From Thermomonas sp. (lineage in GTDB: Bacteria > Pseudomonadota > Gammaproteobacteria > Xanthomonadales > Xanthomonadaceae): a stretch of 64,000 nucleotides of DNA. The DNA lies in assembly GCF_023953935.1 (NCBI RefSeq), contig NZ_JAMLIW010000002.1, positions 62,001-126,000 of the forward strand, read 5' to 3'. Positions 1 to 64,000 of this stretch are shown in pieces (within the stretch, counting starts at the first letter, position 1; each line of letters opens with the position of its first letter). Made by a program: the position numbers and the translations under genes. A model generated the notes under the pieces. It was not told where the DNA came from. It did no database searches and worked only from the letters and a program-made list of their open reading frames with translations.

Positions 1-1189
1 AGCGGCCCGCCGCCAGCGGCGGCAGGCCAAGATGGGTGGCCAGGCCCTGGCCGAGGTCGGCAAAACTCGTGCGCCGGCCCAGCGCGCGCGCCGGCAGGCC
101 GGGGCCGAACGCCAGCAGCGGCACCTGTTCGCGGGTGTGATCGCTGCCCGGGAACGTGGGGTCGCAGCCGTGGTCGGCGCTGATCGCCAGCAGATCGCCG
201 GGGCGCAAGGCGTCCAGCAGCGCCGGCAGGCGGGCGTCGAAATGTTCCAGCGCGGCGGCATAGCCGGGGACATCGCGGCGGTGGCCGTAAACGCTGTCGA
301 AATCGACGAAATTGGTGGCGATGAGATCGCCGTCAGCCGCTTCGGCCAGCGCCGCGAAGGTGGCTTCGAACAGCGCATCGTGGCCGCTGGCCAGCCGTTT
401 GCGGGTGACGCCGCGGGCGGCGAAGATGTCGCTGATCTTGCCGATCGCGTGAACAGCGTGACCGGCCGCGCAGACGGCATCGAGCAGGGTGTGCCCGGGC
501 GGTTCCAGCGCGTAGTCGTGGCGATTGCCGGTGCGGGTGAACCCGGCTTCCGCGGTGCCGACGAAGGGTCGCGCGATCACCCGGCCGATGTTCCACGGTT
601 CCAGCAGCCGGCGTGCGATCAGGCAGATTTCATACAGCCGTTCCAGCCCGAAGTGTTGTTCGTGGGCGGCGATCTGGAACACCGAATCGGCCGAGGTATA
701 GACGATGGGTTTGCCGCTGGCGATGTGTTCGGCGCCCAGCCGCTGGATGATCTCGGTGCCGGAGGCGTGGCAGTTGCCCAGCACGCCGGGCAGCCGCGCT
801 TGATCAATCAGCGCGGCCAGCAGTTCCGGCGGGAAGCTGTGCTCGGGCGTATCGAACAGGCCGAAAGGTTGTTCCAGCACCACGCCGGCGGTTTCCCAGT
901 GGCCGGAAGGCGTGTCCTTGCCGCTGGCGCGCTCGGCCATGCAACCCCACAGTGCTTCCGGCGCGGGCACTTGCTCGAACCCGGCCGCGGGCGCACCGGT
1001 CGCCAGCGCGTGCGCCTGCGGCAGGCCCAGGCGGGTCAGGTTCGGCAGGCGCAGCGGTCCGCGCGGCGCGCGGGCGCAGGCAGCGGCGATGTGGCCGAAG
1101 GTGTCGGCGCCGGCATCGCCGTAGGCGGCGGCGTCGGGGGCATTGCCGATGCCGAAGGAATCCATGACCAGCCATACCGCCCGCGCCAT
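1..1189 (-). CDS. deoB: phosphopentomutase (partial, C-terminus beyond window)
   Basis: Interconverts (deoxy)ribose 1-phosphate and 5-phosphate in nucleoside salvage. The frame reads from an ATG at 1189 to the window edge, about 396 codons, so only a few C-terminal residues are missing (family about 390-410). Alkaline-phosphatase-superfamily metal sites are visible: DSFGIG close to the N-terminus, and a C-terminal SADHGCDPTFPGSDHT segment with the Asp/His ligands. It starts 3 bp after the deoC stop, so the two form a deo operon whose products act in consecutive steps of deoxynucleoside breakdown. No disruption is seen. Confidence 0.93.
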   Translation of the reverse strand, partial: MARAVWLVMDSFGIGNAPDAAAYGDAGADTFGHIAAACARAPRGPLRLPNLTRLGLPQAHALATGAPAAGFEQVPAPEALWGCMAERASGKDTPSGHWETAGVVLEQPFGLFDTPEHSFPPELLAALIDQARLPGVLGNCHASGTEIIQRLGAEHIASGKPIVYTSADSVFQIAAHEQHFGLERLYEICLIARRLLEPWNIGRVIARPFVGTAEAGFTRTGNRHDYALEPPGHTLLDAVCAAGHAVHAIGKISDIFAARGVTRKRLASGHDALFEATFAALAEAADGDLIATNFVDFDSVYGHRRDVPGYAAALEHFDARLPALLDALRPGDLLAISADHGCDPTFPGSDHTREQVPLLAFGPGLPARALGRRTSFADLGQGLATHLGLPPLAAGR

Positions 1190-1192
1190 CGT

Positions 1193-1930
1193 TCAGCCTC
1201 CAAGTTCGGTAGTGATCGCGTCCAGCAGCGCACTGGCCCCGATCCGGAAATGCGCCGCCGTCACCCAGTCCGCGCCGAGCCGACGTTCGGCCAGCGCCAC
1301 GTAGGCCGAGGCTTCGTCCAGCGTGCGCACCCCGCCCGCGGCCTTGAAGCCGCACTGCCCGCCCCGAGCAGCGATGGCATCGAGCAAAATTTCCGCGGCA
1401 TCCAGCGTGGCATTGACCGGCACCTTGCCGGTCGAGGTCTTGAGGAAATCCACACCGGCTTCCAGCCCGAGTTCGGCCGCCGTGCGGATCAGTTCGGGTG
1501 TGGCCAGTTCGCCGGTTTCCAGAATCAGCTTGAGCGCGATGCCCGGGCCACAGGCGGCGCGGCAGGCATCCACGCCGGCGCGGGCGATCGCCGCCTCCCC
1601 GCGCTGCAGGGCGCGCCAGGCCAGCACCATGTCGATTTCGTCAGCGCCGGCGGCAATGGCACGTCGGGTCTCGCGTTCAACCCGCCCCGGATCCTCGCCG
1701 CCGTCGGGAAAATTGACCACGCTGGCGATTTTCACGCCGCTGCCGGTCAGCGCCCGTCGCGCCGTGGTGACGTGCTCGGGATACACGCACACCGCCGCCA
1801 CCTGACCCTGCGGGCCGACCGCACGCGCACACAGCGCCTCGATCTGCGCGGGCGTGTCGTCCTCGCCGAGGCGGGTCAGGTCGAGCAGGCCGAGGACCTG
1901 GCGGGCAAGGGATTGGCGGTTGTCGGACAT
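1193..1930 (-). CDS. deoC: deoxyribose-phosphate aldolase
   Basis: Cleaves 2-deoxyribose 5-phosphate to acetaldehyde and glyceraldehyde 3-phosphate. At 245 residues it has the usual DeoC length. TIM-barrel motifs are present: VCVYPEHV, the ADEIDMVL strand, the Schiff-base lysine region LKLILETGEL, and FLKTSTGK with a second active-site Lys. The ATG at 1930 (MSDNRQSLARQ) is preferred over upstream in-frame codons because homology begins there. It is followed 3 bp later by deoB. An 83-bp gap separates it from the oxidase-linked membrane gene upstream, so deo may be partly read from the oxidase operon. Confidence 0.94.
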   Translation of the reverse strand: MSDNRQSLARQVLGLLDLTRLGEDDTPAQIEALCARAVGPQGQVAAVCVYPEHVTTARRALTGSGVKIASVVNFPDGGEDPGRVERETRRAIAAGADEIDMVLAWRALQRGEAAIARAGVDACRAACGPGIALKLILETGELATPELIRTAAELGLEAGVDFLKTSTGKVPVNATLDAAEILLDAIAARGGQCGFKAAGGVRTLDEASAYVALAERRLGADWVTAAHFRIGASALLDAITTELGG

Positions 1931-2013
1931 AGGCAAGCGATGTTCTGGGTAATCCCGCCAGCTTAACGCTTCAGCGGCAACGCGCCTTGAACGCCTGCGT
2001 CCCGCCGCCGTGC

Positions 2014-2601
2014 TCAATCGCGCGGCGCGGTCGCCCCTTGCAGACGCCCGAAGATCAGCCTCCAGACCAACACCAGGTTGATCGCCACGCCGACCGCCAG
2101 CAGCCAGCGACCGGCCAGCTGCTGGTCATCGACCAGATAGTTGCTGCACACCTGCAGCGGCGAAGCGAGATAGAGCCAACCAAGCCGGAACGCGGTGGCC
2201 ACGACTTCCAGCAAGACCATCCCGCGCAGCACGAAACCCGCGCGCGGCCAGCTCAGGGCCACCGGCAGGCCCACCAGCAGCGGGACACTGGCGAACTTCG
2301 CCGCTTCCACCCAGGGCAGTTGCAGGGCCGCATCGACCGCCCGCGGCAGCATCCACGGCATCGAAGCCAGCGAAGCCAGCAGCAGGCCACTGACGCCCCA
2401 GCGGTCCCAGGGCGCCAGCACGGCCTGGATGCGCGGCGGCAGCGCCCGGCCGAGCCACCATCCTGCCAGCGCCAGCAGCGGCATCTGCACCAGCATCTGC
2501 AAGGTCATCGTGGCTTCCAGCGCTCGCCGCAGCGGCGGCAGCGCCAGCAAGAGCCACAGGCCCAGAGCGAACGCGAGCGCGCGGCGGGCGTCACCGTTCA
2601 T
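2014..2601 (-). CDS. small polytopic membrane protein linked to ba3 oxidase
   Basis: A 195-residue hydrophobic protein with roughly five or six predicted membrane segments (for example LAFALGLWLLLALPPL and WLLAVGVAINLVLVW). I do not recognise the family. Its start ATG overlaps the stop of the SCO gene as ATGA, so it is the fourth gene of the oxidase operon and probably helps assemble or anchor the oxidase. That role is inferred only from position. An upstream in-frame ATG at 2652 exists but lies inside the SCO gene. Confidence 0.75.
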   Translation of the reverse strand: MNGDARRALAFALGLWLLLALPPLRRALEATMTLQMLVQMPLLALAGWWLGRALPPRIQAVLAPWDRWGVSGLLLASLASMPWMLPRAVDAALQLPWVEAAKFASVPLLVGLPVALSWPRAGFVLRGMVLLEVVATAFRLGWLYLASPLQVCSNYLVDDQQLAGRWLLAVGVAINLVLVWRLIFGRLQGATAPRD

Positions 2602-3215
2602 TCCGCCAGCCCTTGTCGAACGACCGCCAATGCCGCGTCGGGCGACTGCCAATCGGTGACGGCGACCAGCCGGCCCTGCGGGTCGACCACGTTGATCGCG
2701 GCGTTGTGCACATAGCCGCCCAGTCCATCGGGAAGCACGACCACGCCGAACGTGCGCAGCAGCGCCTGCAGACCGTCCGCATCGGCCGGGCGCGCCACCA
2801 CCCAGCCGCCCGCGCGTCCGCCCATGCGCCGGCGATAGGCTGCCAGCGCCTCGGGATCGTCGCGGGCAGGATCGAAGCTCAGGCTCAGCAGCGCCACCCG
2901 GCCCTGCGCGATCGGCCCGGCCAGTTCACGCTGCAACCGCGCAAAGGTGCCGCCCTGCGCCAGGCACCAGGTGGTGCAGCGGGTGTAGACGAAATCCACC
3001 AGCAGCCAGCGCCCGCGCAGCGCGGATGCGGCGATCCGCTGGCCGTCGGCGGTTTCCAGCACCACCGCGGGCAGCGACCGGGGCTGCCGCGCCACGCTCA
3101 GGCGCAGCGCGGTCTGGCTGGTGTAGGCGCGGAATCCGTCGCTGGCCGCGGCGAGCGTGGCAACGCCCGCCGCGGCGATCAGCAGGCTAGCCAGCAGCGT
3201 CCGCGGTCGCGACAT
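2598..3215 (-). CDS. SCO1/SenC-family copper chaperone
   Basis: A 205-residue thioredoxin-fold protein, probably delivering copper to the CuA site of the neighbouring oxidase. An N-terminal hydrophobic segment (LLASLLIAAAGVATLAAA) anchors it or directs it to the periplasm. The copper-binding CxxxC is visible as YTRCTTWC, and the distal His falls in GGYVHNAAINVVD, as in SCO proteins. The gene overlaps the 3' end of the subunit I gene by 29 bp and the next membrane gene by 4 bp, which indicates one translationally coupled operon. Confidence 0.9.
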   Translation of the reverse strand: MSRPRTLLASLLIAAAGVATLAAASDGFRAYTSQTALRLSVARQPRSLPAVVLETADGQRIAASALRGRWLLVDFVYTRCTTWCLAQGGTFARLQRELAGPIAQGRVALLSLSFDPARDDPEALAAYRRRMGGRAGGWVVARPADADGLQALLRTFGVVVLPDGLGGYVHNAAINVVDPQGRLVAVTDWQSPDAALAVVRQGLAE

Positions 3216-4707
3216 GGCCTTGCCCGGCCGTTGGCGCAGGTGCCGGCGCGGCCAGCAGGCCGGTCACCAGCCGCAGCGCGAAGTAGAGCATCGCCAGCAC
3301 GACCAAGCTGCCGCCAACCGCGCCGAACTTGTCGGAAACGGTCCACGCCTCGACCATGTGCTGGGCCATTCGCCGCGGCACGCTGGCATGGCCGCCGGCG
3401 AGGAAGCCGAACACGAAGATCAGTCCGCCGATGAAAAACACCGGGAAGCCCAGCCGATCCATGCCGCTGTTGGGCGGTGTCCACTTCAGGCTGCCGACGA
3501 CGTGGTACATCAGCGCCAGCACCATCGCCATCGTCCCTAGCAGCATGTAGAAGTGGAAATGCCCGGGCACCCACTGGGTGTTGTGCATGACCAGATTCAC
3601 CCGGATCGTGCCATCCAGGATCGCCGGCACCACGCCGGCCGCGAAGCCGAACATCGACAGCACCAGCAGCCGCGCCGGCATGTTCCAGCGGATCCGCGAA
3701 TGGTGCAGGTTGTTCAGCGCGCCAAAGGCCGTCACCAGGAACACCGGGAAGCCGCCGACCCAGGAGGCCACCTGCCCCATCACCGACACCCAGCGCGGCT
3801 GCGCGTAGTCCATCAGCAGGTGATGCGGGAACACCACGATCACGTACAGCGCGGTCACCAGCCACGCCCACAGGAACGGCCGGCCGATGTGGTAGGGCTT
3901 CTGGGTGTAGCGCGGCAGCAGCTCATAGACGGTGATCACCGCCATGTACATGGTCGCGTTGGCATACATGTGGCCGAACCAGTAGATCAGGTTCTTGATC
4001 ACCAGCGGGTTGAGCTTGACCTCCGGATAGAAGACGTTGACCAGGCTCATCACCAGCGCCACCGAGCCGACCACGATGCCGATCGAGTTGGCGATCAGCA
4101 CGCCGGCACCGGCCACGATCGCCTTCGGATGGTCGGGATCGACGGTTCCGCCGAACAGCCACTGCATCCCCATCGCCCGCGCCAGGTTGCCGAACCTGGC
4201 GGTCATGCCGCGGGCGACGTCGAGATAGAACAGCAGCTGGCCAACGCCGATGAACAGGTAGCCGAGCATGAACAGCGCCGACCATTGCGGCGTCCACAGC
4301 CCCATGCCCTGCACCGGCAGCGGATACAGGAAGGTCCACAGCGCGCCGTAGTGGCCGATGAAGATCGACAGCAGGATCGACACCACGCCCAGCATGAACA
4401 GCACGTAGTTGGTGACGAAAGCCCACATCCGCAGCTGCACGTACTTGCGCACGAAAAACCACATCGCCGCGGTGCTGGCCAGCGACATGGTGCCGATCAT
4501 CCCGGCGCCGTGCAGCGAGAGCAGTTCATAGAACAGGTTGGGCGCGACCTTGAGCCAGGTGGCCTGGGACAGGCGCATGGTCAGGCCGACGCTCATGATC
4601 ACCACGAACAGCAGGATCGCGGTCACCATGTAGAGGTTGAACGCGGTGCGGGCGCTGCCGCTCAGGCGTTCGTCTTCGGGGTAGAGGGTGAGCGAGGCCA
4701 TCGTCAT
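3187..4707 (-). CDS. ba3-type cytochrome c oxidase subunit I
   Basis: Catalytic subunit of a B-family (ba3-like) haem-copper oxidase that reduces O2 and pumps protons at the inner membrane. It has 506 residues with about 12-13 hydrophobic segments. Haem and copper ligands are readable: ELLSLHGAG (low-spin haem His), YWFGHMYANA, VFPHHLLMDY (CuB His pair) and TQWVPGHFHFYML (haem His pair). The ATG at 4707 overlaps the subunit II stop as ATGA; the longer open frame to 4974 is read-through of subunit II in another frame. Equivalent to Thermus CbaA. Confidence 0.93.
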   Translation of the reverse strand: MTMASLTLYPEDERLSGSARTAFNLYMVTAILLFVVIMSVGLTMRLSQATWLKVAPNLFYELLSLHGAGMIGTMSLASTAAMWFFVRKYVQLRMWAFVTNYVLFMLGVVSILLSIFIGHYGALWTFLYPLPVQGMGLWTPQWSALFMLGYLFIGVGQLLFYLDVARGMTARFGNLARAMGMQWLFGGTVDPDHPKAIVAGAGVLIANSIGIVVGSVALVMSLVNVFYPEVKLNPLVIKNLIYWFGHMYANATMYMAVITVYELLPRYTQKPYHIGRPFLWAWLVTALYVIVVFPHHLLMDYAQPRWVSVMGQVASWVGGFPVFLVTAFGALNNLHHSRIRWNMPARLLVLSMFGFAAGVVPAILDGTIRVNLVMHNTQWVPGHFHFYMLLGTMAMVLALMYHVVGSLKWTPPNSGMDRLGFPVFFIGGLIFVFGFLAGGHASVPRRMAQHMVEAWTVSDKFGAVGGSLVVLAMLYFALRLVTGLLAAPAPAPTAGQGHVATADAAG

Positions 4708-5249
4708 TCTCCCTTCGCCGCGACCACGTTGAACGTGGCCTTCATCGGTGCATGCCCGATCCCGCAGTATTCGAGGCACTGCACCGTGTAAACCCCGGGG
4801 GCATCGAACCGGTACAGGATCCGGTTGGTGAATTCCGGCATGGCCTGGGTCTGGATCACGATATGGCCATCCGGCGCGTACAGGGCGAAGCCGTGGTTGA
4901 CGTCGGCGCTGGTGACGCGGAATTCGACCGTCTTGCCCGCCGCCACCGACGCCGGCCGCATCGTCCAGCTCCACATCCGCGCCGTCACGTCGACCACCTG
5001 GTCGGCCTGCAGCGCGCCGTCCTGTTTCGGGATCGGGAACTTGTGCAGGGTGGCCCAGGTGCCGAACGCGAAGCCCAGCAGCAGCAGCACGAACAGCCCG
5101 CCCTGCAGCTTGCGTGCAGTGCGCGCCGCTTTCGACATCGCGGCTTCGTCGGCCGCCTTGCCGGTGCCCAGCAGGATGTAGATGAACACCAACGCCACGA
5201 CCGCGATGCCGGAGAGCGCGATCGTCCAGATGATGTCTTGCAGGATCAT
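4704..5249 (-). CDS. ba3-type cytochrome c oxidase subunit II (CuA)
   Basis: A 181-residue subunit carrying the binuclear CuA centre that accepts electrons from cytochrome c. Two N-terminal hydrophobic stretches (residues about 8-28 and 50-65) are followed by a cupredoxin domain. The CuA ligands are complete: His in VNHGFALY, then CLEYCGIGHAPM, which supplies C-x3-C-x3-H-x2-M. The short length is typical of the B-family oxidases. It is the first gene of the operon, with a GGAGG-like ribosome site just upstream of the start. Confidence 0.93.
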   Translation of the reverse strand: MILQDIIWTIALSGIAVVALVFIYILLGTGKAADEAAMSKAARTARKLQGGLFVLLLLGFAFGTWATLHKFPIPKQDGALQADQVVDVTARMWSWTMRPASVAAGKTVEFRVTSADVNHGFALYAPDGHIVIQTQAMPEFTNRILYRFDAPGVYTVQCLEYCGIGHAPMKATFNVVAAKGE

Positions 5250-5558
5250 GGCCTTGCCTCCTCGTTCAAGCGACGGTCAGCAATTCGCCTGACGCGCAGG
5301 CGACGGGCGGGGTCATGACGGCCGGGCTCGAGGCGCGCGCAGGGTCCACTGTGCCCCCTGCACAGTGGTCTGATCATACCGTCAAATCATGGGCTTGGGC
5401 GATGGTTCCAGCTTCGCGTGGAGACGCGCCCCGCAACCCGACCGCGGTCGGAGCCCAGCCCCGGCCTGTCCGGTCGCGAAGGCTTTGCGCGTTGATGTAA
5501 TGTGTCGTTTGTCAACGGCGGGCACGGTGCCCAGCCACGAACCACGGAGACGAGTGCA
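5250..5558. promoter_or_regulatory. divergent intergenic region with a palindrome
   Basis: 309 bp between the oxidase operon (minus) and the SPFH gene (plus). It contains a perfect 8-bp inverted repeat CCACTGTG / CACAGTGG (5346-5353 and 5361-5368). On the minus strand a TATGAT hexamer (plus-strand 5373-5378) lies just upstream of the palindrome, so the palindrome would overlap the start of oxidase transcription and could be an operator. No convincing -35 was found and no coding sequence is apparent. Confidence 0.35.
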
Positions 5559-6731
5559 ATGGGTCTTATTCAGGCGGTGAAAGGTGCGGTTGGCGGCATG
5601 CTGGCTGACCAGTGGAAGGACTTCCTTACGGTCCCCGACAACCTGCCGCCAACGGCCGCGCTGTTCAGCGCCGTGCCGCGTGGCACCAACGCCGGGCGCG
5701 GTTCGAACACCTCGGCATCTTCCAACATCATCACCAATGGCTCGAAGATCCTGGTGCCCGAAGGCTATGGCCTGCTGACCTTCCAGGACGGCAAGATCAC
5801 CGGCCTGGCCGCCGAGGCCGGTGGCTACGAATGGCATTCGGATGACATCAATTCGAAGTCGATCTTCGCCGGCGACGGCATCCTCGACCCGCTGCTGATG
5901 CAAAGCTGGGAGCGCTTCAAGTTCGGCGGCCAGCCCGGCGCCCAGCAGATCGCCATCTTCGTCTCGCTCAAGGAGCTGCCCGACAACCGCTTCGGCACCC
6001 AGTCGGAAATCTACTGGGACGACGGCTACCTCAACGCCCAGGTCGGCGCGGTGACGCGCGGCTCCTACACGATGAAGATCGTCGATCCGATCCTGTTCGT
6101 GAAGAACTTCGTGCCGGCCACCTACATGCAGCCCGGCCAGATCTTCGACTTCACCGATCTGGACAACGCCGCCGCCAGCCAGCTCTTCAACGAGGTGGTC
6201 GGCTCGCTGGCGCCCGCCTTCAGCGCCTACACCAACGATCCGAGCAAGGGCAACCGCATCACCAAGCTCCAGCAGGATTCGCTGGGCTTCGCCAAGAGCC
6301 TCTCGGACGCGGTCGAAGCCGGCTACCAGTGGCGCACCGAACGCGGCCTGAGCATCGTCAAGACCGCGATCGTCTCGATCGAGTACGACGAGAACACCAG
6401 GGAACTGCTCAAGACCGTGCAGCGCGCCGATGCGCTCATGGGCGCGCGCGGCAACTCCAACCTGCAGGCCAGCGTGGCCTCTGGCTTCCAGTCCGCCGGT
6501 GAAACCGGCGGTGCCGGCGGCGTCATGGGGCTGGGCATCGCGGCTGGCGCGGTGGGCCTGGGCGGTTTGCAGCAGCCGGTCGCCGCCGCGGCGGTGGCGG
6601 CGCCGCAGGCCGCGGCACCGGCCGCGGACGATCCGGTCGCCAAGCTCAAGAAGGCCAAGGACATGCTCGACCTCGGCCTGATCACGCAAAGCGATTACGA
6701 CGCCCTCAAGGCCAAGGCACTCGGCCTGTAA
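5559..6731 (+). CDS. SPFH-domain protein with C-terminal SHOCT motif (YdjI-like)
   Basis: A 390-residue protein of the virion-core/SPFH type related to Bacillus YdjI. The SPFH-like part covers about residues 30-300 (GSKILVPEGYGLLTFQDGKI; AQVGAVTRGSYTMKIVDP). A Gly/Ala-rich linker follows, then a C-terminal short helical SHOCT-like module (KLKKAKDMLDLGLITQSDYD). The ATG at 5559 is chosen because the family begins MGLIQAVKGAV. It is followed at 22 bp by the zinc-ribbon gene. In Bacillus the homologous genes sit with a PspA paralogue, so a membrane-stress role is plausible; none is proven here. Confidence 0.82.
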   Translation: MGLIQAVKGAVGGMLADQWKDFLTVPDNLPPTAALFSAVPRGTNAGRGSNTSASSNIITNGSKILVPEGYGLLTFQDGKITGLAAEAGGYEWHSDDINSKSIFAGDGILDPLLMQSWERFKFGGQPGAQQIAIFVSLKELPDNRFGTQSEIYWDDGYLNAQVGAVTRGSYTMKIVDPILFVKNFVPATYMQPGQIFDFTDLDNAAASQLFNEVVGSLAPAFSAYTNDPSKGNRITKLQQDSLGFAKSLSDAVEAGYQWRTERGLSIVKTAIVSIEYDENTRELLKTVQRADALMGARGNSNLQASVASGFQSAGETGGAGGVMGLGIAAGAVGLGGLQQPVAAAAVAAPQAAAPAADDPVAKLKKAKDMLDLGLITQSDYDALKAKALGL

Positions 6732-6752
6732 ACCCTCCAGCGCGGACTCTCC

Positions 6753-8105
6753 ATGGCCAACGGCACCCCTCCGCCACCGCTGCCGTCCTCCCCGCCGCCG
6801 CCCTCCGGCGCCGGCGCGGGAGGACCGCCTCCGCTCCCCACCGGCCCCGGCTCGCCGCGCGACGTACCGCCCGCGCCGGGAAGTTCGGCGATCGACCCGA
6901 ACACCCTGCCCAAACCCATCCGCGACGAAATCCTGGCCCCCGATCCGGTTGCCATCGACACCGCCGCGCCCGAGCTCAAGGACGGCGCCAACCGCTGCCC
7001 GAAATGCGGCGCGACCGAAATCCGCCAGAAGCCCGGCAGCGACCTGCTGATCTGCATGTACTGCCGCCACGAGTGGGACGGCGCCCGGGTGGAAGAGGAA
7101 TTCGGGCTGGGCGAGGGCCTCGACAACCTCGAAGGCACGATCATCGCCTCCGGCGCGCAGGACATCGCCGCCGACAGCTCCAGCCTGGTCAGCTTCAAAT
7201 GCACCGGCTGCGGCGCCGAGGTGACGGTCAACACCGAAAACGCGATGACCGCGCGCTGCCACTGGTGTCGCCACGTGTTCGGCGTCAACGAACAGGTCTC
7301 CAACGGCGCCGTGCCCGATGCGGTGCTGCCCTTCCACATCAAGAAAGACAACGCGGTCGCCCGCATCCGCCAGTTCGTGGCCAAGCGGCAGCTGTTCGCG
7401 CTCAAGGCGTTCAAGCAGGAATTCACGCCCGAGAACGTCATCGGCGTGTATTTGCCGTACATGATCGTCGATGCCAAGGCCAGCTCCGACGTCGCCGGGC
7501 ATGGCGAAATCGAGACCCGGCGCTACACCCGCGGCAGCAACAACAACAAGCAGACCTACTACGACGCCGACATCTACCAGATCCAGCGGCACGTGGATTT
7601 CACCGTGGACGACCTGCAAATGGAGTCCTCGGCCAGTCGCGGCAACCTCAACACCAGCGTCAACACCAACAACATCATCAACACCATCCTGCCGTTCGAC
7701 ACCAAGAACGCGGTCAAGTGGAACGCGTCCTACCTGTCCGGCTACAGCTCGGAAAAGCGCGACCAGAACGTGGAACAACTGCTCCCGCATCTGGAAGACC
7801 AGTTGATGTCGGTGGCCCGTGCCCAGGTGCAGGCCACGGTGAAACGCTACGACCGCGGCGTGCGCTGGGAGCAGGAAGGCCTGAGCGTGCACGGCTCGCG
7901 CTGGGTATCGATGTATTTGCCGGTGTGGTTGTATTCCTACCAGCAAAAAAGCGGCAGCGGTCGCGGCATGCTGCACTACATCGCAGTCAACGGCCGCACC
8001 GGCGAAACCATGGGCAGCGTCCCGGTCCAGCAGTGGAAGCTGCTGCTGGCCGCGCTCACGGTTGGCACCATCCTCGAAACCTTTGCCATCTGGATCCTGA
8101 CATGA
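6753..8105 (+). CDS. TFIIB-type zinc-ribbon membrane protein (YdjG-like)
   Basis: A 450-residue protein. The N-terminal 50 residues are Pro/Gly-rich and disordered. Two zinc ribbons follow: CPKCGATE...CMYCRHEW (about residues 78-105) and FKCTGCGAE...CHWCRHVF (about 150-175). The middle is a conserved beta-rich region, and the C-terminus ends in a hydrophobic segment (LLLAALTVGTILETFAIWIL). Its stop overlaps the next start as ATGA. Synteny with the upstream SPFH gene matches the ydjG-ydjI pair; function is unknown. Confidence 0.8.
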   Translation: MANGTPPPPLPSSPPPPSGAGAGGPPPLPTGPGSPRDVPPAPGSSAIDPNTLPKPIRDEILAPDPVAIDTAAPELKDGANRCPKCGATEIRQKPGSDLLICMYCRHEWDGARVEEEFGLGEGLDNLEGTIIASGAQDIAADSSSLVSFKCTGCGAEVTVNTENAMTARCHWCRHVFGVNEQVSNGAVPDAVLPFHIKKDNAVARIRQFVAKRQLFALKAFKQEFTPENVIGVYLPYMIVDAKASSDVAGHGEIETRRYTRGSNNNKQTYYDADIYQIQRHVDFTVDDLQMESSASRGNLNTSVNTNNIINTILPFDTKNAVKWNASYLSGYSSEKRDQNVEQLLPHLEDQLMSVARAQVQATVKRYDRGVRWEQEGLSVHGSRWVSMYLPVWLYSYQQKSGSGRGMLHYIAVNGRTGETMGSVPVQQWKLLLAALTVGTILETFAIWILT

Positions 8106-8371
8106 GCGACGACGGCGGTTTGGCCCTGCTCCTGCTTGGCCCGGCCGGTGGCGCCGGCCTGTACTGGTACCTGTACCGGTTCTACCGCAACACCGACAAA
8201 TCCCACGACTTCGAGCACGAGACCGCGGTCGAAGCGCAGCCCATCACCGGCACCGAGTTCGATCACAAGGTCGGCAAGACCGAAGGCACCCGGAATCCGC
8301 GCATCGAAGGCGACAACGTGAAGGAGTACCGCAAGCGCGTGCAGCGGGTGGAGACGGGCGATTCTTCCTGA
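8102..8371 (+). CDS. small membrane protein, third gene of SPFH set (YdjH-like)
   Basis: 89 residues with one N-terminal transmembrane helix (LALLLLGPAGGAGLYWYLY) and a charged cytoplasmic tail ending in KEYRKRVQRVETGD. Its ATG overlaps the zinc-ribbon stop (ATGA), so translation is coupled. Position and architecture match the small partner in ydjGHI-like operons. I infer that it works with the two upstream proteins, but there is no direct functional evidence. Confidence 0.72.
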   Translation: MSDDGGLALLLLGPAGGAGLYWYLYRFYRNTDKSHDFEHETAVEAQPITGTEFDHKVGKTEGTRNPRIEGDNVKEYRKRVQRVETGDSS

Positions 8372-8391
8372 ACCGGCACGGCCGATAAACG

Positions 8392-9219
8392 GTGTCAGGG
8401 ACAATTCGAACTTTGCGGCGGTCGCCCGGGTGGCCGTGCCGTCGCGAATCGCCCGGTGCGCGCCTCGACCCATTCCCGGAAGCGATCCGACCCCAACGCC
8501 CGCTGTTGCCTCAGGTAGCACCGGATTTCCGCAACCATGTCATCCGCTAGAGCCTCATCGAAGAAGCTGCGATAGGCCATCGCGCGTGACTCCGGGTCGG
8601 GACCGAGCGCCAGGTAGCAGGCGTGCGGGCTCAGCAGTGGATCGCGAGTGCGGCCGACGTTCGCACGATGGCTCGACCATAGGTAGTCCGCCGGCTGCGC
8701 CGCGATCCAGGCGCGCACCGGATTGAGTTCGATGTAGCGGCTGCAGGCGAGGAAATAGGCGTCCGAAGCCACCAGACAAGCCTTGTACCGCCCTTCCCAC
8801 AACGTGCCGGTGCGCCCATGCCGGTGGTTGAACAATCCGGCGTAGTTGCGCGCGAACGTGTGCATCAGCCGCGACATCGCCCCCACCTCGCCCGGCGTCA
8901 TCAACAAATGGACATGATTGTCCATCAACACATAGGCATGCAGTTGGCATCCGAATCGGGCCAATGCCTCCAACAGACACTGCAGGTAATGCTGGCGATC
9001 CTCGTCGTCGAGAAAACAGGGCAACCGATTGTTGCCCCGCTGCACAATGTGCTGCGGGATGCCGGGAAGGTCGGAGCGAGGATGGCGGGCCATACCTGCA
9101 GCGTGCCGCCTTGTACGGTACCGGGCAATCAGGGAAACCAGCAGCCGTCGGTCAGAGATTAGCTCTAAAAATTGTCCATGACACTATTTTCTGTTTTCCC
9201 CAAAATTGTCCCTGACACC
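8392..9219. repeat. GTGTCAGGGACAATT repeats flanking RAYT
   Basis: Copies of GTGTCAGGGACAATT bracket the RAYT gene: one forward at 8392-8406, overlapping the RAYT stop codon, and two inverted downstream at about 9170-9186 (one mismatch) and 9203-9219. The same motif forms a perfect inverted repeat inside icmF at 15268-15357. This is the arrangement expected for REP sequences mobilised by their resident RAYT. Confidence 0.75.
8395..9093 (-). CDS. REP-associated tyrosine transposase (RAYT, IS200/IS605-like)
   Basis: A 232-residue Y1-type transposase. The HUH motif is present as MDNHVHLLM, and the family signatures PGIPQHIVQRGNN, GTLWEGRYKA and YIELNPVRAW are all visible. RAYTs are domesticated single-copy relatives of TnpA that mobilise or maintain REP palindromes. 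Here the gene is flanked by GTGTCAGGGACAATT repeats, and its last codons plus stop are part of the 5'-most copy. The frame is intact, so it may be active. Confidence 0.92.
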   Translation of the reverse strand: MARHPRSDLPGIPQHIVQRGNNRLPCFLDDEDRQHYLQCLLEALARFGCQLHAYVLMDNHVHLLMTPGEVGAMSRLMHTFARNYAGLFNHRHGRTGTLWEGRYKACLVASDAYFLACSRYIELNPVRAWIAAQPADYLWSSHRANVGRTRDPLLSPHACYLALGPDPESRAMAYRSFFDEALADDMVAEIRCYLRQQRALGSDRFREWVEARTGRFATARPPGRPPQSSNCP

Positions 9220-9284
9220 ATTTTCCTGTTGATGTAGCTCAATCAGCAAGCCTTGCCGAACGGAATTACTCCCCGCCTCTACTT

Positions 9285-9353
9285 TCAACTGTCATCTGTC
9301 GCAGAGACTGAAGCTTCCTGTGCGCGATGCAGCACCAACTCCTCCGATGCTCC
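9285..9353 (-). pseudogene. severed 3' end of the DUF5677-like gene
   Basis: Reading the minus strand across the IS3 element's 4-bp target duplication, the gene at 10547-12040 continues here in frame with SEELVLHRAQEASVSATDDS and then a stop at 9285. This stretch is therefore the original C-terminal coding end, now separated from its gene by the 1.2-kb insertion and not translated as part of it. Confidence 0.75.
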
Positions 9354-9422
9354 CGTAAGCTTCCCCTTATCGCGAACACCTGAGAAGTAGAACTTTCTGG
9401 CATCTTTCCGCCAGGAGGTTCC

Positions 9423-9689
9423 ATGAAGAAATCGAAGTTCACCGAGGCGCAGATCGTCTCGACCCTGAAGCAAGGCGATGCCGGCGTGCCGATCAAGGAT
9501 CTGTGCCGACAGGCCGGAATCAGCACCGCCACGTACTACCAGTGGAAGTCGAAGTACGGCGGCATGGAGGCGTCGGATCTGCGGCGGGTCAAGGATCTGG
9601 AAGCCGAGAACGCCAAGCTCAAGCGGATGTACGCCGAGCTGGCGCTGGACAACGCGGCGATGAAGGAGTTGATCGCAAAAAAATTGTAG
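9423..9689 (+). CDS. IS3-family transposase OrfA
   Basis: An 88-residue helix-turn-helix protein that binds the element's ends (FTEAQIVSTLKQGDAGVPIK, then AGISTATYYQWKSKYGG), with a C-terminal leucine-zipper-like coil (DLEAENAKLKRMYAELAL). A run of seven A (9677-9683) just before its TAG allows -1 frameshifting into orfB to make the OrfAB transposase. A strong GGAGG ribosome site lies upstream of the ATG. Confidence 0.93.
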   Translation: MKKSKFTEAQIVSTLKQGDAGVPIKDLCRQAGISTATYYQWKSKYGGMEASDLRRVKDLEAENAKLKRMYAELALDNAAMKELIAKKL

Positions 9690-10537
9690 GGCCGGCGCAG
9701 AAGCGCGAGGCGGTTCGCTTCCTGATGGAGACGCAGGGACGCCCGCTTCGCCGAGCCTGCGGCTGTGTCGGCCTGTCGCGCTCGGCTTGGTATGCGCCGC
9801 CATTGGATTGGACGGTGCGTGATGCCGAGTTGATCGCTGCCCTGGCGAAGCTGGTGGAGGAGCGGCCCAGCCGCGGGTACGGAAAGTGTTGCCAACGCTT
9901 GGAGAGAAGCCATCCGCATTGGAACGACAAGCGCATTTACCGGGTGTACTGCGCGATGAAGCTCAACTTGCGCCGGGCGGCCTCGCGCCGCCTGCCCAAG
10001 CGCGAGCGCGTGCCGCTGTACGTGCCGGAGCACCCTGACACAGTCTGGTCCGCCGACTTCATGCTGGATGCACTGGCCTGCGGCCGCAGCTTCCGCACCT
10101 TCAACATCATCGACGACTTCAACCGGGAGATCGTGCATATCGAAGTGGACACCTCGATCACGTCACAACGGCTGGTTCGCATCTTCGAGCAGATCCGTCA
10201 GGAACGACCGCTGCCGCAGGTGCTGCGCACCGACAACGGCCCCGAGTTCCTGGGGGATGCGTTCACCGCGTGGGCCAAGGCCCACGGCATGGCCATCCAG
10301 TACATCCAGCCCGGCAAGCCCAACCAGAACGCCTACATCGAACGCTTCAACCGCACCTATCGCGAAGACGTGCTCGACCAGTACATGTTCGCTCGACTGG
10401 ACGACGTACGTGAAGCCACGTGGCGGTTCCTCATCGACTACAACGAGCACCGCGAGCACGACGCACTCAACGGCATGACACCCATCGAGTACCGCAATCT
10501 ATCCGCCAGATGTTCTACTTCTGAAATGTACGCTTGA
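9680..10537 (+). CDS. IS3-family transposase OrfB (DDE integrase domain)
   Basis: Catalytic part of the OrfAB transposase, made by -1 slippage at A7 (9677-9683). The open frame itself extends back to 9503. The rve integrase core has the full DDE triad: D in VWSADFMLDAL, D in RTDNGPEF, and E in NAYIERFNRTYRED. The stop at 10535-10537 lies inside the right inverted repeat, so the frame uses the whole element. No inactivating mutation is seen. Confidence 0.9.
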   Translation, partial: KIVGPAQKREAVRFLMETQGRPLRRACGCVGLSRSAWYAPPLDWTVRDAELIAALAKLVEERPSRGYGKCCQRLERSHPHWNDKRIYRVYCAMKLNLRRAASRRLPKRERVPLYVPEHPDTVWSADFMLDALACGRSFRTFNIIDDFNREIVHIEVDTSITSQRLVRIFEQIRQERPLPQVLRTDNGPEFLGDAFTAWAKAHGMAIQYIQPGKPNQNAYIERFNRTYREDVLDQYMFARLDDVREATWRFLIDYNEHREHDALNGMTPIEYRNLSARCSTSEMYA

Positions 10538-10546
10538 CGGGGGAGC

Positions 10547-12040
10547 TTACGCTCCCGCGTAGACTTTATCGACATCGGCACAAATTCTATTGAATAGACC
10601 CACCGCATCTTCAAGGACATCCTCCATGGGGCGCTGAATACCTCTAGGAACGCGGTGCAGTCTATGTAGTGGATTTATACACGTGGCCAATGAGGCATCC
10701 CTGATCGCAGACCAGCTTCCATGCACGAACGCAGACGACCATCCGTAATATGCATCGTATTCATATTTGACATCAGCGTACTCAGCCATCTTGCGCAGAT
10801 CAAGATCGCACCAATGCCCAAGGTCAACAGCTACAAACTCCTCAGAAGCGTCTTCATTGGCAATAATTGCCAGCGCCTTTTCACTCAAGAACTTCGGCGG
10901 AACCACTGCATCGTCAAACTTCAACAAAGCAAGTTTTGCTTGACCAATACCAAATTGCCTAAAACGAGCCCAAAGGACATCGTCATTCCGAGCGATCAGA
11001 TATGACAAGGTGATCCGACACTCCGCCAGACTCCTGAGAAGCAAGCGTCCACTGATGCCAATCCGATTTCTTCCATGCATCACTTCAAGCAAAAGGTTGC
11101 CCGCAAATAGTGCTATCCCGAAGACCGCATCAAATCGCGCATCAACGCCTGTAGTCGCTTGCACCTGCGAAAAACGCTCGACCAACTCGTATTGCTTCTC
11201 AAACCAAGACTTTTGAAGTTTCTCTTCGTCAAATAAGAGAACAGGCGAATCATCGCCTACACCTTCATAGGGGGCGCACTGACTACGCTCGAGGCATTCC
11301 ATCCAGAACGAATTGCACCAAGGAGATTCAATCTCCTCTTCGTTAGGCGACATCACCCTAAAAGCCATCTCGGCCGCACGAATCGAAGGCCTTATGTAGC
11401 GCATCTCCTCAGCTTCAGGCGTTAGATCCAGATATCTCAAAAGGTTTTTGATCATGTCCGCAGGGAATTGGGCCTTGCCTGCGCCAATCTTGAACATCAA
11501 TGTCAGCCAACGAATGTCCGTAGATTGCTGAGACTGGTGATCCAAGCACCCACCAACCGCTGCTACGAGTGCAGCACCATCCGTTTCCGTAGGCTCAACA
11601 TTCAATGCAGATACCCAACGGTCACGTGCAGGAATCCCCTCAAACAACAGCAAAGGCCTAAGCGCCGATAGACCCGCCGGGTGCTCAAGCAGAATCGCGC
11701 TCAGATGCTCGATACTGCCTGGGAACAACTCCAGCGCTGAATGCGTTAAGTCGAATTCTTTGGCATCACCTTGTGCATGTGCCGACTTGCACAACTGCTC
11801 CGCAATTTGGAGGAACATATGAAGCAAATCTTCTCGTGGAAGCGCATTTGCAGCCAGTGCTGCCCAAAGAACCTCAGGGAGGCGATTATTGACCCACGAG
11901 GAAAATTTCATTTTTTCCTGCGGAAGCATGTGCAACATAGGCGGAAGCAGCTTCTTCCCAATCATCTTGTGCTGCGAAAGCGCACTGTTGTTGCTTTTCG
12001 AGCGATTTCGACGCTTTGTTTTTCCACGCTTCTTATTCAT
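10547..12040 (-). CDS. DUF5677-like protein, 3'-truncated by IS3 element
   Basis: 497 residues from the ATG at 12040 (MNKKRGKTKRRNRSK, a basic start) to a TAA supplied by the end of the IS element. The C-terminal third (LLRSLAECRITLSYLIARND, then WARFRQFGIGQAKLALLKF) resembles the DUF5677 family, of unknown function; the rest is helical and unrecognised. Removing the element restores an ending 18 residues longer. The gene is clearly AT-richer than its neighbours, which points to horizontal acquisition. The truncated product may or may not be functional. Confidence 0.7.
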   Translation of the reverse strand: MNKKRGKTKRRNRSKSNNSALSQHKMIGKKLLPPMLHMLPQEKMKFSSWVNNRLPEVLWAALAANALPREDLLHMFLQIAEQLCKSAHAQGDAKEFDLTHSALELFPGSIEHLSAILLEHPAGLSALRPLLLFEGIPARDRWVSALNVEPTETDGAALVAAVGGCLDHQSQQSTDIRWLTLMFKIGAGKAQFPADMIKNLLRYLDLTPEAEEMRYIRPSIRAAEMAFRVMSPNEEEIESPWCNSFWMECLERSQCAPYEGVGDDSPVLLFDEEKLQKSWFEKQYELVERFSQVQATTGVDARFDAVFGIALFAGNLLLEVMHGRNRIGISGRLLLRSLAECRITLSYLIARNDDVLWARFRQFGIGQAKLALLKFDDAVVPPKFLSEKALAIIANEDASEEFVAVDLGHWCDLDLRKMAEYADVKYEYDAYYGWSSAFVHGSWSAIRDASLATCINPLHRLHRVPRGIQRPMEDVLEDAVGLFNRICADVDKVYAGA

Positions 12041-12065
12041 AGCTTCACTGCCCCTTGTCAAATTA

Positions 12066-12087
12066 AGGGCCCGCTTCAGCGGGCCCT
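12066..12087 (-). terminator. stem-loop terminator after icmF
   Basis: A perfect 8-bp stem GGGCCCGC / GCGGGCCC with a 4-base loop, followed on the minus strand by TTAATTT. It lies 30 bp beyond the icmF stop and just upstream of the DUF5677-like gene, so it should end icmF transcription and insulate the acquired gene. Confidence 0.7.
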
Positions 12088-12116
12088 CGTAGACAGCGGT
12101 AATGCCGAGATTGAAA

Positions 12117-15100
12117 TTACATATTCCGCCGGTACTCCCCACCCACCTCATACAACGCATGGCTGATCTGCCCCAGCGAATGCGTCTTCACCGCTTCCAC
12201 CAGCGATTCAAACACATTCCGGCGCTCCCGTGCCGTCGCCTTTAGATAGGCAAGTCCACTGCCCGCCCGTGGTTCGACAAGCTCACCACGAACGGGGGTG
12301 ATGTCATTGCGGTTGGCTTGGAACGCGGCCACGTTCTCGATCTGCTGCCCCTTCTCCCCTTCGGTCGAGCGGATCAGCTCGATCTCGGTGGCGATCTCGC
12401 CGCCGTGCTCCTTCGGCAGGAAGGTGTTGACGCCGACCAGCGGCAGGCTGCCGTCGTGCTTCTTGCGCTCGTAGTACAGCGATTCTTCCTGGATCTTGCC
12501 GCGCTGGTACATGGTGTCCATCGCGCCGAGCACGCCGCCGCGCTCGCTGATCGCCTCGAACTCCTTGTAGACGGCCTCTTCCACCAGATCGGTGAGGTAT
12601 TCCACCGCGAAGCTGCCCTGCCAGGGGTTCTCGCAGAAGTTCAGCCCCAGCTCCTTGTTGATGATCATCTGGATCGCCACCGCGCGCCGCACGCTCTCTT
12701 CGGTCGGCGTGGTGATCGCCTCGTCATAGGCATTGGTGTGCAGCGAATTGCAGTTGTCGAACAGCGCGTACAGCGCTTGCAAGGTGGTGCGGATGTCGTT
12801 GAACTGGATTTCCTGCGCGTGCAGGCTGCGGCCGCTGGTCTGGATGTGGTACTTCATCATCTGGCTGCGCGGACTGGCACCGTAGCGCTCGCGCATCGCC
12901 CGCGCCCAGATCCGGCGGGCGACACGGCCGATCACCGTGTATTCCGGGTCCATGCCGTTGCTGAAGAAGAAGCTCAGGTTCGGCGCGAAATCGTCGATCT
13001 TCATCCCGCGCGCCAGGTAGTACTCGACGATGGTGAAACCGTTGGACAGCGTGAAGGCCAGCTGCGAAATCGGGTTCGCGCCGGCCTCGGCGATGTGGTA
13101 GCCGGAGATCGACACCGAGTAGAAATTGCGCACGCCGTGATCGACGAAATACTGCTGGATGTCGCCCATCATCCGCAGCGCGAACTCGGTGCTGAAGATG
13201 CAGGTGTTCTGCGCCTGATCTTCCTTCAGGATGTCGGCCTGCACCGTGCCGCGCACGGTTTTCAGCGTCTCGGTCTTGATCCGGGCGTAGGTTTCAGAAT
13301 CGACCAGCTGGTCGCCGGTCATGCCGAGGAAGGCCAGACCGAGGCCGTCGTTCCCGTCCGGCAGATCGCCGTGGTAGATCGGGCGCTGGCGGTCGGCAAA
13401 GAAAGCCTCGATCCGACGCTGCGCGCCGTTCCAGCGGTCGCCGTCGGCCTTGAGGTATTTCTCCACCTGCTGGTCGATGGCGGTGTTCATGAACATCGCC
13501 AGGATAATCGGCGCCGGGCCGTTGATCGTCATCGACACCGAGGTATTGGGCGCGCACAGGTCGAAGCCGGAATACAGCTTCTTCATCGCGTCCAGGGTCG
13601 GCACGTTGACCCCGGAATTGCCGATCTTGCCGTACACGTCAGGGCGCGGCGCCGGGTCCTCGCCGTACAGGGTGACGCTGTCGAAGGCGGTGGACAGGCG
13701 CGCCGCGGGCAGCCCGGTCGACAGGTAATGGAAGCGGCGGTTGGTGCGCTCGGGCGTGCCCTCGCCAGCGAACATGCGGATCGGATCCTCGCCGCTGCGG
13801 CGGTAGGGATACACCCCGCCGGTGTAGGGATAGCTGCCCGGCAGGTTTTCCTTGCCGAGAAAAGTCAGCAGCTCGCCCCAGCTCTTGTAGGTCGGCGCGG
13901 CGATCTTGGGCACCTGCTGGTGGCTGAGCGATTCGCGATAGTTTTCGACCCGGATGGCCTTGCCGCGCACCTCGTATTCGTTGGCCGCATCGACGATCGA
14001 CTTCAGCCGCGCCGGCCACTCGCGCAGCTGGCGCAGGTTCTCGGCCGCCAGCGTCTGCACGGCCTCGTTGTAGCGCTGGCGCAGGGTGAGCAGGGAGCGG
14101 TCGGCGTCCTGAGCCCCTCTCCCCTCGGGAGAGGGGTTGGGGTGAGGGCTCGACACATCTGAATTCGCTCCGCCCGCCGAACCCTCACCCTCGGTCCCTC
14201 TCCCGGGGGGAGAGGGAAGCAAAGCATCGACGTTGTACAACTCCAGCGCCTTCGGCTGCTTGACATCCCCCAACTCTTTCAGCGCCTGCCACAGCGACTG
14301 CGCGCGGTCGGCGATTTCGGCCTGGGTTTCGATCTGGCGGTTGATCGCCCTGCCCTGCTCGGCGATCTCGGCCAGATAACGCACCCGGCTGCCTGGAATC
14401 AGCACGGTGGCGCGGGGCTCCTTCAGGGTGGTGTCGATTTCAGGTTTGAAATTGCAGTGGGCGGACCCACGCTGCCACGCATCTTCCAGCGCCAGCCCGG
14501 ACTTCTCGCGCAGCAGACGGCACAGGTTCACGAACATCCAGTTCAGGCCGGGGTCGTTGAACTGGCTGGCGATGGTCGGATACACCGGCACCTGTTCTTC
14601 GGGCAGGTCGAACTTGACGTGGTTGCGCCGCCACTGCTTGCGCACATCGCGCAGCGCGTCCTCGGCCCCGCGCCGGTCGTACTTGTTGAGCACGATCAGA
14701 TCGGCGTAATCGAGCATGTCGATCTTTTCCAGCTGGCTGGCCGCGCCGTAGTCGCTGGTCATCACGTAGGTCGAAAAATCAACCAGATCGACGATCTCCG
14801 AATCGCTTTGGCCGATGCCCGCGGTCTCGACGATCACCAGGTCGAAACCCAGCGACTTGAGCAGGCCGATGCAGTCGCGCAGAACCGCATTGGTCGCCAC
14901 GTGCTGGCGACGGGTCGCCATCGAGCGCATGAACACGCGCTTGCTGCGCAGCGAGTTCATGCGGATGCGGTCGCCCAGCAGCGCGCCGCCGGTGCGGCGC
15001 CGGGTCGGATCGACCGAGATCACCGCGATGTGCATCTGCGGGAAACAGGCCAGGAACCGGTTGAGCAATTCATCGGTCACCGAGGACTTGCCGGCGCCGC

Positions 15101-15794
15101 CGGTGCCGGTGATGCCGATCACCGGCGTGCGAGACCGCCGTGATTCGTGAGACCCTGTGGCCCACGCGGCGCGGAGCCGGGCAAGCTCCGCTTCAGGAAT
15201 CAGGCCATCTTCGATGGCGCTAAGCAGTCGCCCGATGCCGATCTCGTCATCGAACGCCGGCTTTTGTGAAAAGGTGTCAGGGACAATTTCCCCAACCGCG
15301 CTCGGTGCTGCCTGTGCTGCCTGTCCGGACGCGCGAAATTGTCCCTGACACCTTTTCGCGCGGGCGATCACGTCCTCGATCATCGGCACCAGCCCCATGT
15401 GCATGCCGTCGTTGGGGTGGTAGATGCGTTCGACGCCGTAGGCTTGAAGCTCGCGGATTTCCTCCGGCGTGATGGTGCCGCCGCCGCCGCCGACCACGCG
15501 GATGTGGCCGGCGCCGCGTTCGCGCAGCATGTCCACCATGTACTTGAAGTACTCCATGTGCCCGCCCTGATAGGACGACAGCGCGATCGCATCGGCATCT
15601 TCCTGCAAGGCCGCGCGCACCACGTCCTCGACGCTGCGATTGTGTCCGAGGTGGATCACTTCCGCACCCTGCGCCTGGATCAGGCGGCGCATGATGTTGA
15701 TCGCGGCATCATGCCCGTCGAACAGGCTGGCGGCGGTGACGAAACGCAGCGGCGGCGACTTGGCGTCCTGCGGGGCGGATGCGGGGCTGTTCAT
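12117..15794 (-). CDS. icmF: fused acyl-CoA mutase IcmF (isobutyryl-CoA mutase type) with in-frame repeat insertions
   Basis: A 1225-residue adenosylcobalamin enzyme that rearranges branched acyl-CoAs; known IcmFs act on isobutyryl/n-butyryl-CoA and on isovaleryl/pivalyl-CoA. Order: B12-binding domain (about 15-145; [23 protein letters not shown]), G-protein chaperone domain (about 220-480; P-loop [20 protein letters not shown]), then the mutase barrel (about 590-1150). It is longer than the roughly 1090 residues usual for IcmF. Three dispersed repeats contribute residues about 147-176, 525-560 and 1166-1177, mostly in linkers. The frame is unbroken, so the enzyme is probably still made. Confidence 0.9.
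12266..12300. repeat. GGTTCGACAAGCTCACCACGAACGG-type repeat inside icmF
   Basis: A copy of the palindrome-forming repeat also found at about 43700-43731 and, inverted, at 43785-43813. Here it lies in the icmF coding region and encodes [12 protein letters not shown] near the C-terminus without breaking the frame. Confidence 0.75.
14115..14220. repeat. paired CCCTCTCCC-type palindromes inside icmF
   Basis: Two inverted copies of a CCCTCTCCC...GGGAGAGGG...GGGTGAGGG unit, separated by about 35 bp. They encode a Pro/Gly/Ser-rich insert ([12 protein letters not shown] on one side, [14 protein letters not shown] on the other) between the GTPase and mutase domains. The same unit occurs in arrays near 44.5-45.4 kb. 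Confidence 0.8.
15268..15357. repeat. RAYT-type inverted repeat inside icmF
   Basis: A perfect 23-bp inverted repeat (15268-15290 and 15335-15357), each arm containing GTGTCAGGGACAATT, with a 44-bp spacer. It matches the repeats flanking the RAYT gene at 8.4-9.2 kb. It encodes about 30 in-frame residues in the linker between the B12-binding and GTPase domains. Confidence 0.85.
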
Positions 15795-15875
15795 GGACGG
15801 TTGTACACATCTTCAGGTTGACCCTTTAGTGTAGCGCGCAAGTCTGAACGTCCCTTTCCCTCGGAGCATGTCGTC

Positions 15876-16703
15876 ATGGCGCAACGTATCTGGCTTTCCC
15901 TCGCCATCGCTGGCGCCGTCACATTGGGCGCTTCCGCCCAGGCGGCGCAATCGCGGACGTCCGCAGCCGCGCCGGAGATCCAGCTGCTGGGCGAGGTCCA
16001 CGACAGCGCCGCCGGCCATGCCGCGCGCGCCGAGCTGCTGCGCGCCAAGCTCGAAGCCGGCTGGCGGCCGGCGATCGCCATGGAGCAATTCGACACCGAG
16101 CAGCAGCCGGCGCTGGACGCGGCGATGCGCGAGTGCCGTGACGCCGACTGCGTGGTGGCCCGGGTGATCACCGGCAAGTCCGGCTGGACCTGGGACTACT
16201 ACAAACCAGTGATCACACTGGCGCTCGAATACCACCTGCCGCTGTATGCGGCCAACCTGTCGCGCGGTGCGGCCTCGAAAGTGGTCAAGGAAGGTTTTGC
16301 CGCGGCGCTGTCGCCCGAGCTCATGGCCCGCTACCACCTCGATACCCTCCCGGAAGACGTCCTGAAAGCACAGGAAACCGAAGTCCGCGACAGCCACTGC
16401 GGCGTCCTGCCAGAACAATTCGTGACCCCGATGGCCAAGGCCCAGATCGCCCGCGACGTGGTGATGGCCGACACCCTGCGCCAGCACGCCGACCACGGCA
16501 TCGTCCTGATCGCCGGCAACGGCCACACCCGCGGCGACATCGCGGTGGCCTACTGGCTGCGGCAGCAGGGCTTGCCGGCGCATGCGGTCGGTTTCATCGA
16601 ACCCGATGCGGCGCCCGAGCGCTTCGATGAAGTCCACCGGATTCCGAAAACCGTGCGCCCCGATCCTTGCGCGCAATTCCAGCCGCCGAAGTCCGGAAAC
16701 TGA
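15876..16703 (+). CDS. ChaN-family (Tiki-fold) haem-binding-type exported protein
   Basis: 275 residues with an N-terminal Sec signal peptide (IWLSLAIAGAVTLGASAQA). The ChaN/EreA-like fold is shown by IQLLGEVHDSAAG, IAMEQFD, WDYYKPVITLALEYHLPLYAAN and the C-terminal IAGNGHTRGDIAVAYWL, with the conserved Glu and His positions. ChaN homologues bind haem and are linked to iron uptake; the actual ligand here is unknown. It is transcribed divergently from icmF (81-bp gap) and upstream of the leucine dehydrogenase gene. Confidence 0.82.
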   Translation: MAQRIWLSLAIAGAVTLGASAQAAQSRTSAAAPEIQLLGEVHDSAAGHAARAELLRAKLEAGWRPAIAMEQFDTEQQPALDAAMRECRDADCVVARVITGKSGWTWDYYKPVITLALEYHLPLYAANLSRGAASKVVKEGFAAALSPELMARYHLDTLPEDVLKAQETEVRDSHCGVLPEQFVTPMAKAQIARDVVMADTLRQHADHGIVLIAGNGHTRGDIAVAYWLRQQGLPAHAVGFIEPDAAPERFDEVHRIPKTVRPDPCAQFQPPKSGN

Positions 16704-16874
16704 GCCACGGCGGCGATTCCGTACCACGGCGTACGGCAGGTTCGTTTCAGGCGATGGACTACAATGGGCGGCTGCGGCAGGACGAATGACCGTCTCGCCG
16801 TCGGCACTTCCGCCATCGTCCACCCCTGCCGCCGGTTCCGTCGCCTACTGTGCGACGCCGGCCGGAGCCACGCC

Positions 16875-17975
<1,101 letters not shown>

Positions 17976-17985
17976 TCGCCGAAAA

Positions 17986-18058
17986 GGGGTCAGGTTCACT
18001 TTTCAGCCTGCCCTCTTGCCGACTTCGTTCTCCGTTTTCGAAAACTGAACCTGACCCC
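17986..18058. repeat. GGGGTCAGGTTCA inverted repeat
   Basis: Perfect 13-bp arms (17986-17998 and 18046-18058) in the short gap between leucine dehydrogenase and isovaleryl-CoA dehydrogenase. It resembles the GTGTCAGGGACA family but has a different core, so it probably belongs to a second REP family. It could fold into a hairpin within the mRNA linking the two genes. Confidence 0.75.
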
Positions 18059-18082
18059 ATTTCAGAGCAGGATCCGACCGCC

Positions 18083-19243
18083 ATGCGTCCATTTCCCCTC
18101 GGCGAAGACATCGATGCCCTGCGCGAGGCGGTGGCCCGTTTCGCCGACACCGAAATCGCGCCGCGTGCGGCCAAGGCCGACGAGGACAACTGGTTCCCGC
18201 AGGAGCTGTGGCCCAAGCTGGGCGAGCTGGGCCTGCTGGGGATGACCGTCCCCGCCGAATTCGGCGGCAGCGGCATGGGCTACCTCGCCCACCTCGTCGC
18301 GATGGAAGAAATCAGCCGCGCCTCCGGTTCGATCGGCCTGTCCTACGGCGCGCATTCCAACCTCTGCGTCAACAACCTGTACGCCAACGGCAACGACGCA
18401 CAGCGCAGCAAGTACCTGCCGAAGCTGTGCAGCGGCGAATACAAGGGCGCGCTGGCGATGAGCGAGCCGGGCGCCGGCTCCGACGTGGTCGGCTCGATGG
18501 CCTGCCGCGCCGAGCTCAAGGGCGACGTGTGGCTGGCCAACGGCAACAAGATGTGGATCACCAACGGCCCCGAGGCCGACGTGCTGATCGTCTACATGCG
18601 CACCGCCGGCCGCGAGCACGGCAGCAAGTGCATGACCGCCTTCCTCGTCGAAAAAGGCATGCCGGGGTTTTCCACCGCGCAGAAGCTGGACAAGCTGGGC
18701 ATGCGCGGCAGCAATACCTGCGAGCTGGTGTTCGAGAATTGCGAGATCCCGCAGGACAACGTGCTGGGTGAGGTCAACAACGGCGTCAAGGTGTTGATGA
18801 GCGGTCTGAATACCGAACGTCTGGTGCTCTCCGGTGGCCCGATCGGCCTGATGCAGGCCGCGCTCGACATCGCCCTGCCATATGTGCGCGAGCGTCGCCA
18901 GTTCGGCCAGGCCATCGGCACCTTCGAACTGATGCAGGCCAAGATCGCCGACATGTATACCGCGCTGCAATCCTCGCGCGCCTTCGCCTATCAGGTGGCG
19001 CGCGACTATGACGCCGGCCACAAGAGCCGGATCGACGCCGCCGCCTGCCTGCTGCACGCCTCTGAGGCGGCGGTGCAAGTGGCGCTGGAAGCCATCCAGT
19101 CCCTCGGCGGCAACGGCTACATCAACGAATTCGCCACCGGGCGGATTTTGCGCGACGCCAAGCTCTACGCCATCGGCGCCGGCACCAACGAGATCCGCCG
19201 GATGCTGATCGGGCGGGAGTTGTTTGATGGGCGTGATTGGTGA
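18083..19243 (+). CDS. liuA: isovaleryl-CoA dehydrogenase
   Basis: A 386-residue FAD acyl-CoA dehydrogenase oxidising isovaleryl-CoA to 3-methylcrotonyl-CoA in leucine degradation. Key segments: [26 protein letters not shown], the isovaleryl-type catalytic Glu in [15 protein letters not shown] (placed as in human IVD rather than near the C-terminus), [15 protein letters not shown] and [17 protein letters not shown]. The last codons and the TGA lie in the GATTGGTGA repeat, so the protein ends in RDW. The next leucine genes lie farther downstream. Confidence 0.93.
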
Positions 19244-19337
19244 ATTCGTGATTGGTGATTCGCAAGAACAATAAAGCTCGAACGCGCACGAGTCGCGCCT
19301 TTCCCAATCACCAATCACCAATCACGAATCACCACCC
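19233..19337. repeat. GATTGGTGATT inverted repeat pair supplying two stop codons
   Basis: Left arm about 19233-19262, right arm about 19305-19337 in reverse orientation, each with tandem GATTGGTGATT units. The left arm supplies the TGA of isovaleryl-CoA dehydrogenase (19241-19243), and the right arm supplies that of the convergent autotransporter (19315-19317). The transcript can fold into a long hairpin, so it may act as a bidirectional terminator. Confidence 0.75.
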
Positions 19338-22239
19338 ACAACATCGCCGTGCCGGCGCGTCCGGTGTCGCTGCGGCGTTGGCTCAGGTCGAAGCGCAGCA
19401 TCGCCTTCTGGCCGAACAGCGCCGACAACCCCAAGCCGAATTGCCGACCATGGCGGGACAGCGCCATGCCCTGCAGCGGCGCCCATTGCTCGATGCCGGT
19501 GAAGCTGGCATCGAACAACAGGCCGTTCATCGCCAACGTCTGCTGCCACTCGGCGTACGCATCGGCGCGCAGATCAACGTCACCAACGCGCCAGCCGCGC
19601 TCGGCCCGCAGGCCCGCCAGCGCCTGCCAGCGGCTGGCATCCCAAGCATGGGCGCGCAGGCCGAAACCGGTCTGCCCGCCCTCATCGAACCCGTCATTGG
19701 CCAGATGCACGTAGCTGCTGCCCAGATAGGGCATCAAGGTGAAACCGCCCATCTCCACGCGGCGGCCAATTTCCACCGACAGGCTTTGGTAGCGTCCTGA
19801 CAACCGCGCCGCAACCGCCTCCTGCAAGGAACCCAGCAGCAGGTTGCGCTGCAGCTGGCGCTGGAACGTACCGGCGGTGAGCTGCGCCTGCGCCTGCCAG
19901 GGGCCGCGCCAGGTCGCCGCATACAGCTGGACTTCACTCTGGTAGCCGTGGCTGGAATCCCCCAGCGCGCCCAGCCAGCTGCTTTGTTCGAGCCGGTTCA
20001 TGGCCACGCCCAGCACCGCGTCGTGACCTGCGCGCCAATCGTTGCCGATCATCGACCCGCTGGAGGCGACGCCGATGCGATCATAGCCGGCCGGAGCGAA
20101 TTGACCGCCGCTGGCCAGGTCGCGGTACCAGCCGCCGGCCCGCGCCGGGCGGCGGGCCAGGCCGTCGAGGCGCTGCGCCAGCGTGCGCCGGCCGCGATCG
20201 ATGGCATCGAAGGTCAGCGCCGCCGAGGCGGCGTGCATTTCGCCCGACAGGCTGCGCAGCGACAGGTCGGCTTGGGCGGCGCTGCCGGCCTGCTGGAACG
20301 CGCCGGCCGCGCCGATGAAGCCCGCGCTCACGCCGCCGCCGGCACGGCCGCCCAGCGCGTCGAGAGCCTGCATCGCCGATTCGACCCGCACCGCCGTCTC
20401 CGCGCTGGCGCCACTGAGCCCCATCCCGGCCACCGCCTTGCTGACGTCGATCCGGCTGATGTCGAGATAGACCTTGTTCGGGTCGTAGGCCAGCGAGGCA
20501 ATCAGGAACACGTTCGGCGCCGCCTTGAGCGAGGAGAACGTCCCGCTGATGCCGCCGTTGGCGTTGAGCAGGGTTTCCCTGGCCTGGGTGGTGTAGCCCG
20601 AGCGCACGCCGAGGATCGACAGGGTGCCGGCCAGGGTGGCGCTGCCCGTGATATTGAGGGCGCTGCCCAGCCACACGCCCAGATTGCCGCTGGCGGACTG
20701 GGTGAAGTTGCCGGCGATGCTGGCCGGGCTGGAGGCGCCGCTCAGGAAGTGGCCGCTGTTGTTGACGAAACCGCCGAAGCTGCCGCTGCCCCAGACCGTC
20801 GCGCCGCTGGCGATGGTCAGATCCGACAGCAAGCCCTTGCGCACGTCCAGCCCGCCGGCATTGACCTTGGTCGCCCCGGTGAACTTGCCGGCTTCGGCCA
20901 GGGTCAGGATCCCGCTGCCCCCCTTGATCAGGCCACCGCTGCCGACGATGACGTTGCGCCAGACGGAGTTGCCGGTGAACGTCACCGAAAAATCCCCCCA
21001 GGCGAAATTGCTCGGCCCCATCGCCGCCTTGGTCACGTCGAGCAGGCCCCAGCCGAACACCGGATCGACGCCCGGCGCGCCGAGGTCCTTGGACGCGGCC
21101 AGCACGGTTTGCCGCACTTGATCGTTGCTGAAATACGGGAAGGCCGACCACACCACCGCGGCCGCGCCGGCCACCTGCGGCGCGGCATACGAGGTGCCAC
21201 CGCCCTGATACAGGTTGTAGCTGCTGTCGCCGACCTTGGCCTTGGGATCGATGAACACCACGTTGCCGGGCGCGACCATGCAATAGTTCATCGCCGAACC
21301 GCACTGCTGCGAATACGAGGTGAGCTGGGTCGGGTTGTTCGGGTCCAGTGCGCCGACCGTGATCCAGCCTTTTTCCAGCGCCGGGTCATTGGCGAGCGTC
21401 GGCAGCCGCGCGATGTCGGACGGTTCCCCGGCAAAGCGCGGATCTTCGCCGCTGTTGCCGTTGGCAAACACGATCAGCCCGCCGCGACCGATCACGAACT
21501 GCCGCCAGGCCGCGTCCAGTTCCGCCGTGACGGCCGGATCGGTCCAGTAGACGCCACCCCAGGAGTTGTTGAGGATCTTGGCACCGGCATCGGCCAGTTC
21601 AGCATTGACCGCGATGAAGAAGTCGCCGAAGCCATCCCCGGGATGGATCTCTGTGCCCTCGCCGGAACCGTCGTCCGGCGGCGGATGATCATCGATGATG
21701 CGCGAGACGACGATATTGGCACTTTGCGCCACGCCGCCGCCCCAGTTGCCCATCGCTTGGCCCGCGGCCATCTCGGCCACGACCGTGCCGTGGCCGACAA
21801 CATCGTCCACGCTGGTATCGTTGGTGGCGGGATCGACGTGGGTGAAATGCGCCGTCACTCGTCCCTGCAGCGCCGGATGGTTGCCGTTGACCCCGGTATC
21901 GAGCAGGCCGATGGTGACGCCCTGCCCGGTCAGCCCCGCGCCCAGTGCCCCGGCCGCATTGGTCAGTGCCAGGTGCTGGCTGTATTGCGGAAGCAGGCGC
22001 GGCGCGCCCAGCGTCGGGATGTTGGGCGGATTGACGACCAGAGCGGCGTCATTGGCCACGTTGGGCGTGAAGTTCGGAACCGGCGGCGGCGGCGTTCCCG
22101 GCGTCGACGGTGGCGGATCGGAACGGACAACCCCACCACCGCCACCGCCGCAAGCCGCCAGTACCAGCGCGATCACGGCGGGCAGCAGCGCCCGCGCGCA
22201 GCCTGCGTTGTGGCGCGTGCCGATGAAGTGCTTGCGCAT
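19315..22239 (-). CDS. subtilisin-family (S8) autotransporter protease
   Basis: 974 residues. The signal peptide ends in a lipobox-like VLAAC followed by a poly-Gly/Pro linker. The peptidase S8 triad is present: D114 (GLLDTGVNG), H150 (VVGHGTVVAE), S350 (GGTSYAAPQ). An autotransporter repeat region follows (GSGGLIKGGSGILTL, GKFTGATKVNAGGL), then a C-terminal beta-barrel of about 270 residues that should pass the protease through the outer membrane. ATG at 22239 gives a clean signal peptide. Convergent with isovaleryl-CoA dehydrogenase; the stop codon is inside a repeat. Confidence 0.9.
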   Translation of the reverse strand: MRKHFIGTRHNAGCARALLPAVIALVLAACGGGGGGVVRSDPPPSTPGTPPPPVPNFTPNVANDAALVVNPPNIPTLGAPRLLPQYSQHLALTNAAGALGAGLTGQGVTIGLLDTGVNGNHPALQGRVTAHFTHVDPATNDTSVDDVVGHGTVVAEMAAGQAMGNWGGGVAQSANIVVSRIIDDHPPPDDGSGEGTEIHPGDGFGDFFIAVNAELADAGAKILNNSWGGVYWTDPAVTAELDAAWRQFVIGRGGLIVFANGNSGEDPRFAGEPSDIARLPTLANDPALEKGWITVGALDPNNPTQLTSYSQQCGSAMNYCMVAPGNVVFIDPKAKVGDSSYNLYQGGGTSYAAPQVAGAAAVVWSAFPYFSNDQVRQTVLAASKDLGAPGVDPVFGWGLLDVTKAAMGPSNFAWGDFSVTFTGNSVWRNVIVGSGGLIKGGSGILTLAEAGKFTGATKVNAGGLDVRKGLLSDLTIASGATVWGSGSFGGFVNNSGHFLSGASSPASIAGNFTQSASGNLGVWLGSALNITGSATLAGTLSILGVRSGYTTQARETLLNANGGISGTFSSLKAAPNVFLIASLAYDPNKVYLDISRIDVSKAVAGMGLSGASAETAVRVESAMQALDALGGRAGGGVSAGFIGAAGAFQQAGSAAQADLSLRSLSGEMHAASAALTFDAIDRGRRTLAQRLDGLARRPARAGGWYRDLASGGQFAPAGYDRIGVASSGSMIGNDWRAGHDAVLGVAMNRLEQSSWLGALGDSSHGYQSEVQLYAATWRGPWQAQAQLTAGTFQRQLQRNLLLGSLQEAVAARLSGRYQSLSVEIGRRVEMGGFTLMPYLGSSYVHLANDGFDEGGQTGFGLRAHAWDASRWQALAGLRAERGWRVGDVDLRADAYAEWQQTLAMNGLLFDASFTGIEQWAPLQGMALSRHGRQFGLGLSALFGQKAMLRFDLSQRRSDTGRAGTAMLWVVIRDW

Positions 22240-22397
22240 CTGATTTGCTCCACGTTGCCGTCCCCGATGCTGGACTTTGTAATCCGCTCCAGCGCTCGGC
22301 GCAACGCTCCCGGCGGGTGGCACCATGACGCACCGCAACACCTCACGCGGATTGCGCCATAATCGGGGGCTCAGACCTGCATAGCCCGGAGTCCCCC

Positions 22398-23573
22398 ATG
22401 AGCGATATCGTCATCGTCGGTGCCAAGCGCACTGCCATTGGTTCTTTCCTCGGCCAGTTCACCGGCACACCGACCCCTGCCTTGGGCACCGCCGCCATCC
22501 GCGGCGCGCTGGCCCACGCCGGGCTGAGCGCCGAGGCGGTGGACGAAGTCATCATGGGCTGCGTGTTGCCGGCCGGCCTCGGCCAGGCCCCGGCCCGCCA
22601 GGCCTCGCGCGCCTCCGGCATCCCCGACGCGGCCGGCTGCACCACCATCAACAAGGTCTGCGGCTCGGGCATGAAGGCGGTGATGCTGGCCCACGACATC
22701 ATCAAGGCCGGCTCGGCGCGGGCGGTGATCGCCGGCGGCATGGAGTCGATGACCAATGCGCCGCATCTGCTCAACGGTTCGCGCACCGGCATCCGCTACG
22801 GCAGCGCCGAGTTCCTCGACCACATGGCCTGGGACGGCCTGACCGATCCCTACGAGGGCAAGGCGATGGGCGTGTTCGGCGACATGGCCTGCGCCAAGTA
22901 CGGCTACGACCGCGCCAGCATCGACGCCTTCGCGACCGAAAGCGCCCAGCGCGCGCAGGCGGCGCAGGCCGCGGGGGCGTTCGCCGCCGAAATCGTTCCG
23001 GTGACGGTCAAGACCCGCAAGGGTGAGAGCGTCATCGATCAGGACGAAGAGCCGGGCAAGATCGACGTCAGTCGCATCCCCGGGCTGCGCGCCGCATTCG
23101 GCAAGGACGGCGTGCTGACCGCAGCTTCGTCTTCCAAAATCTCCGACGGTGCCGCCGCGCTGGCCGTGATGTCCGCCGACGCGGCCGCGGCCGCGGGCGT
23201 CAAGCCGCTGGCCCGGATCGTCGCCCACGCTACCCACTCGCAGGCGCCGGAATGGTTCACCACCGCGCCAGTGGCCGCCGTGCACAACGTGCTGGAGAAA
23301 GCCGGTTGGGCCGTGGCCGACGTCGGCCTGTTCGAAATCAACGAGGCGTTTGCCTGCGTGGCAATGATCCCGATGCGCGAGCTCGGCATCCCGCACGCAA
23401 AGCTCAACGTCAACGGCGGCGCGCTGGCGCTGGGACACCCGATCGGCTGCAGCGGCGCGCGTTTGCTGGTGACCTTGTTGCACGCGATGCAGGCCCGCGG
23501 CGAGCGCCGCGGCGTGGCCTCGCTGTGCATCGGCGGCGGTGAAGCCACCGCCATGGCGATCGAACTTGTATGA
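22398..23573 (+). CDS. acetyl-CoA C-acetyltransferase (thiolase)
   Basis: A 391-residue thiolase joining or splitting acetoacetyl-CoA, the end step of leucine breakdown to acetyl-CoA. Catalytic motifs are intact: nucleophilic Cys in NKVCGSGMKAV, His in GGALALGHPIGCSGAR, second Cys in SLCIGGGEATAM. ATG at 22398 is preceded by GGAG. Stand-alone on the plus strand, 156 bp from the divergent autotransporter. It could equally serve polyhydroxyalkanoate or fatty-acid metabolism. Confidence 0.93.
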   Translation: MSDIVIVGAKRTAIGSFLGQFTGTPTPALGTAAIRGALAHAGLSAEAVDEVIMGCVLPAGLGQAPARQASRASGIPDAAGCTTINKVCGSGMKAVMLAHDIIKAGSARAVIAGGMESMTNAPHLLNGSRTGIRYGSAEFLDHMAWDGLTDPYEGKAMGVFGDMACAKYGYDRASIDAFATESAQRAQAAQAAGAFAAEIVPVTVKTRKGESVIDQDEEPGKIDVSRIPGLRAAFGKDGVLTAASSSKISDGAAALAVMSADAAAAAGVKPLARIVAHATHSQAPEWFTTAPVAAVHNVLEKAGWAVADVGLFEINEAFACVAMIPMRELGIPHAKLNVNGGALALGHPIGCSGARLLVTLLHAMQARGERRGVASLCIGGGEATAMAIELV

Positions 23574-23613
23574 AAAACGTTAACGCCGGAACGAAAAAAA
23601 ACCGGCCAAACCC

Positions 23614-23642
23614 TTGACAGCCGGCGCCGAATCCCCATCATA
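23614..23642 (+). promoter_or_regulatory. sigma70-like promoter for lipoprotein gene
   Basis: TTGACA at 23614-23619, a 17-bp spacer, then ATCATA at 23637-23642 (or the overlapping CATAGT). It lies 56 bp before the start of the small lipoprotein gene. The perfect -35 box makes this the clearest promoter in the window. Confidence 0.55.
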
Positions 23643-23697
23643 GTAGCCGCGACCACTGTTTGCGTCGCAACGAATTCAACGACGAGGAACCCGTATC

Positions 23698-23997
23698 ATG
23701 TCCATCAACAAGATCCTGCTCGCGATGGCGCTGGGCGTTGCCCTGAGCGCTTGCAGCCAGCAAGAGCCCGCCGCCGACGCTACCGCCGCTGCCGAAGCGC
23801 CGGCCGCCGAAGCCCCGGCCGCTGACGCCGCCACCGCGGCTCCGGCCGACGCCACCGCCGACGCCGCAGCTCCGGTCGACGCCACCGCACCGGCCGATGC
23901 CGGCGCTGCTCCGGCCGACGCCGCTGCCACGCCGGAAGCGGCCCAGCAGGCGGCCGACCAGGCCGAGCAGGCTGCGACCAGCAGCGAGGCCAAGTAA
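23698..23997 (+). CDS. small Ala/Pro-rich lipoprotein (paralogue 1)
   Basis: 99 residues: signal peptide with lipobox (VALSACSQQ), then an Ala/Pro/Asp/Glu-rich low-complexity region with APADA-type units, ending in a Gln/Glu-rich stretch. Lipidation at Cys is expected. Function unknown. It has its own promoter and terminator, and a longer-repeat paralogue follows at 24191, suggesting duplication. Real expression is likely because the regulatory signals are clean. Confidence 0.78.
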   Translation: MSINKILLAMALGVALSACSQQEPAADATAAAEAPAAEAPAADAATAAPADATADAAAPVDATAPADAGAAPADAAATPEAAQQAADQAEQAATSSEAK

Positions 23998-24042
23998 GCC
24001 AACTGGCGGAGTAGACGCCAGGGTTTCAGCAAAAATCGGGGG

Positions 24043-24068
24043 AGCCGTCGGTGCGCCGGCGGCTTTTT
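24043..24068 (+). terminator. rho-independent terminator
   Basis: A 9-bp stem AGCCGTCGG / CCGGCGGCT (one G-T pair) with a 4-base loop and a T5 tail, 46 bp after the first small lipoprotein gene. Confidence 0.85.
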
Positions 24069-24190
24069 CGTGCTTCGGTTCAGTCCGGAGCTGTTCCAGT
24101 CAGTGAACGAACCACCGGCGACGCCGGCCCGCTAAGCGCACTGGCATTGTCCGTTCCAACCACGCAAATCAACTCATTGGGGTAATTTCC

Positions 24191-24496
24191 ATGAACAACA
24201 AGCTCATCGTTCTGCTCGCCGCTGGCGTGCTCGCCCTGTCGGCCTGCCAGAAGGCCGAAGCCCCGGCCGACGCCGCCGCTGCTCCGGCTGATGCCGCCGC
24301 CGCTCCGGCTGACGCCGCTGCTCCGGCCGACGCCACCGCCGCTGCTCCGGCCGACGCCGCCGCTCCGGCCGACGCCGCCGCTCCGGCTGACGCCGCTGCT
24401 CCGGCCGACGCCGCTGCTCCGGCCGACGCCGCTGCTCCGGCTGACGCCGCCGCTGCTCCGGCTGACGCCGCTGCTGCTCCGGCCGAAGGCAAGTAA
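24191..24496 (+). CDS. small APADAA-repeat lipoprotein (paralogue 2)
   Basis: 101 residues: lipobox signal (VLALSACQKAEA), then more than ten tandem APADAA/AAPADA units to the end, closing with PAEGK. The DNA repeat unit is 15-18 bp (GCTCCGGCCGACGCC-like), with synonymous variation between units. It probably encodes an extended surface or periplasmic lipoprotein. Function unknown. It has its own terminator. Confidence 0.78.
   Translation: MNNKLIVLLAAGVLALSACQKAEAPADAAAAPADAAAAPADAAAPADATAAAPADAAAPADAAAPADAAAPADAAAPADAAAPADAAAAPADAAAAPAEGK
24273..24487. repeat. tandem coding repeats (Ala-Pro-Ala-Asp-Ala)
   Basis: An uninterrupted run of 15- and 18-bp units related to GCTCCGGCCGACGCCGCC inside the lipoprotein gene. 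All units keep the frame, so gain or loss of units would change only protein length. Confidence 0.8.
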
Positions 24497-24518
24497 TACC
24501 CGAGTCATCGGGACACCG

Positions 24519-24552
24519 AACGGGCCCGTCGGCAACGGCGGGCCCGTTTTTT
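24519..24552 (+). terminator. strong rho-independent terminator
   Basis: A 10-bp perfect stem AACGGGCCCG / CGGGCCCGTT followed by T6, 23 bp after the APADAA lipoprotein gene. Confidence 0.93.
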
Positions 24553-24602
24553 GTGCGCGCGACAAAATGGTCGGACGCGCCGAAGCGTCCCCTGCTGACC
24601 TT

Positions 24603-25349
24603 TCAGTCCGCCAACAGTGCCTGCACGACCTTGGCCACGTCCCCCATCGCCGCTGTGACGTTGTCCAGCACGTCCTGCAGGGTGATGACTTCATCGGCGT
24701 CCGGCCCCGCGCCCGCGGCCCAGTTCGCCACGATCGCCAGGCAGGCGTAGTCCAGGCCGAGCTCACGCGCCAATCCGGCCTCCGGCATGCCGGTCATCCC
24801 GACCAGATCGCAGCCATCGCGGCGCAGTCGCGCAATTTCCGCCCTGGTCTCCAACCGCGGGCCTTGGGTGGCCCCGTAGCAGCCGCCGTCCACCAGCGCC
24901 ACGCCGGCGCGCCTGGCCGCGACGATCACCTGCGCGCGCAGGGCCGGCGTGTAGGGTTCCCCGAAATCGACGTGCAGGACTTCGCCGCCGTCCTCGCAAA
25001 GCGTGGAAATGCGGCCCCAGGTGTAGTCGATGAGCTGATCCGGGCAGGCCAGCACGCGCGGGCCGAAGCGTTCGGTGATGCCGCCCACGGTGTTCAGCGC
25101 CAGCACGCGGGTTGCGCCCACCGCCTTCAGCGCGGCCAGATTGGCCCGGTAGTTGATCTTGTGCGGCGGCAGCGCATGACCCTCGCCGTGGCGAGCCAGA
25201 AAGGCAACCCGCTTGCCGTCGATCTGGCCAACGCGGATCGGCCCCGACGGCGCGCCGTAGCGCGTTTCCGGCCGTCGGGTTTCGACATCGGTCAGCTCTC
25301 CCAAGGCATATACGCCGGTGCCGCCGATGACCGCAAGTTCGATAGCCAT
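24603..25349 (-). CDS. S-methyl-5'-thioinosine phosphorylase (MTAP/PNP family)
   Basis: A 248-residue nucleoside phosphorylase. The family motifs are LAVIGGTGVYAL (phosphate-binding start), FLARHGEGHALPPHKINYRAN, LNTVGGITERF, GPRLETRAEI and DLVGMTGMPEAGLARELGLDYACLAIVANWAAG. The phosphorylase of this branch that I recall from Pseudomonas prefers methylthioinosine, so this name is preferred to MTA phosphorylase; substrate choice cannot be proven from sequence. ATG at 25349 begins at the conserved MAIELAVIGGTG. Downstream of hpt in a purine salvage group. Confidence 0.85.
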   Translation of the reverse strand: MAIELAVIGGTGVYALGELTDVETRRPETRYGAPSGPIRVGQIDGKRVAFLARHGEGHALPPHKINYRANLAALKAVGATRVLALNTVGGITERFGPRVLACPDQLIDYTWGRISTLCEDGGEVLHVDFGEPYTPALRAQVIVAARRAGVALVDGGCYGATQGPRLETRAEIARLRRDGCDLVGMTGMPEAGLARELGLDYACLAIVANWAAGAGPDADEVITLQDVLDNVTAAMGDVAKVVQALLAD

Positions 25350-25386
25350 CAACCCGTTTCCTTTCCCGTCACAGTCCCGAAACGAG

Positions 25387-25492
25387 CCCGGGCCGGTGCT
25401 GCCTTTGCCGGACTTTCGGCGACAGGGACGTCGCCGAAAAGCCTGCATGGACGCATTCACGGCGTGTCCGGAAAAGGCAGTGCCGGCCCGGG
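25387..25492. repeat. nested long inverted repeat between hpt and phosphorylase genes
   Basis: Outer arms of 26 bp (25387-25412 and 25467-25492) match at all but three positions and contain CCCGGGCCGG and CTGCCTTT blocks. Inside, CTTTCGGCGAC (25413-25423) pairs with GTCGCCGAAAAG (25429-25440). The whole 106-bp unit can fold as a cruciform or mRNA stem within a 167-bp gap. Confidence 0.75.
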
Positions 25493-25516
25493 ATCGCGCG
25501 AAGGTAGCGCCGGGCC

Positions 25517-26074
25517 CTAGTCACCCAACGCATACACCGCCGGCAGATTCCGCCCCTGCTCGTAGTAATCCATGCCGTAGCCGAACACGAACGCATCCGG
25601 CAATTCCACGCCGACGTGGTCAGCGTGGATGCCGGCGACGCAGCGGTCGTGCAGCTTGCGCGTGAGCACCGCGATCCGCACCTCGGCGGCGCCCTGGGCT
25701 TCGCACCAGCGCCGGATTTCCAGCAAGGTGTGGCCTTCATCGAGGATGTCATCCACCAGCAGCACCTTGCGGCCCTGCAGCGGAGTTTCCGGTCGATGCT
25801 TCCAGACCAGGTCGGCGCCGTGGGTTTCACCGCGATAGCGAGTGGCGTGCAGGTAGTCGAATTCCAGATCCAGGCCGCGTTCGCCCAGCGCAAAAGCCAA
25901 TTGCGACGCAAACGGCATCGCGCCGTTCATGACGGTGAGCTGGACGGGCACCTCGCCGTCGGTATAGGCGGCGCGCAGCTCGTCGGCAATGCGCGCGATC
26001 GCCGCTTCCAGCGCCGGGCGCTCGAACAGCACTTTCGCCGTGCGCAGCGCATCAGACAGCTTGGGCCGGCTCAT
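25517..26074 (-). CDS. hpt: hypoxanthine-guanine phosphoribosyltransferase
   Basis: A 185-residue purine salvage enzyme that makes IMP/GMP from hypoxanthine/guanine and PRPP. The PRPP-binding loop KVLLVDDILDEGHTL and the ending VELPDAFVFGYGMDYYEQGRNL are diagnostic. Its ATG at 26074 overlaps the nagZ stop (ATGA), so hpt, nagZ and the CYTH gene form one operon, with the phosphorylase gene after a large palindrome. Confidence 0.9.
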   Translation of the reverse strand: MSRPKLSDALRTAKVLFERPALEAAIARIADELRAAYTDGEVPVQLTVMNGAMPFASQLAFALGERGLDLEFDYLHATRYRGETHGADLVWKHRPETPLQGRKVLLVDDILDEGHTLLEIRRWCEAQGAAEVRIAVLTRKLHDRCVAGIHADHVGVELPDAFVFGYGMDYYEQGRNLPAVYALGD

Positions 26075-27123
26075 GCCACGCTCCCGACGTCGTTGGCGCC
26101 GGAATGGCGCGCGGCATCCGCGCCGACGCTGGGCATCTGCGTCATCTCCCGCTGCGCCTGCGCGTGGCGCCCCTCCGCCAGCAGCGCATCCCAGCCGAGC
26201 GCGCCGCGGCCGATCAGGCCGGTCAGGGCGACCGAGGGCAGCGCGCGCGCTGCCACCGCCCGCAACGCTTCTTCCACCGAATTCGGATGGCAGACCAGCA
26301 CCACGTCGCAACCGGCGTCCAGATGCGCGCCGATGCGGGCCTGGATGCCGCCGGCGCTGCCCGCCGCCGCCATGCCGATGTCATCGGAAAACACCACGCC
26401 GCGGAAGTGCATTTCCTCGCGCAGGATGTCCTTGATCCAGCGCGGCGCATAGCCGGCCGGTTCCGGCGCCACCTGCGGATAGGTGACGTGCGCCAGCATC
26501 ACCGCGTCGGCCCCGGCGGCAATCCCGGCGGCAAACGGAACCAGATCCTGGGCGCGCAACAGCTCCAGCGGACGCGGATCCACCGCGGCATCGAAATGGG
26601 TGTCTTCCAGTACCGAGCCGTGGCCGGGGAAGTGTTTGAGCGTGGCGGCCATGCCGGCTTCGTGCATGCCGGCTACGTAGGCGCGGGTGAAGGCGGCCAC
26701 GATCTGCGGATCCTGGGCGAAGGCGCGGTTGCCGATCGCGCGGTTGCCGCGCGCCAGATCGACTACCGGCGCGAAGCTCAGGTCCAGGCCGGTCGCGCGG
26801 ATTTCGCTGGCCATCAGCCAGGCGTGTTCGCGCGCCAGCCGCAGCGCGGCGTCGGCGTCGCGCAGGTACAGCTCTTCGAGCCCGCGCAGCGCCGGCAGCG
26901 GGCTGTAGCCATCGCGAAAGCGCTGCACCCGCCCGCCTTCCTGGTCCACGCACACCAGCAGCGGCCGCGGCGCGGCTTCCCGGATGGCCTGCGTCAGCTC
27001 CACCACCTGTTCGCGCGAGGCGAAGTTGCGGGCGAACAGCACCACGCCGGCGCAGGCCGGATGCTGGAGCCAGTCGCGCTCGGCGGCGGTGAGCGCGTGG
27101 CCGGAAACTCCGATCAACAGCAT
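26071..27123 (-). CDS. nagZ: beta-N-acetylhexosaminidase (cell-wall recycling)
   Basis: A 350-residue GH3 enzyme releasing GlcNAc from muropeptides in the cytoplasm. Signature loops: CVDQEGGRVQRF, LSFAPVVDLARG, the catalytic His/Asp loop KHFPGHGSVLEDTH, and SDDIGMAAA carrying the nucleophile Asp. Length is normal for NagZ. Starts 3 bp after the CYTH gene and overlaps hpt. Confidence 0.94.
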   Translation of the reverse strand: MLLIGVSGHALTAAERDWLQHPACAGVVLFARNFASREQVVELTQAIREAAPRPLLVCVDQEGGRVQRFRDGYSPLPALRGLEELYLRDADAALRLAREHAWLMASEIRATGLDLSFAPVVDLARGNRAIGNRAFAQDPQIVAAFTRAYVAGMHEAGMAATLKHFPGHGSVLEDTHFDAAVDPRPLELLRAQDLVPFAAGIAAGADAVMLAHVTYPQVAPEPAGYAPRWIKDILREEMHFRGVVFSDDIGMAAAGSAGGIQARIGAHLDAGCDVVLVCHPNSVEEALRAVAARALPSVALTGLIGRGALGWDALLAEGRHAQAQREMTQMPSVGADAARHSGANDVGSVA

Positions 27124-27126
27124 GCG

Positions 27127-27651
27127 TCAGTTGTCCTTGGGTGCCGTGGGGCCGCGTTCGTCCGCGTTCCAGCGCGAATACGGATGCGAGGCCAAGGCCA
27201 GATTGTAGTAGCGCGGCAGGGTCGTCACCTCGATTCCGAGCCAGTCGGGATGCACGAAGCGTTCAGCTTCACTGCCCAGCTCGATTTCCGCGACCACCAG
27301 CCCCGCGTTGTCGCCGAGGAATTCATCGACTTCCCACAGATGCCCGGCATGCCGCACCAGATGGCGGCGTTTTTCCACCCGGCCGCCCACGCACAGCGCC
27401 AGCAGCGCCCGCGCGTCCTCCACCGGGATCGGATACTCGAATTCCTGCCGGGTCGCACCCAGCTCGCGCGATTTGATGTTCAGCCGTGCCACATCGTCTT
27501 CCAGCCGCACCCGCACCGACGCCCGCATCCTCCCGGAGTCAACGCTGCCCACATCGTTGAGATAGCCCTGCGCCATCACGATCACCCGCTGCGCCTGACT
27601 GCGCCAGCCATCATGGGTGACGAGGAATTTGCGTTCGATTTCGAGGGGCAC
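27127..27651 (-). CDS. CYTH-domain (triphosphate tunnel metalloenzyme) protein
   Basis: 174 residues starting at a GTG (27651) so that the protein begins with PLEIERKFL, the ExExK signature of CYTH/TTM proteins. The tunnel strands continue (RASVRVRLEDDVARLNIKSR, FEYPIPVEDARALL, HLWEVDEFLGDNAGLVVAEIEL). Bacterial members are short-chain polyphosphatases or related phosphohydrolases. Upstream in-frame codons lie in the GATTGGTGATT repeat and are disfavoured. Confidence 0.85.
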   Translation of the reverse strand: MPLEIERKFLVTHDGWRSQAQRVIVMAQGYLNDVGSVDSGRMRASVRVRLEDDVARLNIKSRELGATRQEFEYPIPVEDARALLALCVGGRVEKRRHLVRHAGHLWEVDEFLGDNAGLVVAEIELGSEAERFVHPDWLGIEVTTLPRYYNLALASHPYSRWNADERGPTAPKDN

Positions 27652-27660
27652 GGGGGAATG

Positions 27661-27784
27661 GTGATTCGGGATTGGTGATTGGTGATTCGCAAGGGCCAAG
27701 GATCGCATGCCGGGACGTAAAGCACACGGGAAACCGGGCTTTTGCTCTTCCGAATCACCAATCACCAATCACCAATCCCGAATA
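27661..27784. repeat. GATTGGTGATT inverted repeat pair (second copy)
   Basis: Arms at 27661-27690 and 27752-27784 share ATTCGGGATTGGTGATTGGTGATT in opposite orientation. The right arm supplies the rlmD stop codon (27762-27764), and the left arm abuts the CYTH start. Same family as the pair at 19233-19337. Confidence 0.78.
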
Positions 27785-29117
27785 ACGCCACCGACTCCAC
27801 GTGCGCGGTCTGCGGGAACATGTCCATCACGCCGGCGGCTTGCAGGGTCCAGCCGGCTTCATTGACCAGATACCCGGCGTCGCGGGCCAGCGAGCCGGGG
27901 TGGCAGCTCACGTAGACGATGCGTTTCAGGCCTTTCAGCGGCAATTGCTTGAGCACCTCCAGGGCGCCGGCGCGGGCCGGATCCAGCAGCAGCTTGTCGA
28001 AGCCCTGTTTGAGCCAAGGTTGGCCGCGCAGGTCCTGGGCCAGATCCGCGGTGTGGAACTGCACGTTGGCCAAACTGTTATGCGCGGCGTTGGCGCGCGC
28101 GCGCGCCACCAGCCCGGCATCGCCTTCAACGCCGACCACGCTACCCGCGCCCGCCACCCGCGCCAGCGGCAGGGTGAAATTGCCCAGCCCGCAAAACAAA
28201 TCCAGCACGCGCTCGCCGGGCTGCACGTCCAGCAGCTCCAGCGCACGGGTGATCATCGCCTGGTTGAGTTTGGCGTTGACCTGGATGAAGTCGAGCGGGC
28301 GAAACACCAACTCGATGTTCCACTGCGGCAGGTGGAAGGACAGCGGCGGCGCCTCGCCTGCCAGCGGCTGCACCGAATCCACGCCACCGGGTTGCAGGAA
28401 GATGACGAACCCGTGGGCCTGCCCGAACGCGGCCAGCCGCGCCCGATCGGCCTCGCCCAGCGGTTGCAGGTGCCGGAACACCAGCGCGATCGCCGCATCG
28501 CCGGCGATGAATTCGATCTGCGGAATGTCGCGGCGGCCGTCCATGCCGTCCACCAGCGCCGCCAGCACGTCGAGCTTGAACCCGAGTTGCGGAAGGATGG
28601 TGTGGCATTCGCGCAGGTCGGCCACGAAGCGCGGATCCTGTTCGCGAAACCCCACCAGCGTCTTGTCCTTCTTCTCGACCCGCCGCACCGACAGCCGGCC
28701 CTTGCGCCGGTAGCCCCAGCTGTCGCCACGCAGCGGCGGCAGCACCATGCCCGGCAGCACGTGGCCGATGCGTTGCAGATTGTCCAGCAGCACCCGCTGC
28801 TTGTATTCGATCTGCTGGTCGGCCTCCAGGTGCTGCAACACGCAGCCCCCGCACACGCCGAAATGCGGGCAGCGCGGCGCCACGCGATCCTTCGAGGCAT
28901 CCAGCACATCGAGCGTTCTGGCCTCATCGAAATGCTTCGAACGCCCGGTCTGCTGCACGACCACGGTTTCGCCCGGAAGCGCGCCGACCACGAACACGGC
29001 CTTGCCGGCCTGCGCGTGACCTTCCGGCCAATGCGCCACGCCGCGGCCGTCATGGCTGAGATCGGAAATGACGACGGTCTTGGGGGTCTGGTCGAGTCGG
29101 GCCACGGCAATGCGCAT
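27762..29117 (-). CDS. rlmD: 23S rRNA (uracil-1939-C5)-methyltransferase
   Basis: 451 residues. An N-terminal TRAM domain is followed by the [4Fe-4S] cluster cysteines (CPHFGVCGGC plus a fourth near the start), then the SAM domain (VLDLFCGLGNFTLPLA) and the catalytic Cys in YVSCHPGSLARD. ATG at 29117 begins MRIAVARLDQTPK; the much longer open frame upstream is antisense to the carboxylase gene. The C-terminus (GIGDW) and stop codon are encoded by the GATTGGTGATT repeat. Confidence 0.92.
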   Translation of the reverse strand: MRIAVARLDQTPKTVVISDLSHDGRGVAHWPEGHAQAGKAVFVVGALPGETVVVQQTGRSKHFDEARTLDVLDASKDRVAPRCPHFGVCGGCVLQHLEADQQIEYKQRVLLDNLQRIGHVLPGMVLPPLRGDSWGYRRKGRLSVRRVEKKDKTLVGFREQDPRFVADLRECHTILPQLGFKLDVLAALVDGMDGRRDIPQIEFIAGDAAIALVFRHLQPLGEADRARLAAFGQAHGFVIFLQPGGVDSVQPLAGEAPPLSFHLPQWNIELVFRPLDFIQVNAKLNQAMITRALELLDVQPGERVLDLFCGLGNFTLPLARVAGAGSVVGVEGDAGLVARARANAAHNSLANVQFHTADLAQDLRGQPWLKQGFDKLLLDPARAGALEVLKQLPLKGLKRIVYVSCHPGSLARDAGYLVNEAGWTLQAAGVMDMFPQTAHVESVALFGIGDW

Positions 29118-29213
29118 CGGGACGGCCCGCCATTGTCGCAAACCGCCGCACCCGGCTGCAGCCGCAAACCGTGAGGCGGTATCCTTGCGGTCTTGTCGGT
29201 TCGGAAGCCCGCA

Positions 29214-30824
29214 ATGCCCGCCCTTGTCTCGCAGCTCGACCCCCGTGCGCCCGAATTCGTCGAGAACGCCGCCTTCCACCGCGAACTGGTCGCCGAACTC
29301 AAGCGCCGCCTCGCCCGCGCCGCCGACGGCGGCGGCGAGAAAGCCCGCGCCCGGCACACCAAGCGCGGCAAGCTGCTGCCGCGCGCGCGCATCGACGCCT
29401 TGCTGGATCCAGGCTCGCCGTTCCTGGAAATCGCCCCGCTGGCGGCCGAAGACATGTACGAGGGCAAGGCGCCGGCGGCCGGGATGATCTGCGGGATCGG
29501 CCGGGTGTGCGGGCAGGAAGTCGTCATCGTTGCCAACGACGCCACTGTCAAGGGCGGCACCTATTTCCCGATCACGGTGAAAAAACATCTGCGCGCGCAG
29601 GAAGTGGCGCGTGAGAACCACCTGCCCTGCGTGTATCTGGTGGACTCCGGCGGCGCCTTCCTGCCGCTGCAGGACGAGGTGTTCCCGGACAAGGAGCACT
29701 TCGGGCGCATTTTCTACAATCAGGCCCAACTGAGCGCGGAGAACATTCCACAGATCGCCGTGGTGATGGGCTCGTGCACCGCCGGCGGCGCCTACGTGCC
29801 GGCGATGTGCGATGAATCCATCATCGTCAAGGAACAAGGCACCATCTTCCTCGGCGGCCCGCCGCTGGTGAAGGCCGCCACCGGCGAGGTGGTGGATGCC
29901 GAAACCCTGGGCGGTGCCGACGTCCACACCAGCATCTCCGGCGTGGCCGACCATTTCGCAGAGGACGATCGGCATGCGCTGGAGATCGCGCGCGGGATCG
30001 TGTCCAGCCTCAACCGCAAGAAGACGCTGCCGGTCGCCACCTTGCCGGTGCGCGAACCGCTGTATCCGGCCAGCGAGCTGTACGGCATCGTGCCGAAGGA
30101 CACGCGTCGCCCGTTCGACATCCGCGAGGTCATCGCCCGCATCACCGACGGCAGCGACTTCCAGGAATTCAAGGCCCGCTACGGCAAGACCCTGCTGACG
30201 GGGTTCGCACATCTGCACGGCTATCCGGTCGGCATCGTCGCCAACAACGGCATCCTGTTTTCCGAAAGCGCGCTCAAGGGCGCCCACTTCATCGAACTGT
30301 GCAACCAGCGCGGCATCCCGCTGGTGTTCCTGCAGAACATCACCGGCTTCATGGTCGGCAAGAAGTACGAACAGGCCGGCATCGCCAAGGACGGCGCCAA
30401 GATGGTGACGGCCGTTGCGTGTTCACACGTGCCGAAATTCACCGTGGTGATCGGCGGGTCTTTCGGCGCCGGCAACTACGCCATGTGCGGCCGCGCCTAC
30501 GGCGCACGTTTCCTGTGGATGTGGCCGAACGCGCGGATCAGCGTGATGGGCGGCGAACAGGCCGCCAGCGTGCTGGCCACGGTCAAGCGCGACGGCATCG
30601 AAGCCAAGGGCGGCGCGTGGACGGCGGAAGAAGAAGACGCCTTCAAGGCGCCGATCCGCCAGCAGTACGAGGACCAGGGCAGTCCTTGGTACGCCACCGC
30701 GCGGCTGTGGGACGACGGCATCATCGACCCGGCCGATACCCGCCGCGTGCTCGGGCTGGGGCTGTCGGCGTCCCTCAACGCGCCGATCGCCGAGCGCACG
30801 CGGTTTGGCGTATTCAGGATGTAG
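29214..30824 (+). CDS. liuB: methylcrotonyl-CoA carboxylase, carboxyltransferase (beta) subunit
   Basis: 536 residues. Carboxylates 3-methylcrotonyl-CoA using biotin charged by the alpha subunit encoded at 36436. The carboxyltransferase motifs are present: [79 protein letters not shown] and [21 protein letters not shown] at 29214 with GGAAG upstream is preferred over a TTG at 29193. It diverges from rlmD. Confidence 0.93.
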
Positions 30825-30930
30825 TTTCCAGCACCTGTATGCGGTTGCGCACGGCAGTTCACCCATTCAGGCAACAAAATGCTCCAAATCGGTGGTAGCC
30901 TCGGAATTCCGCCCCCGAGGAGACCTGCCC

Positions 30931-31419
30931 ATGGCCATCTGGAAAGACACCCAACCCACTCCGAAGCCCGCCGATCCGATCCACGTTGACCCGCCGCGGC
31001 AGCCAGCCGCGATCGAACCCGTGGCCCCGATCCCGGCCCCGGCGCGCGCCGCCGACAGCGGCGCCCGCGAGTCGGTGATCGCCTCCGACCTGACCGTCGA
31101 AGGCAAGATCGAAGGCAGCGGCCACGTCCGCATCGCCGGCCGCTTCAAGGGTGACATCAAGGTGCAAGGCAACCTGACCGTGGACAAGGGCGCCAAGGTG
31201 ACGGCCGGCGCGATCGCCGCCAGCAAGGTCGCCTTGGCCGGTGAACTGGAAGGCAACATCTCTGGCGCACAGCACGTCGAATTGCTCAACTCCGGCGCCA
31301 TCACCGGCGACGTCAAGGCCGGTAGCCTGACCGTGGCTCCCGGCTCGCGCATCCGCGGCCACGTCGAATGCGGCTGGGGCAAGGACAGCGGCAAGCCGGA
31401 GGGTGGCCCGACCGCATGA
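30931..31419 (+). CDS. bactofilin-family cytoskeletal protein
   Basis: 162 residues. A Pro-rich N-terminal tail (about 45) is followed by a right-handed beta-helix bactofilin core (VIASDLTVEGKIEGSGHVRI, FKGDIKVQGNLTV, GELEGNISGAQHVELL, GAITGDVKAGSLTVAPG), then a short tail. Bactofilins polymerise without nucleotides and organise wall synthesis or appendages. GAGGAG lies upstream of the ATG. The stop overlaps the next gene (ATGA). Confidence 0.9.
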   Translation: MAIWKDTQPTPKPADPIHVDPPRQPAAIEPVAPIPAPARAADSGARESVIASDLTVEGKIEGSGHVRIAGRFKGDIKVQGNLTVDKGAKVTAGAIAASKVALAGELEGNISGAQHVELLNSGAITGDVKAGSLTVAPGSRIRGHVECGWGKDSGKPEGGPTA

Positions 31420-31769
31420 GCGGGCCACGCCCGGGCGCAGTGGGGGCGACCCGCACTTGCCCGCACTGCAAGACCACCATCCTCGACAGCGCGCAGGTCT
31501 GCCCTGCGTGCCGAGGGCATCTGCGGTTCGATTCTCCAGCTGCCGCTGACACCAAGCAGGTACCTCTGCAGGTCGAGGGCACGCTCAGCGGCACCCGCGA
31601 CAGCGCCTTTGAATACACCGTGGTGGTGGTGATCCGCGACGAGCGCGGCAAGGAAATCGGCCGCCACGTCGCCGGCGTGGGCGCGGTGTTTCCGGGCGAG
31701 GAACGCAGTTTCACCGTCACCGTCGAGGCCGTCCCCGCCCCGCCCGACCGCCGCCGCGTTCGGCACTGA
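31416..31769 (+). CDS. small zinc-ribbon protein coupled to bactofilin
   Basis: 117 residues with one zinc ribbon (TCPHCKTTI and VCPACRGHL, CxxC twice, about residues 15-33) followed by a beta-rich domain (YTVVVVIRDERGKEIGRHVAG, FPGEERSFTVTVEAV). Unknown function. Translationally coupled to the bactofilin gene, so a shared process is likely. Confidence 0.78.
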   Translation: MSGPRPGAVGATRTCPHCKTTILDSAQVCPACRGHLRFDSPAAADTKQVPLQVEGTLSGTRDSAFEYTVVVVIRDERGKEIGRHVAGVGAVFPGEERSFTVTVEAVPAPPDRRRVRH

Positions 31770-31914
31770 AAGCCACGCTGGATTCATCGAGCGCAACAGC
31801 TTTGCGGATAGCGCTTCGACAGTGATGCTTGCACCCGTGGTGAACCCGGCCGCGCCGCCCTGCCGGCGCCTGCGCGGCTATCATGGGCGGCGTTGAATCG
31901 CCTACGGAATCACA

Positions 31915-32697
31915 ATGACCCAAGCCCTGCAATTGCTCCGGGACGGCCCGGTGGCACGCCTGCGGATGTCCCGCCCGCAGGTCCACAACGCCTTTGACGA
32001 TCATCTGGTCGCGGCCATGACCGAGGCGCTGGTCGCCATCGGCGCGGACGCCGCGGTGCGGGTGCTGGTGCTGGAGGCCGAAGGCCCCTCGTTCTCGGCC
32101 GGCGCCGACCTCAACTGGATGCGCGGCATGGCCGCCGCCAGCGAGGAGGCCAACCGCATCGATTCGCTGGCGCTGGCGCGACTGATGCGCACGCTCGACG
32201 AATTGCCCAAGCCCACGATCGCTGCCGTGCAAGGCGCGGCCTATGGCGGCGGCGTCGGGCTGGTGGCCTGTTGCGATATCGCCATCGGCGCGTCGGAGGC
32301 GAAGTTCGGCCTGACCGAAAGCAGGCTCGGCCTGCTGCCGGCAGTGATCTCGCCTTACGTCATCAATGCGATCGGCCCGCGCCAGGCGCGCCGCTACTTC
32401 GCCACGGCGGAAATCTTCGATGCTGTCGAAGCACAGCGCATCGGCCTGCTGCACAAGGTGGTGAACGCCACCGCGCTCGACAACGCCGTGCAACGGCAAG
32501 TCGACCTGTTGCTCAATGCAGGTCCCAGCGCCAGCGCCAACGCGAAACGGCTGGTGCGCGATGTCATCGCCCACTCCGACGGCGCACGCCACGACGCCGA
32601 CAACGCCGCCCTGATCGCCCGCCTGCGGGTCTCACCGGAAGGCCAGGAGGGCCTGACCGCGTTTCTCGAAAAACGCAAGCCGGGTTGGGCCCGCTAG
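31915..32697 (+). CDS. liuC: methylglutaconyl-CoA hydratase (enoyl-CoA hydratase family)
   Basis: A 260-residue crotonase-fold enzyme. Motifs: FSAGADLNWM (oxyanion loop), KPTIAAVQGAAYGGGVGLVACCDIAIGA, FGLTESRLGLLPAVISPYV (catalytic Glu region) and RLVRDVIAHSDGAR. Position among leucine-degradation genes points to hydration of 3-methylglutaconyl-CoA to HMG-CoA rather than general beta-oxidation; the sequence alone does not decide this. Confidence 0.82.
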   Translation: MTQALQLLRDGPVARLRMSRPQVHNAFDDHLVAAMTEALVAIGADAAVRVLVLEAEGPSFSAGADLNWMRGMAAASEEANRIDSLALARLMRTLDELPKPTIAAVQGAAYGGGVGLVACCDIAIGASEAKFGLTESRLGLLPAVISPYVINAIGPRQARRYFATAEIFDAVEAQRIGLLHKVVNATALDNAVQRQVDLLLNAGPSASANAKRLVRDVIAHSDGARHDADNAALIARLRVSPEGQEGLTAFLEKRKPGWAR

Positions 32698-32770
32698 CCG
32701 TCCGCCGAGAGCCTCCCCGACGACGCATGCCGTCACCCGATGCACCGCCGATTCGCCGTAGCGGTTGGAT

Positions 32771-33688
32771 TCAGTCCCGTGAGCGGCCGGAAGCTGCTGG
32801 GCAATCCAAGCGCATTTCCGCCAGCGTCGCCGCCAGACCCGCCCGCCAATCCTGCGGCACGATGCCGAAGTCGCGCTGGAGTTTGCGGGTGTCCAGCACG
32901 GACCAAGCGGGGCGGCGGGTGGGGGTTGGGTAGTCGGCGGTGCTGATGGCTTCGACGACCGAACAACGATCCAGCAAGCCCTGCGCCTGCGCTTCTGCCA
33001 CGATGGCTTCGGCAAAGCCGTGCCAGCTGGTTTGGCCGGCGGCGGTGAGGTGCCACAGGCCACTGGGCAGGTTGGGCCGGGCCAGCAGGCTGGCGCTGGC
33101 ATCGGCAATCCAGCCGGCCGGGGTGGGCGTGCCGATCTGGTCGACCACCACACGCAGGATGTCGCGTTCGCGCGCCAGCCGCAGCATGGTTTGCAGGAAG
33201 TTGTTGCCGTGGGCGGCGTACACCCAAGCGGTGCGCAGGATGATGTGGCGGGCACCGCTGGCGGCGATGGCGCGTTCTCCCGCCAGTTTGCTGGCGCCGT
33301 AGACACCCAGTGGCGCGGTGGGATCGGTTTCTCGCCAGAGCCGGCTGGCGGTACCGTTGAAGACGTAATCGGTGGAGTAATGCAGCAGCAGGGCGCCGGT
33401 TTCGGCGCAGGCGCGGGCAAGGGCTTCGGGTCCGCTGGCGTTGACGCAAAAGGCGGCTTCACGCTCGGTTTCGGCTCGGTCCACGGCGGTATAGGCGGCG
33501 GCATTGACCACCACATCGGGCGCGACGTCGCGAATCAGTGGCCCCAGCATTTCCGGTTGCAGGAAATCGGCCGCACGCTGGGCTTGCGTGCCGTCGCGGG
33601 TGGCCGTGATGACCTGCCCCAGCGCGGGCAGGCTGCGCCGCAATTCACGGCCCAGTTGGCCGTTGCCACCCAGCAGAAGCAGTTTCAC
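32771..33688 (-). CDS. rfbD: dTDP-4-dehydrorhamnose reductase
   Basis: A 305-residue SDR making dTDP-L-rhamnose, the last step of the Rml pathway. Rossmann start LLLLGGNGQLGRELRR, then VVNAAAYTAVDRAE, STDYVFNG and the catalytic YxxxK in GVYGASKLAGE. It starts at a GTG (33688) overlapping the rfbC stop as GTGA. Last gene of rfbBACD; converges on liuC. Confidence 0.94.
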   Translation of the reverse strand: MKLLLLGGNGQLGRELRRSLPALGQVITATRDGTQAQRAADFLQPEMLGPLIRDVAPDVVVNAAAYTAVDRAETEREAAFCVNASGPEALARACAETGALLLHYSTDYVFNGTASRLWRETDPTAPLGVYGASKLAGERAIAASGARHIILRTAWVYAAHGNNFLQTMLRLARERDILRVVVDQIGTPTPAGWIADASASLLARPNLPSGLWHLTAAGQTSWHGFAEAIVAEAQAQGLLDRCSVVEAISTADYPTPTRRPAWSVLDTRKLQRDFGIVPQDWRAGLAATLAEMRLDCPAASGRSRD

Positions 33689-34245
33689 GGATGCCAGACC
33701 GGCAGGCGACCTTCCGGCAGGTCGGCCAGCCTGGGAGCCGCGGCATCCCTGTCGGACAGCACCACCGCACGCAGCGGCCAGTCGATGCCCAGCTGCGGGT
33801 CGTCCCAGCGCAAGCCGCAGTCGCTGGCCGGGGTGTAGGGCGCGGTGCACAGATAACTGACCAGCGCGCTTTCGCTGAGCACCAAAAAGCCGTGGGCGCA
33901 GCCTTCGGGAATCCAGAGCTGACGTTTGTTGTCGGCGCTCAAGCGCGTGGCGACGGCTTGGCCGAAGCCGGGCGAGCCGCGACGGATGTCCACCGCCACA
34001 TCGAACACTTCGCCCTCCAGCACGCTGACCAGCTTGCCCTGCGGGTGGTTCGGCCATTGGTAGTGCAGTCCGCGCAGCACCCCGTGCTGCGAGCGGCTGA
34101 GGTTGTGTTGGACGCACTGCGCCGGCAATCCAAGCTGCGCAAAGCGCGCCGCATTCCAGGCTTCATAGAAAAACCCGCGGGCATCGTCAAACACCGCAGG
34201 TTCGATGATCTTGCAACCCGGCAATTCGGTATCGATGGCTTTCAC
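33685..34245 (-). CDS. rfbC: dTDP-4-dehydrorhamnose 3,5-epimerase
   Basis: A 186-residue cupin epimerase of the dTDP-rhamnose pathway. Motifs: [30 protein letters not shown] (catalytic His region), [20 protein letters not shown] and [18 protein letters not shown] start at 34245 overlaps the rfbA stop (GTGA). Confidence 0.95.
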
Positions 34246-35129
34246 GAATCGGATTCCTGTTCGATCAGCGCAAGCAGATAGCGGCCGTAGCCGTTTTTTT
34301 CCAGCGGCGCTGCCAGCGCGCGAAGGTGTTCGGCATCGATCCAGCCATTGTTGAAGGCGATCTCCTCCGGGCAGCACACCTGCAGGCCCTGCCGCAGTTG
34401 CAGGGTCTGGATGAAGGAAGAGGCTTCCACCAGCGATTCGTGGGTGCCGGTGTCCAGCCAGGCGTAGCCGCGGCCCATGCGCTCCAGGTGCAGGTGGCCT
34501 GCCTCAAGATAGCGGCGGTTGAGGTCGGTGATTTCCAGCTCGCCGCGCGCGGAAGGTTTGAGCGCGACAGCGTAGTCGCTGGCGCGTTCGTCGAAAAAGT
34601 AGAGGCCGGTGACGGCGTAGTTGGACTTGGGCTGGTCGGGTTTTTCTTCCAGTCCGATCACCTTGCCTTCGGCGTCGAATTCGGCCACGCCGTAGCGCTG
34701 CGGGTCGCACACCCAGTAGCCGAACACGGTGGCGCCCTGCGTGCGGGCGTTGGCGCGGGCCAGCAGATCAACCAGGCCGCTGCCGTAGAAGATGTTGTCA
34801 CCCAGCACCAGGCAGGACGGCGCGCCGTCCAGAAACTTGCGGCCGATCAGCAGCGCTTGGGCCAGCCCGTCCGGGCTGGGCTGCACGGCGTATTCGATGT
34901 GCATGCCCCACTGCGAGCCATTGCCCAGCAGGCGCTGGAACAGCGGTTGTTCGTGCGGGGTATTGATGACCAGCACTTCGCGGATGCCCGCCAGCATCAG
35001 CACGCTCAGCGGGTAGTAGACCATCGGCTTGTCGTACACCGGCAGCAGTTGCTTGCTGATCGCCCGGGTGATCGGATACAGCCGGGTGCCGGAGCCACCG
35101 GCCAGGAGGATGCCTTTGCGTTGTTTCAT
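34242..35129 (-). CDS. rfbA: glucose-1-phosphate thymidylyltransferase
   Basis: A 295-residue nucleotidyltransferase making dTDP-glucose. Signature [20 protein letters not shown], then [27 protein letters not shown] and [19 protein letters not shown] at 35129 overlaps the rfbB stop (ATGA). Normal length. Confidence 0.96.
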
Positions 35130-36175
35130 GCGATTCCGATCCTTTCCAGCCGATAGCTGCCGTCCAGCACGCGCTGCACCCACGGCTGGTGGGCAAGGTA
35201 CCAGTCCACGGTTTCGGCCAGGCCGCGTTCGAAGCTGTATTCGGGCTGCCAGCCAAGATCAATGCGCAGTTTGCTCGCGTCGATGGCGTAGCGGCGGTCG
35301 TGACCGGGACGGTCGGGCACGAAGGTGATCTGGCGGGCATAGGGCTGGCCGTCCGGGCGCGGACGCCTGGCATCCAGCAGCGCGCAGAGGGCCTGCACCA
35401 CGTCGATGTTGCGTTTTTCGGCGCTGCCGCCGACGTTGTATGTTTCGCCCACCCGGCCCTGTTCCAGCACTGTGCGGATGGCTTGGCAGTGGTCGCCGAC
35501 ATACAGCCAATCGCGCACCTGTTTGCCGTCGCCATAGACCGGCAGCGGCTCACCCGCAAGCGTCTTGGCGATCATCAGCGGGATGAGCTTTTCCGGAAAC
35601 TGATACGGGCCGTAGTTGTTGCCGCAGTGGGTGGTGAGCGTGGGCAGGCCGTAGGTGTGGTGGAAGGCGCGCACAAGATGATCCGAGGCCGCCTTGCTGG
35701 CCGAGTACGGCGAGTTGGGCGCGTACGGCGTGGTTTCGGTGAACCAGCCGGTGGCGCCCAGTGCGCCGTACACCTCGTCGGTGGAGACGTGCAGGAAGCG
35801 GAAGCGCTGCTTCGGCCCGTCTTCCAGCGCCTTCCAATAATCGCGCGTGGCTTCCAGCAAGGCCAGGGTGCCGACCACGTTGGTCTGGATGAAGGCGGCC
35901 GGGCCGTCGATGGAGCGATCGACGTGGCTTTCGGCGGCGAAGTTCACCACCGCCTCGGGACAGTGCTCGGCCAGCAGCCGCGCCACCAGCCCGCCGTCGC
36001 CGATGTCGCCGTGGACAAAGACGTGGTTGGGATGGTCTGCAATCCTGGCCAGGGTGTCGCGGTTGCCGGCGTAGGTCAGCGCGTCCAGGTTGATGACGGT
36101 GTCGCCGCGCGCCACCGCGTCCAGCACGAAGTTGCCACCGATGAAACCGGCGCCGCCGGTGACAAGGAAGTTCAT
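35126..36175 (-). CDS. rfbB: dTDP-glucose 4,6-dehydratase
   Basis: A 349-residue extended SDR and first gene of the rml operon. [13 protein letters not shown] (NAD), [30 protein letters not shown] (YxxxK), [15 protein letters not shown] and [12 protein letters not shown] are all canonical. ATG at 36175 is used; a TTG three codons upstream is possible. The 260-bp gap to the divergent carboxylase gene should hold both promoters, but no clear boxes were picked out. Confidence 0.95.
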
Positions 36176-36435
36176 CGAACGCAAGGCCTCATGTGGGGCA
36201 GGCAGCGGGCGTGGTTCCGCACGCCTCGGTCACATTGTTTCCCACCAGCGCAGCCAAGGTCCAGATGGCCCGCAGCTCAGGTCAAACCCCGCCGGGGACC
36301 CGCCAAGCGTGACATCGGTGCCGCCAGCGCGGACACTATCCCAAGCCAATGCCAATGCTCCCAGGATCGACGGCGCAAGTTCCAATGTCTCGTGAACCTG
36401 GTTCGACGTCCACCCGAACGAGCGGAATAGACGCC

Positions 36436-38427
36436 ATGTTCTCGAAGATCCTCATCGCCAACCGCGGCGAAATCGCCTGCCGGGTCATTCGCACCGCGCG
36501 CCGACTGGGCATCCACACCGTCGCGGTGTATTCCGAGGCCGACGCCGACGCCCAGCACGCTCGATTGGCCGACGAGGCCCATCCGATCGGCGGCCCACGC
36601 CCGCAGGACAGCTACCTGCGCGGCGAGGCCATCATCGCGGTGGCCAAGGCCAGCGGCGCCCAGGCCATCCATCCCGGCTACGGGTTCCTCAGCGAAAACG
36701 CGGACTTCGCCGATGCGGTCGCGGCGGCCGGACTGGTCTTCATCGGTCCACCCGGTCATTCGATGCGCAAGATGGGCAGCAAGGCCGGCGCCAAGGACCT
36801 GATGGCCGCCGCCGGGGTGCCGGTGGTGCCCGGCTACACCGGCACCGATCAAGACCCGGCGCACTTGCAGCAGGAGGCCGACCGGATCGGCTATCCGCTG
36901 ATGATCAAGGCCGCCTTCGGCGGTGGTGGCAAGGGCATGCGGATCGTGCGCGGTCGCGACGAGTTCCTCGCCCATCTCGAAAGCTGCCAGCGTGAATCGA
37001 AGAACGCCTTTGGCCGCGACCGCGTGCTGCTGGAGCGCTACGTCGAACATCCGCGCCACATCGAATTCCAGATTTTCGCCGACGCCCACGGCCATGCCAT
37101 CCACCTCGGCGAGCGCGAGTGCTCGGCACAGCGGCGCTACCAGAAAGTGCTGGAAGAATCGCCGTCCGCCTTCGTCACCCCCGATCTGCGCGCGCGGATG
37201 GGCGCGGCGGCGGTGCTGGCGGCGCGTGCGATCGATTACCAGAACGCCGGCACGGTCGAATTCATCGTCGGCGCCGGCGGCGATTTCCACTTCATGGAAA
37301 TCAATACACGCTTACAGGTCGAGCACCCCGTCACCGAGGAGGTGACCGGACTGGATCTGGTCGAATGGCAATTGCGGGTGGCTGCGGGCGAGCCGCTGCC
37401 GCTGGCGCAGGAGCAGATCGTCCAGCGCGGCCACGCGATCGAGGTGCGGCTGTACGCCGAAGACCCGGACGCCGGCTTTCTGCCCGGCTCGGGGACGCTG
37501 GAAACGCTGCAACTGCCGCCGCCCTCGCGGCAGGTGCGGATCGAATCCGGAGTGATCGAAGGCGATACCGTCACCATCTTCTACGATCCGATGATCGCCA
37601 AGCTCGTGGTCTGGGACGAGGATCGCCCGCGCGCGCTGGCGCGGCTGCGCGGGGCGCTGTCCCAGTGCCGGGTGCAGGGCCCGAAGTCCAACATCGCCTT
37701 CCTCGAACGGCTGGTGCGACATCCGGCCATTGTCGAGGCGACCATCGACACCGGTTATCTCGATCGCCACCTCGACGAATTCTTCGCCCCGGCCGAGGAC
37801 GATCCGTCGCTGCTGCTCGCGGCCGCCACCGTGGCATTGCTGCAACAGGAAGCCGAAGCCAACGCCGCCGCCAACACCCGGGATCCCGGCTCGCCGTGGC
37901 ACGCGCGCGACGGCTGGCGGCTGGGCGCACCCGGCGCGCGACGCCTCGACTTCGAACACGATGCCCGGGAAATCACCCTAGAGGCCACCGGCAACGCAGG
38001 GGACTACGCCATCACGCTAGAGGGCACCCGTCACACCATCGCCGGCGCGCGTTTTGCCGAGGGCGCTGCCAGCCTGCGCACCGACGGGCAGATGCGCCGC
38101 TTCCACGCCGCCGCGTTCGGGCCGTTCATCGACGTCCACGACGGCGAGCGCCGCCTGCGCCTGCGCAGTGCCGACGGCCCGCGCCGCAATGCCGGCAGCG
38201 CCGCCAGCGACGAGCACCGCATCCGCGCGCCGATGCCGGGCCGGGTCGTCGTCGTCAAGGCCAGCCCCGGCGCTGCATTGCACGCCGGTGATGTGGTATT
38301 GGTGCTGGAAGCCATGAAAATGGAGCTGGCGCTGAAAGCCCCGCGCGACGGCGTCATCGCGGAGATCCGCGCCCAGCCCGGTGAATTCGTGGAGGCGGAC
38401 GCCATTCTTGCCACCCTGGAGCAATGA
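36436..38427 (+). CDS. liuD: methylcrotonyl-CoA carboxylase biotin-containing (alpha) subunit
   Basis: 663 residues: biotin carboxylase domain (about 1-450; KILIANRGEIACRVIRTA, KAAFGGGGKGMRIV, HIEFQIFADAHGHAIHLGER, FMEINTRLQVEHPVTEEVTG), linker, then a C-terminal biotinyl domain with the biotinylated Lys in LEAMKMELAL. Partner of LiuB. ATG at 36436 starts at MFSKILIANRG. Overlaps the next gene (ATGA). The domain order also fits acetyl/propionyl-CoA carboxylases, but context favours methylcrotonyl-CoA. Confidence 0.9.
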   Translation: MFSKILIANRGEIACRVIRTARRLGIHTVAVYSEADADAQHARLADEAHPIGGPRPQDSYLRGEAIIAVAKASGAQAIHPGYGFLSENADFADAVAAAGLVFIGPPGHSMRKMGSKAGAKDLMAAAGVPVVPGYTGTDQDPAHLQQEADRIGYPLMIKAAFGGGGKGMRIVRGRDEFLAHLESCQRESKNAFGRDRVLLERYVEHPRHIEFQIFADAHGHAIHLGERECSAQRRYQKVLEESPSAFVTPDLRARMGAAAVLAARAIDYQNAGTVEFIVGAGGDFHFMEINTRLQVEHPVTEEVTGLDLVEWQLRVAAGEPLPLAQEQIVQRGHAIEVRLYAEDPDAGFLPGSGTLETLQLPPPSRQVRIESGVIEGDTVTIFYDPMIAKLVVWDEDRPRALARLRGALSQCRVQGPKSNIAFLERLVRHPAIVEATIDTGYLDRHLDEFFAPAEDDPSLLLAAATVALLQQEAEANAAANTRDPGSPWHARDGWRLGAPGARRLDFEHDAREITLEATGNAGDYAITLEGTRHTIAGARFAEGAASLRTDGQMRRFHAAAFGPFIDVHDGERRLRLRSADGPRRNAGSAASDEHRIRAPMPGRVVVVKASPGAALHAGDVVLVLEAMKMELALKAPRDGVIAEIRAQPGEFVEADAILATLEQ

Positions 38428-39122
38428 CCATGCACATTTTTTCCAGCCTGCTGCTGACCTGCCTGTTCTGCCTCGGCGGCTGCTCCTCCAGCCTGTTCGA
38501 ATCGCTGCCCGAGGGCACCGTGACGAGCTGCGATCCGGCCCTGCCCGGGCGCTGGATCGTCACCCGCACCGAATCCGCCGCCGACAACGCCCTGCCGCGC
38601 CCGCTGGAGATCGCCGCCGACTGTCGCACGGTGATCGACCAGGGCCAGACAAAACCCATCCAGGCCAACTTCGTGCACACCCGTGCCGGCAATTACGTCG
38701 AAGCCCTCAACGATTCCGGCAAGCTCGACTGCGCCGGTGACAACGACACCTATTGCGGCCACTTCCTGCTGCGCTACGAGATTGTCGGCGATCAAATGCG
38801 CCTGTACATGCCCGACCATGCGCGCATCGCCCAGGCGCTGACCAAGGGCCAGGTCAAGGGCTACCAATACCCGCAACCGGAGACGCTGCCCGCAGGCCAG
38901 GAGCGCACCTACCACAACTTCGTCGCCGGCAATCCGGCGCAGATCGCCCGCATCCTGCGTCGCCATCCCGAATTCTTCGTGACGGAACCGACCACCGTGC
39001 TGGAGCGCGACACCGCGCCGCCCGCCGCGCCTGCGCCGACGACGCCGGAAGCCACCGCTCCCGCGCAGCCGTCGGAAACCCGCGCCGCCCCACAGCCGCA
39101 GGCGGAGGACGGCGGCCAGTGA
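38424..39122 (+). CDS. lipoprotein of unknown function in the liu operon
   Basis: 232 residues; lipobox signal ([12 protein letters not shown]), a globular part of about 180 residues with three further Cys ([26 protein letters not shown]) and a disordered Pro/Ala tail. Family not recognised. It overlaps liuD by ATGA and liuE by GTGA, so it is firmly inside the leucine operon, an odd place for an envelope lipoprotein. Confidence 0.75.
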
Positions 39123-40024
39123 ACCGCGAGCTGCCCGCCCAGGTCCGGATCGTCGAAGTCGGCCCGCGCGACGGCCTGCAAAACGAGAAGATCGACATCG
39201 GCACCGCCGCCAAGATCGAGTTGATCGACCGGCTCTCCCGCACCGGCCTGCGCACGATCGAAGCCACCGCCTTCGTCAGTCCGAAGTGGGTGCCGCAGAT
39301 GGCCGATGCCGCCGAGGTGCTGGCCGGGATCCGGCGCGCGCCCGGCGTGGCCTACCCCGTACTCACCCCCAACCTGCAAGGCTACGAGCGCGCCCGCGCC
39401 GCCGGGGCGCGAGAAGTGTCCGTGTTCACCGCCGCTTCGGAAGCCTTCAACCTGAAAAACACCAACGCCGGCATCGACGAATCCCTGCAACGCTTCGCGC
39501 CGGTGCTCGAGCGCGCCAAGGCCGACGGCGTGCCGGTGCGCGGCTATGTCTCCACCGTGCTCGGCTGCCCCTACCAGGGCGAGGTGCCGGTGGCCGACGT
39601 GGTGCGCGTGGCCAAGGCGCTGCACGCGCTGGGCTGCTTCGAGATTTCGCTGGGCGACACGATCGGCGTGGGCACCCCCGGCAAGGCGCGCGCGATGCTG
39701 CGCGCGGTCGCCGCCGAGGTGCCGATGGCGGCGCTGGCCGTGCATTTCCACGACACCTACGGGCAAGCGCTGGCCAATATCCTGGCCTGCCTGGAAGAAG
39801 GCGTCGCCGTGATCGACAGCGCGGTCTCCGGCGCCGGCGGCTGCCCTTACGCCAAGGGCGCCACTGGCAACGTGGCCAGCGAGGATGTCGTGTACATGCT
39901 CGATGGCCTCGGCATCCAAACCGGCGTCGACCTGACCGCACTGGCCGATACCGGGCGCTGGCTGGCCGGCCTGCTCGGGCGCGACACCAACAGCCGCGCC
40001 AGCAAGGCCCTGTCCGCCCGATGA
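39119..40024 (+). CDS. liuE: hydroxymethylglutaryl-CoA lyase
   Basis: 301 residues; cleaves HMG-CoA to acetoacetate and acetyl-CoA. TIM-barrel motifs: [15 protein letters not shown] (metal Asp and catalytic Arg), [41 protein letters not shown] (metal His) and the C-terminal [17 protein letters not shown] with catalytic Cys. Starts at GTG 39119 overlapping the lipoprotein stop; stop overlaps the GGDEF-EAL gene (ATGA). Confidence 0.94.
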
Positions 40025-42636
40025 GTGCACGCAAGCCCGCCGCCCCGCGCACGCCGGCTTCGACGCAACCACCGTCCGGCAAGCCCGCCACCCCGCGTGC
40101 CCCGACTTCCCGCAAACCACCCGATCCGGCGGCACTGGCCGCACGCCTGACGAAAACCGCCGCCAACGCCGAACTGCCGGCGCGCCTGCGCGCCCTGCTG
40201 CGCAAGGCCGCCGCCGCACTCGCCGAAAGCGGCGCCAAACCGGCCGCTGCGGCCGAGCGCCGGCACCGCGCCTTCCTCGACGCGATTCCCGATCCCACCC
40301 TGATCATTTCCCGCACCGGCGTAATCCTCGACGCCAACGCGGCCGCACTGGCCACTTACGGGCGCCAGCGCCATGAGCTGGTCGGGCACCCGGTCCGCCG
40401 GCTCAATCCCGGCCTGCCGGACAATTTTCTCGATCCGGTCCTGGAGATGATCGATCGCGGCGAAACCCACATCGCCCAGACCATCAACGTCCACAGCAAC
40501 GGCACCCGCTTCCCGGTCGAAGTGCACTCGGCGCGACTGACCAGCGCCGACGGTCCGGTCATCCTCGCCATCGCCCGCGACCTGAGCGCCCGCACCGACG
40601 CCGGAACCCGCTACACCAGCCTCGCCGATGCGATCGACCGCGCCATCACCCTGCACGACCGCGACGGCCTGATCCTGTACCTGAACCCCGCGGCGGCGCG
40701 CATGTACGCCCTGGACAGCCACGCGCTCGGCCGGCCGCTGCGCGACAGCGACGACTGGACCGTCGTCGACCCGCAAGGCCAGGTGCTGGCGCCCGCCGCC
40801 TACCCGCTGGCGCGCGCGCTGCGCGACGGCAAGGACGTGAACGCCACCATCGGGCTGTACCAGCACAGCAGCCAGCGCTTGACCTGGCTGTCAGTGACGA
40901 TTGTCCTGCAATACGACCCCGGCTCCACCCGCCCCGACCGCGCCCTGATGCTCGGCAGCGAGATCACCGACCTGCAGCGCGACAAGGCGCTGTTCGAACG
41001 GGTGCAGGAGCTGGCCCAGATCGGCGGCTGGCAGTGGAACCGCCGCAGCGACGCCCTGCACCTGACCAGCGAATCGATGCGCATCCTGCGCCAGCGGCGC
41101 CCGCCCGCCGCGATGGAGGCCCTGCTGAACTGCCTGGACGCCGAGGACGGCACGCGCCTGCGCAAGACCCTCAAGGCGATCCGCGGCGACACCGGCTTCG
41201 ACCTCGAACTGCGCGGTCGCACCCAGCGCGCGGCGCCGTTCTGGATCCGCATGATCGGCGAGCCCGACCCGCTCGACCCCGGCCACAACCGCTTCACCGG
41301 CACCCTGCAGGACATCACCGAAAGCAAACGCGCCGAAGACGCCCTGCGGACGCAGGCGCAGACCGACGCGTTGACCGGCCTGCTCAACCGCGACGCCATC
41401 CTCGAATCGATCCGCGACGGCCTGGCCGCCGACGATGGCCCCGACCTGGCGGTGCTCTACATCGACCTCGACCGCTTCAAGATCGTCAACGACGCGCTCG
41501 GCCACGACGCCGGCGACCGGCTGCTGGTGGAGGTCGCGCAGCGCCTGCGCAAAGCGGTCGGGAAACAAGGCGCCATCGCCCGCTTCGGTGGCGACGAATT
41601 CCTCGTCACCTGCCGCATTGCCGACGACCCGCAGCGCCCGGAACGACTTGCGCGCCGGATCCAGACCGCCTTCGAGCCGCCATTCCTGCTGGGCAAGACC
41701 GAGTTTTCGGTGTCTTCCAGCATCGGCCTGTCGCGCGCGCCCACTGACGGCACCACCCCCGAGCGCCTGATCCAGAGCGCCGATTTCGCCATGTACGTCA
41801 GCAAGCGCAAACATCGCAACGGCTTCCAGAATTTTTCACCGGCGCTGGAACAGGCCCAGCAGGAGCGGGTGCAGATCGAAACCCGGCTGCGCCGCGCCCT
41901 CGACAACGGCGAATTCCATCTCGCCTACCAGCCCCAAGTGGACCTGCGCAGCGGTCGCATCCTGTTTGCCGAAGCGCTGCTGCGCTGGAACAGCCCGGAT
42001 CTGGGCACGGTCGCGCCGGAGCGCTTCATCGACCTCGCCGAAAACACTGGCGACGTGATCCGGATCGGCCACTGGGCGCTGCTGGAAGCCTGCGCACAAA
42101 TGCGCCGCTGGCAGGAACAAAGCCTGCCGATCCAGCGCATCGCCGTGAACGTGTCCTACCGCCAGTTCGTCGGCGAGGATATGGTCGCCAGCGTGCGCCA
42201 GATGCTCAAGGACACCGGCATCCCCGGCCACGCGCTGGAACTGGAAATCACCGAGCGCGTGCTGGTGGAAGACACCCGCGATACCGCGCTGGTCTTCGAC
42301 GGCCTGCGCAGCCTCGGCGTGCGCTTGACCATTGATGATTTCGGCGAAGGCTACAGCGCCCTCAACTACCTGCGGCGGCTACCGCTCCACGGCCTCAAGC
42401 TCAGCCAGGGCTTCGTCCACGGCATCCCCGACAACCGCTCCGACGTGGCGATCTGCCAGGCCGTCACCGGCATCGCCCGCAGCCTCGGCCTGGATATCAT
42501 CGCCGAGGGGATCGAAACCGAGGCCCAGCGCGATTTCCTGCTGCGCCTCGGGGTGACGGTCGGTCAAGGCTACCTGTTCCAGCCGGGCCTGCCGCCGGGT
42601 GAACTGGCCAAACGCCTGCTGGCGCAGACCGGCTGA
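40021..42636 (+). CDS. PAS-GGDEF-EAL cyclic-di-GMP protein
   Basis: 871 residues without transmembrane helices: Pro/Ala-rich N-terminus, PAS-like domains (about 80-190, 200-310, 320-435), GGDEF domain (RFGGDEF at 521-527, intact) and EAL domain (E651-[26 protein letters not shown]). No RxxD inhibitory site precedes GGDEF. The canonical KxD after loop 6 reads K793-L-S, so the Asp is replaced, although other metal ligands remain. It could make or break c-di-GMP. Translationally coupled to liuE, which is unusual for a signalling gene. Confidence 0.9.
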
Positions 42637-42680
42637 GCGCTGACCAACGCGCACCGATACCAGATGATTCCGGATCGCGG

Positions 42681-42715
42681 CGCCAATGGATGCCGGCCTG
42701 CGCCGGCATGACGAA
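42681..42715. repeat. REP-like palindrome (GGATGCCGGCCTGCGCCGGCATGAC)
   Basis: A perfect short hairpin ATGCCGGC / GCCGGCAT around CTGC in the gap between the c-di-GMP gene and the SDR gene. It resembles widespread REP units. Confidence 0.6.
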
Positions 42716-42807
42716 CAGAGCGCAAGCCACCCGAATCGGGTGAGATGGCCGACATCCCCACCGCTCCCATCCGCTAAAATCCTCGTTTTCCTCCGCAGGA
42801 CACTCCC

Positions 42808-43578
42808 ATGCAGCTTGCCAACGCCCGCGCCGTGATCACCGGCGGCGTTTCCGGACTGGGTTTCGCCACCGCCAGGCACCTCGTTGCCCACGGCGGCAGG
42901 GTGGCCCTGTTCGATGTCAACGAAGAAAAAGGCGCGGCCGCGGTAGCCGAGCTGGGCGCCGGCAATGCCTGCTTCTTCCAGACCGACGTCAGCGATGAAG
43001 CCGCCGTGGCCGCCAACGTCGCTGCCGCCAAAGACTGCCTCGGCGGCCTGAACGTGGCGGTCAACTGCGCCGGCATCCTCGGCGCCGGGCGCGTGCTCGG
43101 CAAGACCGGGCCGATGCCGCTGGCGCAGTTTCGCACCACGGTCATGGTCAACCTGATCGGCAGCTTCAACGTCGCCAAGGCCTGCGCCGACCTGATGCAG
43201 CACAACGACGCCGATGCCGACGGCGAACGCGGCGTGATCGTCAACACCGCCTCGGTGGCCGCGTATGAAGGGCAGATCGGCCAAGCCGCGTATTCGGCCA
43301 GCAAGGGCGGCGTGGTCGGCATGACCCTGCCGATGGCGCGCGAACTGGCCCGTTTCGGCATCCGCGTGATGACGATTGCTCCCGGCGTGTTCTGGACGCC
43401 GATGGTGGACGGCATGCCCGACGCCGTGCGTGTTTCGCTGGAAGCCACCATTCCCTTCCCCGCCCGCCTCGGCCGCCCCGAGGAATACGCCGATCTGGTC
43501 GGCTACATCCTCGGCAATGGCTACCTCAACGGCGAAACCATCCGCCTGGACGGCGCGACGCGGTTGGCACCGAAGTGA
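42808..43578 (+). CDS. type II 3-hydroxyacyl-CoA dehydrogenase (SDR)
   Basis: A 256-residue SDR of the HSD17B10 type: cofactor loop VITGGVSGLGFATAR, VNCAGILGAGR, catalytic Ser in IVNTASVAAYEGQIGQ and YSASKGG (YxxxK). Homologues oxidise 2-methyl-3-hydroxybutyryl-CoA (isoleucine) and other short hydroxyacyl-CoAs, which fits the branched-chain catabolic neighbourhood. Confidence 0.88.
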   Translation: MQLANARAVITGGVSGLGFATARHLVAHGGRVALFDVNEEKGAAAVAELGAGNACFFQTDVSDEAAVAANVAAAKDCLGGLNVAVNCAGILGAGRVLGKTGPMPLAQFRTTVMVNLIGSFNVAKACADLMQHNDADADGERGVIVNTASVAAYEGQIGQAAYSASKGGVVGMTLPMARELARFGIRVMTIAPGVFWTPMVDGMPDAVRVSLEATIPFPARLGRPEEYADLVGYILGNGYLNGETIRLDGATRLAPK

Positions 43579-43640
43579 CTGTTCGGGTAGACGGGAGACG
43601 GGAGACGCAAGAGCATCAAACGGTATACACGCAGGACGTG

Positions 43641-43813
43641 CCGTTCGTGAGGCCCGCCCCCGTTCGTGAGACCCCGCTCCCCGTTCGTAAGGTCCCACCC
43701 CGTTCGTGGTGAGCTTGTCGAACCATGAACGGGGCCGCCCAATCACCAAGCCTTGGGTCGTAGCATGGATTGTCGTGGCGCCGATGTGGTTCGACAGGCT
43801 CACCACGAACGGC
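43641..43813. repeat. CCGTTCGTGGTGAGCTTGTCGAAC repeat cluster
   Basis: Partial units CCGTTCGTGAG at about 43641-43690, one full unit at 43700-43731 (GTTCGTGGTGAGCTTGTCG) and an inverted one at 43785-43813. They fill most of the 295-bp gap before efpL, which otherwise holds nothing recognisable. The same unit is inserted in icmF. Confidence 0.75.
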
Positions 43814-43873
43814 GATTTACTTCATGATCCGATCAGCAACCCATCTCCCCACACAACACAACACCACAATCCC

Positions 43874-44440
43874 ATGAAAGCCTACGACCTCAAGAAAGGC
43901 AACGTTGTTGAATACAACGGCGGCGTGTACCAGATCCGCGACATCGAGCGCAGCAGCCCGCAGGGACGCGGCGGCAACGTGCGCTTCCGCTTCGTGATGT
44001 ACGCGATCCCCGGCGGCAGCAAGCTCGACGCCAGCTTCGACGGCGACGATGACCTGCGCGAAGTGGACATGAGCCGCCGCCAGGCCACTTTCTCGTACAA
44101 GGACGGCGAGGCCTTCGTGTTCATGGACGACGAGGACTACACGCCGTATACCTTGGACGCCGATGCCATCGGCGATGCCGCCGGCTACATCACCGATGGC
44201 CTGACCGGCATCTACGTGCAGCTGATCGAGGACGCGCCGGTAGCGATCCAACTACCGCAAAGCGTGGCGCTGGACGTCGTCGAAACCCCACCCGAACTCA
44301 AGGGCGGCACCGCCACCAAGCGCCCCAAGCCGGCCAAGCTGTCCACCGGGATCGAGATCATGGTCCCTGAATACATCGGCAGCGGCGAAAAAGTCTGGGT
44401 GAACACCACCACCGGCGAATTCGCCGGCCGCGCGGAGTAA
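43874..44440 (+). CDS. efpL: elongation factor P-like protein EfpL (YeiP)
   Basis: A 188-residue, three-domain EF-P paralogue that relieves ribosome stalling at difficult motifs. It matches YeiP/Efp[21 protein letters not shown] with Arg at the tip (no modifiable Lys), [13 protein letters not shown], and [24 protein letters not shown] at 43874 starts [16 protein letters not shown]. Confidence 0.93.
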
Positions 44441-44468
44441 GCTGCTCCCCCTCCCCGCGAGCGGAGCG

Positions 44469-44632
44469 CCCCTCATCCGGCGCTGCGCGCCACCTTCTCC
44501 CCGCACAGCGGGGAGAAGGAAAATCCACGCTTGTCCCCCTCTCCCCGCGTGCGGAGAAAAGGAAAATCAAAAACGCCGCATCGTCGAGCCCCCTCTCCCC
44601 GCCTGCGGGGAGAGGGTTGGGGTGAGGGGCGC
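44469..44632. repeat. array of palindromic CCCCTC / GGGGAGA units (left of DUF559 gene)
   Basis: Three units: CCCCTCATCCGGCGCTGCGCGCC...GGGGAGAAGG (44469-44523), a degenerate one (about 44536-44566), and CCCCTCTCCCCGC...GGGGAGAGGGTTGGGGTGAGGGG (44589-44632). Each can fold into stems. Confidence 0.8.
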
Positions 44633-44653
44633 TTTTGCTCCTGCTTCAACCGT

Positions 44654-45007
44654 CTAAGCAAGATGGCTTGATGGCAGCGCCAGCGCGATTGCGTTCAGGA
44701 CATCATTCAAACGCAAAAACACGTCGTCGTTCCAGAAACGTTGCACTGCGTAGCCGCGCCGCGCCAGATAGTGCGTGCGGGCGCTGTCGTAAGCGACGTG
44801 TTGCAGGTGTTGACTTCCATCCAGTTCAAGCACCAGTCGTGCCGGCAGGCAGACGAAGTCCACGATGTATGGCCCGATGCGATGCTGACGGCGGAATTTC
44901 CAGCCGTTCAGACGACGTGCGCGCAGCTGCTGCCACAGGATGCGCTCGGCTTCGGTTTGACTCGCACGCAGACTGCGCGTGCGGGTGTGGTCGGATTTTC
45001 CTCGCAT
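44654..45007 (-). CDS. DUF559 (PD-(D/E)XK-like) endonuclease-domain protein
   Basis: 117 residues: RSLRASQTEAERILWQQLRA, then FRRQHRIGPYIVDFVC and LVLELDGSQH (the Asp and Glu-x-Asp of the restriction-endonuclease-like fold), RRGYAVQRFWNDDVF at the end. Stand-alone DUF559 proteins are related to very-short-patch-repair nucleases; function is unclear. The gene lies between two arrays of the same palindromic repeats. A TTG at 45016 is an alternative start. Confidence 0.85.
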   Translation of the reverse strand: MRGKSDHTRTRSLRASQTEAERILWQQLRARRLNGWKFRRQHRIGPYIVDFVCLPARLVLELDGSQHLQHVAYDSARTHYLARRGYAVQRFWNDDVFLRLNDVLNAIALALPSSHLA

Positions 45008-45097
45008 GGAAGACAAAGCAAACGGCGGTGGGCAGCATCGTTGCAGCCCGACGAACCGGAGGGGATCGGAGAATGTCGCCGGATTGCATCGGAAAGC

Positions 45098-45358
45098 GCC
45101 CCCTCATCCGGCGCTGCGCGCCACCTTCTCCCGAAGGGAGAAGGAAGATCAAAAGCGCCGTATCGTCAAACCCCCTCTCCCCGTGACAACGGGGAGAGGG
45201 TCGGGGTGAGGGGCGCGAGCGCAGCGAGCGCGGCAGTGCAAGATCGCCCTCATCCGGCCTGCGGCCACCTTCTCCCAAAGGGAGAAGGAAAATCAGCGAT
45301 TGCCCCCGCCCCTCATCCGGCGCTGCGCGCCACCTTCTCCCGAAGGGAGAAGAAAAAA
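45098..45358. repeat. array of palindromic CCCCTC / GGGAGAAGG units (right of DUF559 gene)
   Basis: At least four units in the 356-bp gap between the DUF559 gene and the exporter gene: about 45098-45152, 45171-45218, 45247-45292 and 45308-45355. Three are of the CTCATCCGG...CACCTTCTCCC...GGGAGAAGG type, and one is CCCCCTCTCCCC...GGGGAGAGGG. Nothing else is seen in the gap. Confidence 0.8.
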
Positions 45359-45363
45359 CCCGC

Positions 45364-47043
45364 CTACACCAGCCGCCCCGCCTCCAGCCGCAGCACGCGG
45401 TCGGCCAGCGCCAGGCTCGCCGGACGGTGGGTGATCAGGATCACCGTGCGGCTGGCCAGCACGTCGCGGCATGCCTCGATGAATTCCAGCTCGCCCTCCG
45501 GATCGAACATCGCCGTCGCCTCGTCCAGAATCAGGATCGCCGGGTCGCGCAGCAGCGCCCGCGCCAGCGCCAGCCGCTGCCGCTGCCCGCCCGACAGCCG
45601 CACGCCCTGATCGCCGATCACGGTGTCGTAGCCATCCGGCAGAGCCAGGATGAAATCATGCGCCCGCGCCGCCCGCGCCGCCTGCTCGATGGCGTCCTGC
45701 GCCGCATCGCTGCGCCCGTAGGCGATGTTCTCGCGCACCGTGGCGTTGAACAGCAGCACCTGCTGCGCCACCAGCCCGATCTGGTTGCGCAGCGCCTGCA
45801 ACCGGAAGTCGCGCAAGTCGATGCCGCCGATCGTCACCCGCCCCGCCTGCGGTTCCACCAGCCGCAGCAGCAGATGCACCAGCGTGCTTTTGCCGGCCCC
45901 GTTGACCCCGGTCAGCGCCACCGTCTCACCGGCGCGGATGGTCAAATCCAGCCCGCGAAACAGCGGCTCACGGCCGGGATAGGTGAAGTCCACGCCCGCA
46001 TACACCACGTCACCGCGTGCCGGCAGCTGCTCCTGCGTGCCCGCGTCCACCTCGGGCTGCGCGTCCAGCGCGTCTGACAGCCGCCGCAGCGAGCCCATCG
46101 CCGCCATCGTGCTGCCATACACCGAGGCCAGACTGCCCACCGGTCCCACCAGCACCATGCCATACAGGAACACGCTGACCAGCTCGCCCATCCGCATTTC
46201 GCTGCTGACCACCATGCGCCCGCCCAAGCCCAGCAGCAGCAGTATCGCGCCGGCCCCGATCACGTAAACCGCCGGATGGATCCCCCCCTGCCACTTCGCC
46301 AGCCGCAGGTCTGCGGCATACACCGCATCGGCGCGCTGGCGAAAGCGCGCGTCCTCCGTCGGCTCGGTGCCGAAGGCCTTGATCAGCGCCAGCGATTCCA
46401 GATTCTGCTCGGCCAGTGAAGACTGCTCGGCCCAGGCCTGCGCCGACGCGTGCGACAGCGGCCGCAACCTGCGCCCGACCAGCTTCAGCGCCAGAAACAG
46501 CACCGGCATCAGCACCGCCACGGTCACCGCGATCAGCGGCGCCAGATGCAGCATCATCGCCAGCGCGCCAACCAAGGTGAACAGCAGCGGCAGCAGCGGC
46601 AGCAAGGTGCCCGTCACATAACGCCCGATCCGGTAGATATCCACATACAGCAGCGCCAGCACGTCGCCGCGCTGGCGGGCGTTGTGCCATTCCAGCGGCA
46701 GCGCCTGCAAATGCGCGTACAGCTCCGAACCGGCGTCCGCCTGCAGCCGTCCGGACACTTTCTGCAGCTGGATCGCCGTCACGTAGCCCAGCCCCTGCTG
46801 GGCGCAGATCAATCCGAACAGCAGCCACAGCAGAGCGCCCAGATGCTGGTTGAGCATCAGCCGGTCGGTCATCACCCCACCCAGCCATGGCTGGGCCAGC
46901 GTCGCTGCGCTTTGCACCAGCATCAGCACCAGCACCAGCACCAGCGCCGGCAGGTGCGGGCGCAATACCGGCAGCAGCAGGTGCCGGATCGTGCGCGGGC
47001 ACGTTCCCGAGTCCCCCGCAGCTGTTTCTGCCGTGTCTGTCAT
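45364..47043 (-). CDS. ABC exporter, probable lasso peptide transporter (D)
   Basis: A 559-residue half-transporter: about six membrane helices (residues 20-310), then the ATPase. P-loop GVNGAGKST, Q-loop LVAQQVLLFNATVRENI, signature LSGGQRQRLALARAL, Walker B ILILDEATAMFD, His in LITHRPAS. No N-terminal C39 peptidase, as expected when the leader is removed by a separate B2 protease. Divergent from B1 with a 127-bp gap. Its assignment to the lasso cluster rests on position and is likely but not certain. Confidence 0.85.
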   Translation of the reverse strand: MTDTAETAAGDSGTCPRTIRHLLLPVLRPHLPALVLVLVLMLVQSAATLAQPWLGGVMTDRLMLNQHLGALLWLLFGLICAQQGLGYVTAIQLQKVSGRLQADAGSELYAHLQALPLEWHNARQRGDVLALLYVDIYRIGRYVTGTLLPLLPLLFTLVGALAMMLHLAPLIAVTVAVLMPVLFLALKLVGRRLRPLSHASAQAWAEQSSLAEQNLESLALIKAFGTEPTEDARFRQRADAVYAADLRLAKWQGGIHPAVYVIGAGAILLLLGLGGRMVVSSEMRMGELVSVFLYGMVLVGPVGSLASVYGSTMAAMGSLRRLSDALDAQPEVDAGTQEQLPARGDVVYAGVDFTYPGREPLFRGLDLTIRAGETVALTGVNGAGKSTLVHLLLRLVEPQAGRVTIGGIDLRDFRLQALRNQIGLVAQQVLLFNATVRENIAYGRSDAAQDAIEQAARAARAHDFILALPDGYDTVIGDQGVRLSGGQRQRLALARALLRDPAILILDEATAMFDPEGELEFIEACRDVLASRTVILITHRPASLALADRVLRLEAGRLV

Positions 47044-47170
47044 GGTCGCCAGTGTAGCCTCCCCTCGATTGCGTCCACTCCGGTTTGATCTGCCTGCCGC
47101 GACTTCCGCATCCCTCGGGTGTGTTTGCTACGCTATACGGCACCATGCAATCAGGCCAGGTATCGCCCAA

Positions 47171-47464
47171 GTGACCGCCACCTCTTCAGGCATCGACTCC
47201 ACGCGCCGGGTCGTGCGCAGCGACAATGTGCTCGCCCAGCAGGTCGGCGACGAAACCGTGCTGCTGGATCTGGCCGGCGAACAGTATTTCGGGTTGAATG
47301 CCGTGGGGTCCCGCATCTGGGAACTGCTGGAACACGAACCCAGCATCGCCTCCATGGTCACCACCTTGCAGCAGGAGTTCGACGCGGCGCCCGACCAGAT
47401 CGCTTCCGACCTGCACACCCTGATCAACGAGCTGGCCGCTGCGGGGCTGGTTCGCATCGGCTAG
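47171..47464 (+). CDS. lasso peptide B1 / PqqD-family RiPP recognition element
   Basis: 97 residues from a GTG at 47171. PqqD-like winged-helix fold: VVRSDNVLAQQVGDETVLLD, EQYFGLNAVGSRIWELLEHE, a helix pair, and DLHTLINELAAAGLVRIG. Such proteins bind the leader peptide and present it to protease and cyclase. It is followed 4 bp later by B2, the usual split-B arrangement. Confidence 0.88.
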   Translation: MTATSSGIDSTRRVVRSDNVLAQQVGDETVLLDLAGEQYFGLNAVGSRIWELLEHEPSIASMVTTLQQEFDAAPDQIASDLHTLINELAAAGLVRIG

Positions 47465-47468
47465 CGCC

Positions 47469-47921
47469 GTGTTCACGAAGCTGGCGCGCCTGCGCAAACT
47501 GCGCTGGGGCGAACTTGTCCAGCTGCCGCTGCTGCTCGCCGGTGTCGTGCTCGTTGATCTAGCTCTGGCCGTTTTCGGCTACAGGCGCACCCTGCGCGCA
47601 GTCGAACGGTTGAGTCAGCGAAATGCCCCGCAGGTAGGCAACCTCACCGCCCTCGACCGCGCCAGACGGCTGGCGTGGCGGGTCGATCTGGTAGGTCGCC
47701 ACGGCCCGGTACGCCGCAGCTGCCTGCGCTGCGCACTGCTCACCTACGGACTGCTGCGCTGGCGCGGCCTGCGCCCGATCCTGCGCCTCGGTCTTCCCGT
47801 GCAACCTCAAGCTGCCACCTTCATGGCGCACGCCTGGGTGGAGGTGGAAGGTGCCCCCCTGCTTCCGGGCGATGCTCGCTACACCCCCTTCATCCCCGGT
47901 CAGCCACCACCACCTCTCTGA
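47469..47921 (+). CDS. lasso peptide B2 leader protease (transglutaminase-like)
   Basis: 150 residues (GTG start). An N-terminal hydrophobic helix (LPLLLAGVVLVDLALAVFG) precedes the cysteine-protease core: catalytic Cys85 in RRSCLRCALLTYGLLRWRG, His121 in FMAHAWVEVEG and Asp135 downstream. It cuts precursor leaders, probably just after the T-A dipeptide found in both precursors. Pro-rich last residues. Confidence 0.9.
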   Translation: MFTKLARLRKLRWGELVQLPLLLAGVVLVDLALAVFGYRRTLRAVERLSQRNAPQVGNLTALDRARRLAWRVDLVGRHGPVRRSCLRCALLTYGLLRWRGLRPILRLGLPVQPQAATFMAHAWVEVEGAPLLPGDARYTPFIPGQPPPPL

Positions 47922-47940
47922 AAGCAAGCATAACAACCGC

Positions 47941-47969
47941 TTGACAAGCCCCGCGGAACTCCCTGAAAC
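47941..47969 (+). promoter_or_regulatory. possible promoter upstream of precursor 1
   Basis: TTGACA at 47941-47946, a 17-bp spacer, then TGAAAC at 47964-47969, 97 bp before the precursor start. The -35 is perfect, the -10 weak. A separate promoter would let the precursor be made in excess of the enzymes. Confidence 0.4.
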
Positions 47970-48065
47970 TGAGCTTGGGTCACAGTGTTACGACAGTCGC
48001 CTGCCCGGGGTCACCCAAGATCGTTGGCAAGGTTCAACCAATCAAACCCAGCAAGGAGCGCACCC

Positions 48066-48239
48066 ATGAGCGTCGCCCACAACCACCGCACCACCGCAGC
48101 TCGCAAGGTCTATGCGGCTCCCAAATTGCAGCGCTTCGGCGGCATCGGTGCGCTGACCGCTGGTGGGGTGGGTTCCGTGCAGGAAAGCATGTCCGCAATG
48201 GGCATGGGCTGCGGTAATGCTCTCAAGAAGTACTGCTGA
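48066..48239 (+). CDS. lasso peptide precursor 1
   Basis: 57 residues. Leader (32) carries the recognition pattern Y16-x2-P19-x-L21-x3-G25-x5-T31 (YAAPKLQRFGGIGALT), ending T-A. Predicted core, residues 33-57: G1-G2 start, Glu8 for an 8-membered macrolactam ring (GGVGSVQE), then a 17-residue Met/Gly-rich tail with Cys17 and a C-terminal Cys25. A good AAGGAG site lies at 48053-48058. It sits between B2 and the methyltransferase. Core boundaries are predicted from the Thr at -2 rule. Confidence 0.88.
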   Translation: MSVAHNHRTTAARKVYAAPKLQRFGGIGALTAGGVGSVQESMSAMGMGCGNALKKYC

Positions 48240-48391
48240 TCTCACTTGGTGGTTTGCCGCCGGTTTTCAATGGGTGACGCACGAGCGGAGCGGCTCGCCA
48301 TCTACCTGCTCCGGCCTGCAGCGCCATTCAGGTATCCAGTGCTGGCGGGGCATTGGCAGCAGAGGCACCGCCGCCGTGAACAAAGGACGGT

Positions 48392-49552
48392 ATGTACAGT
48401 GACGGCTATTCCATCCGCGACTACGGCGCGATGGTCAACGATGAGGCACGTTTTCGCCCTTTTGCCGAAGCCCTGAAGCGCCGTGTCACTGCCGGTTCGG
48501 TGGTGCTGGACATTGGCGCTGGTACCGGGATCCTGTCATTTCTGGCCTGCAAATTCGGCGCACGCAAGGTGTATGCGGTCGAACCGGACGCCTCCATCGA
48601 AGTCGCCAAACTCTGCGCCCGCAACATCCCGGGCAGTGAGCGGATCACCTGGATCCAGGACCTGTCCACTCGCATCACCCTGCCGGAACCCGCAGATCTC
48701 GTGATCGGCGACCTGCATGGTTCGATGCCGTTCTACACCGGCAACATCGCCTCGCTTGCCGATGCGCGCACCCGCCACCTCAAGCCCGGTGGCCGCATGC
48801 TGCCGCAACGCGACCTGCTGTTGGCGGCACCGGCACAATCATCGAAAGAATTCAGCTACATCGAGTCTCCGTGGCAATCCAATGCGTTCGGGCTCGACCT
48901 GTCCGCCGGCCTGCCCTGGGTCACCAGTACCCTGACACGCGCGCAAAGTGCCCCGATCGCGCCCGAACAACTGCTGGCAGCGCCGCAGCAATGGGGCGTC
49001 ATCGACTACGCGGCCGGTGCCGCCGACCGCGCCGACGCCACGCTGGAATGGACAATCGAACGCGCCGGAACCCTGCATGGGCTCTACCTCTGGTTTGACG
49101 GCGTGGTGGACGACGGACTCGGGTTCAGCAATTCCCCCCTGCTTCCGGAACTCGTCTACGGGCGCAATTTCGCCCCGCTGGAACGCGCCTTTGACGTGGT
49201 TGTCGGCGACCGCATTCACTGCCGGTTGGCGGTGAACCGGGTGCGGAATGACTACATCTACCGCTGGGAAACCCGCATCGAAGGCACGGACGGCACGGTA
49301 AAAGGCAACTTCAGGCAAACCAGCTTCCGCCTGCCGCCCAGCCAGGCCGACGTGCTGCGAAAAATGGCGACCGACTACACCCCAAACTTGGACCAGGACG
49401 GGCAGATTCGCCGCGAAGCACTGCTTGCCATGGACGGGCAGCGCAGCCTCGGCGACATTGCAGAACTGCTGCTCACCCGCTTCCCGGATTGGCTCAAGGA
49501 TCGGCAAAGCGCACTGGACATCGCCGCCGACCTGTCCAAGCGCCATGGCTGA
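48392..49552 (+). CDS. PRMT-fold SAM methyltransferase of the lasso cluster
   Basis: 386 residues. The N-terminal half resembles protein arginine methyltransferases: YSIRDYGAMVNDEARFRPF, SAM motif VLDIGAGTGILSFLACKFGARKV (Asp at 40), AVEPD. The double-Glu loop is replaced (VIGDLHGSMPFYTGN, with Asp and Gly/Thr where PRMTs have Glu). A beta-barrel follows (to about 310). The last 70 residues (LLAMDGQRSLGDIAELLLTRF) look like a PqqD-type winged helix. It lies between precursor 1 and the cyclase, so it probably tailors the peptide; the residue modified is unknown. Confidence 0.82.
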   Translation: MYSDGYSIRDYGAMVNDEARFRPFAEALKRRVTAGSVVLDIGAGTGILSFLACKFGARKVYAVEPDASIEVAKLCARNIPGSERITWIQDLSTRITLPEPADLVIGDLHGSMPFYTGNIASLADARTRHLKPGGRMLPQRDLLLAAPAQSSKEFSYIESPWQSNAFGLDLSAGLPWVTSTLTRAQSAPIAPEQLLAAPQQWGVIDYAAGAADRADATLEWTIERAGTLHGLYLWFDGVVDDGLGFSNSPLLPELVYGRNFAPLERAFDVVVGDRIHCRLAVNRVRNDYIYRWETRIEGTDGTVKGNFRQTSFRLPPSQADVLRKMATDYTPNLDQDGQIRREALLAMDGQRSLGDIAELLLTRFPDWLKDRQSALDIAADLSKRHG

Positions 49553-49569
49553 TCCAACAGCATGACGCC

Positions 49570-51510
49570 ATGAAGGCGATTTGCGGGTTCCTGCATCTGG
49601 AAGGACAAGCCGCGCCGCCCGCTGCGCTGGACGCACTGCGGCAGGCGCTGGTCTACAACCCCGCGACGTTCACCGAATCCAGCGGCCGGCTGCGCAGCGA
49701 CGCCCGGATACAAGACGCCTTGGCGCTTGGCGCCGCGCGCTGGAGCCAGCAGCCGGACACGCTTGCGGAACCGCAAACCGGCATGCACGCCGCGACCGGC
49801 TGCATCGCAACCGTCGATGCGCGTATTGCCAACGCATCAGAACTACGCGCTGCCCTGAGCCTCGGGAATACGACTGCGGGTACGCCCGAACTGCTGCTGC
49901 ATGCCTGGCTGCGTTGGGGGGAAGACTGCGTTGACCATCTTGAAGGTGATTTCGCATTTGCTGTGTTCGACCCTCGCGAACAGGTGTTGTTTTGCGCCCG
50001 TGACCGCATGGGCGTGCGCCCGTTCTATCTGCACCACGTCCCCGGGAAATTCTTCGCCTTCGCCTCGCGCGCACGCGCGCTGCTGGCCCTGCCGCAAGTG
50101 CCGCGTGATCTCAACCCGGGGCGCATCGCCGACGCCTTGGTCACGCCCCTGGAGATCATCGACAAGACCAGCACGTTCCATGCGGCCATCCAGCGGTTGC
50201 CGCCGGCGCATACCTGCCGCGTCACGCCCGATGCCTTGTCGCTTCGCAACTACTGGAAGCCCCGTCCCGGACGCGTGGCACCATTGCCACGCGATGATGC
50301 CGGCTGGGCAGAAGCGCTGACCGAGGTGCTGGAGCGCGCGGTTGCCGCCCATCTGGGCGAGGGCAACATGGTGGGCTGCATGCTCAGCGGTGGCATGGAT
50401 TCCTCCTCGCTCGCCGCCATCGCGCGCGACCAGCGCATCCGCGCAGGGCGTGCTTCGATCGCCACGTTTTCCTCGATCGACTGTGTCGAAGGATGCGCCG
50501 AAACCATCGCCATCCGTGCCGTCCTGACCCAGCCCGGGTTCGCCCCCACCCTGATTGACCCCGACCAGGTGGACGCCATAGCCGCGGAACTGCACGCCGC
50601 ACTGTTCGCCTGCGAAGAACCGTTCGATATCTGGATGTCGCTGGTGCATGCGCAATACCTGATGGCCGCGCGCTCTGGAATGACCGCCGTGATGGACGGA
50701 ATCGATGCCGACGTTCTGCTGAGCAGCGGCAGTGCGCTGACCCGCCAGATCCGCCACGGGCACTGGGTGTCCGCATGGCGCAACGCCCGTGGCCAGCAGC
50801 GCCACTACCCCGACCTGCCGGCATGGCGCACGCTGGCCGGTGCAACACGTTCCGCACTGACGCCCGATTGGGCGCGCCCACCGCTGCGCAGCCTGCGCCG
50901 CAGGCTGCGGCAGCGGGACAGCCTCGACCACTCCTGGATTGCACCCGAGTTCGCCGCCGCCGTTCGCCTTGAAGACCGCCTGGCGACCTTCGGGCGCTGG
51001 TCACCCCCTGTGCTGGAACACACGGCACCCGAGGAAGCTGCCGTCGGACTGTTGCACCCCTGCACCATTGGCGGTTTCGAACGCTACCACCGGGTTGCGA
51101 GCTGGCATGGTGTCGATCCGCGCCATCCATTCAACGATCGCGAAGTGATGGAACTGTGCGTCAACCTGCCCGACCACCAGCGCTTCCGCAACGGACACAC
51201 CAAATTCGTGCTGCGCAACGCCATGCGCGGACGCCTGCCGGAAAGCGTGTGCTGGCGCACCGGCAAGGAACATCTGGGCAGCGATGTCACCCTGCGCGTG
51301 CTTGCCCACGGCGTCGATCCGACCCAGGCACTGGGCGACCGCCGCGACCTGCTGGCACCCTATATCGCACGCGGGAAACTTGAACGCGCCATCGCCATCC
51401 CGTGGGCACAGGCCAACGCAGACACCCAGGGAGACATCTTGCAAGCATTGGCGCTGGCATTGTGGCTGGAGCGACATCACAACACCCAGCCCACCGCTGC
51501 AGGAGACTGA
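49570..51510 (+). CDS. lasso cyclase (asparagine-synthetase homologue, C protein)
   Basis: 646 residues. N-terminal glutaminase-like domain with Cys at position 5 (MKAICGF, not directly after Met), then the synthetase domain with PP-loop CMLSGGMDSSS (Ser273). It activates the ring Glu by adenylation so the core N-terminal Gly forms the isopeptide. ATG at 49570 starts just after the methyltransferase stop (49552). VDPRHPFNDREVMELCVNLP near the end is typical. One cyclase must handle rings of 8 and 9 residues if both precursors are real. Confidence 0.92.
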   Translation: MKAICGFLHLEGQAAPPAALDALRQALVYNPATFTESSGRLRSDARIQDALALGAARWSQQPDTLAEPQTGMHAATGCIATVDARIANASELRAALSLGNTTAGTPELLLHAWLRWGEDCVDHLEGDFAFAVFDPREQVLFCARDRMGVRPFYLHHVPGKFFAFASRARALLALPQVPRDLNPGRIADALVTPLEIIDKTSTFHAAIQRLPPAHTCRVTPDALSLRNYWKPRPGRVAPLPRDDAGWAEALTEVLERAVAAHLGEGNMVGCMLSGGMDSSSLAAIARDQRIRAGRASIATFSSIDCVEGCAETIAIRAVLTQPGFAPTLIDPDQVDAIAAELHAALFACEEPFDIWMSLVHAQYLMAARSGMTAVMDGIDADVLLSSGSALTRQIRHGHWVSAWRNARGQQRHYPDLPAWRTLAGATRSALTPDWARPPLRSLRRRLRQRDSLDHSWIAPEFAAAVRLEDRLATFGRWSPPVLEHTAPEEAAVGLLHPCTIGGFERYHRVASWHGVDPRHPFNDREVMELCVNLPDHQRFRNGHTKFVLRNAMRGRLPESVCWRTGKEHLGSDVTLRVLAHGVDPTQALGDRRDLLAPYIARGKLERAIAIPWAQANADTQGDILQALALALWLERHHNTQPTAAGD

Positions 51511-51572
51511 ACCTTTGCAAAAACTCCTGTATCATGGGCAGTTATGTTTTTTCTACAGGGGGCTTTACATCC

Positions 51573-51794
51573 ATGAAAGATTTCACCGCTCCGTCTGCCA
51601 CCTCGATTTCCGCCATCCCGAAGATGCGCGTGAGGGAGGACAGCCCGGCGCACCCACGCAACCGCCGTTGGTCCCCCCCCGTACTGACCCGGCTCGGCAG
51701 TATCGCCAACAACACGGCAGGTGGCAGCAGACCCAATGGCACCGAGTTCTGGCGATGGTCGTGTGACTCCCAAAGCATCTTCATCCGCTGCTGA
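51573..51794 (+). CDS. lasso peptide precursor 2
   Basis: 73 residues. A longer leader (49) repeats the recognition spacing exactly: W33-x2-P36-x-L38-x3-G42-x5-T48 (WSPPVLTRLGSIANNT), again ending T-A. Predicted 24-residue core: Gly-Gly start, Glu9 for a 9-membered ring (GGSRPNGTE), then a 15-residue aromatic tail (FWRWSC...) with Cys15 and C-terminal Cys24. It begins 63 bp after the cyclase stop and precedes the kinase. Core sequence is unrelated to precursor 1 except for the Gly-Gly start and the cysteine placement. Confidence 0.86.
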   Translation: MKDFTAPSATSISAIPKMRVREDSPAHPRNRRWSPPVLTRLGSIANNTAGGSRPNGTEFWRWSCDSQSIFIRC

Positions 51795-51824
51795 TTCCCT
51801 GTTGCAGTAACCATCTGCAGATCA

Positions 51825-52802
51825 GTGTCCGCGCATCTGACCCCTCATCACACCTACCACTACGGCAACGGCTGTCTGCTGACTGCGCTGGAACTTCCCG
51901 AACTTGCGGAACTGCCATCGCGACCGGCTCTCCCCGACCCGGTTCTGCACATCGTGCGAACTGTTCGGCCACCTGCGCCACCCGCAGGCGGTGCAATACG
52001 CCAGCACGTCTGGAACGACAACGACGGCAACGCCTGCATCCTCGGCGAACGCTGGGAAGATGGACGCTACCGACTGGAGTTCCCCGACACCGCCACTGCG
52101 GTCATCGCGTCCGACGGGCGCGACATCCAGTTGCATGCCGACGCCGAAATCGATGCGGTTACCCTGCGGCATGTACTGCTGGATCAGATCCTGCCGCGCG
52201 TCCTGTCCTTGCATGAACCTCTCGTGCTGCACGGTGCCGCCGTCGTCACCCGGACGGCGCGCACCGTTGTCGTGCTCGGCCGAAGCGGCATGGGGAAATC
52301 CACGCTGTCCGCCGGCTTCGAACGTTTTGGTGGTGGCGCATTGGGGGACGACGGCGTCATCGTCCAGTTCGACGGCAACGCGTCGCGCGTATTGCCCACG
52401 TATCCCGGCTATCGCCTGTGGCCGGATTCATTCGACGAACTGTTCCCCGAGCGCGCGGATCACGGCCTGCCCTTCGCCTCCGGATCCAGCAAGCGCCGCC
52501 TGCTGCCTGCAGGGGAACAGCTCCGCTCACCGGCATCCCCCATTGCCGGCATTGCGATACTGAGCGAGGGAACGGGCGATGTCTGCGCCATTTCCCTGCA
52601 ACCGATGACCGCCAGCGACGCCTGCATGGCGCTGATCGCCAACAGCTTCGTGATCGACCCGAACAACCCTGCCCACATGGCACGGCAGCTGGCCACTGCC
52701 GCACGACTCTGCCAGAACGTCCGCGTATACGCGTTGCAGTATCCGCGTGACTACACCCTGTTGCCTGAAGTCGTCAATGCCGTTTCAGCCGCGTTTGAAT
52801 AA
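51825..52802 (+). CDS. HPr-kinase-like protein (possible lasso peptide kinase)
   Basis: 325 residues from a GTG at 51825. The HprK-type catalytic core is visible: LHGAAVVTRTARTVVVLGRSGMGKSTLSAGF (P-loop at 152-160), GGGALGDDGVIVQFDG and LPTYPGYRLWPDSF. In Paenibacillus such kinases phosphorylate the C-terminal Ser of lasso peptides. Neither core here ends in Ser, so an internal Ser/Thr or another role must be considered. It overlaps the convergent nucleotidyltransferase gene by 18 bp. Confidence 0.83.
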   Translation: MSAHLTPHHTYHYGNGCLLTALELPELAELPSRPALPDPVLHIVRTVRPPAPPAGGAIRQHVWNDNDGNACILGERWEDGRYRLEFPDTATAVIASDGRDIQLHADAEIDAVTLRHVLLDQILPRVLSLHEPLVLHGAAVVTRTARTVVVLGRSGMGKSTLSAGFERFGGGALGDDGVIVQFDGNASRVLPTYPGYRLWPDSFDELFPERADHGLPFASGSSKRRLLPAGEQLRSPASPIAGIAILSEGTGDVCAISLQPMTASDACMALIANSFVIDPNNPAHMARQLATAARLCQNVRVYALQYPRDYTLLPEVVNAVSAAFE

Positions 52803-53921
52803 ACGCACGACCCCAGTTACCCAGCGCGTCAAATACGCGCGCACCAGCGCGGCAGATGTGCCGCTGATGCTGTAGCGATAGCGCATGAATTCAGGCGAGG
52901 GGAACAGCTTGCGGCGCAGCCAGCCCAGCTTGCCGCGCCAGGGCAGCGCGGCCAGGTGGGCGCGGTCCATCGCGGCTTGATCGAGCGTGCTGCCAAGTTG
53001 CCAGTGCTCCTGCGCCGCTGCCGCGCGCAGGGACTGCAGCGCGGCGTCCGGAATTGCGGTGGCGAACGCCAGCCGGCTGGCTTCAAGGCCGTCCAGACAG
53101 GGCGTGGCGATGGCGCGCCGGGCGCACAGCGCCAGCAGAGTCTGCCATTGCGCAGCGTCCAGCGACCGCGCCAGCAGGTGGATGTCGAACAGCCAGATCA
53201 GCCGGTCGTGTTCGCCGGTGGGGAAATTGGTCACCCGATGCAGCAAGGCGTGCAGCAGGGCGTGCAGCGGGCCCAGCCCGCGCGCCGCCGGGTGCAGGTC
53301 CGGCAGCGGGATGGACGCCGCCCATAACTCGTCAAACGTCAGCGCTTTGGCCAGCTGCGCGCGGTTGGCGATGCGCCAGTGCAGGTCCACGGCAAATCCG
53401 CGCCGGCCCCGCTTTTCCAGCGCGGCCTCGAAACCCGCCGTTTGCGCGGGTCGCACCGAGGTTTGCAGCATGAAATCCCGCGCCTGCAGGCAGTCAACCG
53501 CCGTTTCCGCCGCGGCCAGTTCCGGCACCAGCAGGTCCACATCGCAACCCAGCCGCTGCCAGGGCTGCGGATACAGCCAGTGCGCCAGCGCGGTGCCCTT
53601 GAGCACCAGCACGCGCACGTCGCCTTCCGCCAGCGCCGCAATCGCTTCGCGCGCGATCAGACCGCGCTGCATCTCCTGCATGGCTTCCCGTTTGTTTCGC
53701 ACGGAAAGGGCTGCGTGCAGTTCCGTCAGCTCCGGGTACGCGGGCAGCACCTTGGCCACCGCGGCGGCCAGCAGCGCCGTCACGCCCTGCGCCTGAGCCA
53801 CATCCAGCGCCGGTTCGCCTGCCGCAGCCAGCGCCTCCCAGCGTGCGGGCAAGACCGTTTCGCGCAGGCAGTCTGCGCACAGTGCACGCAGCGCCGCAAA
53901 ATCCGCCGCCGGCGCGTTCAT
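52785..53921 (-). CDS. nucleotidyltransferase-family protein (NTP_transf_5-like)
   Basis: 378 residues. The polymerase-beta-like nucleotidyltransferase signature is VLVLKGTALAHWLYPQPW then LGCDVDLLV (metal-binding D-x-D), followed by GFAVDLHWRIA and LHALLHRVTNF. Members occur with lasso kinases and in polysaccharide loci; substrate unknown. ATG at 53921 overlaps the VanZ-like stop (ATGA), tying it to the polysaccharide operon, but it ends against the lasso kinase gene. Confidence 0.82.
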   Translation of the reverse strand: MNAPAADFAALRALCADCLRETVLPARWEALAAAGEPALDVAQAQGVTALLAAAVAKVLPAYPELTELHAALSVRNKREAMQEMQRGLIAREAIAALAEGDVRVLVLKGTALAHWLYPQPWQRLGCDVDLLVPELAAAETAVDCLQARDFMLQTSVRPAQTAGFEAALEKRGRRGFAVDLHWRIANRAQLAKALTFDELWAASIPLPDLHPAARGLGPLHALLHALLHRVTNFPTGEHDRLIWLFDIHLLARSLDAAQWQTLLALCARRAIATPCLDGLEASRLAFATAIPDAALQSLRAAAAQEHWQLGSTLDQAAMDRAHLAALPWRGKLGWLRRKLFPSPEFMRYRYSISGTSAALVRAYLTRWVTGVVRLFKRG

Positions 53922-54997
53922 GCGCCCTGCTCCACCGGCCGCACGATCAGTGCGCGGTGGCGCCAGGCCAGACCCGCCGCGCCGGCAGCCAGCCCGGTCA
54001 GCAGCCATTTCCAGCGCAACGCGGCCAGCAGGCTTTCCATGTCGAAAGTTTGCACCACCGCGGCGAAAGCGCCCCAAGCTGTCCACACCAGCAGGGCCAA
54101 CGCGACCGCGGCCAGCGGCCAGCGCAGGCGGGCAATCCGGACAACGCGGATTGATGACGCCAGCGGCCAAGACACGATGGCATCCCAAACCAGCAGCGCC
54201 ATCGCGGCCTGCCAGGCCGTCCCCAGCCAGACGGTCCAAGCCGCCAGCCGAGCCGCCGACGGCCGCGGGCAGGCCAAGCCCTGCGCCACCAGCACGTCGC
54301 GACCCGGCGTGCGCAGCAGGAGCAGCGTCAGCAGTCCTGCCAGAATCAGCCCCACGGCCAGCGGCATCCAGCTCAGGTGCAGCGGCGCGCGGCCGGACAG
54401 GAACACGAACAAGCGCAGCCCCAGCGCCAGCGCGAACAGCGCGTCGAACGCCAACAGCGGATAGCCGAACACGCGCCCCCACACCGCCGCCGACCACGGC
54501 AACAGCATCGTACCCAACAGCAGCAGTGCCGCCGCCACCAGCCGGATGCTGCCTACCCAACGCGCACAGCCCTGTGCCAGCGCACAAATGGCCAAGCCCA
54601 GCATGCCACCCAGCACGTCGTCGCGGGCGTCCTGCCAGTGCGGCGTCCGGCCCTGGGAGGCGAACTGCATCAGCTCGGTGCCCGCCCCCAGCGCCGCCAG
54701 CAGCAGCAGCGAGCGCCACCACGGCCAGCGCGGAAACACCAGCCGCAGGCCGATTCCGACCGCCGTGAAAAACGCCACGTGGTCCATGTCGAACGGGCCA
54801 GGCCACCCTTCCAGCCAACTCATGAAGCGGCTCAGCGGCGGCGCCGAAAACCGCAGCGCTCTCATCTGGCCGGACGAAAGCATCATCACCACGCCCACCA
54901 GCGCGCACAGCGCCAGCAGCAGCCAGGCGCCGCGGCGGCGTGCGCTTGTTTCCCGCAGCCAGCGCGGCCCGATGAAAAACCGCGCGGCCTCACTCAC
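53918..54997 (-). CDS. VanZ-like membrane protein
   Basis: 359 residues. The N-terminal VanZ-type domain (about 30-150; [50 protein letters not shown]) is followed by further membrane helices, about ten in total. Role unknown; VanZ-like proteins are common in polysaccharide clusters. GTG at 54997 overlaps the epimerase stop (GTGA); an alternative start is 55024. Confidence 0.82.
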
Positions 54998-56004
54998 GCG
55001 CGGTAGTACTCGCGGTACCAACACACGAAATTGGCCACGCCCTCTTCCACCGAAACCTGCGGTTCATAGCCGACATCGGCGGCAAGATCGGAAACGTCGG
55101 CTTCGGTGTCGGGCACGTCGCCGGCCTGCAGCGGCAGCATCTGCACCACCGCCTGCTTGCCCAGGCACTGCTCCAGCACTTCGATGTAGCGCAGCAGATC
55201 CACCATGTCGCGATTGCCGATGTTGTAGAGGCGGTACGGTGCCACCCCGCTGGTGGCAGGGTCCGGATTCATTGCATCCCACGCAGGATTCTTGCCCGGC
55301 ACCGTATCCAGCGCACGCACCACGCCCTCCACGATGTCATCGACGTAGGTGAAGCTGCGCTTGTGCTTGCCGTGGTTGAACACCTTGATCGGCTCGCCGG
55401 CAAGGATCGCCTTGGTGAACAGGAACAGCGCCATGTCCGGCCGGCCCCAGGGGCCATAGACGGTGAAGAAGCGCAGCCCCGTGCACGGCAGTCCGTACAG
55501 GTGCGCGTAGCTGTGCGCCATCATCTCGTTGGCCTTCTTGCTGGCCGCGTACAGCGTCAGCGGATGTTCCGTCGAGGCGTGCTCCGAGAACGGCATCGCG
55601 CGGTTGGCGCCATACACCGAACTGGTGGAGGCATAGACCAGATGCTCCACGCCATGATGGCGGCAGCCTTCCAGAATGTGCAGGAAGCCCGTCACATTGC
55701 TGGCCACATAGACATGCGGATTTTCGGCCGCATAGCGCACGCCCGCCTGCGCCGCCAGATTGATTACGCGGTTGGGCTTGTGGGCGGCAAACACGGCCTC
55801 GATGGCCGCGCGATCGGCCAGATCGGCGGCAACGTGGGTGTAATTCGGATTGTCCGCGAACCGCGCCAGCCGCGCCTGCTTGAGGCTGACATCGTAGTAA
55901 TCATTGAGGTTGTCGATGCCGACCACCTCATCCCCCCGCGCCAGCAGCCGCATCGCCACGTGGGAACCGATGAACCCGGCGGTGCCGGTGACCAGAACTT
56001 TCAT
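54994..56004 (-). CDS. UDP-glucuronate 4-epimerase-type NAD-dependent epimerase
   Basis: 336 residues. [17 protein letters not shown] (NAD loop), [47 protein letters not shown] (YxxxK), [21 protein letters not shown] and [19 protein letters not shown] are characteristic of the UDP-GlcA 4-epimerase branch. Supplies UDP-galacturonate for the polysaccharide encoded by the operon. Confidence 0.9.
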
Positions 56005-56052
56005 GCAGCTCTCAAAAAGTGTTGCAGCTCGCAATTCTATCGGGTTTGCCCG

Positions 56053-56119
56053 CAGGAGCGGGCTTTGCCCGCGACCCGTGCATCAAAACACACCTGTCGC
56101 GCGCAGGGCGCGCTCCTAC
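56053..56119. repeat. CAGGAGCGGGCTTTGCCCGC / GCGCGCTCCTAC REP pair
   Basis: Two inverted REP-like units (about 56053-56075 and 56095-56119) fill the 126-bp gap between the epimerase and glycosyltransferase genes. Confidence 0.75.
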
Positions 56120-56130
56120 GGGAGGGGGGG

Positions 56131-57270
56131 TTATTGCGTGGCTGGTGCGGGGGTCAGTTCGCGGTAGACGGCCAGGGTGTCGCGGATGACGATGCGTTCG
56201 TCGAAGCGGGTCAGGGCTTTGCGGCGGCCGGCTTCGGCCAGGCGGGCGCGCAGGGGCGGGGCATCCTGAAGGCGGGCTATGGCTTGCGCCAGCGCGGGGC
56301 CGTCGCGCACCGGCACCTGCAGGCCGTCCACGTCGTGCTGAACCACCTCGCGACAGCCGGGCACGTCGGTGGCGATCAGGGCGCAGCCGCTGGCCGCAGC
56401 TTCAATCAGGCCCTTCGGCAGCCCTTCGCGGTAGCTGGGCAGCGCCACCACGTCCACGCCGCGCAGCAGCTCCGGCATGTCGTCCACCTGCCCCAGCCAC
56501 TCCAGCACGCCTTCGGCCACCCAGTCGCGCACCGTCGCCGCGGGCACCGAGGCCGGATTGCCGGGATCGGGCGCGCCGGCCAGCAGAAAATCCACCGCCC
56601 GGCCCTGTTCGCGCAGCAGCCGCGCCGCTTCCACATACTCCGCCAGCCCCTTGTCCCAAAGCAGGCGCGCCGGCAGCAGCACCCGCAGCCGCTGGCCGGG
56701 CGTGCGGTGCGGGTCGGGGTGAAAGCGCGTGCAATCCACCCCGGAACCGGGGATCAGGCGCACATTGTCCGGCGCCACCAAGCCCGCCCGCGCAAACAGC
56801 GCCACGTCGTCGGGGTTTTGCAGAATCAGCCGGGCGCCCTTCCCGCCCAGCGCCAGCTTCAGCAGCGCCCGCACCAGCGGCCGCAGCAGCCGCGCCTTGA
56901 GCGAGCCGCTGATGAACACATACCCCATCCCGGTGGCCGCATTCACCCGCGCCGGCACCCCGGCCAGCCGCGCCGCCAGCGAACCGTACACCGCGCACTT
57001 GATGGTGAAACCGTGTACCAGCGTCGTCTGCTCGCGCTGCAGCAACCGCCACAGATGCCACAGCAGCGCCGCCTCGCGCAGCGGATTCAGGCTGCGGCGG
57101 TCCATCGGCAGCGCCTGCCAGCGCAGGCCCAGCGCCCGCAATTTTTCGCCATACGGCCCATCGGGCGACAGCAGCAGCACCTCATGCCCGGCGTCGCGCA
57201 AGGCAAGCGCCAGCGAACGCCGGAAGTTGTAGAGGTACCAATCGGTATTGGCGAACAGGACGATTTTCAT
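56131..57270 (-). CDS. glycosyltransferase family 4 (GT-B)
   Basis: 379 residues. MKIVLFANTDWYLYNFRRSL start, VNAATGMGYVFISGS, LIPGSGVDCTRFHPD, VLLPARLLWDKGLAEYVEAA and the C-terminal donor loop ALPSYREGLPKGLIEAAASG with the E-x7-E pattern. Resembles enzymes that add the first sugar residues to undecaprenyl-linked acceptors. ATG at 57270. Confidence 0.9.
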   Translation of the reverse strand: MKIVLFANTDWYLYNFRRSLALALRDAGHEVLLLSPDGPYGEKLRALGLRWQALPMDRRSLNPLREAALLWHLWRLLQREQTTLVHGFTIKCAVYGSLAARLAGVPARVNAATGMGYVFISGSLKARLLRPLVRALLKLALGGKGARLILQNPDDVALFARAGLVAPDNVRLIPGSGVDCTRFHPDPHRTPGQRLRVLLPARLLWDKGLAEYVEAARLLREQGRAVDFLLAGAPDPGNPASVPAATVRDWVAEGVLEWLGQVDDMPELLRGVDVVALPSYREGLPKGLIEAAASGCALIATDVPGCREVVQHDVDGLQVPVRDGPALAQAIARLQDAPPLRARLAEAGRRKALTRFDERIVIRDTLAVYRELTPAPATQ

Positions 57271-57293
57271 TGAATCAGGGGGAGCGATCTTTT

Positions 57294-57402
57294 TGTAGGA
57301 GCGGGCCCTGCCCGCGACTGGGGGTGTTTGGCATTTCCGTCGCGCGCGGGGCGCGCTCCTACGGGTTTGTTGCACATCTGTCGCGCGCAGGGCGCGCTCC
57401 TA
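57294..57402. repeat. cluster of GTAGGAGCGGGC / GCGCGCTCCTAC REP units
   Basis: Three units (about 57294-57318 forward, 57338-57361 and 57380-57402 inverted) in the 202-bp gap upstream of the glycosyltransferase gene, same family as at 56053. No gene is seen in the gap. Confidence 0.75.
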
Positions 57403-57472
57403 CAAGACGCGCTCCCACGAATTTGTCGCATACCCGCCGCACGTAGATTGCGCCTTCATAAAATTTTCCTAA

Positions 57473-58489
57473 TCACGCAGTTCCAGTCTCGGCCCGGCGC
57501 CAGCCGTTTACCCAGTTCCGAACTCGAACCAGCATCGGTCGTTCGTAAAAATACCAGTAGGCCATTCCGCCGGCGAGCGCAGTAGCAGATATAGCGCAGT
57601 ACGCGATGCCGACAGAAACGCCTTGCGGAACCAACCGAACCAGAAAAGAAAGCAGAGGGTTGTGTACGAGATACACCGAATATGAAGCCGCACCTAGTGC
57701 CATAAGCCAACGCCACGGCATCAACTTCGCGGACACAGGCGAGGCAGCAGCCCACACCATGCAACCAAACCCAGCGGCAACCAAAATTCGATTAGGAACA
57801 GCTGTCATGGTTTGCCATATAACCAACCCAACACCAATAAGTACCAACGGAAGCAACAAAAATCCGCGCACTTGAACCCGACGATTCGTCTGAAAGATGA
57901 CGACCCCAAGAACAAAACACAAGTTGATGGGCGACAGCAGGTATCTGGCGGCGAGCGGGAGCACAACACCCTGCCAATAAAAAAACAAGATCGCCACGGC
58001 CCATAGACAAAAAATTATACGAAATGAACGACGCCCAACGAAGAAAATGGAGTACAGCACATAAAACATCATCTCATGGACCAATGTCCACGCCACCGAC
58101 AACGCAGGCGGCTGATTGTCCGGAAACAATGTCAAGCTGGTCAACACACTGGGGGAACGATCGCTTTCGCTCATACCCGGCAGCAACAAATACAAAAAAT
58201 ACATAGCAATGCCAACAGGAAGATAAGGGACATAAATACGAATGACCCTAGCCTTGGCGTAATCACTCAGCCCCCTGCCCCGTTCAACCATTCTTTGCGC
58301 AGCAAACGCAATGATGAAACCAGACAAAACGAAGAAAAAATCCACACCGAAATAGCCATGTTCGAACCACGGCTGGGGTCCCATATTAGATACAAAGTGA
58401 TCTACGGATTGTTTGGCGTGATGCAACAGCACCCAAAGCGCCGCACCGCCCCGCATCACTTCGATCCACTCAAGCTTTCGCTCAGCCAT
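57473..58489 (-). CDS. acyltransferase family 3 (OafA/YrhL type)
   Basis: 338 residues with about ten membrane helices. Family motifs: EVMRGGAALWVLLHHAKQS (catalytic His), FGVDFFFVLSGFIIAFA, SVAWTLVHEMMFYVLY, YSVYLVHNPLL. Adds acetyl groups to the polysaccharide or its lipid-linked precursor. Visibly AT-richer than flanking genes, suggesting later acquisition. ATG 58489 overlaps the next gene's end by 8 bp. Confidence 0.9.
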   Translation of the reverse strand: MAERKLEWIEVMRGGAALWVLLHHAKQSVDHFVSNMGPQPWFEHGYFGVDFFFVLSGFIIAFAAQRMVERGRGLSDYAKARVIRIYVPYLPVGIAMYFLYLLLPGMSESDRSPSVLTSLTLFPDNQPPALSVAWTLVHEMMFYVLYSIFFVGRRSFRIIFCLWAVAILFFYWQGVVLPLAARYLLSPINLCFVLGVVIFQTNRRVQVRGFLLLPLVLIGVGLVIWQTMTAVPNRILVAAGFGCMVWAAASPVSAKLMPWRWLMALGAASYSVYLVHNPLLSFLVRLVPQGVSVGIAYCAISATALAGGMAYWYFYERPMLVRVRNWVNGWRRAETGTA

Positions 58490-59351
58490 TCTGGCCCCCA
58501 ATGTCCCGATAGCTGCCAAGCGCAAAACCATTATCGCGTGCCAATGCGCGCAAAGCGCCGGTTCGCAGATATTTCCACTCGGCCTGGCCCACCGTGCCAA
58601 CCCGCGTGTAGCCTTCCATCGCCTGCGCATCGTTGACCGGGTGCACCATCAGCTCGAATGTCTGGCCCTGCCCCTGCAAGACCACTTGCTGATAATCGAC
58701 GTCACCGTACTCCCGCGCGCCGCCGCCAAGGTCGAATACGCTGCCGATGGCATCGTTCCAGCGCACCTGACCGCGCCAGCGCCGCGTGGAGCGGGCCAGC
58801 ATCACCGCAAGCAAAGCTCGCCGCAACCGGCGGCCCATGCCCGCATTTCGGTCAGCAGCGACCCACGGCACCCGCATCGGGATTCCGACACGGCTGCAAT
58901 GCTGCGCAATGGCGTCAAACACCGGGCCAAACCCATGCACATGCTGGTGGCTGTCAATATGCGTCGGCTGGATACCCAGTTCATCCAGACGCTGCAACTG
59001 CGCCTGCAGTTCTGCGGCTATCTGCACCGCTGGCACCCGCCCCGCCAACAGGCGACGGGCCAACCGTCCCCGGCTGAAAAACGCACCGTCCGACCCGACA
59101 AGCGCGGAAACTTCCTGCACGGAGGCCAGTGGCCGCCCCCAAGTCAGGTTGAAATGCAGCCCAACACCCAGCTTTGGAACCTGCTTGGCGCAGCCCGCCG
59201 CACGCTCGGCGTCCGGGGTATTGGCCATCAGCGTGGTACTGGTGACTGTACCCGCCGCGTGGCACTCCAAAATGGCATCGGTGGCGGCAGGCACAAGCCC
59301 GAAATCATCCGCATTGACGATGAGCAGCCTTGGATTCACAGGCGTTTCCAC
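58482..59351 (-). CDS. ChbG/HpnK (YdjC-family) carbohydrate deacetylase
   Basis: 289 residues. LLIVNADDFGLVPAATDAIL carries the metal-binding Asp pair, ATG..TSTTLMANTPDAE follows, then GVGLHFNLTWGRPL and THIDSHQHVHGFGPV with metal His residues. Removes N-acetyl groups from diacetylated sugars or a hopanoid-linked sugar; in this operon probably from a polysaccharide intermediate. Overlaps the ATP-grasp gene by 16 bp. Confidence 0.88.
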   Translation of the reverse strand: METPVNPRLLIVNADDFGLVPAATDAILECHAAGTVTSTTLMANTPDAERAAGCAKQVPKLGVGLHFNLTWGRPLASVQEVSALVGSDGAFFSRGRLARRLLAGRVPAVQIAAELQAQLQRLDELGIQPTHIDSHQHVHGFGPVFDAIAQHCSRVGIPMRVPWVAADRNAGMGRRLRRALLAVMLARSTRRWRGQVRWNDAIGSVFDLGGGAREYGDVDYQQVVLQGQGQTFELMVHPVNDAQAMEGYTRVGTVGQAEWKYLRTGALRALARDNGFALGSYRDIGGQNG

Positions 59352-60502
59352 GCTTTGCGCACATAGCCCACAGGCTCGAAAAGCGCCGGCATCAGGTCAT
59401 CCTTCGCGAACACAGGCCAGGAGCATCGCGCCGGGCGCGCCGCCGTGGAAACATCCGGAGCCGGGAAAACGAAGCTGTCACCCTTGCGCCGATAGAAGCG
59501 GGCGGCAGCCAGATCCTTGATGGAATAGCGCCAGCATACGGAAGGTTCTTGCGGGCGCTCGACTGGCGCTTCACCTTGGCCCAGATCGTGCGCCGCCGCT
59601 TCGACAACCCGCCTTCCGGCATCGTGCGCGATCTGGAACCACAGCGTGGGGCGTGGGTTGATTTCAATGATCTTGAGCTGGCCATCGCGTGGATCGCGCT
59701 TGTATTCGGCGCCGCAAATACCGTGAAACCCGATGCGATCCAGAAAACGCAAGGTGGTTGCCTCGGTTTCCTCACAGCGCTCACTGGTCACCAGTGAAGC
59801 GGAACCGAATCCGGGCGGATACTGGCGCAGCTTGCGTGCGGTAAACGTCTGCTGCGCGGTTCCGCATTTGTCGATATACCCCGCAAACAGGGTGATGTTC
59901 GACTCCGGACCGGGGATGATTTCCTGCACAAACCACTTTCCCAGACCATCCGGCATCGTCGCCAGACAGGCTTCGTACTCTGCGCGATTTCGCACCAGCA
60001 ACACCTTTCTCCCTCGCAGAAACTCCCGCGCACGGTGAATCAGCGCCGGCTTGAGGATGCAGGGAAACGGCAGGCTCGGTGCCAATGCCGCCAAAGCGTC
60101 CCGGTCGGGCGCCTGCCAGACGCCCGGAGTCGCCACTCCATGTTCAAGACACAGCGCATTGAACGACATCTTGTCCAACAACCGCGCCGCCAAGCCGCGA
60201 TAGCCGTCCGGGAACACGAATTTCTCCGCCAACCGGTTGGCGCGTTGCAGAATGAACTCGATGAACACGTCATTCGTCGGGACCAGCAACGGTCGGTGCC
60301 CGGCTTTGGCCGCCAACCCATCCAGCCAGCGTTCCACCGCGCCCAGATCCCCTGAAAAGCGACGGGCACTGCCCCGCACAAACCGCGAATGAAACGCGCA
60401 GCCATCAGCGATATCCGCCAATGCAACAGCGTGACCGGCGCGCGCCAGCTCACGCAGTGCATACAGTCCCGTCGGCGAAGCCCCCAGAACAACTGCATCC
60501 AT
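59336..60502 (-). CDS. ATP-grasp ligase-like protein in polysaccharide operon
   Basis: 388 residues. N-terminal pre-ATP-grasp fold (VVLGASPTGLYALRELARAG), central ATP-grasp domain (FPCILKPALIH, WFVQEIIPGPESNITLFAGY, FHGICGAEYKRDPRDGQLKIIEINPRPTLW). Related enzymes ligate carboxylates to amines; a link to amidation of a sugar acid or amino-acid decoration is inferred. Start codon overlaps the upstream stop (TGATG). Confidence 0.85.
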   Translation of the reverse strand: MDAVVLGASPTGLYALRELARAGHAVALADIADGCAFHSRFVRGSARRFSGDLGAVERWLDGLAAKAGHRPLLVPTNDVFIEFILQRANRLAEKFVFPDGYRGLAARLLDKMSFNALCLEHGVATPGVWQAPDRDALAALAPSLPFPCILKPALIHRAREFLRGRKVLLVRNRAEYEACLATMPDGLGKWFVQEIIPGPESNITLFAGYIDKCGTAQQTFTARKLRQYPPGFGSASLVTSERCEETEATTLRFLDRIGFHGICGAEYKRDPRDGQLKIIEINPRPTLWFQIAHDAGRRVVEAAAHDLGQGEAPVERPQEPSVCWRYSIKDLAAARFYRRKGDSFVFPAPDVSTAARPARCSWPVFAKDDLMPALFEPVGYVRKAWKRL

Positions 60503-61563
60503 CACAACGTCCCCGCCAGCAGCCAGTTGCTGTACGGCACATAGCACACCGTCGAGTGACTGGACATCGAAAACCAGACCGTAATATAGGCACCATGGAC
60601 CAGGAAAGGCAGAGCCGCCCCCATGCGCCATTGTTCCTTGCGCAATGCCACGGCCCCGATGCACAGCAGCACGAGGATACTGACCGGCATCATGTAGAAA
60701 ACGAACCGATGCAACGCCACCGAGGAAACCAAACCCAGAGGCACCAATGCAAACGTGATCAGGGCAAACAGCCTGAACAAGGGAAACAGCTCAGGAAAGC
60801 GCGCTTTCACAAGCCGGCGTTTCCATTCGAACACGATGAACGGGAATACTACCAACGCATATCGCAACCACGCGCCCGAAGATTCCTGGGAGCCGTAAAT
60901 CTGATCCACGTAGCGGTCGTTGTAAACTTCCAGGCGCGATCCAAGGAAAAACATGGCCAATGGACCAAGAACCGTGATCGCAGCGATCAAGCGCATCAAC
61001 GAAATCTGCCGCCCAACCAGCGCCGCGATCGGAAGAAAAACCAGCACCGATGTATGAAATTGGGAAGCCACCAGAATCCAGAACACCACCTGCCAGCGGC
61101 GCAGCAAAACGAAGCTCCGAAACGCCAGCATCAACATGGCCACCGCGAGCGCCTGCCGCAAGCCCGACATTGCCAGCTGCACCACCAGCACCGGGAAAGA
61201 GAGCACCATCACGGAAACCGGGCTCGCGGCCAGCAACGAGAATCGGTAAAGGCAAACGAGAAAAATCAGCGTGCAAACAAAGACCAGCGTGGAAAATGAC
61301 CCACCAAGGTTGATGACCGACATGTTCAGCCAGTTGAACAACCCTTCTCCCATATGGAGCGCGTCTTGCCACCCCATCCCTTGGTACATGGTGGAAAACC
61401 TCAGGGCATATGCCCTGGTATCACAGCCCACGCCAAGACGCGCTCCCGCAAACACAAGCAGGAAAATCAGAAAAACCCACGCCAGAACGCGGCTGGAACC
61501 GCGCTTGCGCACCAAGCCGGCTAGCGACGCCCAGAACCAATACAAACCGACATACAAAGCCAT
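60502..61563 (-). CDS. EpsG-family polysaccharide polymerase-like membrane protein
   Basis: 353 residues with about ten transmembrane helices. EpsG-like features: GARLGVGCDTRAYALRF, GEGLFNWLNMSVINLGGS, AMSGLRQALAVAMLMLAF, SQFHTSVLVFLPIA. Likely the Wzy-type polymerase of this locus. Confidence 0.85.
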   Translation of the reverse strand: MALYVGLYWFWASLAGLVRKRGSSRVLAWVFLIFLLVFAGARLGVGCDTRAYALRFSTMYQGMGWQDALHMGEGLFNWLNMSVINLGGSFSTLVFVCTLIFLVCLYRFSLLAASPVSVMVLSFPVLVVQLAMSGLRQALAVAMLMLAFRSFVLLRRWQVVFWILVASQFHTSVLVFLPIAALVGRQISLMRLIAAITVLGPLAMFFLGSRLEVYNDRYVDQIYGSQESSGAWLRYALVVFPFIVFEWKRRLVKARFPELFPLFRLFALITFALVPLGLVSSVALHRFVFYMMPVSILVLLCIGAVALRKEQWRMGAALPFLVHGAYITVWFSMSSHSTVCYVPYSNWLLAGTL

Positions 61564-61569
61564 GGGCGA

Positions 61570-62685
61570 TCAGTCCCGTCGTGCGCAGGCGCGCAAGCGC
61601 GCCGTTTCTTGAATCAGCGAAGCCAGAGCGTCGGCCTGCTTGCCGGGATCGAACCTGCTGACAACCTCGGCGCGCGCGGCCACCGCCACCCGCCGCCGCA
61701 AAGCTGCATCGTCAACAAGTTCCTCCAAAATGTCCAACCAATCCCGTTCATCCACGCACAAAAAGCCCGTGCGGCCGTGCTCGATCAGCTCCAGGTTGTA
61801 GCCGATGCCCGTACACACCGGAACCACACCCGCTGCCATGTAAGTTCTGGCCTTGCCGCCGGACTTGCCGCGCGCCCAATCCTCCAGCGGCAACGGCATC
61901 AGGCCAACGTCAAACCGCGCCAGCGCATCCAGTTCGTTTTGCAAGGACCACGGTGTCAATACCCAGGGCACACCCTCCATGTGGAACTCGCCGCTGCCGA
62001 CCAGCTCAAAACGCAGATCGGGGTGCCTGCTTGCCAGCTTTCCAAGAACCGGGCCAATCAGATGCAGATATTTGGCCGTAGAAGGCGACCCCAGCCAGCC
62101 AATCGTCACCGGCTGGGACGGGCCCGAAACGGCGCGCATCGGAATGCGCCCGGTATCCTCCGCCACTTCAACGGTTTCCGCCCGCTTTGCCCCGTTTTGC
62201 AAGGCTTGATCCCGCAACCAGTTGTTGCCGGCAACCACGCATCCGACCAGCTTGAAAATCTCGAACGTCTTTTCCGGCGCGCGCAGCAGTGTGGCCAGCG
62301 GGTTGTAGCGGCTGGCCTTCTTGATGAACAGGGCGTCGTCGTAATCGAACAGCAGCGGCGTGCCACGCCGTGCCATCCAACGCTCCAGAACGGGCGGGCC
62401 GAACGGCAGCAGTTCGCGCTGCATGTAAACGACATCGTAGCGGCCGTGCGCCGCAACCGCCCGAATACGTCGCCAGCTTGCTTTCAGCGTGGCCCAGGCT
62501 TTCCGCAACGTTCGCCCCGGCATCTGGCCAAGCGCATACAGTTCCCCGTCCATGAAGCTTTGCACCGTGCAATCCAGCCCCCGCGCGCGAAGATGCGGCA
62601 GGTACTGGAACACGCGGTAGCGGCTGGACGCACCTTCCACCGGATAGCGGGTAAGGAACAAGATGCGCAGGGGCGGATTGTTCAC
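61570..62685 (-). CDS. glycosyltransferase (GT-B, family 4-like)
   Basis: 371 residues from a GTG at 62685 that overlaps the next upstream stop (GTGA). ILFLTRYPVEGASSRYRVFQY start, VVYMQRELLPFGPP, LFDYDDALFIK, VTIGWLGSPSTAKYL, FDVGLMPLPLEDWARGKSGGKARTYMAAG. The DYDDA and GKxGxK pattern is typical of surface-polysaccharide transferases. Confidence 0.88.
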   Translation of the reverse strand: MNNPPLRILFLTRYPVEGASSRYRVFQYLPHLRARGLDCTVQSFMDGELYALGQMPGRTLRKAWATLKASWRRIRAVAAHGRYDVVYMQRELLPFGPPVLERWMARRGTPLLFDYDDALFIKKASRYNPLATLLRAPEKTFEIFKLVGCVVAGNNWLRDQALQNGAKRAETVEVAEDTGRIPMRAVSGPSQPVTIGWLGSPSTAKYLHLIGPVLGKLASRHPDLRFELVGSGEFHMEGVPWVLTPWSLQNELDALARFDVGLMPLPLEDWARGKSGGKARTYMAAGVVPVCTGIGYNLELIEHGRTGFLCVDERDWLDILEELVDDAALRRRVAVAARAEVVSRFDPGKQADALASLIQETARLRACARRD

Positions 62686-63878
62686 GTCGCGGCCTCCAAG
62701 CTCCGATATACCGCGCGATACCGCGCCACGCCTTCCGCCAGCGAAAACTCGCGTTCCGCCACGGCGCGGCAGCGGCTTTGGATATCGGCGCTGGCGGTCA
62801 GGGCCAGCAGCGCCTGCACGCCGGCGCGCAGGCTGTCACCGTCAAATGCGTCCACCGCCACGCCAACGCCGCCTTCGCGCAGAATCTGCGCCATGTCGCC
62901 CACGCCGCCGTTGGCCAGACACGGAATGCCGCAACCAAGAAACTCGCCCAGCTTGGTGGGCGCCGATGCCTGTTTGGAAAACACCGGCTTGATGAAAAAC
63001 ACCCCGGCATCCATCCGCGCCATCAGCGCCGGCACCTGCGCATGGCTGGCTTCCAGCAGCTCCACCGCGTCTTCCGGCACGGCGGCGGCGGACAGCCGCT
63101 CACGGATGTAGGCGTGGCCGCCACGGTTGACGATCAGCCAGCGCGCCTCCGGATGCACTTCACGCAGGGCATTGAACGCTGCCACCGCCGCATCGAACAG
63201 ATACCAGGTGCCCGCCGAACCCACGTAGCCCAAGGTGAACGGGGCAGCGGCATCCGGACGCGGCTGCGGGTGAAAACGCTCAAGATCCGCGCAGGTGGGA
63301 ATGACCGTGAAAGCGGGCTGCCGGCCCTGCAGACAGTCGAAGCCGCGCATTTCCCGCACCGCCGCATGGGTCAGGGAAACCACGTGGTCGGCGTTGCGCA
63401 AAAACCTGCGTTCGAACCACTTCGCCACCCGGTACATGCGTCCACCGCGCGGCCACAGCCCGCCGTCCACGCGCTCGTCGGCCCAGAAGCCGCGCATGTC
63501 GAACAGAAACCGGATTCGCACCAGCTTTTGCAGCACCAGCGCCATCACCGCCGGCACATAGCTGCGGGCGTGCACGATGCGCACGCGATGCCGCAGCACC
63601 AGCCACAGCCCGCAGGCGATACCCACGCCGATGTCCCAGGTCGTGGCCAGCGCCGAAGGCCGCTTGTGGTAGCGGCGCGGGTGCCAGCGAATGCCGGCAG
63701 CGCGGATGCGCTGCGCCACCGTCGCACGGGCCGCTTCGTCCGCCCAGTCTTCCGGCTTCTCGAAGCTGAGCAGGTGGATTTCCCGGTCTGTCGCCAGCTT
63801 TTCCAGATAGGCCAGCACCTGCGATTGGCCCAGCGGTTCCAGCATGCCGTCGTAGGCGATGTAAAGCAGCGGGTTCAA
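62682..63878 (-). CDS. glycosyltransferase (GT-B, family 4-like)
   Basis: 398 residues if the TTG at 63878, which overlaps the upstream stop as TTGA, is the start; the protein then begins NPLLYIAYDGMLEPLGQSQV, typical of the family. Further motifs: IVHARSYVPAVMAL, FLFDMRGFWADERVDGGLW, FTVIPTCADLERFHP, FTLGYVGSAGTWY, KLGEFLGCGIPCLANGGVGDM. A TTG seven codons earlier (63899) is possible. Confidence 0.88.
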   Translation of the reverse strand: MNPLLYIAYDGMLEPLGQSQVLAYLEKLATDREIHLLSFEKPEDWADEAARATVAQRIRAAGIRWHPRRYHKRPSALATTWDIGVGIACGLWLVLRHRVRIVHARSYVPAVMALVLQKLVRIRFLFDMRGFWADERVDGGLWPRGGRMYRVAKWFERRFLRNADHVVSLTHAAVREMRGFDCLQGRQPAFTVIPTCADLERFHPQPRPDAAAPFTLGYVGSAGTWYLFDAAVAAFNALREVHPEARWLIVNRGGHAYIRERLSAAAVPEDAVELLEASHAQVPALMARMDAGVFFIKPVFSKQASAPTKLGEFLGCGIPCLANGGVGDMAQILREGGVGVAVDAFDGDSLRAGVQALLALTASADIQSRCRAVAEREFSLAEGVARYRAVYRSLEAAT

Positions 63879-64000
63879 GCGGGCAATCCTTCGCGCCAAC
63901 CGGGCAACAGCAGATCAAGATACTGATCGGCAATTTTATCCGAAGAGAAATCCCGCGCCCGCGCCTGCAAGGCCTGGCGGTCCACCGGGGCCGCCAGCGC
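63875..64000 (-). CDS. C-terminal fragment of an upstream gene (likely glycosyltransferase)
   Basis: 41 codons are open from the window edge to the stop at 63875; the tail includes RQALQARARDFSSDKIADQY, resembling the C-terminal helices of family 4 glycosyltransferases. The gene continues beyond the window and overlaps the next start (TTGA). Confidence 0.6.
   Translation of the reverse strand, partial: ALAAPVDRQALQARARDFSSDKIADQYLDLLLPGWREGLPA

Follow-up and report, generated by a model that had tools for sequence, protein, structure and literature searches.

Gene content of the locus

The window, that is, the whole 64-kb stretch of Thermomonas DNA analyzed here, contains a lasso peptide locus of nine genes (Table 1), all of which were found by ORF list, Pfam, and NCBIfam where the original prediction had placed them. 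The split-B lasso gene set, consisting of a PqqD-like B1, a B2 Cys protease, and an asparagine synthetase-like C, is present together at the locus, accompanied by an exporter (ABC_membrane, 1.1e-35; ABC_tran, 1.7e-34). Homologues of this exporter occur in the other 15 lasso loci of the genus, with 64 to 87% identity in 13 and 31 to 41% in L150 and L151. The nearest solved chain to B1 is TbiB1 (1.4e-9). B2 matches the lasso_biosyn_B2 model with 64.7 bits (cut-off, 33), and its Cys85 and His121 are kept in 21/21 aligned rows, window included; the aligned pieces stop at the third, acidic residue, and the counts cover Cys85 and His121. C (Asn_synthase, 1.9e-37) has as its best NCBIfam match the lasso cyclase model NF033535 (5.1e-105), which is below cut-off (352.5 versus 525 bits), and its SGGxDS loop is invariant in five aligned rows. 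The opposite-strand C proteins of relatives were considered as exopolysaccharide amidotransferases, and this assignment was rejected: the lasso cyclase model is the top match of each of the six that were scanned, with scores under its cut-off. The gene content, the motifs, the key residues of B2, C, and K, and the recurrence of MT beside lasso genes are established at the level of sequence.

Table 1. Genes of the lasso peptide locus, with positions in the window
Feature	Positions	Strand	Remarks
ABC exporter D	45364..47043	-	Divergent from the other genes; Pfam ABC_membrane and ABC_tran
B1, discrete PqqD-like leader-binding protein (predicted)	47171..47464	+	PqqD, 1.4e-18; nearest solved chain TbiB1 (5v1u); probable refined start GTG 47171
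B2, leader peptidase	47469..47921	+	NF033537 above cut-off; Cys85 and His121 kept
Precursor A1, 57 aa	48066..48239	+	Leader motif; leader end T-A; predicted core GGVGSVQESMSAMGMGCGNALKKYC; probable refined start ATG 48066
MT, PRMT-fold methyltransferase, 386 aa	48392..49552	+	PRMT6 profile match; predicted model
C, lasso macrolactam cyclase, asparagine synthetase homologue	49570..51510	+	NF033535 below cut-off; PF00733; SGGxDS loop; probable refined start ATG 49570
Precursor A2, 73 aa	51573..51794	+	Leader motif; predicted core GGSRPNGTEFWRWSCDSQSIFIRC; relative in L153; probable refined start ATG 51573
K, HprK-like peptide kinase	51825..52802	+	Active-site motif; HPr kinase 1jb1 profile match
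N, nucleotidyltransferase-like protein (PF14907)	52785..53921	-	Convergent; PF14907, 5.9e-31

Two precursors and one set of maturation enzymes

A1 and A2 both combine the features expected of a precursor, namely, a YxxPxL-type leader (with Trp in place of the motif Tyr in A2), Thr at position -2, and an acid at core positions 7 to 9, and both are preceded by a ribosome-binding-like sequence (AGGAG at A1, AGGGGG at A2). The motif [YFW]xxPx[LIVM]xxxGx5T, counted in ORFs with a start codon and a tail of 12 to 40 residues, is found at just two places in the 64 kb, in A1 and A2 and with the same spacing, as originally claimed; codon-shuffled windows contain it 0.017 times on average (maximum 1, 60 shuffles), and none of 300 shuffles of the cluster does. 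Matches to the lasso leader model NF033521 are sub-threshold (A1, E 0.036, 14.2 bits; A2, E 0.063, 13.4 bits; cut-off, 19). The predicted cores contain two Cys residues each, include Arg or Lys, and end in Cys; the ring acid is E8 in A1 and E9 in A2, in line with the prediction of a split-B cluster with two precursors of different ring size, and residue 3 is Val in A1 and Ser in A2.

The two precursors had been called unrelated. This is true of the pair, whose sequences are dissimilar away from the motif, but both have relatives in further lasso clusters of the genus. A1-like cores ending in KHC are found in six other MT-bearing clusters, and A2 has a relative in the MT-less cluster L153 (53% over 32 residues); an A2-like ORF of L029 is cut short by a stop codon four residues into the core. 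The original prediction had been staked on precursors being conserved next to the enzymes in relatives, and all but one of the 16 Thermomonas B2 loci have a motif-bearing precursor, the exception being L154, a 3.3-kb contig. In the whole genome, B2 and a strong lasso C each occur once; one enzyme set therefore probably serves both A1 and A2, as had been proposed.

Kinase K and core residue 3

K has an HPr kinase profile match (1jb1, 2.3e-7), and its match to TIGR04352 (1.2e-8) is below cut-off (34.5 versus 200 bits). His136, Gly152, Gly157, Lys158, Ser159, Thr160, Asp175, and Asp176 are invariant in 13 rows, with Gly155 nearly so. Judged against the printed BsfK motif, H148-G163-G166-G168-K169-S170-D186-D187 (PMC10368454), the His, Walker A, and Asp-Asp motif of the BsfK/PadeK type is intact in K as H136-G152-G155-G157-K158-S159-D175-D176, the His-to-first-Gly spacing being one residue longer, which bears out the kinase assignment. 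BsfK is described as phosphorylating core Ser3, and also the S3T variant (PMC10368454).

With cores cut one residue past the motif Thr, the 13 kinase-bearing Thermomonas clusters yield 17 cores, of which 16 have Ser or Thr as residue 3, the sole exception being Val3 of A1; at any other of the first 11 positions, 1 to 6 of the 17 have Ser or Thr. Within the genus these core rows are related. L151, with Asn3 twice, was excluded as a different lineage, and the count becomes 16/19 when it is included. L150 has Ser3, yet no kinase was seen on its 9.6-kb contig, so Ser3 may be partly structural. An alternative to phosphorylation at residue 3 is that K resembles PadeK and modifies another hydroxyl, C-terminal or elsewhere, in A1 and A2 alike, with Ser/Thr3 reflecting ring structure or descent. 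We consider this unlikely: C-terminal Ser is the reported target of PadeK, ThcoK, and PsmK (PMC9266682), the L151 cores end in Ser, and Ser3 occurs in L150, but no core among the 17 has Ser or Thr as its last residue, both window cores ending in Cys, and BsfK provides a precedent for residue 3 (PMC10368454).

Fold and distribution of the methyltransferase

MT consists of a PRMT core (residues 1 to ~310) and an extra helical C-terminal domain (~316 to 385). Its PRMT-like character is established by sequence profile (PRMT6 match, best E 2.8e-62) and predicted fold (pLDDT 90.5; TM 0.78 to PRMT2 by target length), both of which identify the catalytic domain and beta-barrel shared with PRMT2, PRMT6, and CARM1; unlike these, MT has a C-terminal helical domain and a bacterial peptide cluster context and lacks the double-Glu pair. 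In what we take to be the double-E loop of PRMTs, with positions taken from the PRMT6 alignment row, the paired catalytic Glu residues are replaced by Asp107 and Thr116, and both occur together in 0/21 members of the broad MT family and 0/9 genus members. The PRMT fold originally assigned to MT is thus retained, and, the double-Glu pair being absent, "PRMT-fold" is not to be taken as arginine methylation. A genuine arginine or lysine methyltransferase, acting on the core or on another protein, would agree with the PRMT core conserved throughout and with the Arg or Lys in both window cores; it is nevertheless very unlikely, given the missing pair and the cores of L033, which has MT in its cluster, and L061, neither of which contains Arg or Lys.

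Relatives of MT were recovered with the aligned family, a scan of the named genomes with the window MT sequence alone having returned none. Lasso genes lie close to tail-bearing relatives in 14 of 17 loci, across four phyla, compared with 7/63 in the comparison set (Fisher p 3.8e-8), a test confounded by the tail-bearing proteins also being nearest to the query MT. Tail-less relatives from the same order are also found close to lasso genes (L036, L037, L038, L041, and L043), and the tail is therefore not a strict lasso mark. The tail was considered as a candidate RRE, and in four tests its likeness to the PqqD-type winged helix-turn-helix is weak. Overall, relatives of this enzyme, itself related to animal arginine methyltransferases, recur near lasso genes across several bacterial phyla.

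By-eye inspection of all MT-associated cores revealed no common acceptor residue besides the ring acid and the C terminus, and we therefore name no methylation site. MT could act like StspM on lassomycin-like peptides and form an ester at the precursor's C-terminal carboxylate. The C terminus is among the few groups common to every MT-associated core, including those free of Arg and Lys, and StspM-type esterification is a described precedent (PMC9266682, PMC8498205); this activity is still rather unlikely, because the template used to model StspM was mitomycin-7-O-methyltransferase rather than a PRMT (PMC9266682), and the C-terminal residue of the cores is not conserved.

Cores ending in K[HY]C number eight, from seven clusters, with MT in every one, and the ending is found in 0/8 cores from the five loci that have a kinase match but no MT (L149, L151, L152, L153, and L155). 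MT is not restricted to A1-like cores, since L033 and L034 have MT with cores of a different type. Both peptides had been expected to be tailored; core position 3, together with the MT-linked precursor family, suggests from sequence an unequal sharing in the window cluster, with A2 as the putative kinase substrate and A1 as the putative methyltransferase substrate. This split is asserted for the window cluster only and rests on a single Val3. MT-lineage clusters elsewhere carry both the kinase and Thr3, and A1-type peptides there are probably both phosphorylated and methylated.

Mosaic origin of the cluster

In the MT tree, the window groups with L027 to L032 (83/93, moderate), whereas in the C tree it is excluded from a group uniting L149 with L027 to L032 (100/100) and in the N tree it joins the MT-less L149/L155 (100/99). 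From these discordant trees, the cluster is a mosaic. A mosaic history, like the interrupted A2-like ORF of L029, would suit the view that only one of the two precursors is processed and that the other is a remnant of recombination among clusters; however, the A1 and A2 ORFs are intact, each having a ribosome-binding-like sequence, a credible ring acid, and the complete motif, making a remnant improbable.

The PF14907 match of N is above cut-off and is the only one in the genome, and homologues of N turn up in 13 of the 16 lasso loci of the genus, a count that includes the window. N is convergent, and epimerase-like and glycosyltransferase genes come next, so that N and VanZ might belong to an adjacent polysaccharide locus outside the lasso pathway. 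To this we assign a low probability in view of the recurrence of N in lasso loci and the publications linking PsmN and BsfN, both nucleotidyltransferases, to lasso clusters (PMC9266682, PMC10368454). As a PF14907 protein in a lasso locus, N is a candidate PsmN/BsfN-like nucleotidyltransferase.

Proposed pathway and comparison with known systems

We put an even chance on the locus being a mosaic lasso cluster in which two lasso peptides share one B1/B2/C set and one exporter and have split tailoring. In such a pathway, B1 would hold the [YW]xxPxLxxxGx5T leaders of A1 and A2; K, in a BsfK-like manner, would phosphorylate A2 Ser3, to whose phosphate N may attach a sugar or nucleotide in the manner of PsmN; and the PRMT-like MT would methylate the A1 precursor at a non-arginine site, perhaps docking via its extra C-terminal domain. 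B2 would then cleave after T-A, C would link Gly1 to Glu8 (A1) or Glu9 (A2), one disulfide would form in each peptide, and the ABC protein would export both. More tentatively, and at somewhat below even odds, MT may represent a PRMT-fold-derived class of lasso tailoring enzymes in several phyla that has lost the arginine-binding Glu, acquired a leader-docking domain of its own, and methylates non-arginine sites, with a partner kinase marking core residue 3; the Thermomonas cluster would then process two precursors with one enzyme set and by separate tailoring routes.

If MT acts on lasso precursors, a peptide family prized for its stability would gain a reaction and a PRMT-derived enzyme fold, and minable clusters in Acidobacteria, Gemmatimonadetes, Rokubacteria, and Proteobacteria would be recognizable by their pairing of a PRMT-like enzyme gene with a kinase gene. 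A1 and A2 form a natural internal control, the predicted phosphorylation residue being present in one and absent in the other.

To our knowledge, caulosegnin-type multi-precursor clusters have no kinase, nucleotidyltransferase, or methyltransferase. The gene combination had been thought unfamiliar, and this holds in part: the pairing of kinase and nucleotidyltransferase is already known from pseudomycoidin and bsf (PMC9266682, PMC10368454), as are several precursors in one cluster (PMC7549694), and the unusual component is MT, the sole part of the cluster for which no precedent was found. A search of the lasso methyltransferase literature with open licence in PubMed Central found no PRMT-like enzyme; the SAM enzymes described as tailoring lasso peptides, as proposed for MT, are the LasF/StspM and LihM/isoaspartyl types, which are O-methyltransferase and isoaspartyl-methyltransferase homologues (PMC9266682, PMC13352647), whereas MT has a PRMT core and an extra C-terminal domain.

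The bsf cluster of Bradymonas sediminis (PMC10368454) resembles the window in its A, B1, B2, C, D, K, and N genes, its YxxPxL leader, and its kinase residue motif, with core Ser3 as the kinase target; it differs in that the gene list given there has no methyltransferase, one precursor is named, and leader position -2 is Ile rather than Thr. The pseudomycoidin (psm) and paeninodin (pade) clusters also have an HprK-like kinase, and psm a nucleotidyltransferase (PMC9266682), while paeninodin shares the split B (PMC5067487); these are Firmicutes systems in which C-terminal Ser is phosphorylated, unlike what is proposed for the window, and PMC9266682 as consulted mentions no PRMT-like enzyme for them. 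Caulosegnins I to III and other multi-precursor clusters likewise hold several lasso precursors per cluster (PMC7549694), and caulosegnin I has an isopeptidase in place of the exporter (PMC5067487) present in the window.

Gene content of the window cluster

The nine-gene lasso cluster was found in the predicted gene order (table), with an exporter (ABC/D), the PqqD-like leader-binding protein B1, the leader peptidase B2, the lasso cyclase C, precursors A1 and A2, the HprK-like kinase K, the PF14907 nucleotidyltransferase N, and MT, a 386-residue methyltransferase of predicted protein arginine methyltransferase (PRMT) fold that carries an extra helical C-terminal domain (the tail, ~316-385). 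In profile searches, B2 scores above the curated lasso cut-off; the lasso cyclase model fits window C best, with a score under the cut-off (352.5 versus 525 bits), as do the scores of all six relatives' C proteins scanned (296.5 to 517.4 bits). The genome (2.59 Mb) has one B2 and one strong C, with other C-like places reaching at most 97.7 bits; because of this, the A1 and A2 cores would most likely be served by one common enzyme set, as the original prediction held.

The leader motif said to be common to both precursors, [YFW]xxPx[LIVM]xxxGx5T within a short ORF, indeed occurs twice in the window, in A1 and A2, versus a mean of 0.017 motif ORFs in codon-shuffled windows (n=60) and none in 300 cluster shuffles. 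Cut after T-A, the predicted cores are GGVGSVQESMSAMGMGCGNALKKYC (A1, Glu8) and GGSRPNGTEFWRWSCDSQSIFIRC (A2, Glu9), each having two cysteines, one of them C-terminal. Beside the exporter gene, a repeated palindromic intergenic sequence of CTTCTCCC/GGGAGAAGG type was noticed by eye. On the downstream side, the cluster adjoins a polysaccharide-type locus, apparently likewise in locus L027 (by eye).

Coordinates of the lasso cluster in the window and of neighboring or related features
Locus	Feature	Position	Strand
Window	ABC exporter, B1, B2, A1, MT, C, A2, K, N, in order	45364..53921	exporter and N (convergent), -; B1, B2, A1, MT, C, A2, K, +
Window	palindromic intergenic repeats	45100-45350	
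Window	VanZ-like, NAD-epimerase-like (by eye), glycosyltransferase, and acyltransferase genes	53918-58630	
L029	A2-like precursor ORF	6468	
L031	GT41-family protein	12737-15106	
L032	GT41-family protein	12253-14493	
L033	radical SAM/SPASM protein and its own PqqD-like partner	3161-4240 and 4273-4527	

Known and possibly new components

Several precursors per lasso cluster are well known from the caulosegnins and others (PMC7549694). Kinase and nucleotidyltransferase occur together in the pseudomycoidin and bsf clusters (PMC9266682, PMC10368454), the latter comprising A, B1, B2, C, D, K, and N (PMC10368454), as well as in rumen lasso clusters (PMC7533575), and the proteobacterial gene order A-B1-B2-C-K-D is on record (PMC5067487). 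As these sources have it, both the pair and multi-precursor clusters are already known. Two types of lasso methylation are described in PMC9266682 and PMC13352647: formation of a C-terminal methyl ester by StspM, and methylation of aspartate by isoaspartyl-type enzymes, leading to aspartimide. Judged by titles and abstract openings, the open-licence papers listed yielded no PRMT-like enzyme in lasso biosynthesis; a single paper came up for lasso peptides together with arginine methyltransferase, and its title concerns an antimycobacterial agent that targets the ribosome. The gene combination is precedented in its kinase-nucleotidyltransferase pair, and no precedent for its methyltransferase was found in that literature.

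Conservation within Thermomonas

B2 is present in 15 of 25 genomes of the genus, at 16 loci, all of which were mapped. The original prediction depended on precursors being conserved next to the enzymes in relatives, and a motif precursor adjoins the lasso enzymes in 15 of these loci, the exception being L154, a 3.3 kb contig. MT relatives occur in 10 of the 25 genomes and in nine of the 16 clusters (the window and L027 to L034); that of genome G005 has only 33% identity and lies on a contig other than that of its B2. K was matched in every MT cluster and also in L149, L151, L152, L153, and L155, with no match seen in L150 or L154. N was matched in 13 of the 16 loci, without a match in L028, L150, and L151.

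Individual loci show further features. The MT of L034 (G012:C3) is interrupted by an internal stop, and the matches to K and to the ABC exporter each come in two pieces, which may reflect decay or sequence errors. The A2-like precursor ORF of L029 stops in frame four residues into the core and adjoins two intact precursors. L035 (G005:C169, 5.3 kb), where two distant MT relatives lie in tandem along with the edge of an ABC exporter of 69% identity, is perhaps the contig-cut end of a further lasso cluster. A GT41-family protein (O-GlcNAc/N-glucosyltransferase-like) between C and N in L031 and L032, both MT bearing, is a possible extra glycosylation step, and the radical SAM/SPASM pair adjoining the L033 lasso cluster perhaps represents a second peptide pathway.

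MT relatives beyond the genus

In a scan of named genomes with the aligned MT family, the best 80 of at least 113 MT relatives were taken as loci, and lasso genes (B1, B2, C, or K) were sought by tblastn (E up to 1e-3). Among these best 80, 17 have the tail; lasso genes lie at 14 of the 17 tail-bearing loci versus 7 of the 63 tail-less ones (Fisher p 3.8e-8), a comparison confounded in two ways: the tail-bearing proteins are also those most similar to the query, and they supplied the sequences for the tail model. The 14 fall in Proteobacteria, Acidobacteria, Gemmatimonadetes, and Rokubacteria (phyla per record titles), and the three tail-bearing loci without such genes are L054 (3.4 kb contig), L058, and L089. 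Tail and lasso genes are not strictly linked: tail-less relatives lie near some lasso-type genes at L036, L037, L038, L041, and L043, and not at L039, L040, L044, L045, and L046.

MT matches were found in 19 of 398 genomes at order level (1e-30) and in 10 of 247 at family level (1e-20). Outside the genus, the order-level search gave two full-length matches, each within a lasso-like cluster. In L042 (G118), B1, C, and K were matched but B2 was not; in L178 (G401), B2, C, and K were matched along with a Ser3-containing motif precursor, but B1 was not. At family level, L156 (G222) combines MT with B1, B2, C, K, and N; a search for a motif precursor there found none.

Kinase and core position 3

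Residues H136, G152, G157, K158, S159, D175, and D176 of window K are invariant in 13 aligned rows, and G155 is nearly so. They match the motif printed for BsfK, the bsf kinase of Bradymonas sediminis, except that the His-to-first-Gly spacing is one residue longer here (PMC10368454). The substrate residue of BsfK is core Ser3, where Thr but not Tyr is accepted, and B1 assists (PMC10368454). With the cut placed one residue past the motif Thr, 16 of 17 cores, drawn from 13 kinase-bearing Thermomonas clusters, have Ser or Thr at position 3, whereas the remaining positions between 1 and 11 each reach 1 to 6 of 17; the cores are related by descent, so these counts are not independent events. Only window A1, with Val3, departs from this pattern. 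The 17 do not include L150 (Ser3, no kinase seen there), L154 (no precursor), the truncated L029 ORF, or L151, whose two cores have Asn3 and a C-terminal Ser and whose K lies in another tree branch; adding L151 gives 16 of 19.

Outside the genus, Ser/Thr3 is often absent in clusters with other kinases (e.g., L053, L056, L059, and L064) and is present in L048, L061, L066, L088, and L178. The tree of K sequences joins the kinases of all nine Thermomonas clusters with MT to those of L048 and L066, which also carry MT (90/93, below the star threshold of the tool), and leaves L149, L152, L153, and L155 outside this group; kinases from further clusters with MT (e.g., L055, L056, L059, and L061) fall outside it as well.

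Probable assignment of enzymes to peptides

Cores ending in K[HY]C number eight in seven clusters, all MT bearing (L027, L028, L029 with two, L030, L031, L032, and window A1), versus none of the eight cores of MT-less L149, L151, L152, L153, and L155; in L033 and L034, the remaining two MT clusters, the cores belong to a different type. L153 contains a precursor resembling A2 (53% over 32 residues), and MT was found neither in that cluster nor in its genome. The trees point to a mosaic window cluster, since they place its proteins with different loci: MT with L027-L032 (moderate support, 83/93), C apart from L149 and L027-L032, which group together (100/100), and N with L149 and L155 (100/99). 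The simplest reading is that A1 arrived with MT and A2 came from another cluster type. MT probably serves A1, and K probably serves A2 via Ser3; A1-type peptides of other Thermomonas MT clusters may carry both marks because they have Thr3.
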